From Rhodococcus globerulus NBRC 14531 (GTDB taxonomy: Bacteria; Actinomycetota; Actinomycetes; Mycobacteriales; Mycobacteriaceae), in NCBI RefSeq assembly GCF_001894805.1, contig NZ_BCWX01000002.1, positions 806,001 to 870,000 on the forward strand: a stretch of 64,000 nt of DNA, in the 5' to 3' direction. Both the position numbers and the translations under genes were made by a program. The notes below the pieces were generated by a model. It ran no database searches, had not been told where the DNA came from, and was given only the letters and a program-made list of their open reading frames with translations. Shown piece by piece: positions 1 through 64,000 of this stretch. The first letter of the stretch is position 1; the number at the start of each line of letters is the position of its first letter.

Positions 1-2
1 AG

Positions 3-239
3 TCAATGGACGGCGTCAGAGGCGCCGCCGTAATCGGTTCGCCGCATTCGGTTCTCGGAGAGACGATCACAGCTGTGATCGAGCGCGACGACGCCGTCAC
101 TCTCCAGGCAATTCGTGCGCAGGCGCGGGCGTTGTTGGCACGAGAAGCCATGCCGAGTCGCTGGATCACCGTCGACGAACTGCCACGTACCGGTAGTGGC
201 AAAGTCGCTCGAGGGTTCGTGAAAGAGTTGCACTCATGA
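3..239 (+). CDS. AMP-dependent acyl-CoA synthetase/ligase, C-terminal part (cut by window edge)
   Basis: This is the last 77 or so codons of an ANL-superfamily (acyl-CoA synthetase) enzyme; its start lies outside the window. The end shows the family's C-terminal lysine motif, LPRTGSGKVAR, whose lysine closes over the active site during adenylation. These enzymes activate a carboxylic acid with ATP and transfer it to CoA. The stop overlaps the start of the thiolase gene (ATGA), so both belong to one operon, which also holds a second ligase. The acid substrate cannot be read from this fragment. Confidence 0.85.
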   Translation, partial: SMDGVRGAAVIGSPHSVLGETITAVIERDDAVTLQAIRAQARALLAREAMPSRWITVDELPRTGSGKVARGFVKELHS

Positions 240-1363
240 ATTCCGCTCCTGTTCTGGTGGCCGCACGGCGAAGCCCGATCGGTAATGCAGGCCATGGATT
301 TGCAGACCTCACAGCGACGGATCTCGCCGCCCCGGTACTCGGCGAAGTAGATGCTGTGCTGCGTCGATCCGGCATCGAGGCCGACGTGGACGACGTTATT
401 CTCGGAAACTGCATGGGCCCCGGCGGCAATCCTGCTCGTATCGCAGCGCTTGCGGCCGGGCTGGGATTCTCTATCCCGGGCGTCACCGTTGACCGACAAT
501 GCGGTTCGGGCCTCGATGCGGTCATGCAGGCCGCGCTGCGCGTACGCAGTGGAAACGACACGCTGATCCTGGCGGGTGGCGTCGAATCCGCCAGTACTGC
601 TCCGTGGCGATACTGGCCGCCCACTTCGGGCGGTGAACTGACGCGATACACCCGGGCGCCGTTTGCTCCGCAGGGCTTTGCCGATCCCGATATGGGTTGT
701 GCGGCAGATGATCTCGCGCGATTGCGTGGCATCAGCCGCGAGCGCCAGGATGCGTATGCAACGCGTTCGCACACGCTCGCGGCAGCGTCGGATTTCTCGT
801 CCGAAATTGTGCCGATCGGCGCCGTCGCCGCTGACCAGCGGATTCGTCGCGGCATGACCGAAGCACGGTTGGCGAGGCTTCGTCCAAGTTTTGGGGTCGA
901 CGGCACCGCAACGGCCGGGAACTCGTGTGGCATCTCGGACGGCAGCGCAGTGCTCGCTGTGACGACGGCGTCACTCGCGCAGGGAATGCCGGCGCTCCGA
1001 ATTCTCGGCACAACTGTTGCCGGGTCCGATCCGGCATTGCCGGGACTCGGGCCGGTTCCCGCCGTTCGCTCGCTGTTCGCAAAAACCGGAATCGGTGCGT
1101 CCGACCTGGGTATTGTCGAAATCACCGAGGCGTTTGCCTCCGTAGTCCTGGCAGTATCGGACGAACTCGGACTCGACGAATCCATCATCTGCCCGCAAGG
1201 CGGGGCAATTGCGATGGGCCATCCGTGGGGCGCTTCGGGAGCTGTTCTGTTGGTGCGCTTGGCAAGTCAGATGCTCGCCGACGGCGGCCCGGAACTGGGG
1301 CTTGCAGCGTGCGCAATCGGCGGCGGTCAGGGCATTGCAATGCTGGTCGAGCGTGTTTCGTGA
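236..1363 (+). CDS. Thiolase family protein (acetyl-CoA acetyltransferase-like)
   Basis: 375 residues, a normal thiolase length. The nucleophilic cysteine is about residue 89 in DRQCGSG, the histidine is near 329 in GHPWGASGA, and the second cysteine is near 359 in CAIGGGQG. The NEAFA loop reads TEAFA. Thiolases cleave 3-ketoacyl-CoA or condense two acyl-CoAs. It sits between two acyl-CoA ligases, with a 4-bp overlap upstream and 10 bp downstream, so it likely works in a short catabolic or biosynthetic acyl-CoA route in the cytoplasm. The specific route is not evident. Confidence 0.88.
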   Translation: MNSAPVLVAARRSPIGNAGHGFADLTATDLAAPVLGEVDAVLRRSGIEADVDDVILGNCMGPGGNPARIAALAAGLGFSIPGVTVDRQCGSGLDAVMQAALRVRSGNDTLILAGGVESASTAPWRYWPPTSGGELTRYTRAPFAPQGFADPDMGCAADDLARLRGISRERQDAYATRSHTLAAASDFSSEIVPIGAVAADQRIRRGMTEARLARLRPSFGVDGTATAGNSCGISDGSAVLAVTTASLAQGMPALRILGTTVAGSDPALPGLGPVPAVRSLFAKTGIGASDLGIVEITEAFASVVLAVSDELGLDESIICPQGGAIAMGHPWGASGAVLLVRLASQMLADGGPELGLAACAIGGGQGIAMLVERVS

Positions 1364-1373
1364 GGCTGCAACG

Positions 1374-2756
1374 ATGAGCGAACTTCTGGCGGAACGAATT
1401 GCTCGACTAGTTCGCAGCAATCCGTCGACGGTCGCAGTTGTCTCGTCGCGCGACGAGATCAGCTACGCCGATTTCTGGGCGCGGGTGTGCCGGGTCGCCG
1501 CGGGACTGGCGTCGATGAACCGAGTTGCGGTACTGCCGACCTCGGACGTCGAATCGTTGGTGGTTGTCGCGGCTGCGATGCGGACGGGTACCAGTGTGGT
1601 CCTGCTTCATCGCCATCTGCTCGGGCCGCAGTTGGCGCGGGTGCTCGAGCTGTCCGTTCCCGGAGCCGTTGTCGCGGAATCGAAGCAGCACAGGCGGTTG
1701 CGCAGGCTGGGGTTCTCGGGTGAACTTGTCACCGCGGTTGATCTCGAAAGTGACGGGGCGTCGAATCAGGCTTCGGCCGAGTCCGAACTGTTGATCGGTG
1801 TCACGTCGGGCACTACCGGCGAGCCGAAGCTCTTCGTCCGAAATCAGTTGTCCTGGGCACGAACTCTTGATCGATCGGATGCCGTGTTCGACGTCGGTGT
1901 CGGAGATCGAGTGTCCGTACCGGGCGTCCTCGATCACACCCACTTTCTGTACGGAGCGCTCCATGCGCTCACCCGCGGTGCCACTGTCGATCTCCGTGGC
2001 GCGGAAACAGCGGTGAAAACGGGTGCAACCCATCTGTATTCGGTTCCCACGATCGCCTGGGACCTCGTGCGATCAGGCATCGGCCCGGTCGACTGTGTCC
2101 GTGAAGTGATCTCGTCGGCCGCTCGGTGGCCGCGTGCCGGGCGTCATGCGCTGCAGGCGATATTGCCGAATGCTTCGTTGGTGCACTTCTACGGCGCATC
2201 GGAATTGAGTTTTGTGTCCTTCGATCGAGGGCTCGGTGACCTCGACGAGTTTTCGGCCGGCGAGCTGTTCGACGGCGTCGACACCGAGATTCGCGACGGA
2301 CTTGTGCATGTGAAGAGCGACATGCTGTTCGACGGTTACCTCACCGAAACCGGGGTGGTAAACGGGCCGGTCGACGGGTGGATGACTGTCGGCGACAGAG
2401 GGCATGTGGAGGCCAGGCGTCTGCAATTGCTCGGTCGTGAGAGCGAGATGCTGATCCGTGCGGGCCTCAAAGTGGAACCAGCGGCCGTCGAAGCGGCATT
2501 GACCTCACTGCCTGGGATTGCCGAGGCCGCGTGCATCGGTGTTCCTGACGCACGCATGGGGGAGGCCCCGGCGGTCGCGATTGTTGTCAGCGATCAAGGT
2601 TTACACACCGACACGATTTGGCGGCATCTGCGAACAACTCTTCCCAGTCCGAGTATGCCGGTGCGAATTCTTCGAGTCGATCAGTTGCCGCGCACTCCGC
2701 GGGGAAAGGTCGATCGCTCCGCTCTTGCGATTACTCTCACGGAGTCAGAACGGTAG
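1374..2756 (+). CDS. AMP-binding acyl-CoA synthetase/ligase
   Basis: 460 residues from the ATG at 1374. The frame is open further upstream, but that part overlaps the thiolase gene. The ATP P-loop TSGTTGEPK lies near residue 140. The middle motif is GASE, the hinge region is GWMTVGDRG, and the C-terminal catalytic lysine motif is LPRTPRGKVDR. It is shorter than typical long-chain ligases (about 500-550), as in small benzoate- or OSB-like ligases. It is the third gene of a ligase-thiolase-ligase operon. Substrate unknown. Confidence 0.85.
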   Translation: MSELLAERIARLVRSNPSTVAVVSSRDEISYADFWARVCRVAAGLASMNRVAVLPTSDVESLVVVAAAMRTGTSVVLLHRHLLGPQLARVLELSVPGAVVAESKQHRRLRRLGFSGELVTAVDLESDGASNQASAESELLIGVTSGTTGEPKLFVRNQLSWARTLDRSDAVFDVGVGDRVSVPGVLDHTHFLYGALHALTRGATVDLRGAETAVKTGATHLYSVPTIAWDLVRSGIGPVDCVREVISSAARWPRAGRHALQAILPNASLVHFYGASELSFVSFDRGLGDLDEFSAGELFDGVDTEIRDGLVHVKSDMLFDGYLTETGVVNGPVDGWMTVGDRGHVEARRLQLLGRESEMLIRAGLKVEPAAVEAALTSLPGIAEAACIGVPDARMGEAPAVAIVVSDQGLHTDTIWRHLRTTLPSPSMPVRILRVDQLPRTPRGKVDRSALAITLTESER

Positions 2757-2993
2757 ATCACACCGGGCTTCGGCAGTTCCGCGTGGCTGTGGATTGGGAT
2801 GTGGCAGACAATTTAGTCGTGCACATGAAGACCGGACGCTTGTAGATCACGTGGCGTTCGACATTTGTAGGAAAAGTTGTCGATCTTTGTCTCTAGTGTC
2901 GCCGGTGTGGGCATCCGTAGCGTCAGGGAGGTCGGACAGCCGGCACGTGCACGCTTTCAGATCTCCTTCCATAACACGAGAAAAGAGCCAAGG

Positions 2994-3815
2994 ATGCCGT
3001 ACATCACCACCTCTGACGGAACCGAGATCTACTACACGGAGCATGGCACCGGCCAACCCGTACTGCTGAGCCACGGGTGGCCACTGAGTTCCGACGCGTG
3101 GCAAGTCGAGCTCAAGTTGTTCGCGGACGCCGGGTACCGGGTCATTGCGCATGATCGTCGTGGCCACGGCCGCTCGTCGAAGACCTACACCGGCAACGAC
3201 ATGGACACGTACGCTCGCGACCTCGCCGAGCTCGTTGAAACCTTGGACCTGAAAGAGCTTGTAGTCGTGGGTCATTCGACGGGTGGCGGTGAAGTTGTAC
3301 GGTACGCGGCGCAGCACGGAAAAGGCCGTGTGACAAAGGTGATCACCGCCGGTGCCGTCCCGCCGATCATGGTCAAATCGGACGAGAATCCCGAAGGCAC
3401 GCCCATCGAGGCGTTCGACGGAATCCGCGCTGGTGTGCTGAAAGACCGGTCGCAGTTCTACAAGGATCTGAGCGAGTCGTTCTACGGCGCAAATCGTGAC
3501 GGCGCTGAGGTCTCGCAGGGCGCGAAGGACGACTTCTGGCGACAGGGAATGTTGGTGAACCTTGCGGCAGCATACGACTGCGTCAAGGCATTCTCGGAGA
3601 CGGATCAGACGGCGGACCTCCAGGCGATCGACGTACCGATGTTGATCGCGCACGGCGACGACGATCAGATCGTTCCCATCGCCGCTGCTGCCGAAAAGTC
3701 CGTCAAGCTCGTCAAGAACGGCACCCTCAAGGTGTACCCGGGAGCCCCGCACGGCATTTACGGCGCATATCAGGATGCCCTCGACCAGGATATTCTCGCG
3801 TTCATCAAGAGCTAG
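2994..3815 (+). CDS. Alpha/beta hydrolase of the non-heme chloroperoxidase/arylesterase type
   Basis: 273 residues from ATG 2994, which follows an AAGAGCCAAGG ribosome site; the frame extends upstream but has no coding-like sequence there. The oxyanion region is SHGWPLSSDAW, the nucleophile elbow GHSTGGGE (serine), the acid HGDDDQIVP and the histidine APHG. This matches cofactor-free haloperoxidase/esterase enzymes, which hydrolyse esters and can form peracids. It stands alone, followed by a strong hairpin. The physiological substrate is unknown. Confidence 0.9.
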   Translation: MPYITTSDGTEIYYTEHGTGQPVLLSHGWPLSSDAWQVELKLFADAGYRVIAHDRRGHGRSSKTYTGNDMDTYARDLAELVETLDLKELVVVGHSTGGGEVVRYAAQHGKGRVTKVITAGAVPPIMVKSDENPEGTPIEAFDGIRAGVLKDRSQFYKDLSESFYGANRDGAEVSQGAKDDFWRQGMLVNLAAAYDCVKAFSETDQTADLQAIDVPMLIAHGDDDQIVPIAAAAEKSVKLVKNGTLKVYPGAPHGIYGAYQDALDQDILAFIKS

Positions 3816-3826
3816 CGTCGTGCGTT

Positions 3827-3862
3827 GGTGGTCCCGCACAGTCAGACCCGAGCGGGACCACC
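3827..3862 (+). terminator. Rho-independent-type hairpin after the hydrolase
   Basis: GGTGGTCCCGC (3827-3837) pairs perfectly with GCGGGACCACC (3852-3862) across a 14-base loop and is followed by TTT. It lies between the convergent hydrolase and murJ-like genes, so it may stop transcription from both sides. Confidence 0.8.
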
Positions 3863-3936
3863 TTTGCGCTGCCCGTCCGAGTCCCCGGCGGGTAGCGCCG
3901 TACCACGTCAGTTCGGTGGGTGCGGTGCCTGCTTTC

Positions 3937-5523
3937 TCAACGATTGAGCAGGGCCTTGGCGGTGCGGACTTCGGGGATGCCGATCTTTGTGGCTGTGACG
4001 AGGAATGTCGGTGCTCCGAGGACGAGTACGGCGACCAGTGATGCTGCTGCGGCCGTGCGAGGGTTGTCGATCAGTTGGTGTGAGGCCCAGACTGTCATGA
4101 CGCAGACCCCGCCGGCGGCTATCGACGCCCATAGCACCTTCGAGAATGTTGCAAGCACTGTGTGGAAGCCGAGCAAGCCGTAGCGGTGACGCAACACGAA
4201 GTGCCCGCTGACGGCACCGACGACGTAGGACAGTGAACTTGCGACCGGCAGCATCACCACGATCACCTGGTTTGGTAGACATGCGAGAGCGAGTGTAACG
4301 ACGGAGACCTTTGTGACCACCATTGCGGCGTTGATCAAGGCTGGCGTGCGCATGTCATTGCCGGCGTAGAAGACCCGCAGTTGCAGCATGACCAACGCGA
4401 ACGGCGGAAGCCCGAATGCCGACAGTGCCAGCGCCACACCGATAGTGCGAGCGGCATCGATATCGACGCGTCCGACGAACATTACCGTGGTCAGTATCGG
4501 CCCGAGAAGGGTCATCGCGACCGCGGCGGGGACGAGCGCAACAACCGAGTACCGGGCAGCGCGGCCCATGTCGGTGACCAGAGCGTCACGGTCCCCGAGC
4601 GCCACCGCGCGGGAGATGCGCGGCATGAGCACGGTCAGCAGGGACACCCCGAGGATGCCGTACGGCACCTGGAACAGCAGGTCGGCGTACGTATAGGTCG
4701 AGACTCCGCCATGGCTGAATGCAACTCTGAGCACGAACGTGACGCCTGCCTGACTGATCGCGACATACAGCAGCACCCAGCCGAGCAGCCTTGCCCCGAC
4801 GCGGACCGGGCGCCACGTGTACGGCACCGGGCGTACCCGCCAACTCCACCGGAATCCGGTACGACGCAACGCGGTCACCGTCCACACAGCCTGTCCCACG
4901 ATGCCGATCGTTGTCCCGATGCCTAAGACGAGAACCTGTGCGGTGGTCATCGTCGACGGCAGCAACGTCACAGGTCCCGGTATCGCAGCGAACACCACGA
5001 CCATCGCGAGCACGATCACGTTGTTGACCACCGACGCCCAGGCCGCCGGCGCATAGCTTTCGCGGATATTCAGCACGGCTGTCGCGGTCGCTGCGATCGC
5101 GTAGAAGAAGATCTCGGGCAACAGCAAGTACGCCAGCGCGGTTGTCAGCTGTGTCTGTTCCGTATCCGACACCAAGGCGGCGACGAGGAACGGGGCGCAC
5201 GCCACCGCTATGGCGGTGATGACAGCGGCGCCGAGAATCGTCGCCAGCAGCAGGCGTTGGGTGAAAACCCGCGAATAGGTTCTCCCGCGGAGTCGTGCCC
5301 TTGCCAGAACAGGGATCAGGACGCTGCTCATCACGCCGCCGAGGAGCAGTTCGTACACCATGTTCGGCATGCTGTTCGCGCCGTTGTAGGCGTCACCGAC
5401 CACAGCAGTGCCTAGCACCGCGGCCAAGGCAAGGGTGCGGATAAAGCCGGTTGCGCGACTTGCTGCGGTCGCCACCGCGACCGCACCGGTTGTACGCGCG
5501 AATCCGTTTTGAGAAACCGCCAT
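3937..5523 (-). CDS. murJ: MurJ/MviN-family lipid flippase
   Basis: 528 residues, with about 14 hydrophobic segments from start to end. The N-terminus (SRATGFIRTLALAAVLG, then DAYNGANSMPNMVYELL) is the conserved MurJ/MviN signature. MurJ flips lipid II across the cytoplasmic membrane for peptidoglycan synthesis. In mycobacteria and rhodococci the main murJ is usually much larger, with a cytoplasmic pseudokinase region, and sits near the chromosome end. This short, lone copy is therefore probably a paralogue, perhaps for another polyprenyl-linked substrate. It is divergent from the kinase remnant. Confidence 0.85.
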   Translation of the reverse strand: MAVSQNGFARTTGAVAVATAASRATGFIRTLALAAVLGTAVVGDAYNGANSMPNMVYELLLGGVMSSVLIPVLARARLRGRTYSRVFTQRLLLATILGAAVITAIAVACAPFLVAALVSDTEQTQLTTALAYLLLPEIFFYAIAATATAVLNIRESYAPAAWASVVNNVIVLAMVVVFAAIPGPVTLLPSTMTTAQVLVLGIGTTIGIVGQAVWTVTALRRTGFRWSWRVRPVPYTWRPVRVGARLLGWVLLYVAISQAGVTFVLRVAFSHGGVSTYTYADLLFQVPYGILGVSLLTVLMPRISRAVALGDRDALVTDMGRAARYSVVALVPAAVAMTLLGPILTTVMFVGRVDIDAARTIGVALALSAFGLPPFALVMLQLRVFYAGNDMRTPALINAAMVVTKVSVVTLALACLPNQVIVVMLPVASSLSYVVGAVSGHFVLRHRYGLLGFHTVLATFSKVLWASIAAGGVCVMTVWASHQLIDNPRTAAAASLVAVLVLGAPTFLVTATKIGIPEVRTAKALLNR

Positions 5524-5599
5524 TCGACCATCGTGCCCTAACGTCGCTCATCGAGGAGGCTGTGCAAGCGCGGCACTGTCGACGAGCCGTAGGTAGGGT

Positions 5600-6074
5600 G
5601 TGCCGGTGATCATCGCCGTCGAAGGGCCTAGTGCCGCAGGTAAGACCACGTGGTGCCGAGCCAGTCGCAGGCGGTTCGTCGCTGAATACAGCCCGACGGG
5701 TCAGGATCCGGACGGATCCGACGCTATGGAACAGGCGGCATACTGGGCGCGGGTGAATGCACACCGTTGGATGCAAGCGTTAGCGCTCGAGGATGCGAGT
5801 AGTGACGCGATATGCGACAGCGATCCGCTGAAACTGCACTACAGCTGGTATCTGGCCGCTGTGGGGGTGGAACCGATTACCCGATTCGAGCACGAGTTCG
5901 CCGCAGTTCGGCAGATGTTTGCACAGCGTCGACTCGGATTCGCAAATTGGCCGGGTCATTCACGGTTTCCCCACTGAGGGTGACATCGTCACGCCGGCAC
6001 AACCGCGCCCGAATCGTTACGACCTGAACTTGCTCGACAGATTGCTCGACGAACTTCCCACAGTGGCGCACTAA
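5600..6074 (+). pseudogene. Broken P-loop kinase/ATPase gene
   Basis: A GTG start at 5600 opens a frame with a Walker A motif, EGPSAAGKTTW, at residues 8-18, and CDSDPLKLHYSW further in. It stops at 5977 after LGFANWPGHSRFPH. The missing end appears in another frame: QIGRVIHGFPTEG to LLDELPTVAH, stop at 6074. From memory of similar actinobacterial P-loop proteins of roughly 200 residues, the stretch between RRLGFA and GRV is about 50 residues, so an internal deletion with a frameshift best explains this. It runs into the convergent TetR gene. Confidence 0.7.
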
Positions 6075-6760
6075 CGTTGTCCGCCTGAGTACTCGTCAAG
6101 AAGTGCCGTTGTACGAGAAGCAAGTTCGGTGGTCGACCCTGTCCACCCCAGGATCCGGATCGAGGCATCAGCGATCACCTCCGGCGAAGGTGAGGCACTG
6201 GAACCTTCCGCTTCAGCGTCCGACCTTGTGTTGATCACGGTCTCGACGAGACGGAACGGTAGTTGCGCGATCTGGAGATCGACTTCGCGGTCAGGATTGA
6301 TCTGGACCAGCGCGTCACGGGCGAATGCGGTGTACAGATCCATGAGTGTTCCGCGTTGAGCTCGGAACGGTTCGAATCGTTCGGTCCGTAGCTCCGGTAG
6401 CAGGTAGAGGGCACCAAGGTTCCATCGCGAGTTTGCGAGTTGCTGCGCGTCGAACCAGGTCAGGGCGTACATACGCACTGCGGCGGATTCCGGGCTCTCG
6501 CGCATGTCTTCCGCAAAAGCCAAGGGGGAGGTGACTGTCCCGACAAGCAGCGCGGTCAGCAGGTCGTCCTTGTTTGCGAAGTGGTGGTAAAGCGACGCCT
6601 GCCGGATGCCCACCGCATCGGCGATCATTCGGGTCGACGTACTGGTGAAGCCTCCGGTAGTGAACAACTCGGCCGCGGCATCGAGAATCTCGTCGCGTGC
6701 CGTTGCTCCGGGACGCTTGCGTGTCGACAGCCGTGGGCGGCCGGCTCCGGTTGTGGTCAT
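6071..6760 (-). CDS. TetR-family regulator resembling AmtR
   Basis: About 229 residues. The start is ATG 6760 or GTG 6763, both overlapping the fic stop. The N-terminal helix-turn-helix (DEILDAAAELFTTGGF, then STRMIADAVGIRQASLYHHF) and the later WNLGALYLLPELRTERF segment resemble what I recall of corynebacterial AmtR, a nitrogen-control repressor that also governs urea use. It is the third gene of the CBS-fic-tetR operon, divergent from the urea/allophanate cluster beginning at 9168. I infer that it controls that cluster; AmtR is normally released by uridylylated GlnK. Confidence 0.75.
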   Translation of the reverse strand: MTTTGAGRPRLSTRKRPGATARDEILDAAAELFTTGGFTSTSTRMIADAVGIRQASLYHHFANKDDLLTALLVGTVTSPLAFAEDMRESPESAAVRMYALTWFDAQQLANSRWNLGALYLLPELRTERFEPFRAQRGTLMDLYTAFARDALVQINPDREVDLQIAQLPFRLVETVINTRSDAEAEGSSASPSPEVIADASIRILGWTGSTTELASRTTALLDEYSGGQR

Positions 6761-7578
6761 CACACCATCCTTCCATCACTGCGGTCTACGAGTGCGCGCC
6801 GCAACACGGGAATCATGGGTCGCGGCGACGGTGCGCCGGTGCGGCGAAAGGGAGACGAATCACGAGAGGCGGCAACCCATTCCGCCGCATCGATACCCGA
6901 CAGGTCGAGGAGGAACCCGGTCGAGCTTACGAGTTGGTGCAGGAGCAGGGTGCCGGTACGGCCGTTTCCTTCGCGAAACGGGTGCGCGTGGTTGTAGGTG
7001 ACATAAACAGTGGCCAGTGCGTACGCCAGGCGTCCGCGGTCCGCGCGGTGCCAGTCCGTCGCGGCAATCGCGATCTCGACTTCACGCAGATAACGGCCGA
7101 TCGTCCCGACCGGCGCGAAACCGTCCCCGTTCTTGGTGATGTCGACGATGCGTTGCTGCCCCGCCCATCCGAACACGTCACCGAACACACGCCCGTGCAA
7201 CCCGAAGATGTACTCGGCGTCCACCTGGCGCGGAGTCGGCGCTTGTTGCAGATGCGCTTGGAGCAGGCGGGCTGCGGTCGCGGCGTACTCGACGTCCCGA
7301 AGCTGGGTCTGGTCTCTGAATCCGAAGTTGTTGCGCAGCACAGAAGTCCCGGTGACCAGGTACGGACGAGGTAGCGCCAGTCGTAACCTCCGACGCGGGA
7401 CCGCGCGCATGGACGCGGCACTACGGTGGCGTTCGATGTAGTCCTCGTAGGTGAACGTGCCGACGGCCAGCGCGTCCAGATCGGTGAGGTCGTCGCCAGT
7501 GGGCTGCCATCCCTCGAGTCGCTCGGCCGCCACGGTCTGAAGGACCGCGTGACGCTGAGCGGCGGTCAATTCCGTCAT
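6760..7578 (-). CDS. Fic-domain protein (AMP transferase family)
   Basis: 272 residues from ATG 7578; upstream in-frame codons lie within the CBS gene and are not coding-like. The Fic active site HPFREGNGRT is complete (residues 199-208; catalytic histidine 199), and the preceding flap is present (GDGFAPVGTI). Fic proteins usually move AMP from ATP onto a hydroxyl of a target protein. The N-terminus (AERLEG at 18-23, EDYIERH at 45-51) resembles a VbhA-type inhibitory helix fused to the enzyme, which would keep it inactive. It overlaps the CBS gene by 4 bp and the tetR gene by 1-4 bp. Confidence 0.88.
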   Translation of the reverse strand: MTELTAAQRHAVLQTVAAERLEGWQPTGDDLTDLDALAVGTFTYEDYIERHRSAASMRAVPRRRLRLALPRPYLVTGTSVLRNNFGFRDQTQLRDVEYAATAARLLQAHLQQAPTPRQVDAEYIFGLHGRVFGDVFGWAGQQRIVDITKNGDGFAPVGTIGRYLREVEIAIAATDWHRADRGRLAYALATVYVTYNHAHPFREGNGRTGTLLLHQLVSSTGFLLDLSGIDAAEWVAASRDSSPFRRTGAPSPRPMIPVLRRALVDRSDGRMV

Positions 7579-8969
7579 GCCGGCGGCCCCGTGTATGCGA
7601 GTTTCCTTTGTATCCCTGCGATCTCGCGGACGGCGCTCGCGAGCAGACTCCGGTACAGGGGCGTCAGCGAGTCCAGTGCCAGGACGTCGGTCGGGGTCTC
7701 GCCTCGCTCGATCTGCTCGCACTGATGCCGTAGCCGGATCTGAGCCAGCACGTCGAACGACTCGGCGAGCATCGTCGCGTCGTCGTCGGCCAGAATTCCC
7801 GAGTTCGCTGCCGTTCGCAGTCGCACGATGGTTGACGGGTCCGCGCAGCCTGCGGCGAGCCCAGCCCACCGCGCGATGTTCACGATCGGCATCACGCCTT
7901 GTGCCTTGATGTCGACGGAATCGGTGCGGCGGGTGAGACGCTCGCGCAGTGAATGCATCCGCGCCTTACCTTCGACTGCTTCCTTGAGCAGCAGTCGAAG
8001 CGCGTCGGGATCGAGTCGCTCGGATACGACGGGGGACAGAGCAAGTCGGTTGTCGCCGATCGCGATGCGACTGTCGGCGAGCAGTGACACCATGACGATG
8101 CCCTGATCGGCATAAGGATCGGCGAGCCAGCCGTCCAGTCCCCGCAGCCAGTCGGATTCGGAACGCGCGAACCGCGGGCTCGACGCTACCGCCCCGTTGG
8201 CGTCCGAGGGGAGTCCGCAGCGCTCCAGTAATCCGTGCACCCGCTTTCCGTACGCGGTTTCGCGGACCTGCTGTTCGGGACTGTCGTCGTTCGCCCAGAT
8301 CAGGGCACTGTCCACGTCGGAGCTTGGCATGGCCTCGCGGCGGGCGATGCTGCCGAGTGAGAGCCAGGTCGAACCGGGAGGGCCTTCGGCGAGCAAGCTC
8401 GCGGCTCGGGTGACGGCGGCGTCCATGAGTACCGACGCGATGGCGCTGACGTCGAGCGCCGCCACACGCGCTCGCCAGAGTCCCACTGCAAGCTCCGGTA
8501 TCCGTGCTGTCGCAGCCACGAGCTCGTCGGCGTCGGCGGCCTGAGAAATTTTGCCGCGCACCAGAAATCCGCTCCGAGTTGCGGTGGCGAACAGATCCGC
8601 GTCCTCGACCACACCAAGAATGTCGCCGCGAGCGGACAGTACCGGCAGGTGCCGCACGCCGCGTTCGAGCATGTCGAGCAGCACGTCCGCGCCGAGCCGG
8701 TCAGCGTTGGCCGTGTGTACGGGAGTGGTCATCACCTCGGAAACGGGGGTGGTGGTGCCCAGTCCGGCCGCGACAATCCTCCGACGGAGGTCTCCGTCGG
8801 TGAAGATGCCCAGCGCATTCTCACGCAGGGGGATAAGTACGTACCGTCGGCCGGCTGCAGTCATGGCGCGGGCAGCGTCTGCGGCGCTTGTCTCAGGCGC
8901 GCAGGTCAACGCAGGACCACGCAACAACTCGCCTACCGGGAGCATCGATGGATCGCGGACGACATTCAT
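7575..8969 (-). CDS. CBS-domain / DUF294 GlnD-like nucleotidyltransferase
   Basis: 464 residues. Two CBS domains fill residues 10-130 (IFTDGDLRRRI and GVVEDADLF are typical). A polymerase-beta-type nucleotidyltransferase domain follows, with GS at 206-207 and the metal-binding pair D218/D220 in SSDVDSAL, then a DUF294 C-terminal helical domain. DUF294 proteins are distant relatives of GlnD, the PII uridylyltransferase; CBS domains bind adenosine nucleotides. As first gene of an operon with fic and an AmtR-like regulator, it may sense energy state and modify a regulator. The target is unknown. Confidence 0.85.
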   Translation of the reverse strand: MNVVRDPSMLPVGELLRGPALTCAPETSAADAARAMTAAGRRYVLIPLRENALGIFTDGDLRRRIVAAGLGTTTPVSEVMTTPVHTANADRLGADVLLDMLERGVRHLPVLSARGDILGVVEDADLFATATRSGFLVRGKISQAADADELVAATARIPELAVGLWRARVAALDVSAIASVLMDAAVTRAASLLAEGPPGSTWLSLGSIARREAMPSSDVDSALIWANDDSPEQQVRETAYGKRVHGLLERCGLPSDANGAVASSPRFARSESDWLRGLDGWLADPYADQGIVMVSLLADSRIAIGDNRLALSPVVSERLDPDALRLLLKEAVEGKARMHSLRERLTRRTDSVDIKAQGVMPIVNIARWAGLAAGCADPSTIVRLRTAANSGILADDDATMLAESFDVLAQIRLRHQCEQIERGETPTDVLALDSLTPLYRSLLASAVREIAGIQRKLAYTGPPA

Positions 8970-9019
8970 GGCCTTTATCTAATGCTGTGCCGCTCTGTCG
9001 GGTGTCACCGACTACCAGC

Positions 9020-9046
9020 GTGAGGGTTCGGAAACGTTTCGGTAAC
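9020..9046 (+). promoter_or_regulatory. GlnR-like operator
   Basis: GTGAG-N6-GAAAC-N6-GTAAC follows the actinobacterial GlnR pattern gTnAc-N6-GaAAc-N6-gTnAc with a single mismatch. It lies 122-148 bases before the permease start, in the divergent promoter region. GlnR activates nitrogen-scavenging genes, which suits the genes downstream. Confidence 0.5.
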
Positions 9047-9123
9047 CGATGTCATCGACTCGCAACGCAATCGCTACACAGCGAAACATGAGAGACACCA
9101 GTAGGGAACGGGAGCGCAGAAAA

Positions 9124-9137
9124 CTGTCAACTGACAG
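9124..9137. promoter_or_regulatory. Palindrome CTGTCA-AC-TGACAG, candidate TetR-type operator
   Basis: A perfect 6-bp inverted repeat with a 2-bp spacer lies 31 bases before the permease start codon, a position where a bound repressor would block transcription or early elongation. The nearby AmtR-like regulator is the obvious candidate to bind it; this is inference. Confidence 0.45.
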
Positions 9138-9167
9138 GAATACAGCCCCCAGGCCCCAGGAGAATCA

Positions 9168-10691
9168 ATGACGATCGCGGCACCTAAGCCCAGCGACGAC
9201 AACGACCTCGCCGAGTTCGGCTACGAGCAGCAACTGCACCGCTCGCTCGGCAAGTTCGCCTCGTTTGCGGCCGGCTTCTCGTTCGTCTCCATCCTGACCA
9301 CGATCTTCCAGTTGTTCGGACTCGGCTTCAGCTTTGCCGGACCGGCATTCTTCTGGACGTGGCCCTGTGTGTTCCTGGGCCAGTTCATGGTGGCGCTGAG
9401 CTTTGCCGAACTTGCTGCGCGGTATCCGATCTCAGGCGCCATCTACCAGTGGTCCCGGCGGATGGGCGGCGAGATCATCGGGTGGTTTGCCGGTTGGTTC
9501 ATGATCATCGCGCAGATCGTTACCGCCTCTGCGGCGGCGATCGCCCTGCAGGTGGTGTTGCCAAACGTGTGGAGCGGATTTCAGATCGTCGGCGAGGACA
9601 GCTCGCTGACATCGTCGAGTGGCGCGACCAACGCGGTACTGCTCGGTTCGGTGCTGTTGGTGCTCACGACAACGATCAATTGCGTTGGCGTGAACTGGAT
9701 GTCGCGCATCAACAATATCGGCGTGACCTGCGAGATCATCGGCGTCATTGCGGTGATCGGCATGTTCTTCACCCACGCCCAGCGTGGCCCGCAGGTGGTA
9801 TTCGACACCGGCGCCGCAGGCAGCGAGCCCGGCTACATCTGGGCCTGGATCGTCTCGGGATTGATGGCCGCGTACGTCATGGTCGGCTTCGGCTCGGCAG
9901 GCGAACTCGCCGAGGAGACCCGCAATCCGCGTCGCGTCGCACCGCGCACCATTCGGTTGGCACTGTCGGTGTCTGCTCTTGGTGGTGGCCTGATGATCGT
10001 CGGCGCGCTGATGGCAGCGCCGAGCCTCACCGACGGTCGGCTCGCCACCGAAGGCTTGCCGTACGTGCTCGGCGCAATCCTGAGCTCCCCGTGGGGCACC
10101 CTGCTGCTGATCGACGTCGCTATCGCGGTATTCGTCTGTACCCTCGCGATTCAGACCGCCGCGTCGCGGTTGATGTTCTCCATGGCCCGCGACGGCCGCC
10201 TCCCCGCATCGAAGACCCTCTCGAAGGTCAACGCCCGCACCGGAACTCCCATCGCGCCGTCTGTCTTGATCGGTATTGCCTGCATCCTCGTCCTCGCGGT
10301 CAACGTCGGGAACTCGGCAATCTTCACGACACTGTCGAGTGTGTGCATCGTGCTGATCTACCTTGCCTACCTGATGGTCACCGTTCCGCTGCTGCGCCGA
10401 CGGTTGCAAGGCTGGCCGCACGGAGATGTCCAGTACGACTCCGAAGGCCGAAAGCTGTTCTCACTGGGAGTCTTCGGAGTCCCGGTCAACATCGCGGCGG
10501 TGCTGTACGGAGCCGCAATGGTGATCAACCTGTCCTGGCCGCGCGCCGAAATCTTCAACCCGTCCGGTGACATGCCGATCCTGCAATGGGCCGCCCCGAT
10601 CACCGTCGTTGCCGTCGTCCTGGCGGGCGCTCTCTGCTACCCGCGCGGCAAAACCGTTCCGAACCCCGTCACGATTGGAGCTACGAAGTGA
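9168..10691 (+). CDS. APC-family amino acid/urea-type permease
   Basis: 507 residues with about 12 hydrophobic segments. The N-terminal YEQQLHRSLGKFASFAAGFSFVSI and the later GELAEETRNPRRVAPR are typical of the amino acid-polyamine-organocation superfamily. The ATG follows CAGGAGAATCA. It begins an operon of five genes joined by 4-bp overlaps (permease, two DUF1989 proteins, carboxyltransferase, allophanate hydrolase), so it probably imports the nitrogen compound they degrade: urea, guanidine or a related molecule. Nitrogen control is suggested by the upstream GlnR-like site. Confidence 0.85.
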   Translation: MTIAAPKPSDDNDLAEFGYEQQLHRSLGKFASFAAGFSFVSILTTIFQLFGLGFSFAGPAFFWTWPCVFLGQFMVALSFAELAARYPISGAIYQWSRRMGGEIIGWFAGWFMIIAQIVTASAAAIALQVVLPNVWSGFQIVGEDSSLTSSSGATNAVLLGSVLLVLTTTINCVGVNWMSRINNIGVTCEIIGVIAVIGMFFTHAQRGPQVVFDTGAAGSEPGYIWAWIVSGLMAAYVMVGFGSAGELAEETRNPRRVAPRTIRLALSVSALGGGLMIVGALMAAPSLTDGRLATEGLPYVLGAILSSPWGTLLLIDVAIAVFVCTLAIQTAASRLMFSMARDGRLPASKTLSKVNARTGTPIAPSVLIGIACILVLAVNVGNSAIFTTLSSVCIVLIYLAYLMVTVPLLRRRLQGWPHGDVQYDSEGRKLFSLGVFGVPVNIAAVLYGAAMVINLSWPRAEIFNPSGDMPILQWAAPITVVAVVLAGALCYPRGKTVPNPVTIGATK

Positions 10692-11575
10692 CCACGACCG
10701 ACACTGCCACCGACACCACAACAGCCGCCCGCGAACACGCCCGCTCGCAGGCCCGTGCGATCACCGACTCGATGCCCGTCCTTCCCGCCTCCGATTGGCC
10801 CACGCCTCCGGCCGGTATCGACGCTGACCGGCTCACCTGGGCGGAGACTGTGCCCGGCGGCCGCTACACCTCGAAGGTGCTGGCCCGCGGCACGCGGCTC
10901 CGATTGCGCGACATCGCCGGCAGTGCCTGCGCGAACCTGCTGCTGTACCGGGCCGACGCTCCGCACGAGCGGCTCAACATCGCCGATACCGTCAAGGTTC
11001 CGTGGCAGGCGTACCTGAGGGTGGGGCATCCGCTGCTCTCCGACCAGGGACGGGTGCTGGCCACCGTTGTGGCCGATACCTCCGGTCACCACGACGCGTT
11101 CTGCGGAACCACTTCACTGGCCACGAACACAGCCAAGTACGGCGAGGGATCCGTCCATTCGGGAGCGCCCGCCGGCCGGGAACTGCTGACACTGGCTGCG
11201 GCCAAGCACGGTCTGACCGCCCGCGACCTGCCGCCGGTGCTGACGCTGTTCCACGGAGTGCGCGTCGAGTCCGACGGCGGACTCGCCAGTACCGGAAATG
11301 CCGGCGCCGGAACGGAGTTGGAGTTGCTGATCCATCTCCCGGTGATCGTGCTGATCGCCAATACCGCACACCCGCTTGACCCGGCCACCACGTTCGGCAC
11401 CACATCCCTCGAGGTAGTGGCATGGACGGCACCCGAGGATCTGGAGGCTCTGCCGAACAACGATCCCGAGTACCGCCGCGCAGTCCTCAACACCGAGGAC
11501 GCCTGGAACGCCGCCAAGCCCGTCAATGAAGCACAGCCCGTCAATGCAGCACAGCTCGGAAGGGACGCCAAATGA
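10688..11575 (+). CDS. Urea carboxylase-associated protein 1 (DUF1989, CgdB-like)
   Basis: 295 residues from a GTG that overlaps the permease stop (GTGA). DUF1989 features include SGHHDAFCGT and the late TAHPLDP. Such proteins accompany urea or guanidine carboxylase genes. In guanidine-degrading bacteria the DUF1989 pair CgdA/CgdB acts as carboxyguanidine deiminase, releasing ammonia to form allophanate. Here the partner DUF1989 gene follows with a 4-bp overlap, so the two probably form a complex. No guanidine riboswitch was recognised upstream, so urea as the natural substrate cannot be excluded. Confidence 0.8.
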   Translation: MTTTDTATDTTTAAREHARSQARAITDSMPVLPASDWPTPPAGIDADRLTWAETVPGGRYTSKVLARGTRLRLRDIAGSACANLLLYRADAPHERLNIADTVKVPWQAYLRVGHPLLSDQGRVLATVVADTSGHHDAFCGTTSLATNTAKYGEGSVHSGAPAGRELLTLAAAKHGLTARDLPPVLTLFHGVRVESDGGLASTGNAGAGTELELLIHLPVIVLIANTAHPLDPATTFGTTSLEVVAWTAPEDLEALPNNDPEYRRAVLNTEDAWNAAKPVNEAQPVNAAQLGRDAK

Positions 11576-12225
11576 CCACCGCCGTAGACACTCCCGCACT
11601 TGTCCCCGGAGCCGTGATCCTCGATGACACTGTCGGCGCCCGCGGACCCTGGTCCGCGATCGTGCGGGCCGGTGACGTCCTGACCATCGTCGACCTGCAC
11701 GGCAATCAAGCCGTCGACTCGCTCTTCTATGCTGCCGATGATCACGCTGTTCGGTACTCGGCCGCCGCAACTGTTGCAGCTCAGCGCAATCTGTTTCTCA
11801 CTACAGGGTCCGTGCTTCGCGCCGACGACGGAACAGCTCTGATGACGCTTGTCGGTGACGAGGTCGGCAACCATGACACCGTCGGTGGCGCGTGCTCGCA
11901 GGAGTCGAACACCCTGCGCTACGGCCACCACACCAAGCATCAGCACGCGTGTGTCGAGAACTTCCTGATCGAGGGAGCCAAGTGGGGCCTTGGTAAACGA
12001 GACTTGGTCTCCAACATCAATTTCTTCATGAACGTACCGGTCGACGCGGACGGCACACTCGGCATTGTCGACGGGCTCTCCGCGCCGGGTAAGCGCCTCG
12101 CCCTGCGCGCTGAGATCGACACGCTTGTACTCGTATCGAACTGCCCGCAGATCAACAACCCCTGCAACGGTTTCGACCCCACAGAGGTACGGATGATCGT
12201 GACCCGTCCGGAGGAAGAGCGATGA
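11572..12225 (+). CDS. Urea carboxylase-associated protein 2 (DUF1989, CgdA-like)
   Basis: 217 residues, ATGA overlap with the gene before. Strong DUF1989 signatures: GNHDTVGGACSQESN, then HACVENFL, and NCPQINNPCNGF near the end, with several cysteines and histidines placed to bind zinc. It is the second subunit of the presumed carboxyguanidine deiminase or urea carboxylase-associated complex. Its stop overlaps the carboxyltransferase gene (GATGA). The tight overlap series suggests translational coupling and fixed subunit amounts. Confidence 0.82.
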   Translation: MTTAVDTPALVPGAVILDDTVGARGPWSAIVRAGDVLTIVDLHGNQAVDSLFYAADDHAVRYSAAATVAAQRNLFLTTGSVLRADDGTALMTLVGDEVGNHDTVGGACSQESNTLRYGHHTKHQHACVENFLIEGAKWGLGKRDLVSNINFFMNVPVDADGTLGIVDGLSAPGKRLALRAEIDTLVLVSNCPQINNPCNGFDPTEVRMIVTRPEEER

Positions 12226-14234
12226 CCGAGATCACCGTTCAGCGCCCCGGTATGTTGAGCACCGTCCAGGACTGGCCAGGCCGCGTCGGCTACTGGCAGA
12301 TCGGTGTTCCCCCGTCAGGCCCGATGGACGACCTGTCCTTCAGGCTCGGCAACGAAGCACTCGGGAACGAACCGGGAGCCGCCGGGCTCGAATGCACGAT
12401 GGCCGGACCAGCACTGCGATTCGCCGAGGCCACCGTCGTGTGTGTCACGGGCGCACCTGCCATTGTCCGAGTGAACGGACTGCAGGTCCGAGCCTGGGCG
12501 CCGGTGCAGGTTCCCGCCGGCGGTGTCCTCGACGTCGGGGCGACAACAGGTCCGGGACTACGGATCTACGTGCTGGTCCGCGGCGGGATCGACGTGCCCG
12601 ACTACCTGGGCAGTGGAGCGACGTTCACTCTCGGCAAGTTCGGCGGTCACGAGGGGCGGACGCTACGCGAGGGTGACGTGTTGAGCTGCGGAGCGGGGCC
12701 ATGCAACCCCGATGCCGCCCAACCAGTTCCGATGGAACACGTACCGGTGATCGGTGGCCGCTGGGAGATCGCCGTTACCGAGGGTCCACACGGCGCACCG
12801 GAGTTCTTCACCCGCAACGATATCGACACGCTGTACGCCACCGACTACGAGGTGCACTTCAACTCCGATCGCACGGGCGTCCGGTTGATCGGTCCGCAGC
12901 CTGACTGGGCGCGCAACGACGGCGGCGAGGCCGGACTGCACCCCTCCAACATTCACGACAACGCCTATTCGGTTGGCGCACTGGACTTCACCGGTGACAC
13001 CCCCATCCTGCTCGGGCCGGACGGTCCGAGTCTCGGTGGATTTGTCTGCCCGGTTACCGTCGTATCCGCGGAACGGTGGAAGCTCGGCCAACTGAGCCCC
13101 GGCGATACGGTTCGATTTGTGCCGATCCGCGCCGATCGTGCCGCGTCGAAAGGTCAACTGGGCCTGAGTCGGCGCGCGAGCCTGCCGGCAGTGTTCAGCG
13201 ACGGCGGCGACGGGGACGACGGAGTGATCGCCCGCCGCGACGGCAAGACTGCGGTGACGTATCGCCGCTCGGGCGACGACAACGTTCTTGTCGAATACGG
13301 GGACATGACGCTCGACCTCGCGCTCCGGGCGCGGGCGCACGCGCTGCATCAGCGACTCGAGGCAGAGAAGCCCGCTGGGCTACTCGATCTCACCCCCGGC
13401 ATCCGGTCGCTGCAGGTGCGCGTCGACCCTGATGTGCTTCCGGTGTCGAAGCTGATGGGTTTGCTCGCCGACGCTGAGGAACAGATCCCGGATTCGTCCG
13501 AACTCGTGGTCCCCAGCCGATCGGTGCGGATGCCCTTGTCCTGGGACGACCCGTCCACCCGCGAGGCGATCAAGCGGTATATGCACGGTGTTCGTGCCGA
13601 TGCGCCGTGGTGCCCGTGGAACATCGAGTTCATTCGGCGGATGAACGGGCTGGACTCGGTCGCTGACGTCTTCGACACGGTCTTCGACGCCGAGTACCTC
13701 GTCCTCGGACTCGGCGACGTCTATCTCGGTGCGCCGGTTGCCACTCCGCTCGACCCGCGTCACAGGTTGGTCACCACCAAGTACAACCCGGCACGTACCT
13801 GGACGCCGGAGAACGCGGTCGGTATCGGCGGAGCGTACCTGTGCATTTACGGCATGGAGGGGCCGGGCGGCTACCAGTTCGTGGGACGCACCACCCAGGT
13901 GTGGAATCACCGTTATCCCGAGAAGTCCGGACCGTTCGAGGACGGTACGCCCTGGTTGCTACGGTTCTTCGACCGGATCTCCTGGTATCCCGTCGAGCCG
14001 GACGAGTTGCTCGAACTGCGCGCCGAGACGGCGGCAGGTGGGCCCGGCGGCGTGCAGATCACCGACGGCAGTTTCTCCCTCGCCGAACACGAGCAGTTCC
14101 TGACCGACAATGCGGACGCCATTTCGGCATTCCGTGCAACCCAGGCAGTCGCGTTCGGCGCCGAGCGGGACGCCTGGTCAGCTGCGGGTGAGTTTGCCCG
14201 CACGACAACAACAGTCAAGGAGGTAGCCGCGTGA
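12222..14234 (+). CDS. Urea (or guanidine) carboxylase carboxyltransferase domain protein, without BC and BCCP domains
   Basis: 670 residues matching only the middle third of urea carboxylase, which is normally about 1200 residues. Residues 1-300 are the AHS2/KipA half (VQDWPGRVGYWQ, GVPPSGPMDDLSFRLGN, SGATFTLGKFGGH). Residues 330-620 are the AHS1/KipI half (DAPWCPWNIEFIRRMNGLDS, LGLGDVYLGAPVATPLDPRH, EGPGGYQFVGRT). The N-terminal biotin carboxylase and the C-terminal biotin-carrier MKM motif are both absent, and the upstream and downstream genes overlap it, so nothing is hidden in gaps. Carboxybiotin would have to come from a protein encoded elsewhere. Confidence 0.85.
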   Translation: MTEITVQRPGMLSTVQDWPGRVGYWQIGVPPSGPMDDLSFRLGNEALGNEPGAAGLECTMAGPALRFAEATVVCVTGAPAIVRVNGLQVRAWAPVQVPAGGVLDVGATTGPGLRIYVLVRGGIDVPDYLGSGATFTLGKFGGHEGRTLREGDVLSCGAGPCNPDAAQPVPMEHVPVIGGRWEIAVTEGPHGAPEFFTRNDIDTLYATDYEVHFNSDRTGVRLIGPQPDWARNDGGEAGLHPSNIHDNAYSVGALDFTGDTPILLGPDGPSLGGFVCPVTVVSAERWKLGQLSPGDTVRFVPIRADRAASKGQLGLSRRASLPAVFSDGGDGDDGVIARRDGKTAVTYRRSGDDNVLVEYGDMTLDLALRARAHALHQRLEAEKPAGLLDLTPGIRSLQVRVDPDVLPVSKLMGLLADAEEQIPDSSELVVPSRSVRMPLSWDDPSTREAIKRYMHGVRADAPWCPWNIEFIRRMNGLDSVADVFDTVFDAEYLVLGLGDVYLGAPVATPLDPRHRLVTTKYNPARTWTPENAVGIGGAYLCIYGMEGPGGYQFVGRTTQVWNHRYPEKSGPFEDGTPWLLRFFDRISWYPVEPDELLELRAETAAGGPGGVQITDGSFSLAEHEQFLTDNADAISAFRATQAVAFGAERDAWSAAGEFARTTTTVKEVAA

Positions 14235-15907
14235 GCGCGACCGAGCGGGTATCGGCGGCATATCGGTCGATCGAGCGCGTCGACCGGCCGGAGATCTGGA
14301 TACACCTGCGCCCCGAGGTCGACGCGATGGCCGAGGCCGCGCGCGTCGATGCCTCCACCGCTGACCTGCCGCTACGAGGTCTGGTGCTCGCAGTCAAGGA
14401 CAACGTCGACGTGGCAGGCTTACCCACCACCGCCGGATGTCCCGAGTTCGCCTACACACCTGCGGTCGACGCGGCCGCCGTTTCGGCTCTGCGGGCGGCG
14501 GGCGCAGTAGTGCTGGGTAAGACGAATCTCGACCAGTTCGCCACCGGACTGGTCGGCACACGCAGCCCCCACGGCGCGGTACGCGACTCGCGTCGGCCGG
14601 AGTACATCTCGGGTGGCTCGAGTTCTGGATCCGCGGTAGCTGTTGCGCTCGGGCTGGTCGACATCGCGATCGGTACCGACACCGCAGGGTCCGGCCGTGT
14701 TCCAGCAGGTCTGCAGGGCATTGTCGGCATCAAGCCGACCGTCGGGGTCGTCTCGACCGAGGGAGTGGTCCCGGCGTGCAGTTCCTACGATTGCGTGACC
14801 ATTTTCGCCGCGGATCTGGCCGGCGCCGAGTCTGCGATGGCCGTGATGGCATCAGGCGCACGGGGCGGCCAGTGGCCGAGCGACGTCCGGTTGGCCGCGC
14901 CGCCGCGGCCACGCGTCGCAGTTCCAGCTGTGTTGCCCGGACTCGACGAGCAGTGGGCGGCAGCGTTCGGAGCAGCTGTCGGACGGCTGCGGGCTGCGGG
15001 TGCCGAGGTAGTCGAGATTGACCTGACGCTTTTCCTCGACGCCGCGAAGCTGCTGTACGACGGTGCGCTTGTCGCTGAAAGATATGCGGCGGTAGGCGAA
15101 TTCGTCGACGCGCACGCCGATGCGGTGGACCCGACGGTACGTTCGATCATTGCGCCGGCCGGAGTCATACCGGCACATCGACTACTCGCGGACCGGGAAT
15201 TGTTGGCGCAGTTGCGGAACCGGGCGATGAAGGAGCTCGACGGACTCGATGCCCTCATGGTGCCGACGGCCCCGGAACATCCGACGATCGCCGACGTTGC
15301 GGGCGATCCGATCGGCGTGAACTCCCGTATGGGCACGTACACCAACTTCTGCAATCTCTTCGACCTGTCAGCTGTCGCGGTTCCAGCTGGTAGGGCAGGC
15401 GATGCGCAGTTCGGGGTGACGGTGCTGGCGCGTGCGTTCGAGGACGGCGTCGCTGCTGACATCGCGGCGATGGTGAATGGCGACCAGGCAACCGGATGGA
15501 CTTCAGCGCCCGCGGACACGGTCGAGTTGGCAGTATTCGGCGCTCACCTGCGCGGTCAGCCGCTCGAGCATCAGCTGACCGGGCTCGGTGCCCGCTGGTG
15601 TGGGCCGGTAGCCACCGCTCCGCGCTACCGACTCAGCGCGCTGGACACCACGCCACCTAAACCAGGATTGATCCGGGTGAGCGAGGGCGGCGTGTCGATT
15701 GTGGGGGAGCGCTGGCAACTCACTCCCGCCGCACTCGGCACATTTCTCGCGGCACTGCCGACGCCGATGATGCTCGGATCGGTCGAATTCGACGACGGCA
15801 GTTGGGGAACCGGGTTCGGCTGTGACCAGGAAGTAGCGTCCACGGGCAAAGACATCAGCGAGTACGGAGGTTGGCAAGCTGCACTGGCGGCCGGGGCGGT
15901 GGGTTGA
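14231..15907 (+). CDS. atzF: Allophanate hydrolase
   Basis: 558 residues from GTG 14231 overlapping the preceding stop. An amidase-signature domain fills residues 1-430 with the Ser-cisSer-Lys triad: K56 in LAVKDNVD, S131 in SGGSSSGS, and S154 in DTAGSGR. A C-terminal allophanate-hydrolase domain follows (VFGAHLRGQPLEHQL; SEYGGWQAAL near the end). It splits allophanate to ammonia and carbon dioxide, the last step of the pathway encoded by this operon. Product length and both domains agree with AtzF/DUR1-type enzymes. Confidence 0.9.
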   Translation: MSATERVSAAYRSIERVDRPEIWIHLRPEVDAMAEAARVDASTADLPLRGLVLAVKDNVDVAGLPTTAGCPEFAYTPAVDAAAVSALRAAGAVVLGKTNLDQFATGLVGTRSPHGAVRDSRRPEYISGGSSSGSAVAVALGLVDIAIGTDTAGSGRVPAGLQGIVGIKPTVGVVSTEGVVPACSSYDCVTIFAADLAGAESAMAVMASGARGGQWPSDVRLAAPPRPRVAVPAVLPGLDEQWAAAFGAAVGRLRAAGAEVVEIDLTLFLDAAKLLYDGALVAERYAAVGEFVDAHADAVDPTVRSIIAPAGVIPAHRLLADRELLAQLRNRAMKELDGLDALMVPTAPEHPTIADVAGDPIGVNSRMGTYTNFCNLFDLSAVAVPAGRAGDAQFGVTVLARAFEDGVAADIAAMVNGDQATGWTSAPADTVELAVFGAHLRGQPLEHQLTGLGARWCGPVATAPRYRLSALDTTPPKPGLIRVSEGGVSIVGERWQLTPAALGTFLAALPTPMMLGSVEFDDGSWGTGFGCDQEVASTGKDISEYGGWQAALAAGAVG

Positions 15908-15935
15908 CCTGGCAGTGCTATGTCCGCGTTTTCGC

Positions 15936-16364
15936 TCAGCTCTGGGTGTGATCCAATTTCACGGCGCGGCCGGTGATTTCGGATGCGGTGATCTCGACAA
16001 CGTTGTACTTGGGCGTCGGAATCCAGGACCGCAACCCCAATTCGTCGATCCTGGCGGTTTCGGTGAATGACGTGATCACGCGAGCGGTTCCACGTATTAC
16101 GACGCTCCATCCCTGTTCTGGGCCAACGTGATCGGCTTCGAACAGAACGCGATCGTTGATGGTCAGTTCGACGAGTTTGGCTCCCTCCGCGGTGCGGAAG
16201 TAGATGTGGTTGTCATCGACCACGTAATTGACCGGGAAAATGTCCACGTGTCCGGAAGCTCCGACCACAATCCGGCCCAATGTGGCTTGGCTCAGCAGCT
16301 TCCAGCTTTCTTCGGCTGCGAGTACGGCGACTGGTGAGTTCGAGGAGAGATCGTTGGCGGTCAT
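15936..16364 (-). CDS. Pyridoxamine 5'-phosphate oxidase-like flavin-binding protein
   Basis: 142 residues of split-barrel fold: LGRIVVGASGHVDIFPVNYVV, HIYFRTAEGAKL and VLFEADHV are typical of the small PNPOx-like proteins common in actinobacteria, many of which bind F420, FMN or haem. It converges on the allophanate hydrolase and is a single gene. Role unknown; a flavin or F420-dependent reductase is possible. Confidence 0.8.
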   Translation of the reverse strand: MTANDLSSNSPVAVLAAEESWKLLSQATLGRIVVGASGHVDIFPVNYVVDDNHIYFRTAEGAKLVELTINDRVLFEADHVGPEQGWSVVIRGTARVITSFTETARIDELGLRSWIPTPKYNVVEITASEITGRAVKLDHTQS

Positions 16365-16421
16365 GTCTTATTTTCTCACGCGAGAGGGGACTAATCGGGC
16401 GAGTTGGACGAAGATCACTAG

Positions 16422-17720
16422 TCAGCGGGTCGGTGTTGGCGCCGCGGGTACCGCCGCGGGGTCACCGCCGGGTACGCCGCCCCCGCCGTAGAAGGTGGGA
16501 ATGATGCCCTTGGCCAGAACCAGCGCCGATCCCTCACCGCTCGGTACCGTCGCCAGGTTGGTGGCGATCACAATGGTGAGGTCGGTGTTCGGGTCGTGGG
16601 CCATGAACGACATGAATCCGGGAATCTGGCCGTCGTGGCCGATCAGGGCAGGTCCGAAGCGTGCGATGCCCAAACCGTAGCCGGCGGCCGAGGGATTGCT
16701 CGGATCAGTGGGTTGAATGCTGTCGAGGCGAATCTTCTGCATGTCGTCATTCAGCAACCCGCCGCCGACAAGGGCTTTGACGTAGGTAGCCAGATCTCCG
16801 ACCGTCGAAATTGCGCCGCCCGCCGTCCACGTCCAGGACGGGTTGGCATCGGTCTCGTTGTTCGGCTTCAAGGTGCCGGCCAGCGCTGCGCTCAGTTCTG
16901 GTTCGGGTAGTGCGAAGGTGTCGATCGTGGAGACATTGGTACCGAAGGAATAGCCCTGCGGATGGGGGTCGGGGATCGAGGAATCGGTTGCGGCCGGTAA
17001 CGACGTGTGTGTCAGCCCGAGGGGTTCGTAGATGCGCTCCTGGAATGCCTGTGCCGCAGTCATATCGGTGAGTTCTTCGATGACCAGGCCGAGTAGCACG
17101 ATGTTGGTATTGCTGTACTCGAACTTCTCGCCCGGAGCAAAATCGACGGGGTGGGAGAACGCGATGGCCAGCAATTCCTCCGGTGTCCACGCCTTCTGCG
17201 GGTCGTTGTCGAGCGTCGCGTTGAATTGTGGGTCGAAGGAATAGCTGTACAGCCCGCTGTGCATGTCGGATAGCTGCGCAATGGTGATCGTATCGCCGTT
17301 GGGCACCCCGTCGATGTATTTACCGATGGGATCGTCCAGGCTGAGCTTTCCTTCCTGCACCAACTGGAGAATGACCGTCGACGTCATGGTCTTGGTATTG
17401 CTTCCGACGCGGAAATAGTCGTCCAGTGACATGGGTTTGTCCTCGCCGATGACCTGTGTGCCGAATGTCGCGGTCCAGTCGCCTTGCGTCGGCGACGAGA
17501 TCAGCACCACTGCGCCGGGAATGACGTTGTCTTTCATCAGTTTCTCGATGGTCGGCTGCAAGGTTGCCGCGTACGCCGGTGCCGGGGCATTGTTTGACGA
17601 CGTGACCTGAGTCTGCGACACGTCAGTGGAATCGCTCTCCTCCGACGAGGTGCCGCACCCGGTCAGGGCGACGAGACTCATCGTCAAAGCGACGGCTGCT
17701 GTTGTGCTGTGACGGCGCAT
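16422..17720 (-). CDS. Serine hydrolase lipoprotein, class C beta-lactamase/DD-peptidase family
   Basis: 432 residues. The N-terminus is a lipoprotein signal with lipobox LTGC (C22), followed by a Ser/Thr-rich linker. The catalytic SxxK is S107-K110 (GSNTK) and the tyrosine motif is YSN. The C-terminus is proline/alanine-rich. Such proteins are exported and anchored outside the membrane; most are DD-peptidases, esterases or beta-lactamase-like enzymes that act on cell-wall peptides or esters. It is divergent from tesB. Beta-lactam resistance should not be assumed from sequence alone. Confidence 0.85.
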   Translation of the reverse strand: MRRHSTTAAVALTMSLVALTGCGTSSEESDSTDVSQTQVTSSNNAPAPAYAATLQPTIEKLMKDNVIPGAVVLISSPTQGDWTATFGTQVIGEDKPMSLDDYFRVGSNTKTMTSTVILQLVQEGKLSLDDPIGKYIDGVPNGDTITIAQLSDMHSGLYSYSFDPQFNATLDNDPQKAWTPEELLAIAFSHPVDFAPGEKFEYSNTNIVLLGLVIEELTDMTAAQAFQERIYEPLGLTHTSLPAATDSSIPDPHPQGYSFGTNVSTIDTFALPEPELSAALAGTLKPNNETDANPSWTWTAGGAISTVGDLATYVKALVGGGLLNDDMQKIRLDSIQPTDPSNPSAAGYGLGIARFGPALIGHDGQIPGFMSFMAHDPNTDLTIVIATNLATVPSGEGSALVLAKGIIPTFYGGGGVPGGDPAAVPAAPTPTR

Positions 17721-17895
17721 GGGTTCTCCCGGTCTGCGATCGCGAATTCAGCTGTAACTTGAATCGTAAAGAACGACCGTGTCCGTTTTAGGTGTTTCGC
17801 GTGTCTGCGCTGGTTGAATTCGCTGAATTTGTCCACCATCAGGCATTGTGTGACTGTCGGTGAGAATTCGGCGGATGCGGAGAACGGGAGTAGCG

Positions 17896-18717
17896 ATGGC
17901 GACGATCGAAGAAATTCTGGAACTGGAACGCCTCGAACGCGACATTTTCCGAGGGATAATTGCGGAGACCACGCTGCCCCGAACATTCGGTGGGCAAGTG
18001 GCAGGTCAGGCACTTGTCTCGGCCGTGCGCACCGTTGATCCGGAATTCTTGGTTCATTCCCTGCACGGATATTTTCTCCGACCCGGAAACCCGAAGGAGC
18101 CCACTGTCTTTCTGGTCGACCGCGTGCGCGATGGCCGATCTTTTGCCACACGACGGGTGACAGGAATCCAAGACGGGCAGGCGATCTTCACGATGTCGGC
18201 GTCGTTCCACGTTCAAGACGAGGGCATCGAGCACCAGGACGAGATGCCGCCTGTGCCCGACCCTGAGACGCTGGGCCTGGCCACCGACTCCGACGACGGC
18301 GAGACCGCGTGGCTGGCTCGCGAATGGGCAGACTGGGACCTACGGCTCGTCCCACAAGCTGATATCAGCAAGCGTCCAGGCGCCGCGGCTCAGCAGCAAG
18401 TGTGGTTCCGCTCGCGGGAGGCACTACCGGATGACCCGGTCTTCCACGTGTGTGCCCTCGCGTACATGAGCGACATGACCTTGCTGGGATCCTCTCGTAT
18501 CCCGCACAAGGACACACCAATGCAGGCCGCATCGCTCGATCACGCAATGTGGTTCCTGCGCCCGTTTCGGGCGGACGAGTGGTTGTTGTACGACCAGACC
18601 TCGCCGTCGGCCGGGTTCGGTCGCGCGCTGACTCAGGGACGGATTTTCGACCGACGCGGAAACATGGTCGCCGCGGTGGTTCAGGAAGGTTTGACGCGTC
18701 ACCTTCGTACTCAGTAG
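17896..18717 (+). CDS. tesB: Acyl-CoA thioesterase II (first copy)
   Basis: 273 residues from ATG 17896, five bases after GGAG; earlier in-frame methionines lack a ribosome site. Double-hotdog TesB features: [33 protein letters not shown], and the C-terminal [20 protein letters not shown] with the catalytic aspartate and [17 protein letters not shown]. It hydrolyses acyl-CoA to free acid and CoA. A close paralogue begins at 19412. Its stop overlaps the opposite-strand uridine-kinase-like gene by 7 bp. Confidence 0.9.
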   Translation: MATIEEILELERLERDIFRGIIAETTLPRTFGGQVAGQALVSAVRTVDPEFLVHSLHGYFLRPGNPKEPTVFLVDRVRDGRSFATRRVTGIQDGQAIFTMSASFHVQDEGIEHQDEMPPVPDPETLGLATDSDDGETAWLAREWADWDLRLVPQADISKRPGAAAQQQVWFRSREALPDDPVFHVCALAYMSDMTLLGSSRIPHKDTPMQAASLDHAMWFLRPFRADEWLLYDQTSPSAGFGRALTQGRIFDRRGNMVAAVVQEGLTRHLRTQ

Positions 18718-19322
18718 ACGCGAACGGCAGGTCGAGCGGGGTGGTCGTAACGCACGTCCAGATCGATCCGGTCGGTCACACCATCCTGATGCTCGAGTAG
18801 CGGGTCGACGGTCCACAGCTGTGCAGGCGGTGTGTGCCGCCGGATCGCCGCCTCGGACATGTTCAATCGGACGGTGACGTCGAAGTCGAGACCGCGGCCA
18901 AGCAGCATCGGTCCGGCGACAATGATCACCGTTCGCTCGTGAACGGTTCGGCGGGATGAGCGTGCCGACCGGTCTGCTGTCTCGTCCCACAGTTGGGGAA
19001 GCCACGTACGACGCGCCCGCGCCGCCGTCACGACTTCACGGTCCAGAGCGTCGTAGTCGAACCACATCGTTCGATAGCTCAGCGGATCTTCGTGCCCGAA
19101 CTCGAGCCGCAACGACGCCGGCCGCACGTAGTCGTGAAGAGAGACAACAGCACTCGGACGTTGCCGCGCCTGCGCGGCAACACCGATCAACTCGGCTAGT
19201 TCGACCGGCCGAGCGCAATCAGCACCGTCCAGCGCCACCACCGCAACTGTCGGGTGTGATTCACACAGCGATACAACCTGTTCGGCCAGTGCCTGCGGGG
19301 TCGAGGGGATGAAGGCGTTCAC
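18711..19322 (-). CDS. Uridine kinase-like protein with degenerate P-loop
   Basis: 203 residues. The arrangement (VVALDGADCARPVELAELI, then SLHDYVRPASLRLEFGHEDP, LPQLWDETADR, and VIIVAGPMLLGRGLDFDVTVRL) matches actinobacterial proteins annotated as uridine kinases. The phosphate-binding loop lacks the expected GKS/GKT: the glycine-rich loop reads GADCARPVE. ATP binding in the usual way is therefore doubtful. It lies on the opposite strand between the two tesB genes. It could be a regulatory or diverged kinase; activity is uncertain. Confidence 0.7.
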   Translation of the reverse strand: MNAFIPSTPQALAEQVVSLCESHPTVAVVALDGADCARPVELAELIGVAAQARQRPSAVVSLHDYVRPASLRLEFGHEDPLSYRTMWFDYDALDREVVTAARARRTWLPQLWDETADRSARSSRRTVHERTVIIVAGPMLLGRGLDFDVTVRLNMSEAAIRRHTPPAQLWTVDPLLEHQDGVTDRIDLDVRYDHPARPAVRVY

Positions 19323-19411
19323 ACCACCATGGTGCCGTGTGCGGGCGGCGAACCGATAATGTGAACCCGTTGCCCGCCGGCGCTGTCGGCCTCTACTCTG
19401 CCGGAGGACAC

Positions 19412-20284
19412 ATGATTGGTATCGAGGAGATCCTCGAGCTCGAAACGCTGGAAAAGGATATTTTCAGAGGGGCAGTTCACCCCACTGTCATGCAGCGCAC
19501 CTTCGGTGGACAGGTAGCCGGCCAGTCTCTGGTATCCGCAGTCAGCACCGTTGACGAGCGCTTCCACGTGCATTCGTTGCACGGATATTTTCTGCGGCCG
19601 GGTAATCCCAAGATTCCCACGGTGTATCTCGTGGACCGGATCCGTGACGGGCGCTCGTTCTGTACACGCCGGGTGAACGCCGTCCAGGACGGGAAGACGA
19701 TCTTCTCGATGTCGGCGTCGTTCCACGTCGAAGACCAGGGCATCGAGCATCAGGACCGGATGCCGAATGTCCCGATGCCGGAGGAACTGCCGGACCCGTT
19801 GACCATTCCCGATTTTGCCGGAACACCGCTTCACGAGGAGTGGCGGAACTGGGATCTGCGAATCGTGCCTGCAGACGTTGCGAACTCGGCACCGGATATG
19901 CCTGCGCAGCAGCGGGTTTGGATCCGTTACCGCAACACCTTGCCGGATCGCCCACTTCTGCACATCTGCACCTTGGCCTATCTGAGTGACATGACGCTGC
20001 TCAACACCTCGAATGTGCCGCACAAGGACGTGAAGACGCAGAATGCCTCACTCGATCATGCGATGTGGTTCCTGCGTCCGTTCCGGGCCGACGAATGGCT
20101 GATGTACGACCAGACGTCGCCGTCGGCCGGGTTCGGGCGAGCGCTGACGCAGGGGCGCATTTACGATCGAAGCGGCAATATGGTGGCAGCGGTAGTCCAG
20201 GAAGGCTTGTCGCGGATCGAACGCGAGCCCTCGGTTAGTGAAGACCCCTCGGGTAGTGAAGACAAGGTAGGAACACAGGCATGA
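19412..20284 (+). CDS. tesB: Acyl-CoA thioesterase II (second copy)
   Basis: 290 residues from ATG 19412, preceded by CCGGAGGACAC. It is closely similar to the copy at 17896 (shared [37 protein letters not shown]) but has a C-terminal Ser/Glu-rich tail. It overlaps pdxT by 4 bp, the same tesB-pdxT link seen in Mycobacterium (tesB2-snoP). The usual third partner, pdxS, is not in front of it. It is probably the ancestral copy, the other a duplicate. Confidence 0.9.
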
Positions 20285-20886
20285 CTCGTCCGTTGATCGG
20301 CGTACTCGCACTCCAGGGTGACGTGCGGGAGCACCTTGCTGCCTTGGCGGATTCGGGGGCGGACGCCGTGGGCGTGCGCCGTCCCGAGGAACTCGACAAG
20401 GTTGACGGCATCGTGATTCCCGGCGGTGAATCGACAACGATGAGCCGGCTTTTGCAGGTTTTCGAACTGCTCGAACCGCTTCGCGAACGGCTTCGCGGTG
20501 GGTTGCCTGCCTACGGTTCGTGCGCCGGCATGATCTTGCTGGCCAGCGAGGTGCTCGACACCCGGCCCGATGCCGAGCACCTCAATGCTATTGATATGAC
20601 CGTGCGCCGCAACGCTTTCGGACGTCAGGTCGATTCGTTCGAATCGGACCTCGAATTCGAGGGCATTGTCGGAGATCCTGTCCGGGCCGTGTTCATTCGC
20701 GCGCCGTGGGTGGAACGGGTAGGCCCGGGCGTCGAGGTTCTTGCCCAGGTGCCGGCGGCAGCAGGCGAAGCTGCCGGCCGGATCGTGGCTGTTCGGCAAG
20801 GTTCGGTGATTGCGACGTCGTTCCATCCGGAGGTGACGGGGGACCGTCGTGTGCACGAGCTCTTCGTCGACCTGGTTCGGGGCTAG
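20281..20886 (+). CDS. pdxT: Pyridoxal 5'-phosphate synthase glutaminase subunit
   Basis: 201 residues. The class-I glutaminase triad is complete: C81 in GSCAGM, H182 and E184 in SFHPEVTGD; the PGGESTT motif is at 48-53. PdxT releases ammonia from glutamine for PdxS, which builds PLP from ribose and triose phosphates. Start overlaps tesB (ATGA). pdxS is absent from the window, so it must lie elsewhere. The stop overlaps the convergent membrane-protein gene by a few bases. Confidence 0.93.
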
Positions 20887-21818
20887 ATTTCGCGAGCGCC
20901 AGCCTGTTGGACGAGTGAATTGAGGAGTCGGACACCATCTTCCGGGTGGTCGACGGTGACGGCGAAAACGCGCCCGGTCTCGAGCGTGAGCACGATTGCC
21001 TCGCCGGAGCGCAGTGTCACCGCCGTGCCGCGTGGAGTGATGCGATAGCCGTATCCACCCCACTCAATGGGCCGGATGGCGTCGGCGGACGCGGACTTCA
21101 CTCTCGAGATGGCAATCTTCTTCCACCGGATGCCCCACGAGCTGATGCTCAGTCCGGAATTATCCACGCGGACCGTGACGGACGCGAAAGCTGCTGTCAT
21201 GACGGTGGCGGCGAGCAGGATGACAGCTACCCACCAGTCGGAATATGCGGCGGTGCCGACCGTGAGTGCTGTCAGACCGGCGGAGAGGACCCACGGCCAG
21301 ACGCTGTGTGCGCGGCCGATCCACGCTGCGCGTTCGGTGGCAGTGAGCGGTGTGTCCAGCGTCGGGGTGGGGAGCAGCGGTTCGACATTGGCTCCGCCCC
21401 GTGAGGTGAGCGCCCAAGCGGCGATTCCCGTCATTGCCGCAGCGATGGGAAGAGCTATCCACCACCCGATACGTGCGTTCTCCGGGGCGCCGGCGTCGAG
21501 GGTCAAGGCAACGCTGAGGATCCAGATCGTCGCTGACGTCGCGGCTGCGGTGGCTGTGACGGACAACAGCAGGGGAGCGGAGTCGCCCGCACGAATCGCC
21601 GTGACCGCGGCAACGACGGAGGCGATCAACGACACCACCAGTGTGATGGCGAAGAACGTTGTGGTTGTGGCGAATCCGTCCGGCGTCGATCCGGACCAGT
21701 GACTGGCGACAGTGTGCGGAAGCTGATCGCCCCACAGTAGGCGTGCCACGATCAACACCGCCGTGGGGATGAAGGTCAACGAGGCTGCGGTCCAGAGCCG
21801 GACCTTGCTGGTCGTCAT
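20883..21818 (-). CDS. DUF1648-type membrane protein
   Basis: 311 residues with about seven hydrophobic segments. The N-terminal DUF1648-like part ([19 protein letters not shown]) and a cytoplasmic PH-like C-terminus ([35 protein letters not shown]) are visible. Its start overlaps the stop of the GntR regulator (ATGA), so the two form one operon. Such YtrA-type pairs are often linked to cell-envelope stress or antimicrobial peptides; no transporter ATPase is present here. Function unknown. Confidence 0.75.
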
Positions 21819-22171
21819 TGTGTGCTGGTCTCCTTGATGAGGTCGAGCATGTGGGCTGTGTCGAGACCCAGATTGCGGGCCTGGCGGACAAACTCTCGTG
21901 CTGATTCGTGGAGAGCTGTTGCGCCGGAATCGAACTCGGCGCGGATGACGGCGCCGCGCCCGCGTCGTAGATCGATGAGGCCCTCGTCGCGCAGCGCCGC
22001 GTACGCACGCAGAACGGTGTGCAGATTGACGTCAACCGACTCGGCGAGTGCGCGAGCGGACGGAAGTCGATCGCCGGGGCCGACCTCGCCGCGGATGACG
22101 GCCCCGCGCACTCCGGCCGCAATCTGATCGGCGAGTGGCGTCGCCGAGGCGTGATCGATGCGAATCAACAT
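21815..22171 (-). CDS. GntR-family regulator, YtrA type
   Basis: 118 residues: a winged helix (PLADQIAAGVRGAVIRGEVGPGDRLPSARALAESVDVNLHTVLRAYAALRDEGL) followed only by a short helical dimerisation tail, as in the YtrA subfamily. It is the first gene of a two-gene operon with the DUF1648 protein. A perfect palindrome begins at its start codon, so it very likely represses its own operon. Confidence 0.88.
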   Translation of the reverse strand: MLIRIDHASATPLADQIAAGVRGAVIRGEVGPGDRLPSARALAESVDVNLHTVLRAYAALRDEGLIDLRRGRGAVIRAEFDSGATALHESAREFVRQARNLGLDTAHMLDLIKETSTQ

Positions 22172-22191
22172 GTTTGCATTCTATGCAAACA
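22171..22191. promoter_or_regulatory. Perfect 9+3+9 palindrome, GntR autoregulatory operator
   Basis: TGTTTGCAT-TCT-ATGCAAACA is a perfect inverted repeat whose first base is the A of the gntR start codon (read on the minus strand). A protein bound here would cover the ribosome site or transcription start. The size and symmetry fit YtrA-type GntR operators. Confidence 0.7.
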
Positions 22192-22317
22192 ATCTCGTGT
22201 TTGACGAATTAGTGTGCGGGGGATGCAGCATGTGGCGACGTGGGACGGGTAACATCGTCAGAGCTGAAAGAAGCGCATTCGGCGTGCGCAACACAGCAGG
22301 AAAGGGGCTTGAATCGC

Positions 22318-23073
22318 ATGAGCGGCCACTCAAAATGGGCCACCACCAAGCACAAGAAGGCTGTGATCGACGCACGTCGTGGCAAATCCTTCGCGAAGCT
22401 GATCAAGAACATCGAGGTGGCGGCACGAACCGGCGGTGGCGATCCCACGGGCAACCCCACGTTGTTCGATGCCATTCAGAAGGCTAAGAAGACGTCTGTC
22501 CCCAACGACAACATCGAGCGTGCGCGCAAGCGCGGCGCAGGTGAAGAAGCTGGCGGCGCGGACTGGCAGACCATCATGTACGAGGGCTACGGGCCCAACG
22601 GTGTTGCTGTGCTGATCGAGTGCCTGACCGACAACCGCAACCGCGCAGCTGGTGAAGTTCGTACCGCGATGACGCGCAACGGCGGCAACCTTGCCGATCC
22701 GGGTTCGGTCTCATACCTGTTCGCTCGCAAGGGCGTCGTGACGCTCGAGAAGAACGGGCAGTCCGAGGACGACGTGTTGATGGCAGTTCTCGATGCCGGC
22801 GCAGAAGAGGTCACCGATCTCGGCGAGACCTTCGAAATCGTCTGTGAGCCACAGGATCTTGTCGCGGTTCGCAGTGCTCTGCAGGAAGCCGGGATCGACT
22901 ACGACTCCGCCGAAGCCGATTTCCGTGCATCCGTAGAGGTTCCGCTGGACGTCGACGGCGCCCGCAAGATCTTCAAGCTCGTCGACGCGCTCGAGGATTC
23001 CGACGACGTGCAGAACGTCTACACGAATATCGATCTGTCCGACGAGGTGCTTGCAGCACTCGACGCCGACTAG
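22318..23073 (+). CDS. yebC: YebC/PmpR family protein
   Basis: 251 residues from ATG 22318 ([16 protein letters not shown] is the invariant family N-terminus); upstream in-frame codons are not conserved. The body has the three-domain YebC pattern, including [15 protein letters not shown]. YebC proteins bind DNA or assist ribosomes at polyproline; this one precedes ruvCAB as in other actinobacteria. It is normally 250 residues. A hairpin separates it from ruvC. Confidence 0.95.
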
Positions 23074-23106
23074 GTCGACGCTGAACTAGTTCGACGCAGC
23101 CATACT

Positions 23107-23143
23107 CAACCCGGCCGTGACGGTAATCGTCGCGGCCGGGTTG
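23107..23143 (+). terminator. Hairpin between yebC and ruvC
   Basis: CAACCCGGCCG (23107-23117) pairs perfectly with CGGCCGGGTTG (23133-23143). There is no U-tract, so it may only weaken transcription into ruvC or act as a processing site. Confidence 0.65.
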
Positions 23144-23210
23144 CGTGTTGATGTCGGCAGTTCGCCCGTGCACCGCTAAGCTATCGAACAGCTGTTCGGT
23201 GTGGAGAGGT

Positions 23211-23792
23211 GTGACAAAAGTGCGCGTGCTCGGAGTGGACCCTGGCTTGACCCGTTGCGGGTTGGGTGTGGTCGATGGGAGTAACGGCAGAGTTGTGCGT
23301 CCCATTGCCGTCGACGTGGTGCGTACGCCTGCTGACATGGACCTCGGACCTCGCCTGCTCCGAATCTCGGATGCGGCGGAACTGTGGATCGAGCAGTACA
23401 AACCTGACGTCGTTGCCATCGAGCGGGTATTCGCGCAACACAACGTCAGTACGGCAATGGGGACGGCGCAAGCCGGTGGTGTTGTTGCGGTTGCGGCCAC
23501 GCGCCGTGGCATTCCCGTGTTCTTTCACACGCCCAGCGAGGTGAAAGCGGCTGTCACCGGGAGCGGAACTGCAGACAAGGCGCAGGTCACCGCGATGGTG
23601 ACTCGAATCCTCAATCTCAAAACCGCTCCGAAACCCGCCGACGCGGCGGACGCACTCGCGTTGGCGATCTGCCACTGTTGGCGGGCACCCATGATCGAAC
23701 GAATGGCGCGCGCCGAGGCAATGGCTGCGGAACAGATGCGTAAGTATCAGGCAAAATTGGCCGAGACCACGAAGAAGGCAGGTTCACGATGA
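23211..23792 (+). CDS. ruvC: Holliday junction resolvase RuvC
   Basis: 193 residues from GTG 23211, placed after GGAGAGG; a second GTG follows four codons later. The first catalytic aspartate is D10 ([10 protein letters not shown]), the glutamate is in VAIERVF, and the C-terminal acidic pair is in [15 protein letters not shown]. It cuts Holliday junctions in complex with RuvAB. It overlaps ruvA by 4 bp. Confidence 0.96.
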
Positions 23793-24385
23793 TCGCGTCG
23801 GTTCGCGGCGAGGTACTCGACATAGCTCTCGATCATGCGGTTATCGAGGCTGCGGGTGTCGGTTACCGCGTCAACGCAACGCCGGTGACGCTGGGTGCGT
23901 TGCACCGGGGGAGCGAGGCGAGGCTTTTCACCACGATGATCGTGCGTGAGGATTCGATGACGCTCTACGGTTTCTCCGATCTCGAGTCCAAGGATCTGTT
24001 CAGCCTTCTCCAGACGGTGTCGGGCGTCGGCCCTCGCCTGGCGATGGCCACGCTTGCGGTACTCGAGCCGGATGCGCTGCGGCGAGCGCTCTCGGAGGGC
24101 AATCTCACCGCGTTGACGAGAGTGCCTGGCATCGGAAAACGTGGTGCCGAACGCATGGTTGTGGAACTGCGAGACAAGGTCGACGCAGTACCGACGACCG
24201 CCGGGGTGTCGGGGGCAGTCGCAGCAAATGCGATCCGTGATCAGATTGTCGAGGCCTTGGAAGGGCTCGGGTTCCCGCTCAAGCAAGCCGAACAAGCCAC
24301 GGATTCCGTTCTCGCGGAAACACCCGCCGCAACTACGTCCGTCGCACTTCGATCCGCTCTCTCCCTGCTCGGTAAAACTCGATGA
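23789..24385 (+). CDS. ruvA: Holliday junction DNA helicase subunit RuvA
   Basis: 198 residues. Domain I with the OB fold ([17 protein letters not shown]), helix-hairpin-helix pairs ([29 protein letters not shown]), and the small C-terminal domain III ([22 protein letters not shown]) that contacts RuvB are all present. RuvA binds four-way junctions and loads the RuvB motor. It overlaps both ruvC and ruvB by 4 bp. Confidence 0.97.
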
Positions 24386-25479
24386 ATTTCGACCCGATCG
24401 ACGACTTCGACGACGAATCCCAGGTCAGCGCTGAATTGGTGGCGGGGGACGGTGAGGTCGAGGCAAGTCTCCGGCCCAAGAGCCTGGACGATTTCATCGG
24501 TCAACCGCGCGTGCGCGAGCAATTGCAACTGGTACTCACCGGGGCAAAGATGCGCGGTGGAACACCCGACCACATTCTGATGTCCGGACCGCCCGGACTC
24601 GGCAAGACGTCGATGGCGATGATCATCGCGGGTGAGCTGGGTTCTTCACTGCGGTTGACGTCAGGTCCGGCTCTCGAGCGGGCCGGTGATCTTGCGGCGA
24701 TGTTGAGCAATCTGGTGGAGGGTGACGTTCTCTTCATCGACGAGATTCATCGGATCGCCCGTCCCGCCGAGGAAATGCTGTACCTCGCGATGGAGGACTT
24801 CCGAGTCGACGTCGTGGTCGGCAAGGGTCCAGGTGCTACGTCGATTCCGCTGGAAGTTGCGCCGTTCACCCTCGTAGGGGCGACCACCCGATCCGGCGCC
24901 CTTACCGGTCCGCTGCGAGATCGGTTCGGGTTCACCGCGCACATGGATTTCTACGAACCCGATGAGCTGCAACAGATTCTGATGCGATCGGCGGGCATCC
25001 TCGGCGTGAATCTCGAAGTTGATGCCAGTGCCGAAATTGCTCGACGCTCGCGAGGGACGCCGCGTATCGCCAACCGGTTGCTGCGGCGAGTGCGAGATTT
25101 TGCCGAAGTGAGGGCAGATGGGATCGTGACGATGGAGGTCGCCCGCGCCGCTCTCGCCGTTTACGACGTCGACCAACTCGGACTGGATCGTCTCGACAGA
25201 TCTGTGTTGAGTGCGCTCGTGCGTTCATTCGGCGGCGGCCCGGTGGGAGTGTCCACCTTGGCGGTTGCGGTCGGTGAGGAACCGTCGACTGTCGAAGAGG
25301 TGTGCGAGCCGTTCCTGGTTCGCGCCGGGATGATCGCCAGGACCCCGCGCGGTCGTGTTGCCACTGCTGCAGCCTGGAAACAGCTCGGCATGACGCCGCC
25401 ACCGGACGCCGCTGCGGGTGGTATCGAGGTTCGCGCAAGGGAGCCACAAGCGTCGTTGTTCGACCCGGACGCAGAGTGA
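24382..25479 (+). CDS. ruvB: Holliday junction branch-migration ATPase RuvB
   Basis: 365 residues. AAA+ Walker A GPPGLGKT is at 69-76, Walker B is LFIDEIHR, sensor 1 is VGATTRSG, and the arginine-finger region [12 protein letters not shown] follows. The C-terminal winged helix ([19 protein letters not shown]) is present. It drives branch migration. Last gene of ruvCAB; a 138-bp gap separates it from yajC. Confidence 0.97.
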
Positions 25480-25617
25480 TTTCGCGTTGTCGGAGCCTCC
25501 CGTTAGTGGCGAACTGTCGGGTTTCCTAAGGAACTAGTGGCACACTGGTGTCTTGCGTAGGTCCATCCGGGGCCCGCGTGGCGAAAAACATGCTACAAAA
25601 CCGAGGTTGATCAACAC

Positions 25618-25965
25618 ATGTCGAGTTTGCTTTTCCCCCTCCTGATCCTCGCACTGCTGGTGCCGATGTTCCTGGGCATGCGCAAGCAGAAGAAGGCCAT
25701 GGCCGCGACTTCCGAGATGCAGGATTCGTTGCAGGTGGGCGACCGTGTGCAGACCACGGCCGGCCTGTACGCGACCATCACGTCGTTGGACGACGACACC
25801 GTGGAACTGGAGATTGCGCCCGGCGTCGTCACCACCTGGTCGCGTCTGGTTATCCGCGAGCGTGTCAGTGATGTCGTCGAGGATTACAGTGACGACGAAG
25901 ACGTGTCTTCCGAGTTCGAAGAATCGGCGACTGACACCGAAATCCGACTCACCAAGGATTCCTGA
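25618..25965 (+). CDS. yajC: Sec translocase accessory subunit YajC
   Basis: 115 residues: one N-terminal membrane helix (LLFPLLILALLVPMFLGM), then the conserved RKQKKAMA and LQVGDRVQTTAGLYATITSL, and an acidic tail. YajC associates with SecDF. The gene precedes secD and secF as in mycobacteria. Confidence 0.93.
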   Translation: MSSLLFPLLILALLVPMFLGMRKQKKAMAATSEMQDSLQVGDRVQTTAGLYATITSLDDDTVELEIAPGVVTTWSRLVIRERVSDVVEDYSDDEDVSSEFEESATDTEIRLTKDS

Positions 25966-26093
25966 ACGCAGTCACGTCGTGACCCTGCTCTAGAGTTACT
26001 GTGTAGTTAACGCATCGCCGCACGTTCGAACGGCGCAACTCGAGCGGTCGTGGACCGCTCACGTCCGGCACCTAATGAGGAGACTTAAAGATC

Positions 26094-27824
26094 GTGGCAC
26101 CTTCCACCGGAACGGTGCATCCAGCCCGCTACCTGGCCCTGTTCGGGGTCCTGGTCGTGGCGCTGTATGCGCTGGTGTTCTTTACTGGCGATAAATCGGC
26201 CACACCGAAGCTCGGTATCGACTTGCAGGGTGGAACGCGTGTCACGCTGACCGCGCGCACGCCGGACGGCAGCGCGCCCAGTCAGGACAGTCTGAAGCAG
26301 GCTCAGGAAATCATCGAGACCCGTGTCAACGGGCTCGGCGTATCCGGGTCCGAGGTTGTCATCGACGGTGACAATCTGGTCATCACGGTGCCAGGCGACG
26401 ACAGCGCGCAGGCGCGGTCGTTGGGTCAGACGGCTCGTTTGTACATCCGTCCGGTTACCGGATCGATCGATGTAGCTACCCGCGACGCCAATCGAACGGC
26501 TGTTACTCCCGGCGCCGAAACACCGGCGGCGGAAACACCGGCAGCAGAGGCGCCCGCAACGGAGGCACCGGCCACACAGGCTCCGCAGAACCGCCCGTTC
26601 CCAGCGCAAGAACCGGCAACCAGCGAACCCGCTCCCACATCGGAAGCAGCGCCAACTACAGAGCCGGCGGCACCGGCCGCTCCGAGTGACTCCGCCGACG
26701 CCAGTGACGCCGCCGCAGCCGAGATCGCCGCTGCGCGAGCGCTGCGTCAGAGCACCGATCCCACGGTTCAAGAGCAGGCCGTCGCCAATCTCGATTGCTC
26801 CGTGGCCGATCCGCTGCGTGGTAACGACGATCCGACGCTTCCGCTCGTCGCGTGCTCTCAGGACGGCGCGTACATCTACCTTCTGGGCCCGTCGATCATC
26901 GACGGCCAGGAAATCGCGGACGCGTCGTCGGTGTTCAATTCACAGCAGTCACGTCATGAGATCAGCCTGTCGTTCAAGACCACAGGTAGTAACACCTGGG
27001 CACAGTTCACCTCGGCAAACATCGGCAAGCAGGCAGCCTTCGTCCTCGACTCGAAGGTTGTCAGTGCGCCCACGATTCAGGGCGCAACGCCCGCCGGTAG
27101 CGCCACCTCGATCACCGGTAGCTTTACCGCGGAAAGCGCCAAGGAACTGGCGAACACCCTGAAGTACGGTTCGCTGCCGCTGTCGTTCGCAGCCTCGGAA
27201 GCCGAGACTGTATCGGCGACACTCGGACTGGCATCGTTGGAAGCAGCGTTGATCGCTGGTGCGGTGGGCCTCGTTCTCGTACTCGTGTACTGCCTCGTCT
27301 ATTACCGAATGCTTGGCGTGCTGACGGCGCTGTCCCTCGTCCTCTCGGGTGTCATGGTGTACGCCATCATGGTGCTGCTGGGCAGGTACATCGGGTTCAC
27401 CCTCGACCTCGCCGGCATGGCAGGTCTGATCATCGGTATCGGTATGACTGCCGACTCGTTTGTCGTGTTCTTCGAACGCATCAAGGACGAGATGCGTGAG
27501 GGCCGCAGTTTCCGTTCCGCAGTACCCCGTGGTTGGGCCCGTGCCCGCCGCACCATCCTCTCGGGTAACGCGGTGAGCTTCATCGCAGCCGCCGTTCTGT
27601 ACGCACTGGCGGTGGGCCAGGTGCGCGGATTTGCGTTCACCCTCGGCTTGACCACCATCCTCGACGTCGTCGTGGTCTTCCTCGTGACGTGGCCTCTGGT
27701 TCATCTGGCTTCCCGTTCGGCGTTCTGGTCCAAGCCCAGCGTCAACGGATTGGGAGCAGTCCAAGAGGTAGCCCGCGAACGTAAGGTTGCCGCCGCTGCG
27801 TCGGCTAAGGAGACACGAGCATGA
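26094..27824 (+). CDS. secD: Protein translocase subunit SecD
   Basis: 576 residues from GTG 26094; GAGGAG lies about 10 bases upstream. Membrane helix 1 is at the N-terminus, then the periplasmic P1 region starting [13 protein letters not shown], and five helices at the C-terminus with [24 protein letters not shown] Pro/Ala/Glu/Thr-rich insert of roughly 70 residues interrupts P1 around residues 138-210. SecDF uses the proton gradient to help pull proteins out of the Sec channel. It overlaps secF by 4 bp. Confidence 0.95.
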
Positions 27825-29041
27825 GTGAGTCCAACAACAACTCTGCCGGAGATTCCTCGGCGGACCGGGAAGCACGTTCCGTGACAGCCGATTCCGGGGT
27901 CGACCAGGCGTCGATGCCGAAACACAGTCTGCTGTCGCGTCTGTACACCGGGACCGGCGCATTCGAGGTAGTCGGCAAGCGTCGGTTCTACTACGGCCTG
28001 ACCGGCGCACTCGTGGCAATCGCACTGCTGGCAATGCTGATCCGCGGTTTCACGTTCGGTATCGACTTCGAGGGTGGATCGCGCATCCAGTTCCCGGCCG
28101 GAGACGGAGTCGAGACGTCGCAGGTCGAAACCGTCTACTCCGAAGCTCTCGGTTTCGAACCGGAGAGTGTTCAGACGGTGGGTTCGGGTTCGAGTGCCAC
28201 AGTGCAGATTCGGTCGGAAACGCTCGATGCGCAGCAGATCGTGACGCTCCAGAATGCACTCTTCGACGAATTCCAGCCCGAGGACAGAAACGGTAATCCG
28301 TCCCGCGATGCCATCAGCTTTGCCGATGTGAGCGAGACGTGGGGTGGTCAGATCACCAAGAAGGCTCTGCTCGCGCTGATCGTCTTCCTGGTCATCGTAA
28401 GTATCTATATCGCGGTTCGGTTCGAACGAGACATGGCGATAGCCGCGATCATCGCGTTGTTCTTCGACATCATCGTGACCGCGGGTATCTACGCGCTCGT
28501 CGGATTCGAAGTCACACCTGCGACGGTGATCGGTCTGCTCACCATTCTCGGTTTCTCGCTGTACGACACCGTCGTCGTGTTCGACAAGGTGGAGGAGAAC
28601 ACGAGAGGCATCCTGCATCTGACGCGTCGCACGTACGGTGAACAGGCGAACCTCGCCGTCAACCAGACGCTCATGCGCTCGATCAACACAACGGTCATCA
28701 GTGTGTTGCCCGTGATTGCCCTGATGGTGGTCGCGGTGTGGATGCTCGGCGTCGGAACGCTCAAGGACCTGGCCCTCGTCCAGTTGGTCGGCATCGTCGT
28801 TGGCGCCTACTCGTCGATCTTCTTCGCGACCCCGCTCCTCGTGTCGATGAAGGAACGATGGGGACCTGTGGCCGTTCACACCCGCAAGGTTCTCGCTCGC
28901 CGGGCTACGCTTGCCGAAAAGGGTCTCGGTGCCAAGACCGCAGAGTCTGTCGGTGCCGGAGCATCGGTAACGCAACGTGCCGCAGTTGCTCCCGCGCCTG
29001 GCGCTCGGCCGACCGGAAAGCGGAAAAAGAAGGCTCACTGA
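27821..29041 (+). CDS. secF: Protein translocase subunit SecF
   Basis: 406 residues. A hydrophilic N-terminal extension of about 45 residues precedes helix 1; the P1 domain begins [13 protein letters not shown], and the helix bundle contains [17 protein letters not shown]. The lysine/arginine-rich tail (GKRKKKAH) is cytoplasmic. It partners with SecD. The next gene begins two bases after the stop. Confidence 0.95.
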
Positions 29042-29043
29042 TC

Positions 29044-30777
29044 ATGCTCCAAGCGAGGCGAGCAGTAGTTCGCTCACTGTCGTTTGTTGCTGCCACCGCG
29101 GTGGTCACAGGTTCGTTGGCGGCCTGCTCGGAGGACGACACCGAGCAGGCTCCGTCCATCGGATACGCAATCGACAACACGATCACCACGTACAACGGCA
29201 ACACGACGGCCGGGGCCGTCTCGGGAACGATGGCGGCGCTCAGCCGGGTGCTACCCGGCTTCACCTTCACCGGGCCGGTCGGCGCTCCGGTATCGGACAC
29301 AGACATCGGTACCGCGGCGCAGTTGCCGGGTGAGGCGCTGACGGTGTCGTACACGCTCAATCCCTCGTCCGTGTACTCCGATGGTGTTCCGCTGACCTGC
29401 GACGACCTGGTTCTCACGTGGGCCGCATCGAGTGGCCGATTCACGAAAACCGTCGACGGCGCGGACGTGCCGATGTTCGATGTAGCCAACACGTTGGGGT
29501 ACTCCGATATCGACCGGGTGCAGTGCCAGCCCGGTGCAAAAGACGCGACCGTCGTGTTCAAACCCGGCCGCGCGTTCACCGAGTGGCGTTCCCTGTTCGG
29601 GGCGACGGCACTGATGCCGTCGCACATCGCGATGCAACACGCCGGCGTGCCAGACCTGGTGTCGGCCGTGAATTCGGATGACACCGAGGCACTGACGAAG
29701 ATCGCCGATTTCTGGAACACCGGGTGGAACATGACGCCCGGTCAGTTGGATACGTCGGTATTGCCGTCCTCGGGCCCGTACCGAGTCGAGGACTACACCG
29801 AAGACGGTGGGCTGGTGCTGGTCGCCAACGAGCGGTGGTGGGGCAATGCACCGGCCACTGACCGCATCGTGGTCTGGCCCCGTGGAGTGGACCTCACCAA
29901 GGATGCTGTCGACCAATCGATCGAAGTGATCGACGTCGGTTCCGGTTCGGCCGGGGACCTCAGCGCGCTCTCCGGTTTCACCAGCGAGCAAATCCCGTCG
30001 AGGTCCATCGAGCAATTCATCTTGTCGACGTCGGGGGTTCTGGGCGACGAAGCAGCCCGGCGGGCATTCGGGCATTGTGTGCCTCGGTCGACGCTGTTCG
30101 ATCAGTACGGAAGCACGCCAGACGCGCCGGCGGTCGGCGTCGGATCCGGAACGGTGGATTCGCGTCTCGTAGTCCCCGATTCGTTGGTGTACAGCGATGC
30201 CGCGGCGACCGACGGTAATCGATACAGCGCAGCGGACGTCGCAGCCACCAAGGTCTCGTTGTCCGAGGCCGGATTGGATGCGTTGACCGTGCGTGTCGGG
30301 TACCTGGCTCCGGATCCGGTGCGGTCCCAGATCGTGGCCGACGTGAAGGCGGCGTGCGAACCTGCCGGAGTCACGATCGAGGACGTCAGCTCCCCGGATT
30401 TCACACCGGACGCACTGCGCACGGGTGGCGTCGACGCGGTGCTGGCCGGCACCGCCGGTCAAGCGGGTGCAGCGGGCATGGCGGACATGATCGACGCGCG
30501 CGGCGCACTGCGGTCGGGTAACTCCTCGAATTTCGGTGGATACGGAAATGCGCGGGTCGATCAGATCATCGACCAGTTGGACACCGATCCTGCAATAGCT
30601 GCGCAATTGGGACTGTCGGTGGAGGCGGAGAACATCCTCTGGACGCAGGTGCCTACTATTCCTCTGTTCAATCAGGTGCGAACTGTTGCCGTCGCTCAAG
30701 GAATGAGTGCCGTGGTTGCCAATCCGACTCGATCGGCCAGCGGCTGGAACATGGACAGATGGGTATTGCGTAGATGA
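29044..30777 (+). CDS. ABC-type peptide-binding lipoprotein (SBP family 5), no transporter partner
   Basis: 577 residues from ATG 29044. The lipobox LAAC follows a hydrophobic signal (AATAVVTGSLAAC). The body is a family-5 oligopeptide/nickel-type solute-binding protein (LTVSYTLNPSSVYSDGVPLTCDD; SSGPYRVEDYTEDGGLVLVANERWWG). M. tuberculosis has a similar lipoprotein, Rv2585c, at the same place between secF and apt. No permease or ATPase genes adjoin, so it may serve a distant transporter or have another role at the cell surface. Confidence 0.88.
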   Translation: MLQARRAVVRSLSFVAATAVVTGSLAACSEDDTEQAPSIGYAIDNTITTYNGNTTAGAVSGTMAALSRVLPGFTFTGPVGAPVSDTDIGTAAQLPGEALTVSYTLNPSSVYSDGVPLTCDDLVLTWAASSGRFTKTVDGADVPMFDVANTLGYSDIDRVQCQPGAKDATVVFKPGRAFTEWRSLFGATALMPSHIAMQHAGVPDLVSAVNSDDTEALTKIADFWNTGWNMTPGQLDTSVLPSSGPYRVEDYTEDGGLVLVANERWWGNAPATDRIVVWPRGVDLTKDAVDQSIEVIDVGSGSAGDLSALSGFTSEQIPSRSIEQFILSTSGVLGDEAARRAFGHCVPRSTLFDQYGSTPDAPAVGVGSGTVDSRLVVPDSLVYSDAAATDGNRYSAADVAATKVSLSEAGLDALTVRVGYLAPDPVRSQIVADVKAACEPAGVTIEDVSSPDFTPDALRTGGVDAVLAGTAGQAGAAGMADMIDARGALRSGNSSNFGGYGNARVDQIIDQLDTDPAIAAQLGLSVEAENILWTQVPTIPLFNQVRTVAVAQGMSAVVANPTRSASGWNMDRWVLRR

Positions 30778-31364
30778 CGATTTCGAATGAAATCAGTGTG
30801 GGTGGGACAAGGATGACGTCAGACGAATTGAAGGCAGTGCATCTGGCCGCGTCGGATGCCGTAGTCCGGTTGACACGGTGGGCCGACAATTTCCCAGGTC
30901 CGGGTGTGCGTTTTGCAGACCTGACGCCGGTGTTCGCGGACGCCGAAGGTTTCAGTGCTGTTCTCGACGGTTTGATTGCATGTGCACCCGATGTGGACAC
31001 GATTGCGGCCGTCGACGCGCGTGGTTTCCTGCTCGGAGCCGGTGCTGCCGCTCGAATGGGCGCCGGTGTGGTTGCGGTGCGCAAGGTGGGCAAACTGCCG
31101 CCACCGGTTCTCTCACGTTCGTACAGCCTCGAATACGGGTCGTCGACGCTCGAGATTCCGGCAAACGGGTTCGATCTCACCGGACGGAATGTTCTGGTCA
31201 TCGACGACGTTCTGGCTACCGGAGGGACATTGGAAGCAGCCGTGCAGTTGGTGGAACTGGCCGGCGCCACCGTCGTCGCGGTGGCCGTGGTGCTCGAGAT
31301 CGAGGAACTCAGGGGCCGTGATCGGTTCGTAAAGTACCCGCTGACGTCCCTGGTCAAGGTCTGA
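30774..31364 (+). CDS. apt: Adenine phosphoribosyltransferase
   Basis: 196 residues if started at ATG 30774, which overlaps the preceding stop; ATG 30813 (183 residues), right after AAGG, is also possible and closer to usual length. The PRPP-binding motif is VLVIDDVLATGGT; the earlier DARGFLLGAGAA and RKVGKLPPP are typical. It salvages adenine to AMP. Gene order lipoprotein-apt-rel is conserved in mycobacteria, linking purine salvage with ppGpp synthesis. Confidence 0.93.
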   Translation: MTISNEISVGGTRMTSDELKAVHLAASDAVVRLTRWADNFPGPGVRFADLTPVFADAEGFSAVLDGLIACAPDVDTIAAVDARGFLLGAGAAARMGAGVVAVRKVGKLPPPVLSRSYSLEYGSSTLEIPANGFDLTGRNVLVIDDVLATGGTLEAAVQLVELAGATVVAVAVVLEIEELRGRDRFVKYPLTSLVKV

Positions 31365-31379
31365 GTACTAAAGTTGGCT

Positions 31380-31404
31380 CCTGGGGGTCTGGTAGACCTC
31401 CAGG
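31380..31404 (+). promoter_or_regulatory. Hairpin in the rel leader
   Basis: CCTGGGGGTCT pairs with AGACCTCCAGG (one mismatch) around a GGT loop, in the 96-base gap between apt and rel. It ends 56 bases before the rel start. It could be an attenuator or a transcript-processing site; no U-tract follows. Confidence 0.4.
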
Positions 31405-31460
31405 GCAATTTCCCGTTGCAGGGCGGTTGCCTAACCAACTCGGTGGTAGGAGGTGGCGAC

Positions 31461-33875
31461 ATGACGTCGAATCTTGATCGATCACAGAACTCGGGTGCAG
31501 TGTCGCAGGAATCGGGTACCAACCCGGCTCCGGATACGACACCATCGAAGTCCGGTGCTCCGGACGACAGTTCCGCTTCGTCGCAAACAGCAGGCAATCG
31601 GATCGGTCAGAGTGCAGCCGTACCGGCGTCGGCGTCTCGCCGCGTTCGAGCTCGCCTTGCTCGGCGCATCACGGGGCAGCGTAATGCCACCATCCGCCCG
31701 GTTCTCGAGCCGCTGGTCAGTTTGCATCGTGAGCTGTACCCGAAGGCCGATCTGGCGCTTCTCCAGCGCGCGTACGACGTCGCGGAGGAACGACACTCCA
31801 GTCAGCGTCGTAAGTCCGGCGATCCCTACATCACGCACCCGCTGGCTGTCGCGAGCATCCTTGCCGAGTTGGGGATGGACACCACCACGCTGGTGGCCGC
31901 ATTGCTTCACGACACCGTTGAGGACACCGGTTACTCGCTCGAAGAATTGACGCGCGATTTCGGCGACGAAGTTGCGCACTTGGTCGACGGCGTCACCAAA
32001 CTCGACAAGGTTGTCCTGGGCACCGCCGCCGAGGGCGAGACCATCCGCAAGATGATCATCGCGATGGCGCGTGATCCTCGGGTGCTGGTCATCAAGGTTG
32101 CCGACCGCCTGCACAACATGCGGACCATGCGCTTCCTGCCGCCGGAGAAGCAGGCACGCAAGGCTCGCGAAACTCTCGAAGTTATTGCACCCCTTGCTCA
32201 TCGGCTTGGAATGGCGACAGTCAAGTGGGAACTCGAAGACTTGTCGTTCGCGATCCTGCACCCCAAGAAGTACGACGAGATCGTGCGTCTGGTTGCCGAT
32301 CGCGCGCCGTCGCGGGACACCTACCTGGCGAAGGTGCGGGCCGAGATCAACTCCACGCTGTCCGCGTCGCGGATCAATGCGGTGGTTGAAGGACGGCCAA
32401 AGCACTACTGGTCGATCTATCAGAAGATGATCGTCAAGGGCCGCGACTTCGACGACATCCATGACCTGGTCGGCGTCCGCATTCTGTGTGACGAGGTCCG
32501 TGACTGTTACGCGGCAGTCGGTGTTGTGCATTCACTGTGGCAGCCGATGGCGGGGCGGTTCAAGGACTACATCGCGCAACCGCGGTACGGCGTGTATCAG
32601 TCGCTGCACACCACGGTCGTGGGTCCGGAGGGCAAGCCCCTCGAGGTCCAGATCCGTACGCAGGACATGCACCGGACGGCCGAGTTCGGTATCGCCGCGC
32701 ACTGGCGGTACAAGGAGACCAAGGGCAAGCACGCCGGCGACATCGCCGAGGTCGACGACATGGCGTGGATGCGCCAGCTACTCGACTGGCAGCGTGAAGC
32801 GGCCGACCCGGGGGAGTTCCTCGAGTCGCTGCGCTACGACCTTGCCGTCAAGGAGATCTTCGTCTTCACCCCCAAGGGTGACGTGGTGACCTTGCCTGCA
32901 GGTTCGACGCCGGTCGACTTTGCCTATGCCGTGCACACCGAGGTGGGCCACCGCTGTATCGGTGCCCGCGTCAACGGACGTCTGGTCGCCCTCGAGCGCA
33001 AGCTCGACAACGGCGAGGTGGTGGAAGTCTTCACGTCGAAGGCGGCCACCGCAGGCCCCAGCCGTGACTGGCAGTCGTTTGTCGTCTCCCCGCGGGCCAA
33101 GGCAAAGATTCGTCAGTGGTTCGCGAAGGAACGACGCGAGGAAGCTCTCGAATCCGGTAAGGATCAAATCGCCAAGGAAGTACGACGCGTCGGACTTCCG
33201 TTGCAGCGCTTGATGAATGCCGAGTCGATGAGCACGATCGCGAACGAGCTTCGGTACCCGGACGTCTCGGCGTTGTACACCGCGGTGGGTGAGAGCCAGG
33301 TCAGTGCGCACCACGTCGTACAGCGTCTGGTGGCTCATCTCGGCGGCGTCGGCGCAGTCGAGGAGGAACTGGCCGAACGGTCGACACCGTCGAACATGCC
33401 GGTGCGTACTCGCAGTACCGGCGACTCCGGCATCCTGGTTCCCGGTGCTCCGGGCACGGTGGCAAAGCTTGCCAAGTGCTGCACACCGGTGCCTGGCGAT
33501 TCCATTCTGGGCTTCGTCACGCGCGGCGGCGCGGTCAGTGTTCACCGCACGGATTGCACCAACGCCAATTCGCTGCACGACCAGTCCGAACGGATCATCG
33601 ACGTCGAGTGGGCACCGTCCGCGTCGTCGGTGTTCCTGGTCGCGATCCAGATCGAGGCGCTCGATCGTCACCGCTTGCTTTCCGATGTGACCAAGGCGTT
33701 GGCAGACGAGAAGGTCAACATCTTGTCTGCGTCGGTCAACACGTCCGGTGATCGAGTTGCCATCAGCAAGTTCACCTTCGAGATGGGTGACCCGAAGCAT
33801 CTGGGCCACGTTCTCAACGTGGTCCGCAATGTGGAAGGCGTGTACGACGTGTATCGAGTGACGTCGGCGTCGTAG
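31461..33875 (+). CDS. rel: Bifunctional (p)ppGpp synthetase/hydrolase
   Basis: 804 residues from ATG 31461, seven bases after AGGAGG. Order: Ser/Thr-rich N-terminal tail; HD hydrolase domain ([21 protein letters not shown]); synthetase domain ([27 protein letters not shown]); TGS domain ([24 protein letters not shown]); helical/zinc region ([12 protein letters not shown]); ACT domain at the end. It is the single long Rel that sets the stringent response. The hydrolase site is intact, so it should be bifunctional. Confidence 0.96.
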
Positions 33876-33886
33876 TTCTCTCACAC

Positions 33887-33925
33887 CGACTGGCGCCGAG
33901 CAGATTCCCTGCTCGGCGCCAGTCG
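33887..33925. terminator. Bidirectional hairpin between rel and the convergent gene
   Basis: A perfect 17-bp stem: the arms are 33887-33903 and 33909-33925, with loop ATTCC. It lies between convergent genes, suited to stop transcription from both. There is no long U-tract. Confidence 0.8.
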
Positions 33926-33926
33926 C

Positions 33927-34502
33927 TTACGTGCGCCTGGAAGGTCTTGCCGCTGCAGCGATTCCGGCGTGCCAGCCGGGAGCCCGCCCGCCGCGCGGTG
34001 GCTCGATTCCGGAAAGATCGACGCCGCATCGGGTCAAGACCCAGGCCACAACGGAATTCGAGTTCCACATGTCACCTACGCCGACGGCATCCCGTCCCCA
34101 GGCGAAGGTGGGAACCGTTCGAATCTCGTCGAGGATCTGCTCGGCAACTGCCGAATCCGCCGATAGACGCAGCGGACTCTCGACAGCTTCCTCGATATCG
34201 TCGACCGTTCCGTTCCGCCAACAGTGCACTTCGTACCGGAAGTACTTCGATCTACCGGCCCAGTGCGCGCCGACCGGACCTTCCGCGACAACACCGCGAT
34301 CGGGTTCCTTGTGCTGCCACACCGGAGTCATCTCGATCGAATAGACGTTGGGCGGCACTGTGATTCGCAGCGCGCAATGGTAAAGCGGCACCGGTGTTCG
34401 ATGAGTGAACCAGGCGCTCAACCGTTCGTAGACAATGCCGTTGAAGCGCACCACATGTCCGCCAGCGCCGAGCGGAAGCCAGTACAGATCTACGGCGGTC
34501 AC
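33927..34502 (-). CDS. Conserved hypothetical protein, possibly papain-like fold
   Basis: 191 residues from GTG 34502; the frame is open further upstream but there overlaps the flavodoxin gene. I do not recognise the family with certainty. GAGGHVVRFNG near the start and WNSNSVVAWVLTRCGV near the end recall the histidine and N-C-n-W positions of circularly permuted papain-like (NlpC/LRAT-type) proteins, but serine stands where a cysteine would be. It lies 16 bp after the flavodoxin-like gene and is probably co-transcribed with it. Confidence 0.6.
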   Translation of the reverse strand: MTAVDLYWLPLGAGGHVVRFNGIVYERLSAWFTHRTPVPLYHCALRITVPPNVYSIEMTPVWQHKEPDRGVVAEGPVGAHWAGRSKYFRYEVHCWRNGTVDDIEEAVESPLRLSADSAVAEQILDEIRTVPTFAWGRDAVGVGDMWNSNSVVAWVLTRCGVDLSGIEPPRGGRAPGWHAGIAAAARPSRRT

Positions 34503-34518
34503 GTGTGTCCTTCGACCT

Positions 34519-35022
34519 TCACCGATCCGGGTGGGCGGCGAGGGTCGAGCAGATGCTGTCGGCCCAAGCGGCGATGTCGTCCGGCGATCGGAAATCGCCC
34601 TCGGTCGCTTTTGCCGCTCTGGTCGCAATGCGCTCGGTGAACGAGAGCACCGACGGATCGAGTTTGCCGCCGAACATGTGGTGCTCAACGGCCCAGGGGG
34701 TGTTGATCCACTTGAGATTGTCGGCATTGTCACCAGGGGTGATTGGGCCGCTGGAGAACAACCACACCGGACGCTTCTGCAGGGCATCGAGATCGCGATC
34801 CATCAGACGGGTCGCATCCTTGAGCCATTTCCCGAGGTAGATCGCGCTGCCGAGAACGACGGCGTCATAGCCTTCGACCGTGTCGACGTCGTGGGCTTTC
34901 TTGACATCGACCTGAGGCTCGATATTCCGTGCCCGCAACCCCGAAGTAATCGCGCGGCCTAACTGCTCACCGATTTCGGCAGTCGATCCGTGCTTGCTCG
35001 CTGTTGCGATCAGAATCCTCAT
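34519..35022 (-). CDS. Flavodoxin-domain protein
   Basis: 167 residues. The FMN phosphate loop ATASKHGSTAEIG is at 6-18, and VVLGSAIYLGKWLKDA follows, as in protoporphyrinogen oxidase HemG-like and actinobacterial flavodoxin-domain proteins. WLFSSGP is typical of the latter. It likely binds FMN and carries electrons or reduces quinones. First gene of a short operon with the hypothetical protein at 33927. Confidence 0.85.
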   Translation of the reverse strand: MRILIATASKHGSTAEIGEQLGRAITSGLRARNIEPQVDVKKAHDVDTVEGYDAVVLGSAIYLGKWLKDATRLMDRDLDALQKRPVWLFSSGPITPGDNADNLKWINTPWAVEHHMFGGKLDPSVLSFTERIATRAAKATEGDFRSPDDIAAWADSICSTLAAHPDR

Positions 35023-35060
35023 GCAGTGATGATCCCGCTTTGTCGGTCATACAAAACGGA

Positions 35061-35101
35061 AAAGGGCGATACGAGAGGAATCTCTCGTATCGCCCCTTTT
35101 T
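35061..35101 (-). terminator. Strong terminator after the cyclophilin operon
   Basis: The arms 35064-35077 and 35082-35095 pair perfectly over 14 bp with loop GAAT. A-rich and T-rich flanks (AAAA before, TTTTT after) let it act in either direction. It ends the minus-strand cyclophilin pair and separates it from the flavodoxin gene. Confidence 0.88.
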
Positions 35102-35112
35102 GTGCTGGCAGA

Positions 35113-35913
35113 TCAGGCGACTACTGCTGTTTCGATGGTGATCGGGGTGTTCGGGGCACCGCCGCCGGTGGCTCCCATGCTGCCGTCGTCACCGTCGGCG
35201 GCGATCTTCTCGATGGTTGCAAGACCGGCCTCGTCGATGGTCCCGAAAACGGTGTAGTCGGGCGGGAGGAGTGAATCGTCGTATACGAGGAAGAACTGGC
35301 TACCGTTGCTGTCCGGCTGTGATGAATGAGCCATGGCCAGAGTGCCGCGCGGGTAGACGACCGGCAACGACAGTGCCGGATCGTTCTCGGCGTACACGGT
35401 GGTCGGGTACTCGTTGGCAAAGCCGAATCCCGGTCCGCCCGTGCCCTGGCCCGAAGGATCTCCGCACTGGAGGATCTGCAAGCCCGGGCTGGTGACGAGG
35501 CGATGGCACGGGGTGTCGTCGAAGTACTTCTGCTCGACCAGGCTGACCATGCTGTTGACGGTGCACGGGGCGGCTGTGCGGTTGAGTTCCATACCGATCG
35601 GTCCGGCGGTGGTCGTCAACTGGACGTTTACGGTGCCCTCGGCGGGGACTCCGGTGGACGTCGGCGTGTCAACCGTCTTGGCTGCACCCGCCGCCGGGGC
35701 ATAGGTGCAGTCGACCGTGGCACCAGCAGGCGCCGGAACGGCGGGCAACTGTTCGAACTGCGACATGTCGAGTGGTGCTGACTTCGTGGTCGACTTCGCG
35801 CTCGCCTGAGTGCTCGACGACGCGGAATCGGACTCGGAGTCGTTACTGGAACACCCAGCGAGGACGAGGGCGGTGACGCCGACGGCCGCGATCAGAAGGG
35901 ACGTGCGTTTCAT
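35113..35913 (-). CDS. Cyclophilin-type peptidyl-prolyl isomerase, lipoprotein
   Basis: 266 residues with a lipoprotein signal (lipobox VLAGC), a Ser-rich linker, then a cyclophilin domain (GPIGMELNRTAAPCTVNSMVSLVEQKYFDDTPCHRL, FANEYPTTVY, SQPDSNGSQFFLVYDDS). It would speed proline isomerisation in exported proteins outside the membrane. Its ATG overlaps the stop of the next cyclophilin gene by one base. Confidence 0.9.
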   Translation of the reverse strand: MKRTSLLIAAVGVTALVLAGCSSNDSESDSASSSTQASAKSTTKSAPLDMSQFEQLPAVPAPAGATVDCTYAPAAGAAKTVDTPTSTGVPAEGTVNVQLTTTAGPIGMELNRTAAPCTVNSMVSLVEQKYFDDTPCHRLVTSPGLQILQCGDPSGQGTGGPGFGFANEYPTTVYAENDPALSLPVVYPRGTLAMAHSSQPDSNGSQFFLVYDDSLLPPDYTVFGTIDEAGLATIEKIAADGDDGSMGATGGGAPNTPITIETAVVA

Positions 35914-36785
35914 CAGTCGATCCTTACAGTCTTGATATCGGTGGTGAGGTTCGGCGTGCCGTCGCCCTCGGGCGTGCTGCCACCCGCCGCGATCTTGTCG
36001 AGCGTCGCAAGCCCGGTCTCGTCGATCGTGCCGAATACGGTGTAGTCAGGCGGGAGCTGTGAATCGCCGTAGACGAGGAAGAACTGGCTGCCGTTTGTGC
36101 CGGCCCCGGCGTTGGCCATCGCGATCATTCCGCGGCTGTACGTCACCGGCATCTGAGCGGCCGGGTCTGCGGCGTCGAAGGCAGTGGTCGGGTACTCGTT
36201 GTCGAAGCGGTAACCGGGTCCGCCGCTACCGGTGCCCGACGGGTCGCCGCACTGCAAGACCTGCAATGAGGGGCTCGTCGTCAGGCGATGGCATGTCGTG
36301 GCGTCGAAGTAGTTCTGACCCGCGAGGCTCACAAAGTTGTTGACCGTGCACGGCGACTTCGTTCCGTCGAGGACGAGGCCGATATTGCCCTGCGACGTCT
36401 CCATGCTGATGCTCGGCGTCGCGTCCGGCGCCGTGGTGGGGATGCCGTCCGCGCGTGGCGGGTTGTTCGGCTTGGATGCCGGCGCAGCGTCAGTCGGGTA
36501 AGCGCACGAGACGGTCTCTGCCAAGGGCGTGAGCAAACCGGCAGGCATGGCGGCGGCCGTCTGCTCAGACGTCGATGTGGCGTCGTCAGCGGTGTTCTCG
36601 GTGCTGCTGTCGTCACCTCGGGTGAGCAGGACGATCCCGGCGACGACGGCAACAGCCACGACGACACCAGCAGCCGTGTAGACGATTGTCATTTGCTTGC
36701 GCTTACGCGCCCGCTCGGCGCGGCGTTCGAGCTGGCGCTCGAGCTTGCGTTTTGCCGCCTGGCGGCGCTGCTCGTTACTCGGCAC
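35913..36785 (-). CDS. ppiB: Cyclophilin-type peptidyl-prolyl isomerase, membrane-anchored
   Basis: 290 residues. A very basic N-terminal helix (EQRRQAAKRKLERQLERRAERARKRKQ) precedes a single membrane helix (VVVAVAVVAGIVLL). After a linker comes a cyclophilin domain (NIGLVLDGTKSPCTVNNFVSLAGQNYFDATTCHRL, GTNGSQFFLVYGD). This matches M. tuberculosis PpiB (Rv2582) in layout and in position next to rel. The two cyclophilin domains are clearly paralogous, so the pair arose by tandem duplication. Confidence 0.92.
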   Translation of the reverse strand: MPSNEQRRQAAKRKLERQLERRAERARKRKQMTIVYTAAGVVVAVAVVAGIVLLTRGDDSSTENTADDATSTSEQTAAAMPAGLLTPLAETVSCAYPTDAAPASKPNNPPRADGIPTTAPDATPSISMETSQGNIGLVLDGTKSPCTVNNFVSLAGQNYFDATTCHRLTTSPSLQVLQCGDPSGTGSGGPGYRFDNEYPTTAFDAADPAAQMPVTYSRGMIAMANAGAGTNGSQFFLVYGDSQLPPDYTVFGTIDETGLATLDKIAAGGSTPEGDGTPNLTTDIKTVRID

Positions 36786-36951
36786 TGCTGGAGTCCTCCA
36801 TATTCACGGGTGGAACTGCGTCTGGTCGGTATAACTTCAGTTGTCGGAAAGTCTCCCACTGCAACCTGAGAACTTACTGGCGGGGCAGCAGCTTTAGGCT
36901 GTACGTGACACCGTGTTGCCTGATTCGCCCTTCGAAGAGGAGTTACCTCAA

Positions 36952-37632
36952 GTGCTCGTGACTGGTTTTCCGGCCGGGATGTTCCAGACCAACTGCTACA
37001 TACTCGCTCAGGACGATGCCTGCGAGTGTGTGGTGATCGATCCGGGTCAGGACGCTGCTGAGCCGCTGTTCGAGTTTCTCGACTCCAAGGACATGTCGGT
37101 GACGGCCGTGCTGCTGACGCACGGGCATCTCGATCACATGTGGTCTGCGCGTGAGGTCTGCGAGCGGTACTCGGCGCCGGCCTACATTCACCCGGATGAT
37201 CGCTACATGCTCACCGACCCTGCCCGGGGAATCGGTCCGACGATGAAGGACTTCATCAAGGACATGTCCTTCGTCGAACCGGACGAGGTCATCGAATTAT
37301 CCGACGGGGACTCGTTCGAGCTCGCCGGAATGTCCTTTTCGGTCGATCACACGCCGGGCCATACGCAAGGATCTGTTGTCTTCCGCACCCAGGCGGGTAC
37401 TGCAGAAGGTCCGGTCGATCTGGCTTTCACAGGCGACACCCTGTTCCAGGGCTCGATCGGGCGAAGTGACCTTCCCGGTGGCAACCACGAGCAATTGCTC
37501 GATTCCGTCGCGAAGAAACTTCTGATTCTCGCCGACGCAACAGTCATCCTCCCCGGGCACGGCGACAACAGTTCCATCGGCGCCGAAAGAAGCTCCAATC
37601 CGTTTCTCGTTGGACTCAGCGGACAGAAATAA
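36952..37632 (+). CDS. Metallo-beta-lactamase-fold hydrolase, glyoxalase II-like
   Basis: 226 residues from GTG 36952, about ten bases after GAAGAGGAG; a longer start at 36913 is possible. The metal motif THGHLDH, the VDHTPGHTQGS histidine, FTGDTLF aspartate and LPGHGD histidine are all present. It corresponds in place to Rv2581c of M. tuberculosis. Family members hydrolyse S-lactoylglutathione or other thioesters; since mycothiol replaces glutathione in these bacteria, the natural substrate is uncertain. It is followed by hisS. Confidence 0.88.
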   Translation: MLVTGFPAGMFQTNCYILAQDDACECVVIDPGQDAAEPLFEFLDSKDMSVTAVLLTHGHLDHMWSAREVCERYSAPAYIHPDDRYMLTDPARGIGPTMKDFIKDMSFVEPDEVIELSDGDSFELAGMSFSVDHTPGHTQGSVVFRTQAGTAEGPVDLAFTGDTLFQGSIGRSDLPGGNHEQLLDSVAKKLLILADATVILPGHGDNSSIGAERSSNPFLVGLSGQK

Positions 37633-37648
37633 GGAAAAGTAACCACTC

Positions 37649-38920
37649 GTGAGTAAAGCCAGCACCTTCTCTGCACCCAAGGGCGTCCCGGACTACGTTC
37701 CGCCGCAATCCGCCGAATTCGTCGCCGTCCGTGACGGATTGACGCGCGCCGCACGTCTGGCCGGATACGGCCACATCGAATTGCCGATCTTCGAGGACAC
37801 CGCACTGTTCGCCCGCGGCGTTGGCGAGTCGACAGACGTCGTCAGCAAAGAGATGTACACGTTCGCCGATCGCGGCGATCGTTCCGTGACTCTGCGCCCT
37901 GAGGGCACGGCCGGAGTCATGCGCGCCGTGATCGAGCACAACCTCGACCGTGGCACGCTTCCCGTCAAGGTAAGCTACGCGGGCCCGTTCTTCCGCTACG
38001 AGCGTCCGCAGGCGGGTCGCTATCGTCAGCTGCAGCAGGTGGGCGTCGAGGCCATCGGTATCGACGATCCGGCGCTCGACGCCGAGGTCATCGCTATTGC
38101 CGACGCCGGGTTCCGCTCGCTGGGACTCGACGGCTTCCGTCTCGAGATCACCTCGCTCGGCGACGACACCTGCCGCCCGCAGTACCGTGAACTGCTGCAG
38201 AAGTTCCTCTTTGCACTTCCTCTCGACGAAGAAACCCGTCGCCGCGCCGAGATCAATCCGCTGCGTGTTCTCGACGACAAGCGCCCCGACGTCCGGGCGA
38301 TGACGGCAGATGCGCCGCTCATGCTCGATCACCTGTCGGACAGCTGCAAGGCGCACTTCGACGAGGTCCTGAGCCACCTCGACGCGTTGGGCGTTCCGTA
38401 CGTCGTCAATCCGCGCATGGTCCGTGGCCTCGACTACTACACGAAGACGACGTTCGAGTTCGTCCACGACGGTCTGGGCGCGCAGTCCGGTATCGGCGGC
38501 GGCGGTCGATATGACGGACTGATGGAGCAGTTGGGTGGACAGCCGTTGTCCGGCATCGGTTTTGGTATCGGTGTCGACCGCACGGTGCTGGCGCTCGAAG
38601 CTGAGGGCAAGTCCGTCGCTCCGCCGGCGCGTGTCGATGTGTTCGGCGTGCCGATGGGATCCGAAGCGAAGGGTAAGTTGGTTGCCATTGCACATCAGTT
38701 GCGTGGCAATGGCATTCGTGTCGATCTGGCCTACGGAAACCGTGGCGTCAAGGGGTCGATGAAGGCTGCCGACAAGTCCGGTGCGGCCTTTGCGCTTGTC
38801 CTGGGTGAGCGTGAACTCGAAGAAGGTGTTGTTGTCCTCAAGCACCTCGCGACGGGTGAGCAGGAGTCGGTTTCGCTCGATGAAATCGTCGACAGGCTCG
38901 GGACTCTCGTTGTCTCGTGA
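37649..38920 (+). CDS. hisS: Histidyl-tRNA synthetase
   Basis: 423 residues from GTG 37649. Class II motifs: motif 1 around [12 protein letters not shown], motif 2 [20 protein letters not shown], the histidine A/B signatures [13 protein letters not shown] and GGGGRYDGL, and motif 3 [12 protein letters not shown]. The C-terminal anticodon-binding domain follows. It charges tRNA-His. The next gene starts within its last codons. Confidence 0.96.
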
Positions 38921-39539
38921 CGTAGAACCGGTTTCGCTTGATCTTGTCCCGATCGCGCTGATTGCGCCGAGACTCAAGCGGATTGCCGTTGTGGTGATTG
39001 TGCTCGGTGTTGTGGTCGGCCTGGTCGTGAGCGTCTTTGCCTCGACGACGGTGGCGCTGCTGGTCGGCTTCATCATCGCCGTTCCGACGTCGCTTGCGAT
39101 CTTGATGACCTTGCGTCGACACATCACGTTGTACGGCAAGAAGATTCGGGCGCAGGCGGGTTTCCGCACCGGTGAGGTCGACGCGGCGGAGGTGGTCACC
39201 GCCGAGCTCATGGTGCGCACGGGGCGGATCAGCGAAGTCAGTATGAAGTTGACCGACGCGCGATCCAGCGTGCGAATTCCCCTTGCTCTCTACACCGCAG
39301 GGGGAGGGCGCGAGCTGGAAATCCTGGCGCTCCGCAAGCTGGCCGACGCCTTGGCGTCGAGTGAGTTGGTGCCCGCGGCAGCTTTGTCGTCGGTGCTGAT
39401 CGAGCAACTGCGCGCGGAAGCGCGTGGTGCCGGTTTGGCGGAGCGGCCACTGTACCGGGCAGTGGAGCTGGTGAGCGCAACGGGAAGAGTGCCGAGAACC
39501 ACACTCACGGACCACGAAGTGGCGGGTTTGCTGGACTAG
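38910..39539 (+). CDS. Membrane-anchored hypothetical protein
   Basis: About 209 residues from a TTG at 38910 that overlaps the hisS end; the exact start is uncertain. Two adjacent membrane helices ([39 protein letters not shown]) are followed by a soluble C-terminal domain of about 140 residues, predicted to be cytoplasmic. No family recognised. It is probably co-transcribed with hisS. Confidence 0.7.
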
Positions 39540-39592
39540 CGTGGAAGTCGTTCGCAGAAGTGAAAGCAGAACGGCAAGTGGAGGAGTCGGCA

Positions 39593-40582
39593 ATGAGTGT
39601 TTCGCCAGTAACCGTCACGGTGACCGGAGCGTCGGGTCAGATCGCCTACGGATTACTTTTCCGGATCGCTGCAGGTGACATGCTCGGACCCGATGTTCCG
39701 GTTCGCTTGCGACTGCTCGAAATTCCTTCTGCCGTGTCCTCTGCCGAGGGGGTGGCGATGGAACTCGAAGACGGCGCATTCCCGTTGCTGGACTCCATCG
39801 ACATCACCGACAATCCCGACGTTGCGTTCTCCGGCGCAAACGTCGGGATGTTGGTGGGCGCTCGGCCGCGCAGCAAGGGCATGGAGCGCGCCGATCTGCT
39901 CAGTGCCAACGGCGCGATCTTCACTGCACACGGCAAAGCGATCAACAACAATGCGGCTTCCGACGTGAAGTTGCTGGTGGTGGGCAACCCCGCCAACACC
40001 AATGCGCTGATCGCGATGAACAACGCTCCCGATGTTCCGAACGTACGCTTTACAGCATTGACCAGGCTCGATCACAATCGCGCCATTGCGCAGGTGGTCA
40101 AGAAGACCGGTGCGGCGGCAGCGTCGGTTCGTAGGGTATCGATCTGGGGTAATCACTCCGCGAGCCAGTACCCGGACCTGTCTCACGCGACGGTCGCGGG
40201 CAAGCCGGCGCTCGACGTGATCAATGACCGCGAGTGGGTAGAGAACGATTTCATCCCGACGGTGCAGGTGCGGGGTACGGCGATTATCGCGGCCCGTGGA
40301 TCGTCGTCAGCGGCGAGTGCGGCAAGTGCGTCGATCGATCACGTCCGCGACTGGGTCGGCGGAACGGCCGAGGGGGACTGGGTGTCGATGGCGGTTCCGT
40401 CGGATGGTTCGTACGGCGTTCCCGAGGGCTTGATCTCGTCGTTCCCCGTCACGTGTGCCGGTGGCGAGTACAGCATCGTTCAGGGGCTGTCGATCGACGA
40501 ATTCTCGCGCGCTCGCATCGATATTTCGGTGAACGAGCTGGAACAAGAACGAAACGCGGTGCGCGAACTCGGGTTTGCCTGA
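39593..40582 (+). CDS. mdh: Malate dehydrogenase
   Basis: 329 residues from ATG 39593 after GGAGGAGTCGG. NAD-binding [13 protein letters not shown] is at the N-terminus, the substrate arginine loop [15 protein letters not shown] follows, then VGNPANTNA and LTRLDHNRA. The catalytic histidine is in [11 protein letters not shown]. Typical of the actinobacterial NAD-dependent enzyme that oxidises malate to oxaloacetate in the citric acid cycle. Confidence 0.95.
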
Positions 40583-40770
40583 ACCGGACTCGGCCCCAAA
40601 TTAGCGGAGCCGTTTGCTGTCGCAGCGCTCGGTGCGGTTCCGCCGCGTCGCGCGCTGATTGCGCCCCCGCGCGCCTGATCAATGCTGCGGGGGCTCATTC
40701 GTGCTGCGGGAGTGAACTGGTTCGTCCTGCGTGGTGGAGAAACTGCGACGCTTTCCTAAAAAGAGACCCG

Positions 40771-40799
40771 ACGAACATGTTCGTAACGAACATGTTCGT
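40771..40799. promoter_or_regulatory. Two abutting copies of a perfect 14-bp palindrome (TetR operators)
   Basis: ACGAACATGTTCGT occurs at 40771-40784 and again at 40786-40799, one base apart. Each is a perfect palindrome. They end 13 bases before the tetR start codon, so a TetR dimer pair bound here should repress this gene and the monooxygenase behind it. Confidence 0.8.
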
Positions 40800-40812
40800 G
40801 TAGGGTTTCGGT

Positions 40813-41517
40813 ATGCCAACTCCCAGCCGCAGTCGCCGTGAACGGCCGGCAAAACCCGCGCTTTCTCGCGAGGGGATCATCGCCGCGACTATCGAGATCG
40901 TGCGCGCCGAGGGGCTCGAGAAGGCAACTATGCGTCGTGTCGCGCAAGCGCTCGACACAGGTCCTTCCGCGTTGTACGTCTATGTCGCGAACACTGCCGA
41001 ACTGCATGGCGGCGTCCTCGACGAACTCGTTCGGACGCTGGAAGTGGCACCCGACGGAGACTGGCAAGATCGGCTGGTGACGCTACTGCGCGACTACGCG
41101 GACGTTCTATTCGCGTTCCCCGGTTTGGCGAGATCGGCACTCGTGCTTCGTCCGTCTGGCCCGAATTCGCTCCGGATATTCGATCGGGTGCTCGGGCTGT
41201 TGATCGACGGCGGGGTTGATCCTGCGCGTGCGGCTTGGGGTGCTGATCTGCTTCTCCAGAATGCCACCGCGGCTGCCGCCGAGCACAGTGCTCCAAGTTC
41301 CAGTGACATCGACGCGTCCGTTGATGACGAGGCCGCATGGGAAGGACTTGTGCGCGCGGTCCGGACTGCCGACCCCAAGGATCTCCCTAGCATCGCCGCC
41401 CACGCCGATGCAATTCTCGGCGGCACACCTGCCGAGCGCATGACGTGGTCGATACGCGCTCTCATTGCCGGTATCGCGGCCACTCCGACATCGTTCACGC
41501 GCCATGAATTGTCCTGA
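40813..41517 (+). CDS. TetR-family regulator
   Basis: 234 residues. Helix-turn-helix: SREGIIAATIEIVRAEGLEKATMRRVAQALDTGPSALYVYVANTAEL. The C-terminal ligand domain resembles the tetracycline-repressor-like class (TetR_C_1). Two perfect palindromes just upstream imply self-repression. A flavin monooxygenase gene follows 25 bp later in the same direction, so it is the likely target and its substrate the likely inducer. Confidence 0.88.
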   Translation: MPTPSRSRRERPAKPALSREGIIAATIEIVRAEGLEKATMRRVAQALDTGPSALYVYVANTAELHGGVLDELVRTLEVAPDGDWQDRLVTLLRDYADVLFAFPGLARSALVLRPSGPNSLRIFDRVLGLLIDGGVDPARAAWGADLLLQNATAAAAEHSAPSSSDIDASVDDEAAWEGLVRAVRTADPKDLPSIAAHADAILGGTPAERMTWSIRALIAGIAATPTSFTRHELS

Positions 41518-41542
41518 CTGAAACTACTTTTCGAGGAGAACC

Positions 41543-42709
41543 ATGACTACTCACTACCCCATTGCGATCATCGGTGGGGGACTCGGTGGCCTCATCGCTG
41601 CCCGCGTCCTCCATGTTCACGGCATCACGTCGGCTGTGTTCGAACTCGAGCCCAGCCGCAGCACCCGAGTGCAAGGCGGCATGCTCGATATCCACGACCA
41701 CAACGGCCAGAAGGCCATACGCGCCGCCGGTTTGTGGGAACCCTTCTGCGCGTTGATTCACCCTGGTGGCGAAGCAATGCGCATACTCGATCACGCCGGA
41801 ACAATCCTTCGGGAAGAGGCTGATGGCGGCACTCTCTCGCGACCCGAGGTAGACCGCGGCCACCTCCGCGACATGCTCATAGATTCTCTACCCGACGAGG
41901 CTATTCATTGGGGGCACAAAGTCACCCGAATCAGTCAGGTCGAGGGCGTTGCCGGTCGCCACGAGGTTTCCTTTGCGGACGGTGGGAGCATCACTACCGA
42001 CCTCCTCATCGGTGCCGACGGCGCCTGGTCGAAAGTCCGGCCGCTCGTCTCCGACGCCTGGCCGACGTACAGCGGGATCTCCTTCATCGAAGCGGACCTG
42101 CTCGACGCCGATGAACGTCACCCCTCGGCGGCTGCGGTCATGGGCGGCGGCATGCTTTTTGCATTCCGCGGAAACATCGGAATCCTGGGCCACCGCGAAA
42201 GTGATGGGAGTCTGCACAGTTACTTGGGTGTCCGTGCCGATGAGAACTGGATTGACACTATCGATTTCACTGATGTTCCCGCGGCAACGAGTGCGATTCT
42301 CCGATTGCTCGACGGATGGGACAACTCCCTTCGTGACTTGATTGCCCGTGCCGACACCGGCTTGACTCCGCGCCGCATCGTCGCCCTCCCTATAGATCAT
42401 TCCTGGAAGCGCGTCCCCGGCGTCACCCTCCTTGGCGACGCCGCGCACGTGATGTCCCCATTCGCAGGAGAAGGCGCGAATCTTGCGATGTACGACGGTG
42501 CGTTGCTCGCCCTGGCAGTCAGCGAACACTCCGGTGACGTCGAATCTGCGCTCGCGGCCTATGAAGCAGAGCTATTTCCGCGAGCAGCCAAGGCTGCTGC
42601 CGAATCTGCCGAGAGCCTCGAAATTCTCTTCAGTGAGAATTCGCCGCAGGGGTTGGTAGACATGTTCGCCGGCTTCGACGAGCAGGATGCTGCGGCGGCG
42701 ACAACGTGA
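41543..42709 (+). CDS. FAD-dependent monooxygenase, TetX-like
   Basis: 388 residues. The FAD dinucleotide motif GGGLGGLIAARVL is near residue 11, the GADGAW motif lies mid-protein, and GDAAHVMSPFAGEGANLAMYDG binds FAD near residue 300. The segment QGGMLDIHDHNGQKAIRAAGL closely resembles what I recall of the tetracycline-degrading TetX family (GGTLDLH pattern). It is paired with a TetR regulator under double operators. It may inactivate an aromatic or polyketide compound; whether tetracycline is a substrate cannot be told from sequence. Confidence 0.82.
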   Translation: MTTHYPIAIIGGGLGGLIAARVLHVHGITSAVFELEPSRSTRVQGGMLDIHDHNGQKAIRAAGLWEPFCALIHPGGEAMRILDHAGTILREEADGGTLSRPEVDRGHLRDMLIDSLPDEAIHWGHKVTRISQVEGVAGRHEVSFADGGSITTDLLIGADGAWSKVRPLVSDAWPTYSGISFIEADLLDADERHPSAAAVMGGGMLFAFRGNIGILGHRESDGSLHSYLGVRADENWIDTIDFTDVPAATSAILRLLDGWDNSLRDLIARADTGLTPRRIVALPIDHSWKRVPGVTLLGDAAHVMSPFAGEGANLAMYDGALLALAVSEHSGDVESALAAYEAELFPRAAKAAAESAESLEILFSENSPQGLVDMFAGFDEQDAAAATT

Positions 42710-42890
42710 CAGAATCTCAATTGCTTTCGGTCATTTCGGGGTAACAAGCCAAGTCGCAGTAGCAGCCTCCTTGTCGAATATTGCTGTGCATCAATGACTC
42801 TCGAGTGAATATTTTTGGAACCTGTCCGAAATGCCTCTTGAATCGAATGGTTGTTCGAGTATAATTGGGGTCACGGGTGGGGAGGCCTTG

Positions 42891-44261
42891 ATGACTACGG
42901 TTAGCGATTTTGTTTCGGTGGGGGATGTTGTTGCCGGTTCGGCTGTGGGTGTGCGGGGCAGGTTGTGGCGATTGCGACCGGCTGAGGTTCGGGATGTCGC
43001 TGTTTCCGTGTCTGCGGAAATCCTTCGGTTGGAAGCGATTCGGGTTGCCGCAGTGGATGAGTTGGCGCTCAATCCGGATGAGCAGGTGCTGTGCTACCGC
43101 GGTGTTGGTCGCTGGTTGGCGGCGAATACGATGCTGCAGAACGCGGCCGGTAACAAGATCGCTGCCCTCGGTGCCGCTTTGCGGGGGTTCCCGGATATTG
43201 CTGCGCAGTTCGAGGCCGGTGATCTCTCGCTCGATCATGCGGCAATGATCGCCTCGTTCTGCGAATCTCCACCAAAAGGTATGCCCGACAGGGCGTTACC
43301 GTCCTGCATGAAAACCCTTCTCGCTGCCGCATCCGGGGTCGAGGCGACCACCATCAAACTCCGCTACGCGATTGCAGTTCTGGAGCGGATTTTCGAATCC
43401 GACCAGGCGCCGCCCGGTGAGGATGATGACCTCAATGTCTTGCGGATTGCTCCGACGCTCAACGGTCGGGTGGCGATCAAGGGTGATTTCGATGCACTCA
43501 CTGGTGAAATGTTGTTGTCGGCTCTCTCGGGTTTGTCGATGCCGAAACCAGCGGCGGACGGAACCCCGGATCAGCGATCGGCAGCCAAACGCACCGCCGA
43601 CGCCTTCACGGAACTGATCCGCCGCTACCTCGACAACGCCATGACCGGTGTTGACGGTGGTCAGCGTCCACACGTGAACGTGCACATCACCGCGAAAGAT
43701 CTTGCCGAGCATCGCGAATGCGCGACCATGCGCAGCGAAACCGCATCGGATGATGGCGAGTTCTACGGCAGTGCATTCGATGGCGACGAGCCTGAGGTCG
43801 AGGATCTTGACGTCGGATACATGCCCTGGATGGGACCACTGAGTGTGAGCCTGACCCGAATGCTCGCCTGCGATTGCATGCTCTCCACCGTGTTGATGGA
43901 CGGCAACGGTGCACCGCTCGATGCGACGCCGCACAAACGCCTCGTCACACCCGAGCAGCGGACTGCGCTGATCGCTCGGGACAAAGGCTGCGCCTTCCCG
44001 AACTGTGATGCGGTTCCGGCTTGGTGCGACGCCCACCACATAAAACCGTGGTCAGTGGGCGGTCTGACGGTGATGGACAATCTCACCCTCCTCTGCCGTA
44101 GCCACCACCGACTGATCCACAGCACCAGTGGGTTTCGCGGTATCTGGGAAGTCAAGATGGGCGATGATCATAAACCGTGGTTCATCCCACCAGCTGCGAT
44201 TGACCCGAAACAACGACGCCGACGCTCCACCACCCGCCAGGGACCAGTCCACCGAGACTGA
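42891..44261 (+). CDS. DUF222/HNH endonuclease family protein (13E12-repeat type)
   Basis: 456 residues from ATG 42891 after GGGGAGG. A DUF222 region fills most of the protein. The C-terminal HNH nuclease motif is complete: CAFPNCDAVPAWCDAHHIKPW, then LTLLCRSHHRLIH. These proteins occur in several copies per genome in mycobacteria and rhodococci (REP13E12 family) and are thought to be mobile or domesticated nuclease elements. No flanking repeats or target-site duplication were found. Confidence 0.9.
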   Translation: MTTVSDFVSVGDVVAGSAVGVRGRLWRLRPAEVRDVAVSVSAEILRLEAIRVAAVDELALNPDEQVLCYRGVGRWLAANTMLQNAAGNKIAALGAALRGFPDIAAQFEAGDLSLDHAAMIASFCESPPKGMPDRALPSCMKTLLAAASGVEATTIKLRYAIAVLERIFESDQAPPGEDDDLNVLRIAPTLNGRVAIKGDFDALTGEMLLSALSGLSMPKPAADGTPDQRSAAKRTADAFTELIRRYLDNAMTGVDGGQRPHVNVHITAKDLAEHRECATMRSETASDDGEFYGSAFDGDEPEVEDLDVGYMPWMGPLSVSLTRMLACDCMLSTVLMDGNGAPLDATPHKRLVTPEQRTALIARDKGCAFPNCDAVPAWCDAHHIKPWSVGGLTVMDNLTLLCRSHHRLIHSTSGFRGIWEVKMGDDHKPWFIPPAAIDPKQRRRRSTTRQGPVHRD

Positions 44262-44262
44262 A

Positions 44263-44277
44263 TCCGGCTGCGCCGGA
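44263..44277 (+). terminator. Short hairpin after the HNH gene
   Basis: TCCGGC-TGC-GCCGGA directly follows the stop codon. The stem is only six pairs, with no clear U-tract; weak candidate. Confidence 0.4.
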
Positions 44278-44349
44278 AATAGATACCGCGCCCAAGCTTC
44301 GCATCACCAGCTAAGACGATGCGAGGCCCACACGCATGCGCCGGTTCAA

Positions 44350-45813
44350 CTAGATTTCGAAAGCATCCTCGAGTCCAGGCTCGTTGTTCAGTGTCTCGGG
44401 TTTCAATTTGAGCAGATAGCAGAAGTACATCGCTCCTACTGTGATCAAGCCGGCCACCACCAATACCGGGGTCAAGGTTCCCGACGCAATCAGTACGAAC
44501 AAGCTGAACAGTATCCACACGAGCGCGGCAATCGCGATCGGCAACTCGAAGCGACCGAGGTCGAACGCGCCCGGCTTGTGATCGAGTCGCCTGCGTACGG
44601 CCAGATAGAGGACGATCGTCATGCCGTAGAGGAGGAACGGAATGATCGTTGATGCCAGGATCAATTCGAGCAATGCGGCACCTGGTAGTGCGATCATCAA
44701 GACGACGCCGATGACAAGAACCAGTATCGTCGCCGGGATCGGTGTCTTGGTACGAGGATTGACTCGCCGCATCAGTCGGTGCGCAGGGAAGCGTGCATCG
44801 CGGGACATCGCAAAAATTATTCGTGACACTCCAGTCATCACGACCAGTCCGGCGGCAAAGAACGCTAATGATATCGCTACCAACAATATTCGCTCCACCA
44901 CTGGACCAAGTTGATCTCGCATGATCGCCGCAACCGGTGAGCCGCTTTCGGTTATCTGGGGGATGTCGTCGATGGCGACGGTCAGCGCGATCAGGAAGAA
45001 CATTCCCAGAATCCCGGCTGCCACTACCGATCCGACGATTGCGAGGGGGACACTCCGAAACGGGTCTCTGGCCTCTTCAGCCATGTTCGCTGCGGCGTCG
45101 AATCCCTGGAGCGTGGCAAAACCCAGAATCATCGCCGCCATCACCCCGCCGCCGACGGAAAAGTAATCGGGAGCGCCTTCGGTGATACCACGCGATGTGA
45201 GGTTGTCGGTTGTGCCGTTTCCCGTCACCACCACAGCAACGATCAGCGCAATGCCGAGCACCACAACAATCGCCAATTCGACACCTACAGCGGCTGAGTT
45301 AACCAGTGCGACAATCCGTGTCGAGGCAATGGCGAGCACAGTCTGAATCAGCAGAATGACTACGGTGATTACTCGTGCCGTGTCCTCGTTCGGTTCCATG
45401 TTGAGCAGGGGCATGAGGCACTGACTGGCAAGCGCATTGTCGATTGCGCTCACACCGATCGCCAACGCCCAGACTGCCAGCCAGCCGAATACCCAGCCCA
45501 CTTTGGGGTTCGCCAGCCGCGACGCCCATTGGTAGGAAGACCCGCTGAGCGGAATGCGGGCTGCGAATTGCGCGTAAACCAACGCCACCAGGATTTGCCC
45601 GCATACTGCCACGACCCACAACCAGATTCCGACTGGTCCTGCGTTGGCAAGGACGGAATCGAAGGTTCCGAAGATGCCGATTACCACGGAGATGAACGCA
45701 AACGAGATCGCGAACATCTGGAATGAGTTCAGAGTTCGCTTCAGTTCGGGTTCGTAGCCTGCGCGTCGTGAGACATTGTCCGCGGTTGGGTCATCTGCCA
45801 GCGACTTTGTCAC
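44350..45813 (-). CDS. APC-family amino acid permease
   Basis: 487 residues with about 12 membrane segments. Conserved pieces include GYEPELKRTLNSFQMFAISFAFISV at the start, LSGSSYQWASRLANPKVGW, and MAEEARDPFRSVPLAI. It belongs to the amino acid/choline transporter branch of the APC superfamily. It stands alone between the HNH gene and the MerR-HEAT operon. Substrate unknown. Confidence 0.88.
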   Translation of the reverse strand: MTKSLADDPTADNVSRRAGYEPELKRTLNSFQMFAISFAFISVVIGIFGTFDSVLANAGPVGIWLWVVAVCGQILVALVYAQFAARIPLSGSSYQWASRLANPKVGWVFGWLAVWALAIGVSAIDNALASQCLMPLLNMEPNEDTARVITVVILLIQTVLAIASTRIVALVNSAAVGVELAIVVVLGIALIVAVVVTGNGTTDNLTSRGITEGAPDYFSVGGGVMAAMILGFATLQGFDAAANMAEEARDPFRSVPLAIVGSVVAAGILGMFFLIALTVAIDDIPQITESGSPVAAIMRDQLGPVVERILLVAISLAFFAAGLVVMTGVSRIIFAMSRDARFPAHRLMRRVNPRTKTPIPATILVLVIGVVLMIALPGAALLELILASTIIPFLLYGMTIVLYLAVRRRLDHKPGAFDLGRFELPIAIAALVWILFSLFVLIASGTLTPVLVVAGLITVGAMYFCYLLKLKPETLNNEPGLEDAFEI

Positions 45814-45985
45814 CGTGGTGACCTCGTATCTCTGAAGAGGTGTCTCGAAGACGTTCTTCGCAGTCCCACGCTAACGCAGGTGGCACGCGGGAGCCGGCCG
45901 GTTCCCCGGAATAACCTGGATAAACGTGATTGGGCCAGGAATATGTTGTGGGGCTTTGTTTTAACCGCATCTCGGCAACTAGCGG

Positions 45986-46999
45986 TTAACGCTGTCTATG
46001 CCTGCGCTCGTGGGTGGATAAAATCGAAGCCGCAGTGGCCGCGATCGTTCGATCGTTGTCCTGGGTCAGCCGGGCGAGAGCTCCGTGTGCCGATGGACCG
46101 GGAATCTCCGCAAGCGCCTGAGTAATTCGCAACCGAGTCGGTGCGTCGGCGATGCTGTCGAGTGTGGTCTGCATCTGATCGACGATCGTGTCGGGTGATG
46201 GCGAGACGTCCGTCAAGACGCCGAGAACTTCGGCAGCCTCGACGTCGAGCTGGCCTGTCAAGACCATTTCGAGGAGGGCAGGGATCGCGTCGACGCTTCC
46301 CCGAGCGCCGAGAGCGAGAGCCGCGCGTGAGCGGACGGTGGCGTCGGAATCCTCGAGTGCTTGTCTCAGATGTGTGGTTGCCTCCGAGGTGTGTACGGCT
46401 GCAATTGCGGCAACGGCGCGGCGTCGGACGTCGACCTCCTGAGACTGGAGGCCGACGGCGAGATTTGTGACTCCCTGACCGGCGGCCCTGGCCAACGACC
46501 ACTGGAGCGCGCCGGCGACATTGAGGTCGTCTTCCGTCAATGCAGCCTCGACCAATGCGTCGATGGGCAACGACGCATTGCCCTCCTGATTCAGGATTGC
46601 TTGTTGACGGCGGGCAGCAAACTCCGACTCGAGCGCACGCAACAGGGTGACCATTCGTAAAACGTCCTCCCACTCCGACGGTGCCGTGGCGTCGACGCGT
46701 TCGAGTTTCGTGAGCAGTTCCTGTTCGGCAGCGATGCGCTGGCGCGTGTGTTTGATGAGATCACCCACCAGATCGGCGGGAGCAAAATCGGGCTCGTCCA
46801 GGGCGCGTCTGGTTTCGTCCAACGAGAGCCCGAGCGTCCTCAGGCTCTCGACATGGAAGAGCCGGCGGATGTCGTCGGCTGAGTACTCGCGGTAGCCGCC
46901 GGACGTGCGGCCGGTGGGCTCCACCAGGCCCAAGGCGTCGTAGTGACGCAACATTCGCGTACTGACACCGGACTGCCGCGAGACTTCGCCGATCAACAT
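45986..46999 (-). CDS. MerR-family regulator with C-terminal HEAT repeats
   Basis: 337 residues. Residues 1-70 are a MerR winged helix (MLIGEVSRQSGVSTRMLRHYDALGLVEPTGRTSGGYREY). A coiled-coil helix follows, and from about 135 a HEAT/PBS-lyase-type helical repeat region (DSDATVRSRAALALGARGSVDAIPALLEMV). The HEAT part probably senses a protein or ligand instead of a metal. It lies 15 bp after a free-standing HEAT protein, under a promoter with a MerR-type long spacer, so the operon is probably self-regulated. Confidence 0.88.
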   Translation of the reverse strand: MLIGEVSRQSGVSTRMLRHYDALGLVEPTGRTSGGYREYSADDIRRLFHVESLRTLGLSLDETRRALDEPDFAPADLVGDLIKHTRQRIAAEQELLTKLERVDATAPSEWEDVLRMVTLLRALESEFAARRQQAILNQEGNASLPIDALVEAALTEDDLNVAGALQWSLARAAGQGVTNLAVGLQSQEVDVRRRAVAAIAAVHTSEATTHLRQALEDSDATVRSRAALALGARGSVDAIPALLEMVLTGQLDVEAAEVLGVLTDVSPSPDTIVDQMQTTLDSIADAPTRLRITQALAEIPGPSAHGALARLTQDNDRTIAATAASILSTHERRHRQR

Positions 47000-47014
47000 C
47001 TTTACTCCTGTTCT

Positions 47015-47671
47015 CTACGTGTGCGGCCCGACGATCGCTACACGCTGCGCCAATTCCATTGCGAGGGTGAAGCCACTGTCGGGATCCAAGTAAAGCCGCT
47101 TAGTTGCAACTGCATGTGCGCGAACCTTTGGATCAGGACTCGTCGCAGCCGCGTCGAGGATCGGTAGGACGGAATCTCCGAGACTCACCAGCGCCCGGCT
47201 GAGGCTGAGGTGCATGTCCGTGTCGCCTCGTCCGAGTTCAGTGGCCAGATCAGCCGCAAGCGCGGCCTCGTCGCCTGGTCGTACGAGTGCCACGGCCGCC
47301 CGCCAGGCGCTGCGCGCGACCTCGTCGTGGTCGTCATGCAGCAGTGCTATCACGGCAGGCCAGGACACAGGGTCCCCGATCTTGGACAGGGTGTGCAGCG
47401 CCTGGCTGCGAGCCTGGACGGAGTCGGATTCGAGCTCGCCGATCAGTCTCGGCACTGTCACTTCGGCGGGGAGTCGGCACAATGCCCAGGTAAGCATGTC
47501 GCGGACAAAGAAATCCGGTTCAACAGCGCATCGATCGACAAGGGCTTCCATCAAGCCCGGATCACCCCGGGTACCTAAAGCGAGTGCAGCCCGAAGCCGG
47601 TCCGACGAATCCGCTGCAGCCAGCGCGTCGACGAGATGGGTATTCGACCCACCGTTATTGGTTGTGTTCAT
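47015..47671 (-). CDS. HEAT-repeat protein
   Basis: 218 residues from ATG 47671, eight bases after AGGAGG; a GTG three codons earlier overlaps the ribosome site. Four or five HEAT-like repeats are visible (RLRAALALGTRGDPGLMEALVD; SVQARSQALHTLSKIGDPVSWPAVIALL; KVRAHAVATKRLYLD). Such repeats bind proteins. It is the first gene of an operon with the MerR-HEAT regulator, whose own repeats resemble it, suggesting a common origin or direct contact. Confidence 0.82.
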   Translation of the reverse strand: MNTTNNGGSNTHLVDALAAADSSDRLRAALALGTRGDPGLMEALVDRCAVEPDFFVRDMLTWALCRLPAEVTVPRLIGELESDSVQARSQALHTLSKIGDPVSWPAVIALLHDDHDEVARSAWRAAVALVRPGDEAALAADLATELGRGDTDMHLSLSRALVSLGDSVLPILDAAATSPDPKVRAHAVATKRLYLDPDSGFTLAMELAQRVAIVGPHT

Positions 47672-47694
47672 GACAACCACCTCCTTCGTCGACC

Positions 47695-47725
47695 ATTTGA
47701 GTGCTTGTCACTGTGTCAAGGTCAA
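47695..47725 (-). promoter_or_regulatory. MerR-type promoter with 19-bp spacer and central palindrome
   Basis: Read on the minus strand: a -35 TTGACC, a 19-base spacer, and a -10 TCAAAT. A near-perfect inverted repeat CTTGACAC-A-GTGACAAG (one mismatched pair; 47704-47720) starts at the last base of the -35 box and covers most of the spacer. This is the architecture that MerR activators untwist. It precedes the HEAT/MerR-HEAT operon by 24 bases. Confidence 0.7.
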
Positions 47726-47915
47726 GCCCGTTGTCGGTAGTCGTTGATGACCGTGGTGGAAAACCTGTACGACGGTCATCTGGCTCCAGATTCGAGTTGT
47801 TCGACGGCCGGCATTCTCGGCGCGAAATGCGTGCAGAGGTCGCGTACGCACTTGAGGCAATGAATGCACTCACGTAGTCCTGCAACGGAGCGATGGAAAA
47901 CTGCGCGAGCCGGTA

Positions 47916-48122
47916 GTGATAGTTATCGAAGCGCCGAACAGCCAATCTGCATTGATTGTCTCTCATGTGGTGGACCACAGCAGGAGCGAAGAATTGGTTG
48001 CCACGGACCAGGCGGTGCTGGTGGATCTCTTGGCGGACGGAGACGCAGACGAACTCGAGTTCACAATCGTTGGATGCTCTGTTTTTGCCGCGACGGCAAT
48101 CGAGCACTACAGCGCGGGTTGA
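47916..48122 (+). CDS. Small hypothetical protein (68 residues)
   Basis: GTG start, weak ribosome site. The translation (MIVIEAPNSQSALIVSHVVD, later LLADGDADELEFTIVG) has the composition of a real acidic protein. No family recognised. It could also be the remnant of a longer gene, since the region on both sides has no gene and shows signs of decay. Confidence 0.35.
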   Translation: MIVIEAPNSQSALIVSHVVDHSRSEELVATDQAVLVDLLADGDADELEFTIVGCSVFAATAIEHYSAG

Positions 48123-48736
48123 CTACTGACGCTGATGGCCTCGTGCCTGGCACTCTCAACTTCGCGTGGACATTGGGGGGTATTGTCGCGAGATGGTCGC
48201 GCGGTCGCCGGTTCGCGTCGAGCACCTCGTCGACCGACGACATAGACGCTCGGAGTTCCGCTTCGAGGCAGGTTTTGGCTTTGGTCGAGGTTCGAGATGA
48301 TCGCTTGCGTGTCTGCCGCGCCGCTCGGTCAGTTGGGTCGATCGTTTAGTTGGGTGATTGCCGGCAAGGGGTTGCGGAGTCTAGGTTCTGCTGTCTCACT
48401 GTTCTGCTGTCTCACTACTGAAAATTTCAGCGGTACTCGACTTGTGAGTTGCCCCGAACTTACAGTTAATCATTAGCTCCGGCCGCGGAATTTGATTTGT
48501 GACGGAAATTGAGCGGAGCTTCTGCACTGTCTGAGCGTCCAGGGCGAATCACCGATCAGAGACAGTCTCTTGCAGTGCAAATTGCCCTGATCTGTTGGGA
48601 AACGAGAGGTGCGTCCATCAACAATGGCGTTATGTCGGTTACGATTTCTCGATGTAGTTCTCCCTCGGGTAGCCGAATCTGCTTGCCGAGGTGGATAAGG
48701 CGGAAGCGTGGATGATTTATCTCTCTGGCGGCAAGG
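48123..48736. other. Gene-free stretch with a 16-bp tandem duplication
   Basis: No convincing gene is visible. GTTCTGCTGTCTCACT occurs twice head to tail (48385-48400 and 48401-48416). The frames here are short and their composition is not coding-like. The stretch separates the HEAT/MerR operon from the first R gene. Confidence 0.6.
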
Positions 48737-48760
48737 AATCTGTATCTGCTGGTCGAGATT
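48737..48760. promoter_or_regulatory. Palindromic element AATCT-N14-AGATT, copy 1
   Basis: First of four copies in the window. It lies 59-82 bases before the start of the first R gene, in its promoter region. Inner bases share TATCT and GGT with the other copies. A site for an R-type regulator is likely but unproven. Confidence 0.6.
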
Positions 48761-48818
48761 CTTTAATGTCGGATGCTAAAATCGGCGTAGTGCCCAGGTA
48801 TCCGTGAGGAGGTGTGCA

Positions 48819-49130
48819 GTGGCGTTGGAGTCTCAGTCGCATTCACTGCGCGGTGTTTACGGGATCTCGGTGATGTCGGAGCTATCCGGAGTCGGGCCTC
48901 AGACGTTGCGTTTGTACGAGCGGCGGGGGTTGTTGACGCCTACTCGCACTGGTGGTGGAACGCGTCGGTACAGCGAGTCAGATTTGGAGACTTTGCGTCG
49001 TATTACCGGGTTGGTCGATGACGGGGTCAATTTGGTTGGTGTGCGGTTGATTCTTTCGCTCGAGGCGGAGAATTCGGTGCTTGCGGCGCGGATTGCTCAG
49101 TTGAGTGAATCTGCCGACAGCCTTGCTTGA
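48819..49130 (+). CDS. HspR/MerR-like regulator, R copy 1
   Basis: 103 residues from GTG 48819, six bases after GGAGG. The winged helix reads GVYGISVMSELSGVGPQTLRLYERRGLLTPTR, followed by GGTRRYSESDLETLRRITGLVDDGVNLVGVRLIL, as in HspR-type MerR proteins, and a short coiled coil (LSLEAENSVLAARIAQL). A near twin lies at 56638 and a broken third copy at 57729. A degraded X gene converges on its 3' end. HspR proteins repress chaperone genes; here the targets are unknown. Confidence 0.87.
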   Translation: MALESQSHSLRGVYGISVMSELSGVGPQTLRLYERRGLLTPTRTGGGTRRYSESDLETLRRITGLVDDGVNLVGVRLILSLEAENSVLAARIAQLSESADSLA

Positions 49131-49139
49131 TTGAACACG

Positions 49140-49319
49140 CGATTTGCTGGAAGTCTGCGTCTGCAACGATCTTGTTTTCCTCGGACACAAGGATTTTCGT
49201 CGTTATGTCGACCGCGTCCGTGAGCGGTGGTTGTGCGGTTCGGTAAGAAGCTCCGTCGATACGCGGTCGGTGCGGGATTGAAAGAACCGCGGACCGCCCG
49301 TGTTCGGGTGAAATTCTGG
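49140..49319 (-). pseudogene. X-family gene remnant, copy 1 (frameshifted)
   Basis: Two minus-strand frames together match the intact X protein at 57813. The first gives PNTGGPRFFQS and DRVSTELLTEPHNH; after a frameshift, the second gives LTDAVDITTKILVSEENKIVADADFQQIA. X itself reads VRVFQTNIESIPDTLLGEAA, then LVDAFDSAL and GNKIVADADFGDMA. The N-terminal half is missing. As in the other two copies it points tail-to-tail at an R gene. Confidence 0.65.
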
Positions 49320-49359
49320 CGTCGGATGCCGGTGGGGGAGCTTTTGATCGATTGTGGCC

Positions 49360-49401
49360 GGAAACGCCCCACCGCGTGAGTCTGCGAGGTGGGGCGTTTC
49401 C
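49360..49401 (-). terminator. Strong hairpin after the formaldehyde-dehydrogenase-like gene
   Basis: A perfect 14-bp stem: GGAAACGCCCCACC (49360-49373) with GGTGGGGCGTTTCC (49388-49401), 14-base loop. It lies 58 bases beyond the minus-strand gene's stop and marks the border with the X remnant. Confidence 0.75.
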
Positions 49402-49458
49402 AGACTGTGCGACCACCTACTGCGTGACATGCGAAGCCGAGCAGGTGCTCGCAGGTTG

Positions 49459-50646
49459 CTACAGGTGAGGCTTCAGTTGAATCTTGACTGCTCCATCCTG
49501 CTTTTTCTGAAAGATCTCGTACGCGTGCGGTGCCTGTTCCAATGGCAGTTGGTGGGTTGCGAAGGTGTCGACTCCGAGGGGATCGTCGTCCGTCAGGAGC
49601 GGAATGATGTCGTTGACCCACTTCTTGACGTTGGCTTGGCCCATTCGCAGTTGAATCTGCTTGTCGAACAAAGTCATCAGAGGAAGTGGGTCGATCTTTC
49701 CGCCGTACACGCCGATCACCGAGATCGTTCCGCCGCGTCGGACGATGTCAATTGCCGAATACAACGCGCCTAAACGGTCGAGACCGGCGGTGCGCATTGC
49801 CGGTGCGGCAATCGCGTCGGGAAGTAGTCCGATGAATTGCTGCGCGAGCTTCGCGATTGGCGACCCGTGAGCCTCCATGCCGACAGCGTCGATCACGGAA
49901 TCCGTTCCGCGGCCGTCGGTGAGAGCGCGGACGGCGTCGCCGATCTTGTCGCCGTAGTCGTCGAGGTTGAGTGTTTCAACGCCGCGCTTTTCCAGGCGTG
50001 CGAGGCGTTCGGGTACCCGGTCGATGCCGATGACTCGAAACCCTTTGTGTTGAGCAATGCGAGCGGCCATATCTCCGATCGGTCCGAGGCCGAGGATCGT
50101 CACGGAACCACCCGGTGGCACTGCGGCGTACTCAACCGATTGCCAGGCCGTCGGCAGCACGTCGGAAAGGTAGACGAAGCGTGAATCGTCAGGTCCTTCA
50201 GGTACTTTGATATGAGTGAACTGCGCTTGTGGGACCCGCAAGTACTCAGCTTGTCCGCCTGGTACCGAGCCGTAAAGTTCGGAGAATCCGAACAATGCCG
50301 CGCCGGTGCCTTGGTCACGGACCTGCGTCGTTTCGCACTGCGTGTACAAGCTGGAGTTGCACATGAAGCAGTTGCCGCATGAAATTTGGAAGGGGATGAC
50401 GACACGGTCACCGACTTCGAGATCAGTGATGTCGGATCCGATCTCCTCGACAATCCCGATGGGCTCGTGACCGAGGATGTCCCCCGGGTTCATGAACGCG
50501 CCCAAGGTCTCGTACAGGTGTAGGTCGGATCCACAGATGTTTGTGGTCGTGACTTTGATGATGGCGTCGGTGGGTTCGACGATGGTGGGATCGGGAACTG
50601 TTTCGACGCTGATCTTCCGCTTACCTTGCCATGTAACTGCGCGCAC
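49459..50646 (-). CDS. Zinc-dependent alcohol/formaldehyde dehydrogenase family protein
   Basis: 395 residues from GTG 50646, after GAGAAGAGG; an upstream in-frame ATG lacks a ribosome site. Catalytic zinc ligands are in NICGSDLHLYE and GHEPIGIVEEIG; the structural zinc loop is CGNCFMCNSSLYTQC. The NAD-binding loop is ILGLGPIGDMAARIA. The length and long insertions resemble glutathione-independent formaldehyde dehydrogenases. It probably oxidises an aldehyde or alcohol during stress; the catalase gene lies upstream in the same direction. Confidence 0.88.
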   Translation of the reverse strand: MRAVTWQGKRKISVETVPDPTIVEPTDAIIKVTTTNICGSDLHLYETLGAFMNPGDILGHEPIGIVEEIGSDITDLEVGDRVVIPFQISCGNCFMCNSSLYTQCETTQVRDQGTGAALFGFSELYGSVPGGQAEYLRVPQAQFTHIKVPEGPDDSRFVYLSDVLPTAWQSVEYAAVPPGGSVTILGLGPIGDMAARIAQHKGFRVIGIDRVPERLARLEKRGVETLNLDDYGDKIGDAVRALTDGRGTDSVIDAVGMEAHGSPIAKLAQQFIGLLPDAIAAPAMRTAGLDRLGALYSAIDIVRRGGTISVIGVYGGKIDPLPLMTLFDKQIQLRMGQANVKKWVNDIIPLLTDDDPLGVDTFATHQLPLEQAPHAYEIFQKKQDGAVKIQLKPHL

Positions 50647-50747
50647 GTTGATCGACCTCTTCTCGCTGGAATGTTGTCGCCGTTCGCCTGCCCTAAACGA
50701 CTGAAGTGCAAACAAAATCGGCCGGGCCATCAGTGGCTCGTCACGTG

Positions 50748-50764
50748 CCCTGGAGTCTCCAGGG
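50748..50764. promoter_or_regulatory. Perfect 17-bp palindrome before the dehydrogenase gene
   Basis: CCCTGGAG-T-CTCCAGGG, 102-118 bases before the dehydrogenase start. Either an operator or part of the transcript end of the catalase gene. Confidence 0.4.
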
Positions 50765-50773
50765 CTATGGGTT

Positions 50774-50797
50774 TACATGGGGAACCATCCCCATGTA
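50774..50797 (-). terminator. 10-bp inverted repeat between catalase and dehydrogenase genes
   Basis: TACATGGGGA and TCCCCATGTA pair perfectly around ACCA. It is 113 bases after the catalase stop. It may end the catalase transcript or serve as an operator; no U-tract on the expected side. Confidence 0.4.
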
Positions 50798-50909
50798 CGA
50801 AGAAGAACGACGGAGAATGGCTCCTCTGCAGTTACAGAACTGATCTTCCTCGGCGGTGCAGCGTGACTGCCGATTTCGGCCGCACCGGGAGCCGCTCACT
50901 GACAACTTG

Positions 50910-53057
50910 TCAGAGTCGGCTCCATACTCGATGCGACTTGAGCAGTGTGACCACTTGTTCAAGTACCGATACGCTGTCCTCGCCGGTCACGACGCCGTCC
51001 GCCGCAGTGAGTTCTGCGGTTTCGAGAAGTTCCGTCGCGTCATTCCATGCGCCGATGGCCTTGCCGTGCCGGAACATTTCCGACAGGAGGATATTCACTC
51101 GTGGGTCTGCAGGTGCCCCGGCGAGCAGGAGAGCGTCGAATTCGATCGATCGTGCGGTATCGAAGGTGCGCGAGACGGGGACAGTGACCGAGTCCGAGAC
51201 CAATTCACCGCCGTGGGGGCCGATCACCAATGGCACCATTGCGTCGGCTGCTATAGCTGACACCGCTGCGGTGACTGCGGCGAGGTCGGAGTTCTCATCG
51301 GCGACGATGCCGATCACCCGGCCGGTGACCGGCCATTGCGCGCCGATCTGGGACAGGGCAGGGCTAGGTGTCGGTGCGTCGTCGAACGGGACGGACGGCT
51401 TCGGGGCCGGGAGGCCAAGGCCCGCGGCGACCTTCGCGCACAGGTCGGGATCGATGTTGGCGATCACACCGAGGGCTCGTTCCTTGATCGTTTGTTCGTA
51501 GCACTTTCCTAGTTCAAAGGTGTACGCCTGTGCCACATGGTCTTGTTCGATGACAGTGAGACTGCTGTAAAACAGGCGCGCCTGTGAGTAGTGGTCGTCG
51601 AATGTTGCTGGCGCGCCGCGAAGTTTTGTAGCGGCCTCGAGCGCTACCGGTACTTCGACGAATGCGCCGACTTCTGCGCCGGCCATGAAGGGACAACCGC
51701 CGTCGAGGGAGTTCGGCTTGTAGGGGGCGACACCGGAATGTACTGCGCTTTGGTGCATTCCGTCGCGGAACGTGTCGTTGACCGGTGCGTGTGGGCGGTT
51801 GATCGGGATCTGACCGAAGTTGGGTCCACCCAGCCGGCTGATCTGGGTGTCCAGGTAGGAGAACAGGCGGGCCTGTAGTAGCGGGTCGTCGGTGACGTCG
51901 ATACCGGGCACGAGGTGCCCTGGGTGGAAGGCGATCTGTTCGGTTTCGGCGAAGAAATTGGTCGGGTTCGCGTTGAGCGTCATCACCCCGATCGGTTGAA
52001 CCGGGGCCAGTTCTTCAGGAACGAACTTGGTGGGATCGAGGAGGTCGATGCCCTCGAACATCTGCTCGGGGGTGTCGGGGAAGATTTGGATGCCCAGTTC
52101 CCATTCCGGGTACGCACCGGCTTCGATGGCGTCGGCGAGATCGCGGCGGTGGAAGTCGGGATCGAATCCGTTGATCAGTTGTGCTTCTTCCCATACCACC
52201 GAGTGCACGCCCAGGCGGGGCTTCCAGTGGAACTTCACGAGCGAGGTTTCTCCGTCGTCGTTGAGAAGCCGGAAGGTGTGAACGCCGAATCCTTCCATCA
52301 TTCGATACGACCGGGGGATACCGCGGTCGGACATGTTCCAGAGGGTGTGCGCGGTGGCTTCGGTGTGGAGGGAGACGAAATCCCAGAACGTGTCGTGTGC
52401 GCTTTGTGCTTGCGGGATCTCGCGGTCGGGATGTGGTTTCGCGGCATGGATGATGTCGGGGAATTTGATTCCGTCTTGGATGAAGAAGACCGGGATGTTG
52501 TTGCCGACCAGGTCGAATGTTCCTTCGGCTGTGTAGAACTTGGTGGCGAAGCCGCGAGTGTCTCGGACCGCGTCTGCGGAGCCGCGTGAGCCGAGCACTG
52601 TGGAGAAGCGGACGAATACGGGGGTTTCGACTCCTCTGCGGAGGAAGCCTGCTTTAGTCACTTTTTCAGCGGCACCGAAGGCGCGGAACACTCCGTGGGC
52701 GCCGGCGCCGCGGGCGTGGACGACGCGCTCGGGGATCCGCTCGTGATCGAAGTGGGTGATCTTTTCCCGTAAGTGGTGGTCCTGGAGCAGAGTTGGGCCG
52801 CGTTCTCCGGCTTTGAGGGAGTGGTCTGTGTCGTAAAGGCGGGCGCCCTGTGCGGTGGTCAGATATTCGCCCTGCTGCGAGCGCGCCGACGGTGGTCCTT
52901 CGACAGCTGCGGCTGTCGCAGTGCGCAGTTGAGGGGAGCGTTGATCGGCCTTCGGGGGCAACGGAATGCGTGGCTTGACCGGTTCCTCCAGCGGCGGAGT
53001 CGCCTGGCCGGGCGCTCCGGAGATCGGAGGGCTCTTTTTAGATATTTTTTTGGACAC
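50910..53057 (-). CDS. katE: Large-subunit catalase with C-terminal glutaminase-like domain
   Basis: 715 residues from GTG 53057, after GAGGAG. The catalase core begins around residue 80: [14 protein letters not shown] has the haem-side histidine, [12 protein letters not shown] the asparagine, and [14 protein letters not shown] the haem-ligand tyrosine. Residues 560-715 form the DJ-1/class-I glutaminase-like domain found in large catalases ([32 protein letters not shown]). It removes hydrogen peroxide. The N-terminal 60 residues are Lys/Pro-rich. Confidence 0.93.
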
Positions 53058-53407
53058 GATGACTCCTCGATTCTCTGTCAGAAACTTGTCAGAAATATGT
53101 GTCGTGGAGAGAGCGCGGGAGCGCACTTTGCGGTAGGGCTTTTTCCGTTCCCGATGAAGTGTCGGTACGGGGTGAACCTCGACGAATGGATCAATCGCGG
53201 AAATTTTGGCTCGCCCGCATTTCACTCCGTCAGCGATGCGTGTTGCTGTTCAACCCGGTGGTACGGGCCAGTGATGTTTTGTGGATCAGCGAATATCGTT
53301 GGAATCCCCGAACGCTGCCTATTTCTGATCATCACGCACGTCGGGTACGGTGCGGTAGCTTGTCCAAGAAAACCTTCCTGCGGTGCGGGTATCGCCTCTG
53401 GTCCGCT
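53058..53407. other. Gene-free stretch before katE
   Basis: 350 bases upstream of the catalase start. CTTGTCAG and TCTGTCAG form an imperfect direct repeat near 53077-53093 and may belong to the promoter. No gene or RNA recognised. Confidence 0.5.
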
Positions 53408-53590
53408 CTATCGCGAGTGTGGATCGGTTGCAGGTCCTTGTGTGGTGGCGCCGCCCTCGTCGGACCAGGTTTCGCCGCCGGAAGGATCCGATTGCACGTC
53501 CCCGACTGCGTTTTCGCTGCTGGGATCTGTGTGGACAGTCTCGATGTCGTCGGGTGGACCCTCGCCTGTACGTGCTTGCTTGTCGGTCAA
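53408..53590 (-). CDS. Small acidic hydrophilic protein
   Basis: 60 residues from TTG 53590, chosen because GGAGG lies four bases before it; ATG 53608 would give 66 residues but has no ribosome site. The C-terminal GGETWSDEGGATTQGPAT matches, from memory, a conserved tail (SDEGGATPEGPA type) of small actinobacterial proteins of unknown role. Disordered by composition. Confidence 0.6.
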   Translation of the reverse strand: MTDKQARTGEGPPDDIETVHTDPSSENAVGDVQSDPSGGETWSDEGGATTQGPATDPHSR

Positions 53591-53728
53591 AGTACCTCCG
53601 GGGTTCATCTCGGCTCGTCGGCCGAGGGGAATCGACTATCGTTGCTGCCGTCCATGTTTCGCGCCTGGCATTCAGTTATTCGAGATGCGACGATGCTCGA
53701 CGTGTCTCATGCGCGAAGTGGCTGAAGT

Positions 53729-53998
53729 TCACATCGGGTCCTCGTGAGTGAGAGCCCGGTAGCTTTTTGCGCCAGCTCGGTCCACTGCTGCTTTCACGAC
53801 GGCGAAAACTGCTCCCTGGAGCGCCGCCGCGATCAGGACTTCTTTGCTCGATCTGTTGAGATCTTGCGGGTCGGGGGCTTTTTCGTCATGCCCGACGCGC
53901 TTCCAGATCTGTTGAAACACCGCTCCAGCGGCGATTCCACCAATCACGCTCGTTGCGAGGGAAAGCGGTTTGTACATTGCTTTGGTTATTGCGCTCAT
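53729..53998 (-). CDS. DUF4235 membrane protein
   Basis: 89 residues, ATG after GGAGGAATTCACACA. SVIGGIAAGAVFQQIWKRV and LIAAALQGAVFAVVKAAVDRAGA are the two characteristic segments of DUF4235, a small actinobacterial membrane family often found with stress genes. Function unknown. Confidence 0.85.
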   Translation of the reverse strand: MSAITKAMYKPLSLATSVIGGIAAGAVFQQIWKRVGHDEKAPDPQDLNRSSKEVLIAAALQGAVFAVVKAAVDRAGAKSYRALTHEDPM

Positions 53999-54196
53999 TG
54001 TGTGAATTCCTCCATTGATGTCGTTCTGTTAGAAGGAAGCGATCGCTGCGGCGCCGAGCGATGTTCTGCCATGATCGAACCCGGCAACAAGCGTTGCTGC
54101 CGTTGGAAGATGCGATGTTCGCGTTGCGTCACGGTTCCGGAGTTCTCCTCACTTATCGCCGGTAGCTATCCGGCTGAACGCCGTACAACGGCGGGT

Positions 54197-54348
54197 TCAG
54201 TCTTGGCGCGCTTTGTCGGCTGACTCTTGGCTGATGAGTAAGTCTTCGGTGAGGTGTGGATGGTTGTATGCGCTCAGTCGTTTCTGCGGCACTGCAGCCA
54301 CGTTCGCGCCGTCGTCAGTGCTCAGTCCCGGTATCGTGAATCGGACAT
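54197..54348 (-). pseudogene. dps remnant (ferritin-like DNA-protection protein)
   Basis: The start region after GAGAGGAAGACGT-ATG gives, after a one-base shift, FTIPGLSTDDGANVAAVPQKRL, then SAYNHPHLT, the usual N-terminus of actinobacterial Dps. It then jumps to EDLLISQESADKARQD, which resembles the far C-terminus. About 100 codons, with the ferroxidase residues, are missing. Two lesions (frameshift at the start, large internal deletion) make this a dead gene. Confidence 0.75.
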
Positions 54349-54435
54349 ACGTCTTCCTCTCTTGAGATGTCGAACTGTTCGCGCGAATGTGTGCGTGCAG
54401 TTGCGGCATCATCGCCAAAGATCGTCTCTGTCTGT

Positions 54436-54579
54436 TCAGCCGATGCTTGCGGCCAATTCCTTCCTCATGGGGTCCCCGAACATCGGGGCGATCCGGAACT
54501 CGAGCTCCCGGTGTTCACAGTTGAACTTCCGGGGTTTGATCGCGCCGGGCCGAGCGGACTGGATGTCGATCGCTGTCAT
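54436..54579 (-). CDS. Y-family small protein, copy 1 (47 residues)
   Basis: ATG 54579 follows AGGAGG after three bases. The protein starts MTAIDI and ends IAPMFGDPMRKELAASIG. A second protein of 48 residues at 57220 shares MTAIDI, the glycine at 12, and the end pattern IA-(F)G-P-EL-IG. Two such short frames keeping the same start, length and end argue for a real gene family. Palindromic elements lie 58 and 213 bases upstream. No function recognised. Confidence 0.6.
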   Translation of the reverse strand: MTAIDIQSARPGAIKPRKFNCEHRELEFRIAPMFGDPMRKELAASIG

Positions 54580-54636
54580 CGTCCTCCTGAAGCCAAGTGT
54601 GCAGTAGCGGCAGTATGTGCAGTTTCAGGCGCTCTA

Positions 54637-54660
54637 AATCTATATCAGGAGAAGTAGATA
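54637..54660. promoter_or_regulatory. Palindromic element AATCT-N14-AGATA, copy 2
   Basis: 58 bases upstream of the Y copy 1 start (minus strand). The left part AATCTATATC is identical to copy 4. Confidence 0.55.
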
Positions 54661-54791
54661 ATTGGCAAGCCTGGACGGGCGAAACTGGAGGCGAAAACAT
54701 GGTTTGCATCACCAGTTTTTGGGCCGTTGCCAGATGAAATGCTTGTTTGTGTCGCATTTGGGGGGCGAAACCTCCCCTTCCCCTTCCGTGA

Positions 54792-54815
54792 AATCTGTGT
54801 CTTACGGGATAGATT
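54792..54815. promoter_or_regulatory. Palindromic element AATCT-N14-AGATT, copy 3
   Basis: 132 bases to the right of copy 2. The inner TACGGG is shared with copy 4. No gene start is close on the right side; it may act with copy 2 on Y copy 1. Confidence 0.55.
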
Positions 54816-55547
54816 TATTGCTGTCGATTGATGAGCTCCGGGTCGCAGATTGTGCCTGAAACGTCTGCAGTGACATTGAAGCGGTGCTGCTTGATGCCCT
54901 GCCGGTCGTGCAGTGCACATCGAGATTGGGGCGAGAAACGTGTTGCGCAATGGATTATCCGACAGTTTCACTGAGTAGGAAGAGTCTGCTGCGGAGCTGG
55001 CGGTGGACCCCAATTTCCACGCGGGTTAGATGTTTCCGGCTCACCGATACAGCCGAACGTTATCTGGTGAAAAACACTCGCAATTGGGAACGTAGTCGCT
55101 GCGTAATCGCTTGCGCAGTCATAGGTTCGGCACTGATTGTCGGCGGTAGCCGAATGTCGACGCCACTCGCTGTAGTTGACACATCGACTGTGAGAGGTGA
55201 GCGGTGCCAGGGGCCGGGATTCTCCTCTGTGGCGAGTTAGTGCAGTCGGATGTGCGGTCCTTCGGAGTCGATATGGGCGATCGACAAGGCTGCGGGATCC
55301 GGCGCGGCCGCTACTGGGTGAGACGCTCGACTAGGCGGTAAGACTCGCGGCGGTGTGTTCTCGGGTGCCCGGCACCGGTGGCATTCGTCGATCGCCATAT
55401 GTGGCGGGCTCACTATGTGCCGGCAGTTCGTCGGCCCGGATGATGGAGTGGGCTGGGAGTTCGAGTATTCTTCGATCCCGGTCGGGAGTCGGCGCTCCGA
55501 CCTGCGCGTAGATGATTTTTATGGTGACACTGCGGGTGGAAGGAAGA

Positions 55548-56294
55548 ATGGCAGTGGAGACATCGGAGAAGTCGGTTCTGGATGTTTATGGGCGGATTTC
55601 GCAGGTGGCGCGGACGGTGCACGGAACGCTTACCGGTGGTGTTATGGCACCGTCGGAGGTGCTCGAGGAGGTCGCCGAGGCTGCGGTGAAACTGCTCCAT
55701 GGTGTCGATCATGCGGGGATCACCTTGGTGCGCCGCCATCGTCCTGGACATCGTCCTGAGCATTTCGAGTCGGCTGAAGCGACCGGTAGAGTGCCGACGC
55801 GGTTCGACGAATTGCAGCACGAGCACGGTGAGGGGCCGTGTTTCGATGCGATCTGGTCTCGTCAGACGGTGCGGATAGTCGACGTGATTTCGGATTCGCG
55901 GTGGCCCGCGTTTATGACTGCGGTGTGGGAGCAGACTCCGGTTCGGTCTGTGTTGTCGATCCAGCTTTATACCGATGGCGACGAACTCGGCGCGTTGAAC
56001 CTGTTCTCGGACAATGCCGGCGGGTTCGACGCCGAAACGGAAGAGCAGGCGATCAATCTGGCTACCCATGCGGCCATTGCGCTTTCGAGTGCACGTCGCG
56101 GTGAGCAGTTTCGCAGTGCGCTGGCCTCACGTGATCTGATCGGCCAAGCCAAGGGCATGCTCATGGAACGTTTCGACGTCGATGCCATAGCGGCGTTTCA
56201 GATGCTTCGAACGCTCTCGCAGGAGATGAACGTGTCCGTGCTCGAGTTGGCGAGAAGGGTGGTCCTCCGCGAGGTTCCGGTTGGTAACGAGTAA
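55548..56294 (+). CDS. GAF-ANTAR domain regulator
   Basis: 248 residues from ATG 55548, after GGAAGGAAGA. A GAF domain covers residues 20-185 (VDHAGITLVRR, GEGPCFDAIW, VRSVLSIQLY, GALNLFSDNAGGF). An ANTAR RNA-binding domain ends the protein (SRDLIGQAKGMLMERFDVDAIAAFQMLRTLSQEMN). ANTAR proteins bind paired hairpins in nascent RNA and prevent termination; the GAF domain senses a ligand or redox state. Its target in this stress region is unknown. Confidence 0.9.
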   Translation: MAVETSEKSVLDVYGRISQVARTVHGTLTGGVMAPSEVLEEVAEAAVKLLHGVDHAGITLVRRHRPGHRPEHFESAEATGRVPTRFDELQHEHGEGPCFDAIWSRQTVRIVDVISDSRWPAFMTAVWEQTPVRSVLSIQLYTDGDELGALNLFSDNAGGFDAETEEQAINLATHAAIALSSARRGEQFRSALASRDLIGQAKGMLMERFDVDAIAAFQMLRTLSQEMNVSVLELARRVVLREVPVGNE

Positions 56295-56417
56295 CGCCGA
56301 ATATGGGAAGTGTTTCGCTGGGAAATGTTGTGGCAGAGCAGTTTCGCTGCTCTCTGCCTGATGGATGCGTGGCCGGCGACCCATCGGGCAGGGAGTGCGC
56401 CTAGTTCGGCCCCGTTG

Positions 56418-56654
56418 GTTCGATTCTTTCAGGCCGAAATCGACGGCGTATCGGATCAACGTCTCGCCGAAGCGACACACCAAAGGCTCGTCGACGCTTT
56501 CGATTCTGCCCTCCATCACCTTGAGGCTCTCGGCAACAAGTTGTTGCCGATGTTGACTTCGGGAGTATCAGCAGCCCCGCGACGTCACTCCCAGCTGATG
56601 TCGCCGGTCTCGACAATCAAAGCTGAGCGTCGGCCGATTAGTGCATCTGATTGA
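56418..56654 (+). pseudogene. X-family gene remnant, copy 2 (5'-truncated)
   Basis: The frame carries VRFFQAEIDGVSDQRLAEAT, then LVDAFDSALHHLEALGNK, clearly the C-terminal half of X (VRVFQTNIESIPDTLLGEAA, LVDAFDSALTRLEADGNK). Sequence before it does not match X, and no start or ribosome site is present. Its 3' end overlaps that of R copy 2 on the other strand, as in the other pairs. Confidence 0.7.
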
Positions 56655-56928
56655 TCCGCGTCGCAAGAGCTGCGTTCTCGGCCTCGAGTGAGAGGATCAA
56701 TCCGATTCCGACTAAGTTCACTCCGTTGGCGATCAATTCGCTAATGCGACGTAGCGTGGTCAGATCCGCTTCGCTGTAGCGGCGGGTTCCGCCATCGGTG
56801 CGCGTCGGGGTCAACAACCCTCTTCGGTCGTAGAGCCTTAAGGTCTGCGGTCCGATGCCGGACAACTCCGACATCACCGAGATCCCGTACACGCCGCGCA
56901 GTGAGGGCGGTTGACGTTCGAAAGTCAC
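56638..56928 (-). CDS. HspR/MerR-like regulator, R copy 2
   Basis: 96 residues from GTG 56928, preceded by ATGAGGAGGTTCACC; the ATG in that sequence is part of the ribosome site, not the start. It is nearly the same as R copy 1: SLRGVYGISVMSELSGIGPQ, TLRLYDRRGLLTPTR, GGTRRYSEADLTTLRRI, GVNLVGIGLILSLEAENAAL. It ends NQMH. The palindromic element copy 4 lies 71 bases upstream. Convergent with an X remnant. Confidence 0.87.
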   Translation of the reverse strand: MTFERQPPSLRGVYGISVMSELSGIGPQTLRLYDRRGLLTPTRTDGGTRRYSEADLTTLRRISELIANGVNLVGIGLILSLEAENAALATRINQMH

Positions 56929-56998
56929 GGTGAACCTCCTCATCGTAATCGGCTGATCGTAATGGGTTGTCACGCGACCTTAACATCTGTGACCATAA

Positions 56999-57022
56999 AA
57001 TCTATATCTACGGGTGTAGATT
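56999..57022. promoter_or_regulatory. Palindromic element AATCT-N14-AGATT, copy 4
   Basis: It lies between R copy 2 (minus strand, 71 bases away) and Y copy 2 (plus strand, 198 bases away). A tighter inner repeat ATCTAC-GGGT-GTAGAT is centred inside it. Confidence 0.6.
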
Positions 57023-57219
57023 TGGCTCAGTCGGCACTGGCTTACCTCCAGAGTTTCCCGCATTTCAGCTGTTCAGGGCGTGCATCAGTCTTTTCGGGAA
57101 AGGTCTCGCCTAAGTTGTTGCTCTTTCGGGCATGCGAATTATCTGTGTTGGCCGATGTAGATTTAAAGAACGTGGATGCTTAGACGGGCGCTCGTACATC
57201 CCTTCACCTCGCGAACGCG

Positions 57220-57366
57220 ATGACGGCGATCGACATCCCGTTCGCTCATAGCGGCGACATTGCCTCGGGCAGTTCCACCGTGAACACGCCGGAACCCGCG
57301 CTAGGAATCGCCGCCAAGATATTCGGGCATCCCGTATCAGAAGAGTTGACCGTGGATATCGGCTGA
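57220..57366 (+). CDS. Y-family small protein, copy 2 (48 residues)
   Basis: MTAIDIPFAHSGDI at the start and IAAKIFGHPVSEELTVDIG at the end match Y copy 1 in position and length. No clear ribosome site precedes the ATG, so this copy may be silent. Divergent from R copy 2 across the palindromic element. Confidence 0.5.
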   Translation: MTAIDIPFAHSGDIASGSSTVNTPEPALGIAAKIFGHPVSEELTVDIG

Positions 57367-57728
57367 GCGGGTGGCCGAAACAACACGATGGCCGGTTTTT
57401 GCGGCTAACGCCATATCTCGCTGATCCCGGGTTCGCAGGTCCAAATCTTCGCAGGTCCAAATCTCTGAGGGGTTATCGCTCGAACGTTGTTTGATGGCTT
57501 TGAGAGCGGATCGACCGTCGGGGTCTCCATAGCGTGTCCGGGCGGGTGTGTTTCCCGATTTCGCCCGACCGGACGGCAGTCTCACGGAGAAGTGCCCGTT
57601 GAATGGCAAGTGCCCGTTGAATGGCAAAGTGTCGCCTATCGGTTCAGTCCTGCCCAATGCTCCTCCGCAACAGAAGTTTTGGAACCATGAAGGCAACTCG
57701 ATGCCCACACCGACATGGGCCCAGCACT
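57367..57728. other. Gene-free stretch with two short tandem duplications
   Basis: TTCGCAGGTCCAAATC is doubled at 57432-57463 and AAGTGCCCGTTGAATGGC at 57590-57625. No supported gene. A faint trace of the missing R copy 3 N-terminus may lie at its right end. Confidence 0.5.
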
Positions 57729-57846
57729 GAGGTGATCGATGACGGAATCACGCTCGTTGGAATCGAACGATTTCTTGCTGGAAGCCGAGAATTCGATTCT
57801 GGCCGCGATCTCTCAGCTGAGCGACACGACTGACGACCCGGCTTGA
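57729..57846 (+). pseudogene. R-family gene remnant, copy 3
   Basis: EVIDDGITLVGIERFL in one frame and LEAENSILAAISQLSDTTDDPA-stop in another match the C-terminal half of R copy 1 (GLVDDGVNLVGVRLIL, SLEAENSVLAARIAQLSES). A frameshift separates the two, and the DNA-binding part is missing. It converges on, and overlaps the end of, the intact X gene. Confidence 0.65.
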
Positions 57847-58244
57847 GCTGGTGCCATGACATCGGTTGATGCGGTTGTATCAGGCCGTGCCATGTCACCG
57901 AAGTCTGCGTCCGCGACAATCTTGTTACCGTCGGCTTCGAGGCGGGTGAGTGCGGAATCGAACGCGTCTACGAGCCATGGGTCTGCAGCCTCGCCGAGCA
58001 GTGTGTCCGGTATCGACTCGATGTTGGTTTGAAAGACACGAACCGTCCAGGATCCACTTGTATCGGGCTCGTCCGAGAGGCCCCGGCCGGTGTTGGTGGC
58101 CAGGACGTAGCGGTTGTATTCGAGGTCGACGCGGATGGCGTAGTCACCGGCAAGGTTGACCACGTTGGCGGGGCGATGGGTAGCGGTGGCCAATGCGATC
58201 AGTGCGTCGTTGTACTTTTCCGAGAATTTCTTCGTAAGGGGCAT
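57813..58244 (-). CDS. X-family protein (unknown), intact copy
   Basis: 143 residues, ATG 58244 after AGGACAGCC. I do not recognise the family. It starts MPLTKKFSEKYNDALIALAT, has a mid-region likely rich in strands (AIRVDLEYNRYVLATNTGR; WTVRVFQTNIESIP), then a helix LVDAFDSALTRLEADGNK, and an Ala/Ser-rich tail. No signal or membrane segment; probably cytoplasmic. Two remnants exist at 49140 and 56418, always tail-to-tail with an R gene. A 22-bp palindrome precedes it. Confidence 0.75.
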   Translation of the reverse strand: MPLTKKFSEKYNDALIALATATHRPANVVNLAGDYAIRVDLEYNRYVLATNTGRGLSDEPDTSGSWTVRVFQTNIESIPDTLLGEAADPWLVDAFDSALTRLEADGNKIVADADFGDMARPDTTASTDVMAPAQAGSSVVSLS

Positions 58245-58268
58245 GGCTGTCCTACCTGTCTAGGCGTG

Positions 58269-58290
58269 GCCGTTGCAATATTGCAATGGC
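58269..58290. promoter_or_regulatory. 22-bp palindrome upstream of X
   Basis: GCCGTTGCAAT and ATTGCAATGGC are mirror images with one mismatch; the core TTGCAATATTGCAA is perfect. It is 25 bases before the X start codon, so it is a likely operator or autoregulatory site. Confidence 0.6.
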
Positions 58291-58510
58291 TGATGAAGAC
58301 AGTTCGTTGCCGCGGCTTGACGAGGAACTATGAGTGATCCTATCTCAGGTAGACCGGATACACCCATGCTGCCCATCTTTGGGTGGTCAGAGATGCAGGT
58401 GTTCAGAGATGCGCTGTGGCGCTCAACCATGCACTCGTAGACCTACTCGAAGATGACGGCTACGCCCGTGGCGACGAGTTCCTCTCTGTTGCCTGTGCAT
58501 TGTGGACACC

Positions 58511-58759
58511 ATGACCACACCGTTTACCGTCACCTACGTCGAGCATCCCGGCCCGGCCGCTGACAGCGGCTTGTGGTATCACCCGAACTTCGAGCCGAAA
58601 CTGTTCAAGACGCTCATGGAAAGGCCTGGCGATCCGGCCGGTCTCGCACGACGTGGAATAGACGCGGTCTGCGCCCGGCTCGGACGACAAGCAAACGGGC
58701 CGGCAAAGCGCCCGAGTCCGTCCATCGGTCCTGTGAATTGCGATAACGATCTGAATTGA
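58511..58759 (+). CDS. Small hypothetical protein (82 residues), possibly a fragment
   Basis: ATG 58511 overlaps the stop of a short coding-like frame ending LEDDGYARGDEFLSVACALW. The protein starts MTTPFTVTYVEHPGPAADSG and ends CDNDLN. No family recognised. The linked short frame before it suggests either two overlapping small genes or one broken gene. Confidence 0.35.
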   Translation: MTTPFTVTYVEHPGPAADSGLWYHPNFEPKLFKTLMERPGDPAGLARRGIDAVCARLGRQANGPAKRPSPSIGPVNCDNDLN

Positions 58760-58931
58760 AGAGTTTGCCGAGCAGACTAGCGTCCAGCGCTCGAAAAGCG
58801 CTGGACCGCAACCCGCGGGGGACATCACTATTTCAGGCCGCGAGACCCGTCTGCGGAATCGTTGAGGTGCATGGCTGTAAATCTGCGCCCGTTGGATATC
58901 GGGGTCCGGCGGCTCAGAGTGTGGCGATCAC

Positions 58932-59351
58932 CTACGGAACGAAAAAGGTTGCGACACCAGGGGTAATCGTTCCGGCCGTAGATAGAACCGCGACTGCGAT
59001 TTGCCCGGTGCCGGTCTGCAGGGTCGCTTCGGCCGGGTATCCGTGCAGTCCGTCAGACAGTCGGGCGGTTCCGGACGTCCCGGTCGACAAGTTCAACCAG
59101 CGCACTTCCGACGAGAGCAGGCACCCCCACCGGCCTTCTTTGCCTCCGGTGATCCTCAGCGTGCCCGCTTGTTCGCCGACCACGGCCACACAGCGGACCG
59201 CGGGTGCGTCGAAGCTGCCATTCGGGTTCCCGTACGGAGCCGGATCGATCTGGAACGGAACGGTGACTGCAGCGGAGGCCGCGGCTACCGGCGCCAGAGC
59301 CGATCCGATCACTACGGACGAGCAGATGGCCAGTCGGCGAACGAGATTCAT
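58932..59351 (-). CDS. Secreted protein of unknown function
   Basis: 139 residues from ATG 59351, after GGAGGG. A classical signal peptide is present (MNLVRRLAICSSVVIGSAL, then APVAAASAAV with a likely AxA cleavage). The mature part has two cysteines (VRCVAVVGEQ; RWGCLLSS) that could pair, and repeated G/T-rich strands. No family recognised; likely exported to the envelope or medium. Confidence 0.65.
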   Translation of the reverse strand: MNLVRRLAICSSVVIGSALAPVAAASAAVTVPFQIDPAPYGNPNGSFDAPAVRCVAVVGEQAGTLRITGGKEGRWGCLLSSEVRWLNLSTGTSGTARLSDGLHGYPAEATLQTGTGQIAVAVLSTAGTITPGVATFFVP

Positions 59352-59589
59352 TACGGTGCCCTCCAGCAGGCGGGAAATTAGGTGTCGCGCCCATCCTTCA
59401 CCCGGACTGCAGTCGTGGCAAGGCGAGTCCGAGCTCTCGGATTGGAGAAGTTGGGTCGCTGGGTTACTGATCTGCCAGGCTCCCGAATTGGTTTCCATCG
59501 CTTCCGAGTGTCGCGTAGGTTAGGTGATTTCCGCTGTTTACCCAGCACTACACCTTTCGTGACGAGACCCTCACCGATACGTCGTTCCA

Positions 59590-59814
59590 GTGGGCGCCGT
59601 GGTTGCAATGTTTGTTCTGCTCGGCCCGTACTTCGCATGGTGGCCTTTCCGTACCTGGCGTACGACACGAATCGTTGTTGTCGCCGCACCGGATTTGTTG
59701 GTTATCGTCGCGGCCAAGCTGGTATGGCTGGTGAAGCTACCCGGTGGCACGCGATTTTTGCTCTCGCTCATCAATGTCGGCGGCCCGTGGTACCAGTTCG
59801 AGGACGGCTCGTAG
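59590..59814 (+). CDS. Small hydrophobic protein (74 residues)
   Basis: GTG 59590 opens a frame with two membrane-like segments (AVVAMFVLLGPYFAWWPF; IVVVAAPDLLVIVAAKLVWLV). No good ribosome site. It may be a real membrane peptide or a chance frame. Confidence 0.35.
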   Translation: MGAVVAMFVLLGPYFAWWPFRTWRTTRIVVVAAPDLLVIVAAKLVWLVKLPGGTRFLLSLINVGGPWYQFEDGS

Positions 59815-59867
59815 CAAAACCAGGTCAATCAGAGCAGTGTTGCGCCGAAGTCGGTCAGGTCCGGCTC

Positions 59868-60608
59868 TCAGTTCAGTATCCGACGCAGCTGTCTCGCCTG
59901 GGCCGCGAGTTCGACTGTTGCGGTGAATAATTCGGTCTCGTCGACGCACAGCGTGTCTGTTGCCCACACGGTGCGATGGCGCAGGCGGTGCCACGGTGAA
60001 TCCGACGGTGTGGTGGGAGCAAAATGTGCGCTGAACTCGACGGTGGGAATTGCAACAGGCATCGTCAGGGTCGCAAAAAGCCCGGGCGGCAATGCGTCGA
60101 GTAGGACTGCAGAGCGCTCTGTCGTCGTGAAATCGAGATTGTCGAGCAAGCGAATCCAGACATCGAACTCGGGGGAGTCGCCACCTGCAAACGGTCGGGC
60201 GGCGTTGATCGGGCGAATGTCGAGATGCTGTGAGAACGGTACGAAGTCGATCGGTATCTCGAGGCGTGGCAGAGTCGACGGGTCGTCAGAGGCCGGTTCC
60301 ACTGATGAGGTCGTCCGGACTGTGTGGCCGACATCGCGCGCGAGACGAACGAGCGCGGTAGCGGAATCGGCAAGTGCGACCCGGCAACTGACGGTACGGC
60401 CGCCATGCACGTCATCGACTGTCAGGGCGGCTACGCCGGGTGGGACCGGCCGATCGAGGTGCGCGCTGACCGCGGCAGGCGAGGCGCCGGTGGCGTCGAC
60501 TGCTGCTCGGATCATGCTCGCGACGAGGAGGCCACCATGGATTCCGTCGAAACTCTTCCAGCTCGCCTCGAAAGTGGCGCTGTGCGATGTCGTGGTGGTG
60601 ACAGTCAT
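59868..60608 (-). CDS. Acyl-CoA thioesterase-like double-hotdog protein
   Basis: 246 residues. FDGIHGGLLVASMIRAAVDATG near the start and VWIRLLDNLDFTTTERSAVLLDALPPGLFATL in the second half fit the two-hotdog thioesterase family (TesB-like, acyl-CoA hydrolase). A strong palindrome 46-72 bases upstream suggests control by a repressor. It stands alone between a secreted protein and a transporter remnant. Confidence 0.75.
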   Translation of the reverse strand: MTVTTTTSHSATFEASWKSFDGIHGGLLVASMIRAAVDATGASPAAVSAHLDRPVPPGVAALTVDDVHGGRTVSCRVALADSATALVRLARDVGHTVRTTSSVEPASDDPSTLPRLEIPIDFVPFSQHLDIRPINAARPFAGGDSPEFDVWIRLLDNLDFTTTERSAVLLDALPPGLFATLTMPVAIPTVEFSAHFAPTTPSDSPWHRLRHRTVWATDTLCVDETELFTATVELAAQARQLRRILN

Positions 60609-60653
60609 ATCGAGGGCTCCCGTAGTTCGGCTGACATCTGACTTGTGCTTTCT

Positions 60654-60680
60654 ATAGTCAGAACCCTAAGGTCTGACTAT
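60654..60680. promoter_or_regulatory. 9+9+9 palindrome upstream of the thioesterase gene
   Basis: ATAGTCAGA and TCTGACTAT are perfect inverted repeats with a 9-base spacer that is itself partly symmetric (CC-TAA-GG core). Likely operator for a TetR- or GntR-type protein encoded elsewhere. Confidence 0.6.
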
Positions 60681-60840
60681 GGTAATTACAAGCCAGGCCT
60701 AGGTGGATATGAACCTACTGATCCACGGATCGGGCGCGCTCTCGAGGATGCGATCGGTCTCGTTGATACTGATACTGACGGATATTGCTGATGGCGCAGT
60801 ATCTTCGCTTTCGCGTTGGCTTCGTACGTGTCGGTCGACG

Positions 60841-61032
60841 CACCGCGAACTCGGCTCGGCGTTGGCAGTTGCGGATTCGAAGCAGACACTTCGCTTTACG
60901 TATCTCTCGACTGTCCTGCTGGTAGGCCTTGTGCTCAACAGCCTGTTCGGCTGGTCCCAGATCAGATTGCGGCGTTGGCGATCGCCGTCTTCGCTGCGAA
61001 GGAATGCGTCAGGGGGAGGTCTATCAGTCGAG
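60841..61032 (+). pseudogene. Cation diffusion facilitator-type transporter remnant
   Basis: One frame gives RELGSALAVADSKQTLRFTYL and STVLLVGLVLNSLFGW; the next frame continues QIAALAIAVFAAKECVRG. Together they resemble the last membrane helices of cation-efflux (CDF) proteins (pattern GSA..ADS.QT, LLVGLL.N...GW, IAAL.I...A.KEG). The rest of the gene is gone. Confidence 0.6.
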
Positions 61033-61134
61033 TACGTCGAAGACTGACTGATACCAAGGCTGACCGTGTGGACCTCGACCCCCGACGCTCGTGACCCCAA
61101 ATTTCTCACATCGACGATCAACTGCCAGGTACGC

Positions 61135-61269
61135 CTAGATCACGGCTCCGCCGCTCAGTACGCTGACCAGTCCGATCGCGATGAACGCCACTACGTAAAG
61201 CGGACCCCTGATGGGGTCTCCGGCACTTGCTCCCTCGTGAAGCCAATTGAGAATGTCGATGGAACCCAT
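61135..61269 (-). CDS. Small membrane protein (44 residues)
   Basis: ATG 61269 follows AGGAGTGTGCAT. The sequence has a soluble N-terminus (MGSIDILNWLHEGASAGDPI) and one membrane helix (LYVVAFIAIGLVSVLSGG). The good ribosome site and clean helix support a real gene. Function unknown. Confidence 0.55.
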   Translation of the reverse strand: MGSIDILNWLHEGASAGDPIRGPLYVVAFIAIGLVSVLSGGAVI

Positions 61270-61427
61270 ATGCACACTCCTGCTCTCGTTTGGACGACCA
61301 TTCACGGATTCAATCGCCCACACATTCGCCAGTGTTACTCATATCGGACAAAATCGACTCCAGTCACCCGCTGGCTCAACGTCTCTCGAACGTAGTGTGC
61401 ACGTACCCGTCGAGTGTGTGGGTTGTC

Positions 61428-62774
61428 TCAGAGCCCGGTGAACAATGCCTGGTCGGGATCTTCTGATCCGATCACCGCGGGAGTGACCATGGGGAGATCC
61501 CCGATGACAGCGTTGTTGTCCGATACCTCGATCAGGTAACCCGGTGTGGTCCTCGAACTGTCCTGTTGCCCCCGGGCACCACCCATCGCTCCTGCTCCAC
61601 CACCCATCATGGCGCCTCCTGGACTCGTGCCGGTCACTGCACCACCAGCAGTTCCCGACGGCGCAAAGGGGGTAGGGGATTGGCTGGTCGACGAAAGGGG
61701 TTGTAGCGCTGCAATTCCTGAAGGTCCGACGACGCCACCGCCACCTGAGGAGGCTCCGAACGTTCCGCTGCCCGCGCGGGTGGTGGCCGCGGGCCCGATT
61801 GCACCACCCGCACTTCCGAGTTGGTGTGACACGCCTGCGCCCGAAGCGGCGAACGGATTTCCAGTGCCCCAGAGTTTGTCGACGCCCGAGTTCAATGCCG
61901 CGGCGGCGTGCGCTGCGCTGGTCTGCGCCGGTCCGGATGGTGTGGCGCCGGCTGCTGAACCACCGGTGGCGGACTGTAATTGTGTAGCTCCAGCGGTAGC
62001 GCCGTCCATCAGCTCTGATGCTTGTTGGGCGAGCGGTGCAGCTGCAGCGAGTGCATCGCTGACTGGTGGTGCCGGAACCGGGATCGAACCGGCAAGGGAG
62101 TTCATCGTGGCAGTGTGTGCGAGCATTTCCGAGCGGGTCGCATTTACTGCTGCGATGGCCGCCTGCATGTGTTCTGCCGCTGCCGCGAGCAGCATGGCCT
62201 GCCCGGGCGGGGTCAACGCTATCGGCGCTGCCGCTACCACTGCCGAGGCAAATGATTGTGCGATGGTCGCCAATTGAGCGTTGCCACGCTGCACGGATTC
62301 CGCCGCTGCAGCAGTGGTTTGGGAGATTGCATTCCCGCGATCGCTGAGCTCTGATCCGCTGCGTTGAGCTACCTCGTTGATCTGTGTAGCGGCCTGGTTA
62401 CCTGCGCCGCTCCATGTTTGGCTCACTGAGGAAAGCCCCTGTGTGGACAGTCCGGCTGCCTTGTCGATGAGTGCACTGGCCGAACTGAGGACGTTGACCG
62501 GATCAACACCACTGAAGACCCCCGAACCGAGGCTCTGCGCAAGCTGGATCAGCGGTGTGAACAGTTGGTCCACGCCGGGCAGGGACGGCAGTGAAATTCC
62601 TTGCATGATCAGATCGGCGGCGCTCTGCGGGAGTTCCGGCGTGGGCGGCGCTATGAGGAAATCAGGAATCGCCGAGTTCTCGACGGGCTCGGGCAGTTCC
62701 AGGCCGAGAACGGGTGCAAGCGCACTGCCCTGGAGAAACTCGAGAACCGTCGTAGGGTCGTCCGGAGTGCTCAT
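61428..62774 (-). CDS. Type VII secretion-associated protein (WXG/PPE-like, EspB-like)
   Basis: 448 residues; ATG overlaps the upstream gene's stop (ATGA). A helical region (about 95-260) holds a WXG-type turn (SQTWSGAGNQ) and long Ala/Gln-rich helices; the C-terminal 170 residues are Gly/Ala/Ser/Pro-rich and low in complexity, as in PPE and Esp proteins. The upstream partner is an EspC-like protein. It is probably exported as a pair through an ESX system encoded elsewhere. Confidence 0.72.
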   Translation of the reverse strand: MSTPDDPTTVLEFLQGSALAPVLGLELPEPVENSAIPDFLIAPPTPELPQSAADLIMQGISLPSLPGVDQLFTPLIQLAQSLGSGVFSGVDPVNVLSSASALIDKAAGLSTQGLSSVSQTWSGAGNQAATQINEVAQRSGSELSDRGNAISQTTAAAAESVQRGNAQLATIAQSFASAVVAAAPIALTPPGQAMLLAAAAEHMQAAIAAVNATRSEMLAHTATMNSLAGSIPVPAPPVSDALAAAAPLAQQASELMDGATAGATQLQSATGGSAAGATPSGPAQTSAAHAAAALNSGVDKLWGTGNPFAASGAGVSHQLGSAGGAIGPAATTRAGSGTFGASSGGGGVVGPSGIAALQPLSSTSQSPTPFAPSGTAGGAVTGTSPGGAMMGGGAGAMGGARGQQDSSRTTPGYLIEVSDNNAVIGDLPMVTPAVIGSEDPDQALFTGL

Positions 62775-63100
62775 GCAAGGTCCCCGTTGGTGGCAGCGGT
62801 ACGTCGGAGGTCGGCGGCGCCCGCCTGGTCGGTGCCGTCGTATGTGCTCGCGGCCGCACCGGCCGTCGCAGCAGTGCCGGCATAGTACGCGGCAAGTGCC
62901 GCAACGTCTTTGGTGTGCGTCGCCTGTGCACGTGCGAAGGCTTCGAGGAACTCGAGTCCGACGGGCCCGACTGCCGGTGCTACGGCTGCGAGGTTGGCGT
63001 TCAGATCCATTACCGCGGCGTGGGCAACCTGACCGGCAGATTCTGCTGCTGTAGTGCCGTACGTGCGGATGTCGTCGGTGACGACAGAAAGCTCGCTCAT
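62771..63100 (-). CDS. EspC-like type VII secretion substrate
   Basis: 109 residues; ATG 63100 preferred over ATG 63103 because GGGGG then lies five bases before it. A two-helix protein of WXG100/EspC type. Near the end of the second helix STYDGTD gives the general type VII export signal YxxxD. It overlaps the WXG-like protein gene, the usual layout for a secreted heterodimer. Confidence 0.75.
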   Translation of the reverse strand: MSELSVVTDDIRTYGTTAAESAGQVAHAAVMDLNANLAAVAPAVGPVGLEFLEAFARAQATHTKDVAALAAYYAGTAATAGAAASTYDGTDQAGAADLRRTAATNGDLA

Positions 63101-63200
63101 CATTACCCCCGTAGTTGGTAAGCGTCTTCGCAGGACTCTAACGGAATGAATTGGTCGAGTGCATGTTCGTGTGTGCCGACACCTTTGAGAGACTGAACCC

Positions 63201-63995
63201 ATGAAAACTGCTTCGGACGTTATTGCCCGACTTGCGTCCGATCCCACCCGTTCCGGATTGGTGATGGACTTCGACGGGGTTCTCGCTCCGATAGTCGACG
63301 ATCCGGCCGCGAGCGCTCTCTTGCCGGGCGCCGCCGAGGTACTCGACGCGCTGTCACGTCATCTCGCAATGGTGGGCTTGCTTTCCGGTCGTCCCGTCTC
63401 TTTCCTTCGTGAGCGGGTGCCCGGCGAGAATGTTGTCCTCATGGGCTCGTACGGAGTCGAGACGTGGGTTGACGGGGAAATTCGAGTGTTGCCGGCCGTA
63501 GCGCAGTGGCAGCCGGCGGTTGCGGAGGCAGAGGCCGAACTACGGCGAATGATTGATGCCGCAGGCGTCCCAGGGATTCACGTCGAGGGAAAGGGGCTTG
63601 CCGTCGCTGTGCATTGGCGGCAGGCACGCGAGAGAGTTGCCGCTGCGGCGTTCGTGGAGCATGTGGTGCGTGAGGTCGCAGCGAAGACCGGGCTGCGCCG
63701 CGAGCCGGGCAAGCTCGTTGAGGAGTTGCGCGCTCCTGTAGACGAGGACAAGGGGACGGGATTGCAGCGGGCGATCCGGGCCGCTGGCGTCGATGCGGTG
63801 GCATACGCGGGTGACGACCGGGGTGACTTGCCGGCATTTGCGGCCGTGTTGGCGCTCGGCGGCGACGCATTGGTAGTCGGCGGCGTCGACATCGCGCCGG
63901 AAGTTGCCGCAGTCGACGGGGTTGCGTTCAGTGATCCGGAAGAGTTCTTGGTGTGGATGAAGGACCTGGCGACGGTTCTCGATGCACAAATTTGA
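63201..63995 (+). CDS. otsB: Trehalose-phosphate phosphatase
   Basis: 264 residues. HAD motif I DFDGVLAPI (D23, D25), motif II LLSGRP, GSYGVETW, and motif IV YAGDDRGDLPAF are present, with the small cap domain between. It removes phosphate from trehalose 6-phosphate; trehalose is needed for mycolate transfer and as protectant. It is divergent from the EspC-like gene, with 100 bp between. Confidence 0.9.
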   Translation: MKTASDVIARLASDPTRSGLVMDFDGVLAPIVDDPAASALLPGAAEVLDALSRHLAMVGLLSGRPVSFLRERVPGENVVLMGSYGVETWVDGEIRVLPAVAQWQPAVAEAEAELRRMIDAAGVPGIHVEGKGLAVAVHWRQARERVAAAAFVEHVVREVAAKTGLRREPGKLVEELRAPVDEDKGTGLQRAIRAAGVDAVAYAGDDRGDLPAFAAVLALGGDALVVGGVDIAPEVAAVDGVAFSDPEEFLVWMKDLATVLDAQI

Positions 63996-64000
63996 TAACA

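Follow-up and report, generated by a model that had tools for sequence, protein, structure and literature searches.

The window, that is, the whole stretch of 64,000 nucleotides of Rhodococcus globerulus NBRC 14531 DNA that was analysed, contains, within 9.5 kb, intact and decayed copies of two genes, R (encoding an HspR-like MerR-type regulator) and X (encoding a small protein). It was scanned with DNA profiles of X (nhmmer) and R, both built without window sequences. With the X profile, three matches are above inclusion, at 58350-57859 (E 6.9e-129), 56414-56602 (E 1.3e-38) and 49299-49150 (E 1.2e-13), and the best match below inclusion has E 0.25. With the R profile, matches are found at 48720-49129 (E 2e-101), 57034-56618 (E 1e-96), 57722-57845 (E 1e-20) and 54779-54882 (E 1e-6), the next-ranked match having E 0.067. 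R is present as two intact genes (R1 and R2), a 3' remnant (R3) and a leader-only relic. This is in agreement with the original prediction, which had placed R genes at 48819 and 56638, an R remnant near 57729, X remnants (X1 and X2) at 49140 and 56418 and an intact X (X3) at 57813; its view that the copies had decayed differently holds for X1, X2 and R3, but its tally of three copies misses the fourth R relic. When compared at the protein level with 300 dinucleotide-preserving shuffles each, X1 scores 17.6 bits (shuffle maximum 7.8), X2 54.2 bits (4.0) and R3 12.8 bits (7.3), and in each case none of the 300 shuffles reaches the observed score, so the X remnants survive the shuffled controls.

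R1 (48819..49130, + strand), identified as an ORF and by the MerR_1 and R profiles, has a GTG start with GAGGAGG ahead of it. Upstream, at 48737..48760, there is just the core, AATCT-N14-AGATT, of the palindrome described below and not its complete form; a TAAAAT -10-like box, preceded by TGC, follows 16 bp further on. Convergent with R1 is X1, an X 3' remnant (49150..49299, - strand). At a distance of 7 kb from this R1-X1 unit lies an old DUF4235-Dps-R-X unit, which is split by a 2.84-kb segment (54883..57721) whose flanks are both collinear with the related loci L022 and L025. On the left flank are found the DUF4235 gene (53729..53998, - strand; PF14019, 95.2 bits; collinear with L022 and L025), which belongs to the Dps-R-X unit in relatives, and a Dps remnant (54190..54587, - strand; blastn matches to L022, L025, L018 and L023), consisting of the start and upstream region; the bulk of its coding sequence is gone and only Dps residues 4-34 match (tblastn E 1e-10). 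These are followed by two copies of the 24-bp palindrome, one Dps-proximal (54637..54660) and the other R-proximal (54792..54815), 155 bp apart, and by an R leader/promoter relic lacking the R body (54779..54882, + strand).

The 2.84-kb segment carries a GAF-ANTAR regulator gene (55548..56294, + strand; PF03861 and PF13185; 85% DNA identity to G017, the nearest relative compared), followed by X2, R2 and an R-Dps intergenic piece. X2 (56414..56602, + strand) is an X 3' remnant with a frame break (ORF 56310-56654), in which the residue W of the WLVDA motif is replaced by the residue R. R2 (56638..56928, - strand; ORF, MerR_1 and R profile) is intact and inverted. Upstream of R2 there is a palindrome at 56999..57022, followed by TGTTAAGGT at the common spacing, and a second one at 57140..57163, 141 bp from the first. 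In the R2-Dps intergenic relic (57196..57366; blastn matches to L022, L025 and L023) no Dps coding sequence is found by tblastn. Beyond the segment, R3 (57722..57845, + strand) faces X3 (57813..58244, - strand), an intact ORF of 143 residues that is distantly DUF3000-like, with a conserved leader (58245..58350, - strand) running from a TAGGAT -10-like box to the start codon, as defined by the nhmmer and leader alignments. R1, R2 and X3 have remained intact, and X1, X2, R3 and Dps have decayed. The pairwise dN/dS values of R1 (0.06-0.09), R2 (0.09-0.19, with one pair saturated) and X3 (0.11-0.24) indicate that the family of R1, R2 and X3 is under purifying selection. Intact R1 and R2 persist without an intact X, and intact X3 faces no intact R.

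X is a small protein of the alpha+beta type with a distant relationship to DUF3000. In its structure model, residues 1-110 have block pLDDT values of 75-96. PDB fold searches with the two models give nothing at E 0.001 or better (best E 0.092 and 0.22), and the function of X is not read from the weak matches, which include cystatin-type and other folds. The best PDB sequence match to the X profile has E 0.8. No structured RNA is claimed for the conserved leader of X (RNAalifold z -1.8, covariation term near zero). The SigF-type promoter is GTTT-N13-18-GGGT, and the idea of a SigF regulon finds no support here, because this promoter has no match upstream of 25 X genes; it also has none upstream of seven stress genes (2 to 9 examples each).

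A new 24-bp palindrome, WATCTRY-N10-RYAGATW, occurs near R and upstream of stress genes. It was refined on sites from G000, G017 and G218, and 80 sites are found in 28 genomes, as compared with one for the reversed control; 58 genus sites are left after removing G000 and G017. It is present in 22 of the 24 genomes with R and in none of the four without R (Fisher p 7e-4), although these counts overstate the significance because the genomes are related. Among the matches listed, 57 of 75 sites have an R gene no more than 5 kb away, where about 0.4% would be expected. Of 43 R upstream regions (up to 326 nt), 35 contain the core with no more than one mismatch; mononucleotide shuffles give 0.22 of 43. 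The core with spacing 14 has 28 occurrences in 577 kb of loci (0.0 in shuffles), and over the 28 genomes the bare core has 81 sites at spacing 14 versus 28 at spacing 13, the latter being the chance background; three R-less genomes carry one bare core each. Some sites are paired, 141-155 bp apart, and there is one close pair 95 bp apart. Sites lie upstream of Dps-like, DoxX, SigB/F-type sigma factor, flavin reductase and other genes. In the titles and abstract openings of the literature searched, nothing is found on this palindrome or on the R-X pair.

The R-X pair is a conserved unit of two genes, convergent in most cases, and the two are neighbours in much of Rhodococcus. All 30 of the closer X genes (from 28 Rhodococcus genomes) have R within 5 kb, which bears out the predicted association in other genomes. 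The proposed tail-to-tail arrangement is seen in 27 of these 30, with gaps of -7 to +108 between the profile matches (not the stop codons), but it is not universal: in G013, G020 and G218, and also on a Tsukamurella plasmid, both genes point the same way. The settings include several chromosomal and plasmid contexts.

On this basis R is probably the regulator, and X its linked partner, in a stress-response module that is dispersed in Rhodococcus in multiple copies. R would bind the 24-bp palindrome and control its own gene together with stress genes, most likely repressing them until stress releases it, as with HspR, and X may modulate R, the X gene lying beside R as the DnaK gene lies beside the HspR gene. 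A serious, if less probable, alternative is that X is itself the stress effector and lies beside R only through regulation by R or through clustering of stress genes. This would fit with 14 of the 18 more distant X genes having no R nearby, with the conserved leader that X has of its own, and with the palindrome located between the second R and X in G004 (164 bp from the X start) and G024 (312 bp), as if X were a target. The adjacency of all 30 closer X genes to R, maintained across chromosomal and plasmid settings, suits a functional pair.

It is rather unlikely that the palindrome is owned by another regulator, with R a target and the R-X pair a downstream output rather than the controller. 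The palindrome was found by its position rather than through binding, an R-like gene without a palindrome occurs in G025 and in G016 (a genome 74% complete), and the core is missing within one mismatch from eight of the 43 R upstream regions, including that of the 3449-kb copy of G017. Against this, the palindrome is absent from each of the R-less genomes, and in 20 of the 43 regions an extended -10 box follows the core at one fixed spacing, the right arm of the palindrome being 16 bp upstream of the predicted -10 box. The palindrome is also retained with R in distant Tsukamurella-type loci (a Tsukamurella plasmid and the similar G218 locus, where it is upstream of CsbD-DoxX-X-R), and MerR-type regulators often control their own gene. 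In classical MerR activators the operator lies within a 19-bp spacer between the -35 and -10 boxes; the position of the palindrome just upstream of the -10 box would suit R as an activator as well as a repressor.

The original prediction had proposed that a two-gene unit with antisense-coupled ends was duplicated repeatedly; as a recent, local event this is now very improbable, despite the partial copies inside 9.5 kb. The divergence indicates that the copies are old paralogues, and a recent triplication is not supported: R1 shares more identity with copies from other species (up to 92%) than with R2 (76%), and dS between R1 and R2 is 1.76. In the R tree the placement of R1 and R2 is not resolved. 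Among the other X paralogues of this genome, two each pair with one of G017 (100/99 and 99/93), and for X3 there is a weaker pairing with a third G017 paralogue (86/82); the paralogues common to both genomes therefore predate that split. "Copy 2" and "copy 3" are nested and not tandem, "copy 2" being carried by the segment that splits the unit of "copy 3". The profile columns at which X1 and X2 begin are almost identical (308 and 309), but no similarity that would mark a shared junction is found upstream of them. The overlap of the 3' ends, predicted for every copy, is seen in copy 3, where R3 homology runs to 57845, past the X3 stop at 57813, but the homology of X1 and X2 ends about 20 and 35 bp, respectively, short of the facing R stop. 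An 11.2-kb presence/absence difference with respect to G017 could be a gain or a loss, because a MerR-HEAT gene and a catalase gene occur within 20 kb in G001 and G011 too. Least probable is a selfish mobile or addiction-type (toxin-antitoxin-like) cassette spreading among chromosome and plasmids. In its favour, X is on 15 plasmid records, reaches up to five copies per genome and has recombinase or IS genes near some copies (part annotated, part identified by eye), but no transposase is seen travelling with the R-X pair, R and X are lost separately and X matches no toxin family.

For the regulator-and-partner reading, a more far-reaching version can be put forward only tentatively, namely that an HspR-derived system has arisen in which the DUF3000-like X replaced DnaK as the stress-sensing partner. 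Such a system would have a 24-bp operator of its own, in some cases paired about 14 helical turns apart (possibly allowing looping), and would have been amplified into several semi-independent copies on chromosome and plasmids sharing one regulon. Rhodococcus is a genus known for its stress tolerance, and an unnamed gene pair now becomes a testable regulon, for which an operator, a family of regulators and a partner are candidates. A distant relative of DUF3000 is also placed in a functional setting for the first time; the DUF3000 family is sparse in the literature searched.

No DnaK match is found in the window, and the genes linked to R-X encode Dps-like, CsbD, DUF4235 and DoxX proteins, SigB/F-type sigma factors and a catalase. 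In the Dps/SigB-type stress locus of R. erythropolis and its kin (L026-L029), R-X lies between OtsA-like and Dps-like genes, with a SigB/F-family sigma factor further along (in L026 the families were checked). The corresponding neighbourhood in this window is in fragments, and OtsA, SigB, CsbD and DoxX have no match (tblastn E 0.01). Three names considered for neighbouring genes were dropped: "ferritin-like" in the big-genome group and "SRPBCC" beside DoxX (no Pfam match at E 0.001) and "RsbW-like" (no NCBIfam match at E 1e-10). According to a proteomics study, two proteins annotated as HspR are up 3.3- and 4.5-fold in illuminated R. erythropolis at 122 h, with SigB up 3.9-fold and Dps up 2-fold (PMC9416670). 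One of these two proteins may be R; proteins annotated as HspR in Rhodococcus proteomics may be R, a different regulator.

When compared with DUF3000 (PF11452), X aligns over its C-terminal half, including the WLVDA motif (hhalign probability 80, E 1.4e-5, 65 columns, 34% identity), but the N-terminal halves differ and DUF3000 is longer (about 190 residues versus about 130). The Pfam gathering score is 25 bits; X3 is below it (14.1 bits), the real DUF3000 protein of this genome scores 249.4 bits, and nine of 31 X proteins match DUF3000 at E 0.5 or better.

Judged by its profile scores, R is a paralogue of HspR and not HspR itself, so the HspR-like assignment made earlier stands as a likeness. 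R shares with HspR (NCBIfam NF047375), the actinobacterial heat-shock repressor, the MerR-type helix-turn-helix (PF13411, 64.6 bits for R1 and 59.8 for R2, cut-off 21.6), the stress setting, probably autoregulation, and 42% identity with the true HspR of this genome. Both R1 (96.7 bits) and R2 (95.2) are under the 105-bit cut-off of the HspR equivalog family, which the true HspR exceeds (146.1). The HspR operator, HAIR, is CTTGAGT-N7-ACTCAAG and differs from the 24-bp palindrome near R; allowing up to four mismatches, no HAIR site is found at the R1 or R2 promoters, and a HAIR-like site with three mismatches, which may be a chance match, lies about 150 bp upstream of dnaK in L020. HspR has a C-terminal tail, and R stops about 25 residues earlier; a published study describes the C-terminal region of HspR as bound by DnaK, acting as co-repressor (PMC10415612). 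The true HspR gene adjoins the DnaK and DnaJ genes at L020. Unlike HspR, R is encoded outside the dnaK-grpE-dnaJ-hspR operon, is multi-copy and is paired with X.

All features of the R/X cassette listed in the original prediction, which placed it three times in 9.5 kb, were found in the window by R and X profile searches and gene calls. R1 (48819-49130, + strand) and R2 (56638-56928, - strand) are intact MerR-type genes, and a profile of X DNA made from copies outside the window gives three matches above inclusion in the 64 kb, being X3 with its leader (57859-58350, E 6.9e-129), X2 (56414-56602, E 1.3e-38) and X1 (49150-49299, E 1.2e-13); the fourth-best match has an E of 0.25. R3 is a 3' remnant of R (57722-57845, R profile match with E 1e-20). 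The R inventory stands for R1, R2 and this remnant and is extended by an overlooked relic, the R leader alone (54779-54882, R profile match with E 1e-6). The protein scores of X1, X2 and R3 were each reached by 0 of 300 shuffles.

Copy 3 (R3-X3) is a single old unit interrupted by a segment bearing copy 2 (R2-X2), because the gene order matches that of relatives on both sides. Rhodococcus sp. ARC_M6 has the genes X(+), R(-), Dps-like(+), DUF4235(+) and CsbD(+) in this order, and the part from X to DUF4235 is preserved, reversed, in the window, where the DUF4235 gene (53729-53998), a retained part of the old unit, is followed by a Dps remnant plus upstream region (54190-54587, from comparison with relatives) and the R leader, and, after 2.84 kb, by the R3 end and then X3 with its leader (57813-58350), on the far side of the intervening segment. 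Besides a GAF-ANTAR gene, this segment holds X2 and R2 along with a piece of the R-Dps intergenic region that belongs to R2 (57196-57366), and its location inside the old unit fits copy 2 being inverted. R1-X1 is a third unit, apart from the nested copies 2 and 3. Two parts of the window, 45001-47727 and 58931-59407, align with stretches lying just 70 bp apart in the nearest relative compared (G017), so 11.2 kb (47728-58930) are absent at the corresponding place; matches to genes of this 11.2-kb segment are found elsewhere in that genome (G017:C1:3431-3452 kb). The stretch at 45986-47680, also matched in G017 and other species, holds a HEAT-repeat-only gene beside the gene of a MerR-HEAT fusion regulator.

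Apart from the true HspR, the window's own genome has five R-family genes; its X inventory is four genes and two remnants. R1 shares up to 92% identity with copies from other species and 76% with R2 (R1-R2 dS 1.76), and the X tree joins two other paralogues of this genome to two from G017 (support 100/99 and 99/93). That R1 is nearer to other species' copies than to R2, together with this pairing, argues that at least some paralogues are older than the species split. X3 pairs weakly with the 3449-kb copy of G017 (86/82), and the R tree gives no resolved placement for R1 and R2. Pairwise dN/dS values are 0.06-0.09 for R1, 0.09-0.19 for R2 (one comparison being saturated) and 0.11-0.24 for X3; these three genes have been under purifying selection over their history, which is no proof of present function.

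The predicted association of X with R is also seen elsewhere in the genus; the relatives retrieved with X belong to Rhodococcus. Of 28 Rhodococcus genomes, 23 contain 48 X matches in total (E of 1.3e-13 or below), weaker ones, which mostly cover just the DUF3000-like half, being excluded, and 24 contain 72 R matches, leaving out the true HspR. Each of the 30 closer X genes (E below 1e-40) has an R gene no more than 5 kb away, convergent in 27 cases; R is nearby for 4 of the 18 more distant X genes, which include the window's X2. In this count X3 appears as tandem, since R3, its real partner, falls short of a scorable length. Viewed from R, 41/72 genes have X within 5 kb. Among 298 sampled genomes of the order outside the genus, one further clear X is found, in G218 (E 1.7e-25), the remaining matches beyond the window's genome having E 4.6e-6 or weaker and covering the C-terminal half of X. 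In G218 (gene names by similarity) and in a Tsukamurella plasmid, CsbD and DoxX are followed by X and R in the same direction. X occurs on 15 plasmid records (13 Rhodococcus, one Tsukamurella, one Prescottella equi), with an annotated MerR gene beside it in three of four regions inspected. Genes around the loci were called with a simple codon-usage finder, and family or annotation checks cover named genes and annotated plasmid genes only. By eye, genes or fragments resembling serine recombinases (L017:3093-5739 and L081:9435-9707) are found close to the C9 copy of R-X and to one R-X copy on the 490-kb contig of G017, which carries two R-X copies with similar surroundings.

The candidate operator upstream of R has the core AATCT-N14-AGATT. 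In 577 kb of loci, the arms are 14 nt apart 28 times (two inside R genes, the loci being partly related), 15 or 16 nt apart four times together, and 8-13 or 17-21 nt apart never; mononucleotide shuffles of the 577 kb give 0.0 for spacing 14. With up to one mismatch allowed, 35 of the 43 regions upstream of R (up to 326 nt) contain the core, versus 0.22 in shuffles, and eight lack it; TGNTANNNT follows it at one fixed distance in 20 of the 43 regions. Across whole genomes, the bare core stands out less clearly than in the loci (81 sites in 28 genomes versus 28 for control spacing 13); the own genome has nine sites (control 2), and for six of these an R gene lies within 5 kb. A mismatch-tolerant search of the own genome (G000), G017 and G218 yielded the fuller 24-bp palindrome WATCTRY-N10-RYAGATW. 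The own genome has 13 copies of it (none of the reversed control) and the 28 genomes together have 80 (control 1; 58 of the 80 outside the own genome and G017), counts that are not independent, the genomes being related and the palindrome having been refined on part of the same data. The palindrome is present in 22/24 genomes with R (G016 and G025 have none) and in none of the four R-less genomes (G006, G014, G018, G019). For the 75 of 80 sites listed, 41 are within 1 kb of an R gene, 57 within 5 kb and 14 over 20 kb away, the last including one next to the DoxX gene of the own genome and another next to its flavin-reductase gene; some of these distant sites look like chance. Among the genes closest to the sites, at distances of up to about 450 bp, are R, Dps-like and DoxX genes and those of a sigma-70-family factor, a methyltransferase and a flavin reductase. 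Six exact palindrome pairs are 141-155 bp apart. The window has four palindromes (starts 54637, 54792, 56999 and 57140) and one core-only site (start 48737). A palindrome also lies 9 bp upstream of an ORF resembling, by eye, holo-ACP synthase (G000:C2:36904, G017:C1:2118421, also G023), perhaps by chance, because its inner bases are off-consensus. Another broken R-like fragment of the own genome, with an internal stop (G000:C9:49117-49275, locus L015), lies 5.5 kb away from the C9 R-X pair, with a palindrome at about 0.7 kb.

X has zero matches above cut-off in Pfam and NCBIfam. DUF3000 is matched weakly by 9/31 X proteins, and the profile-profile comparison with DUF3000 (probability 80, E 1.4e-5, 65 columns) finds the WLVDA motif common to both. 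The second AlphaFold model (28 sequences; pTM 0.67) has block pLDDT of 75-96 at residues 1-110 and about 40 after, and predicts a fold of two helices, five strands and one helix; the best PDB match of the X models is weaker than E 0.001. The X leader (58245-58350, TAGGAT box to start codon) is conserved among paralogues (alignment A6); close to the ribosome-binding site it has a short inverted repeat, with weak support for RNA structure. Three X paralogues (L018 near 8293, L019 near 10252, L082 near 6716) have ATT at the aligned start, where the others have ATG; the start codon there is either a rare one or has been lost.

The R-X pairing, the palindrome and its co-occurrence with R, and the decay pattern are established. 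R probably binds the palindrome, and it would act as a repressor released by stress, a role that we consider slightly favoured; that X modulates R is a more tentative suggestion. In a light-stress proteome study of R. erythropolis (PMC9416670), two HspR-annotated proteins, SigB and Dps are reported to be up at 122 h, Dps being unchanged at 40 h. The close relatives G001, G002, G012 and G022 have just two R/HspR matches each, so one of these two HspR-annotated proteins may be R.

R is of the MerR type and closest to HspR, R1 and R2 scoring 96.7 and 95.2 bits versus the HspR cut-off of 105 bits; the true HspR of the own genome, alongside dnaK and dnaJ (L020), scores 146.1 bits. In mycobacteria, the C-terminal region of HspR is described as bound by DnaK, its co-repressor (PMC10415612). 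R is 42% identical to the own genome's HspR, from which it differs by a C-terminus about 25 residues shorter.
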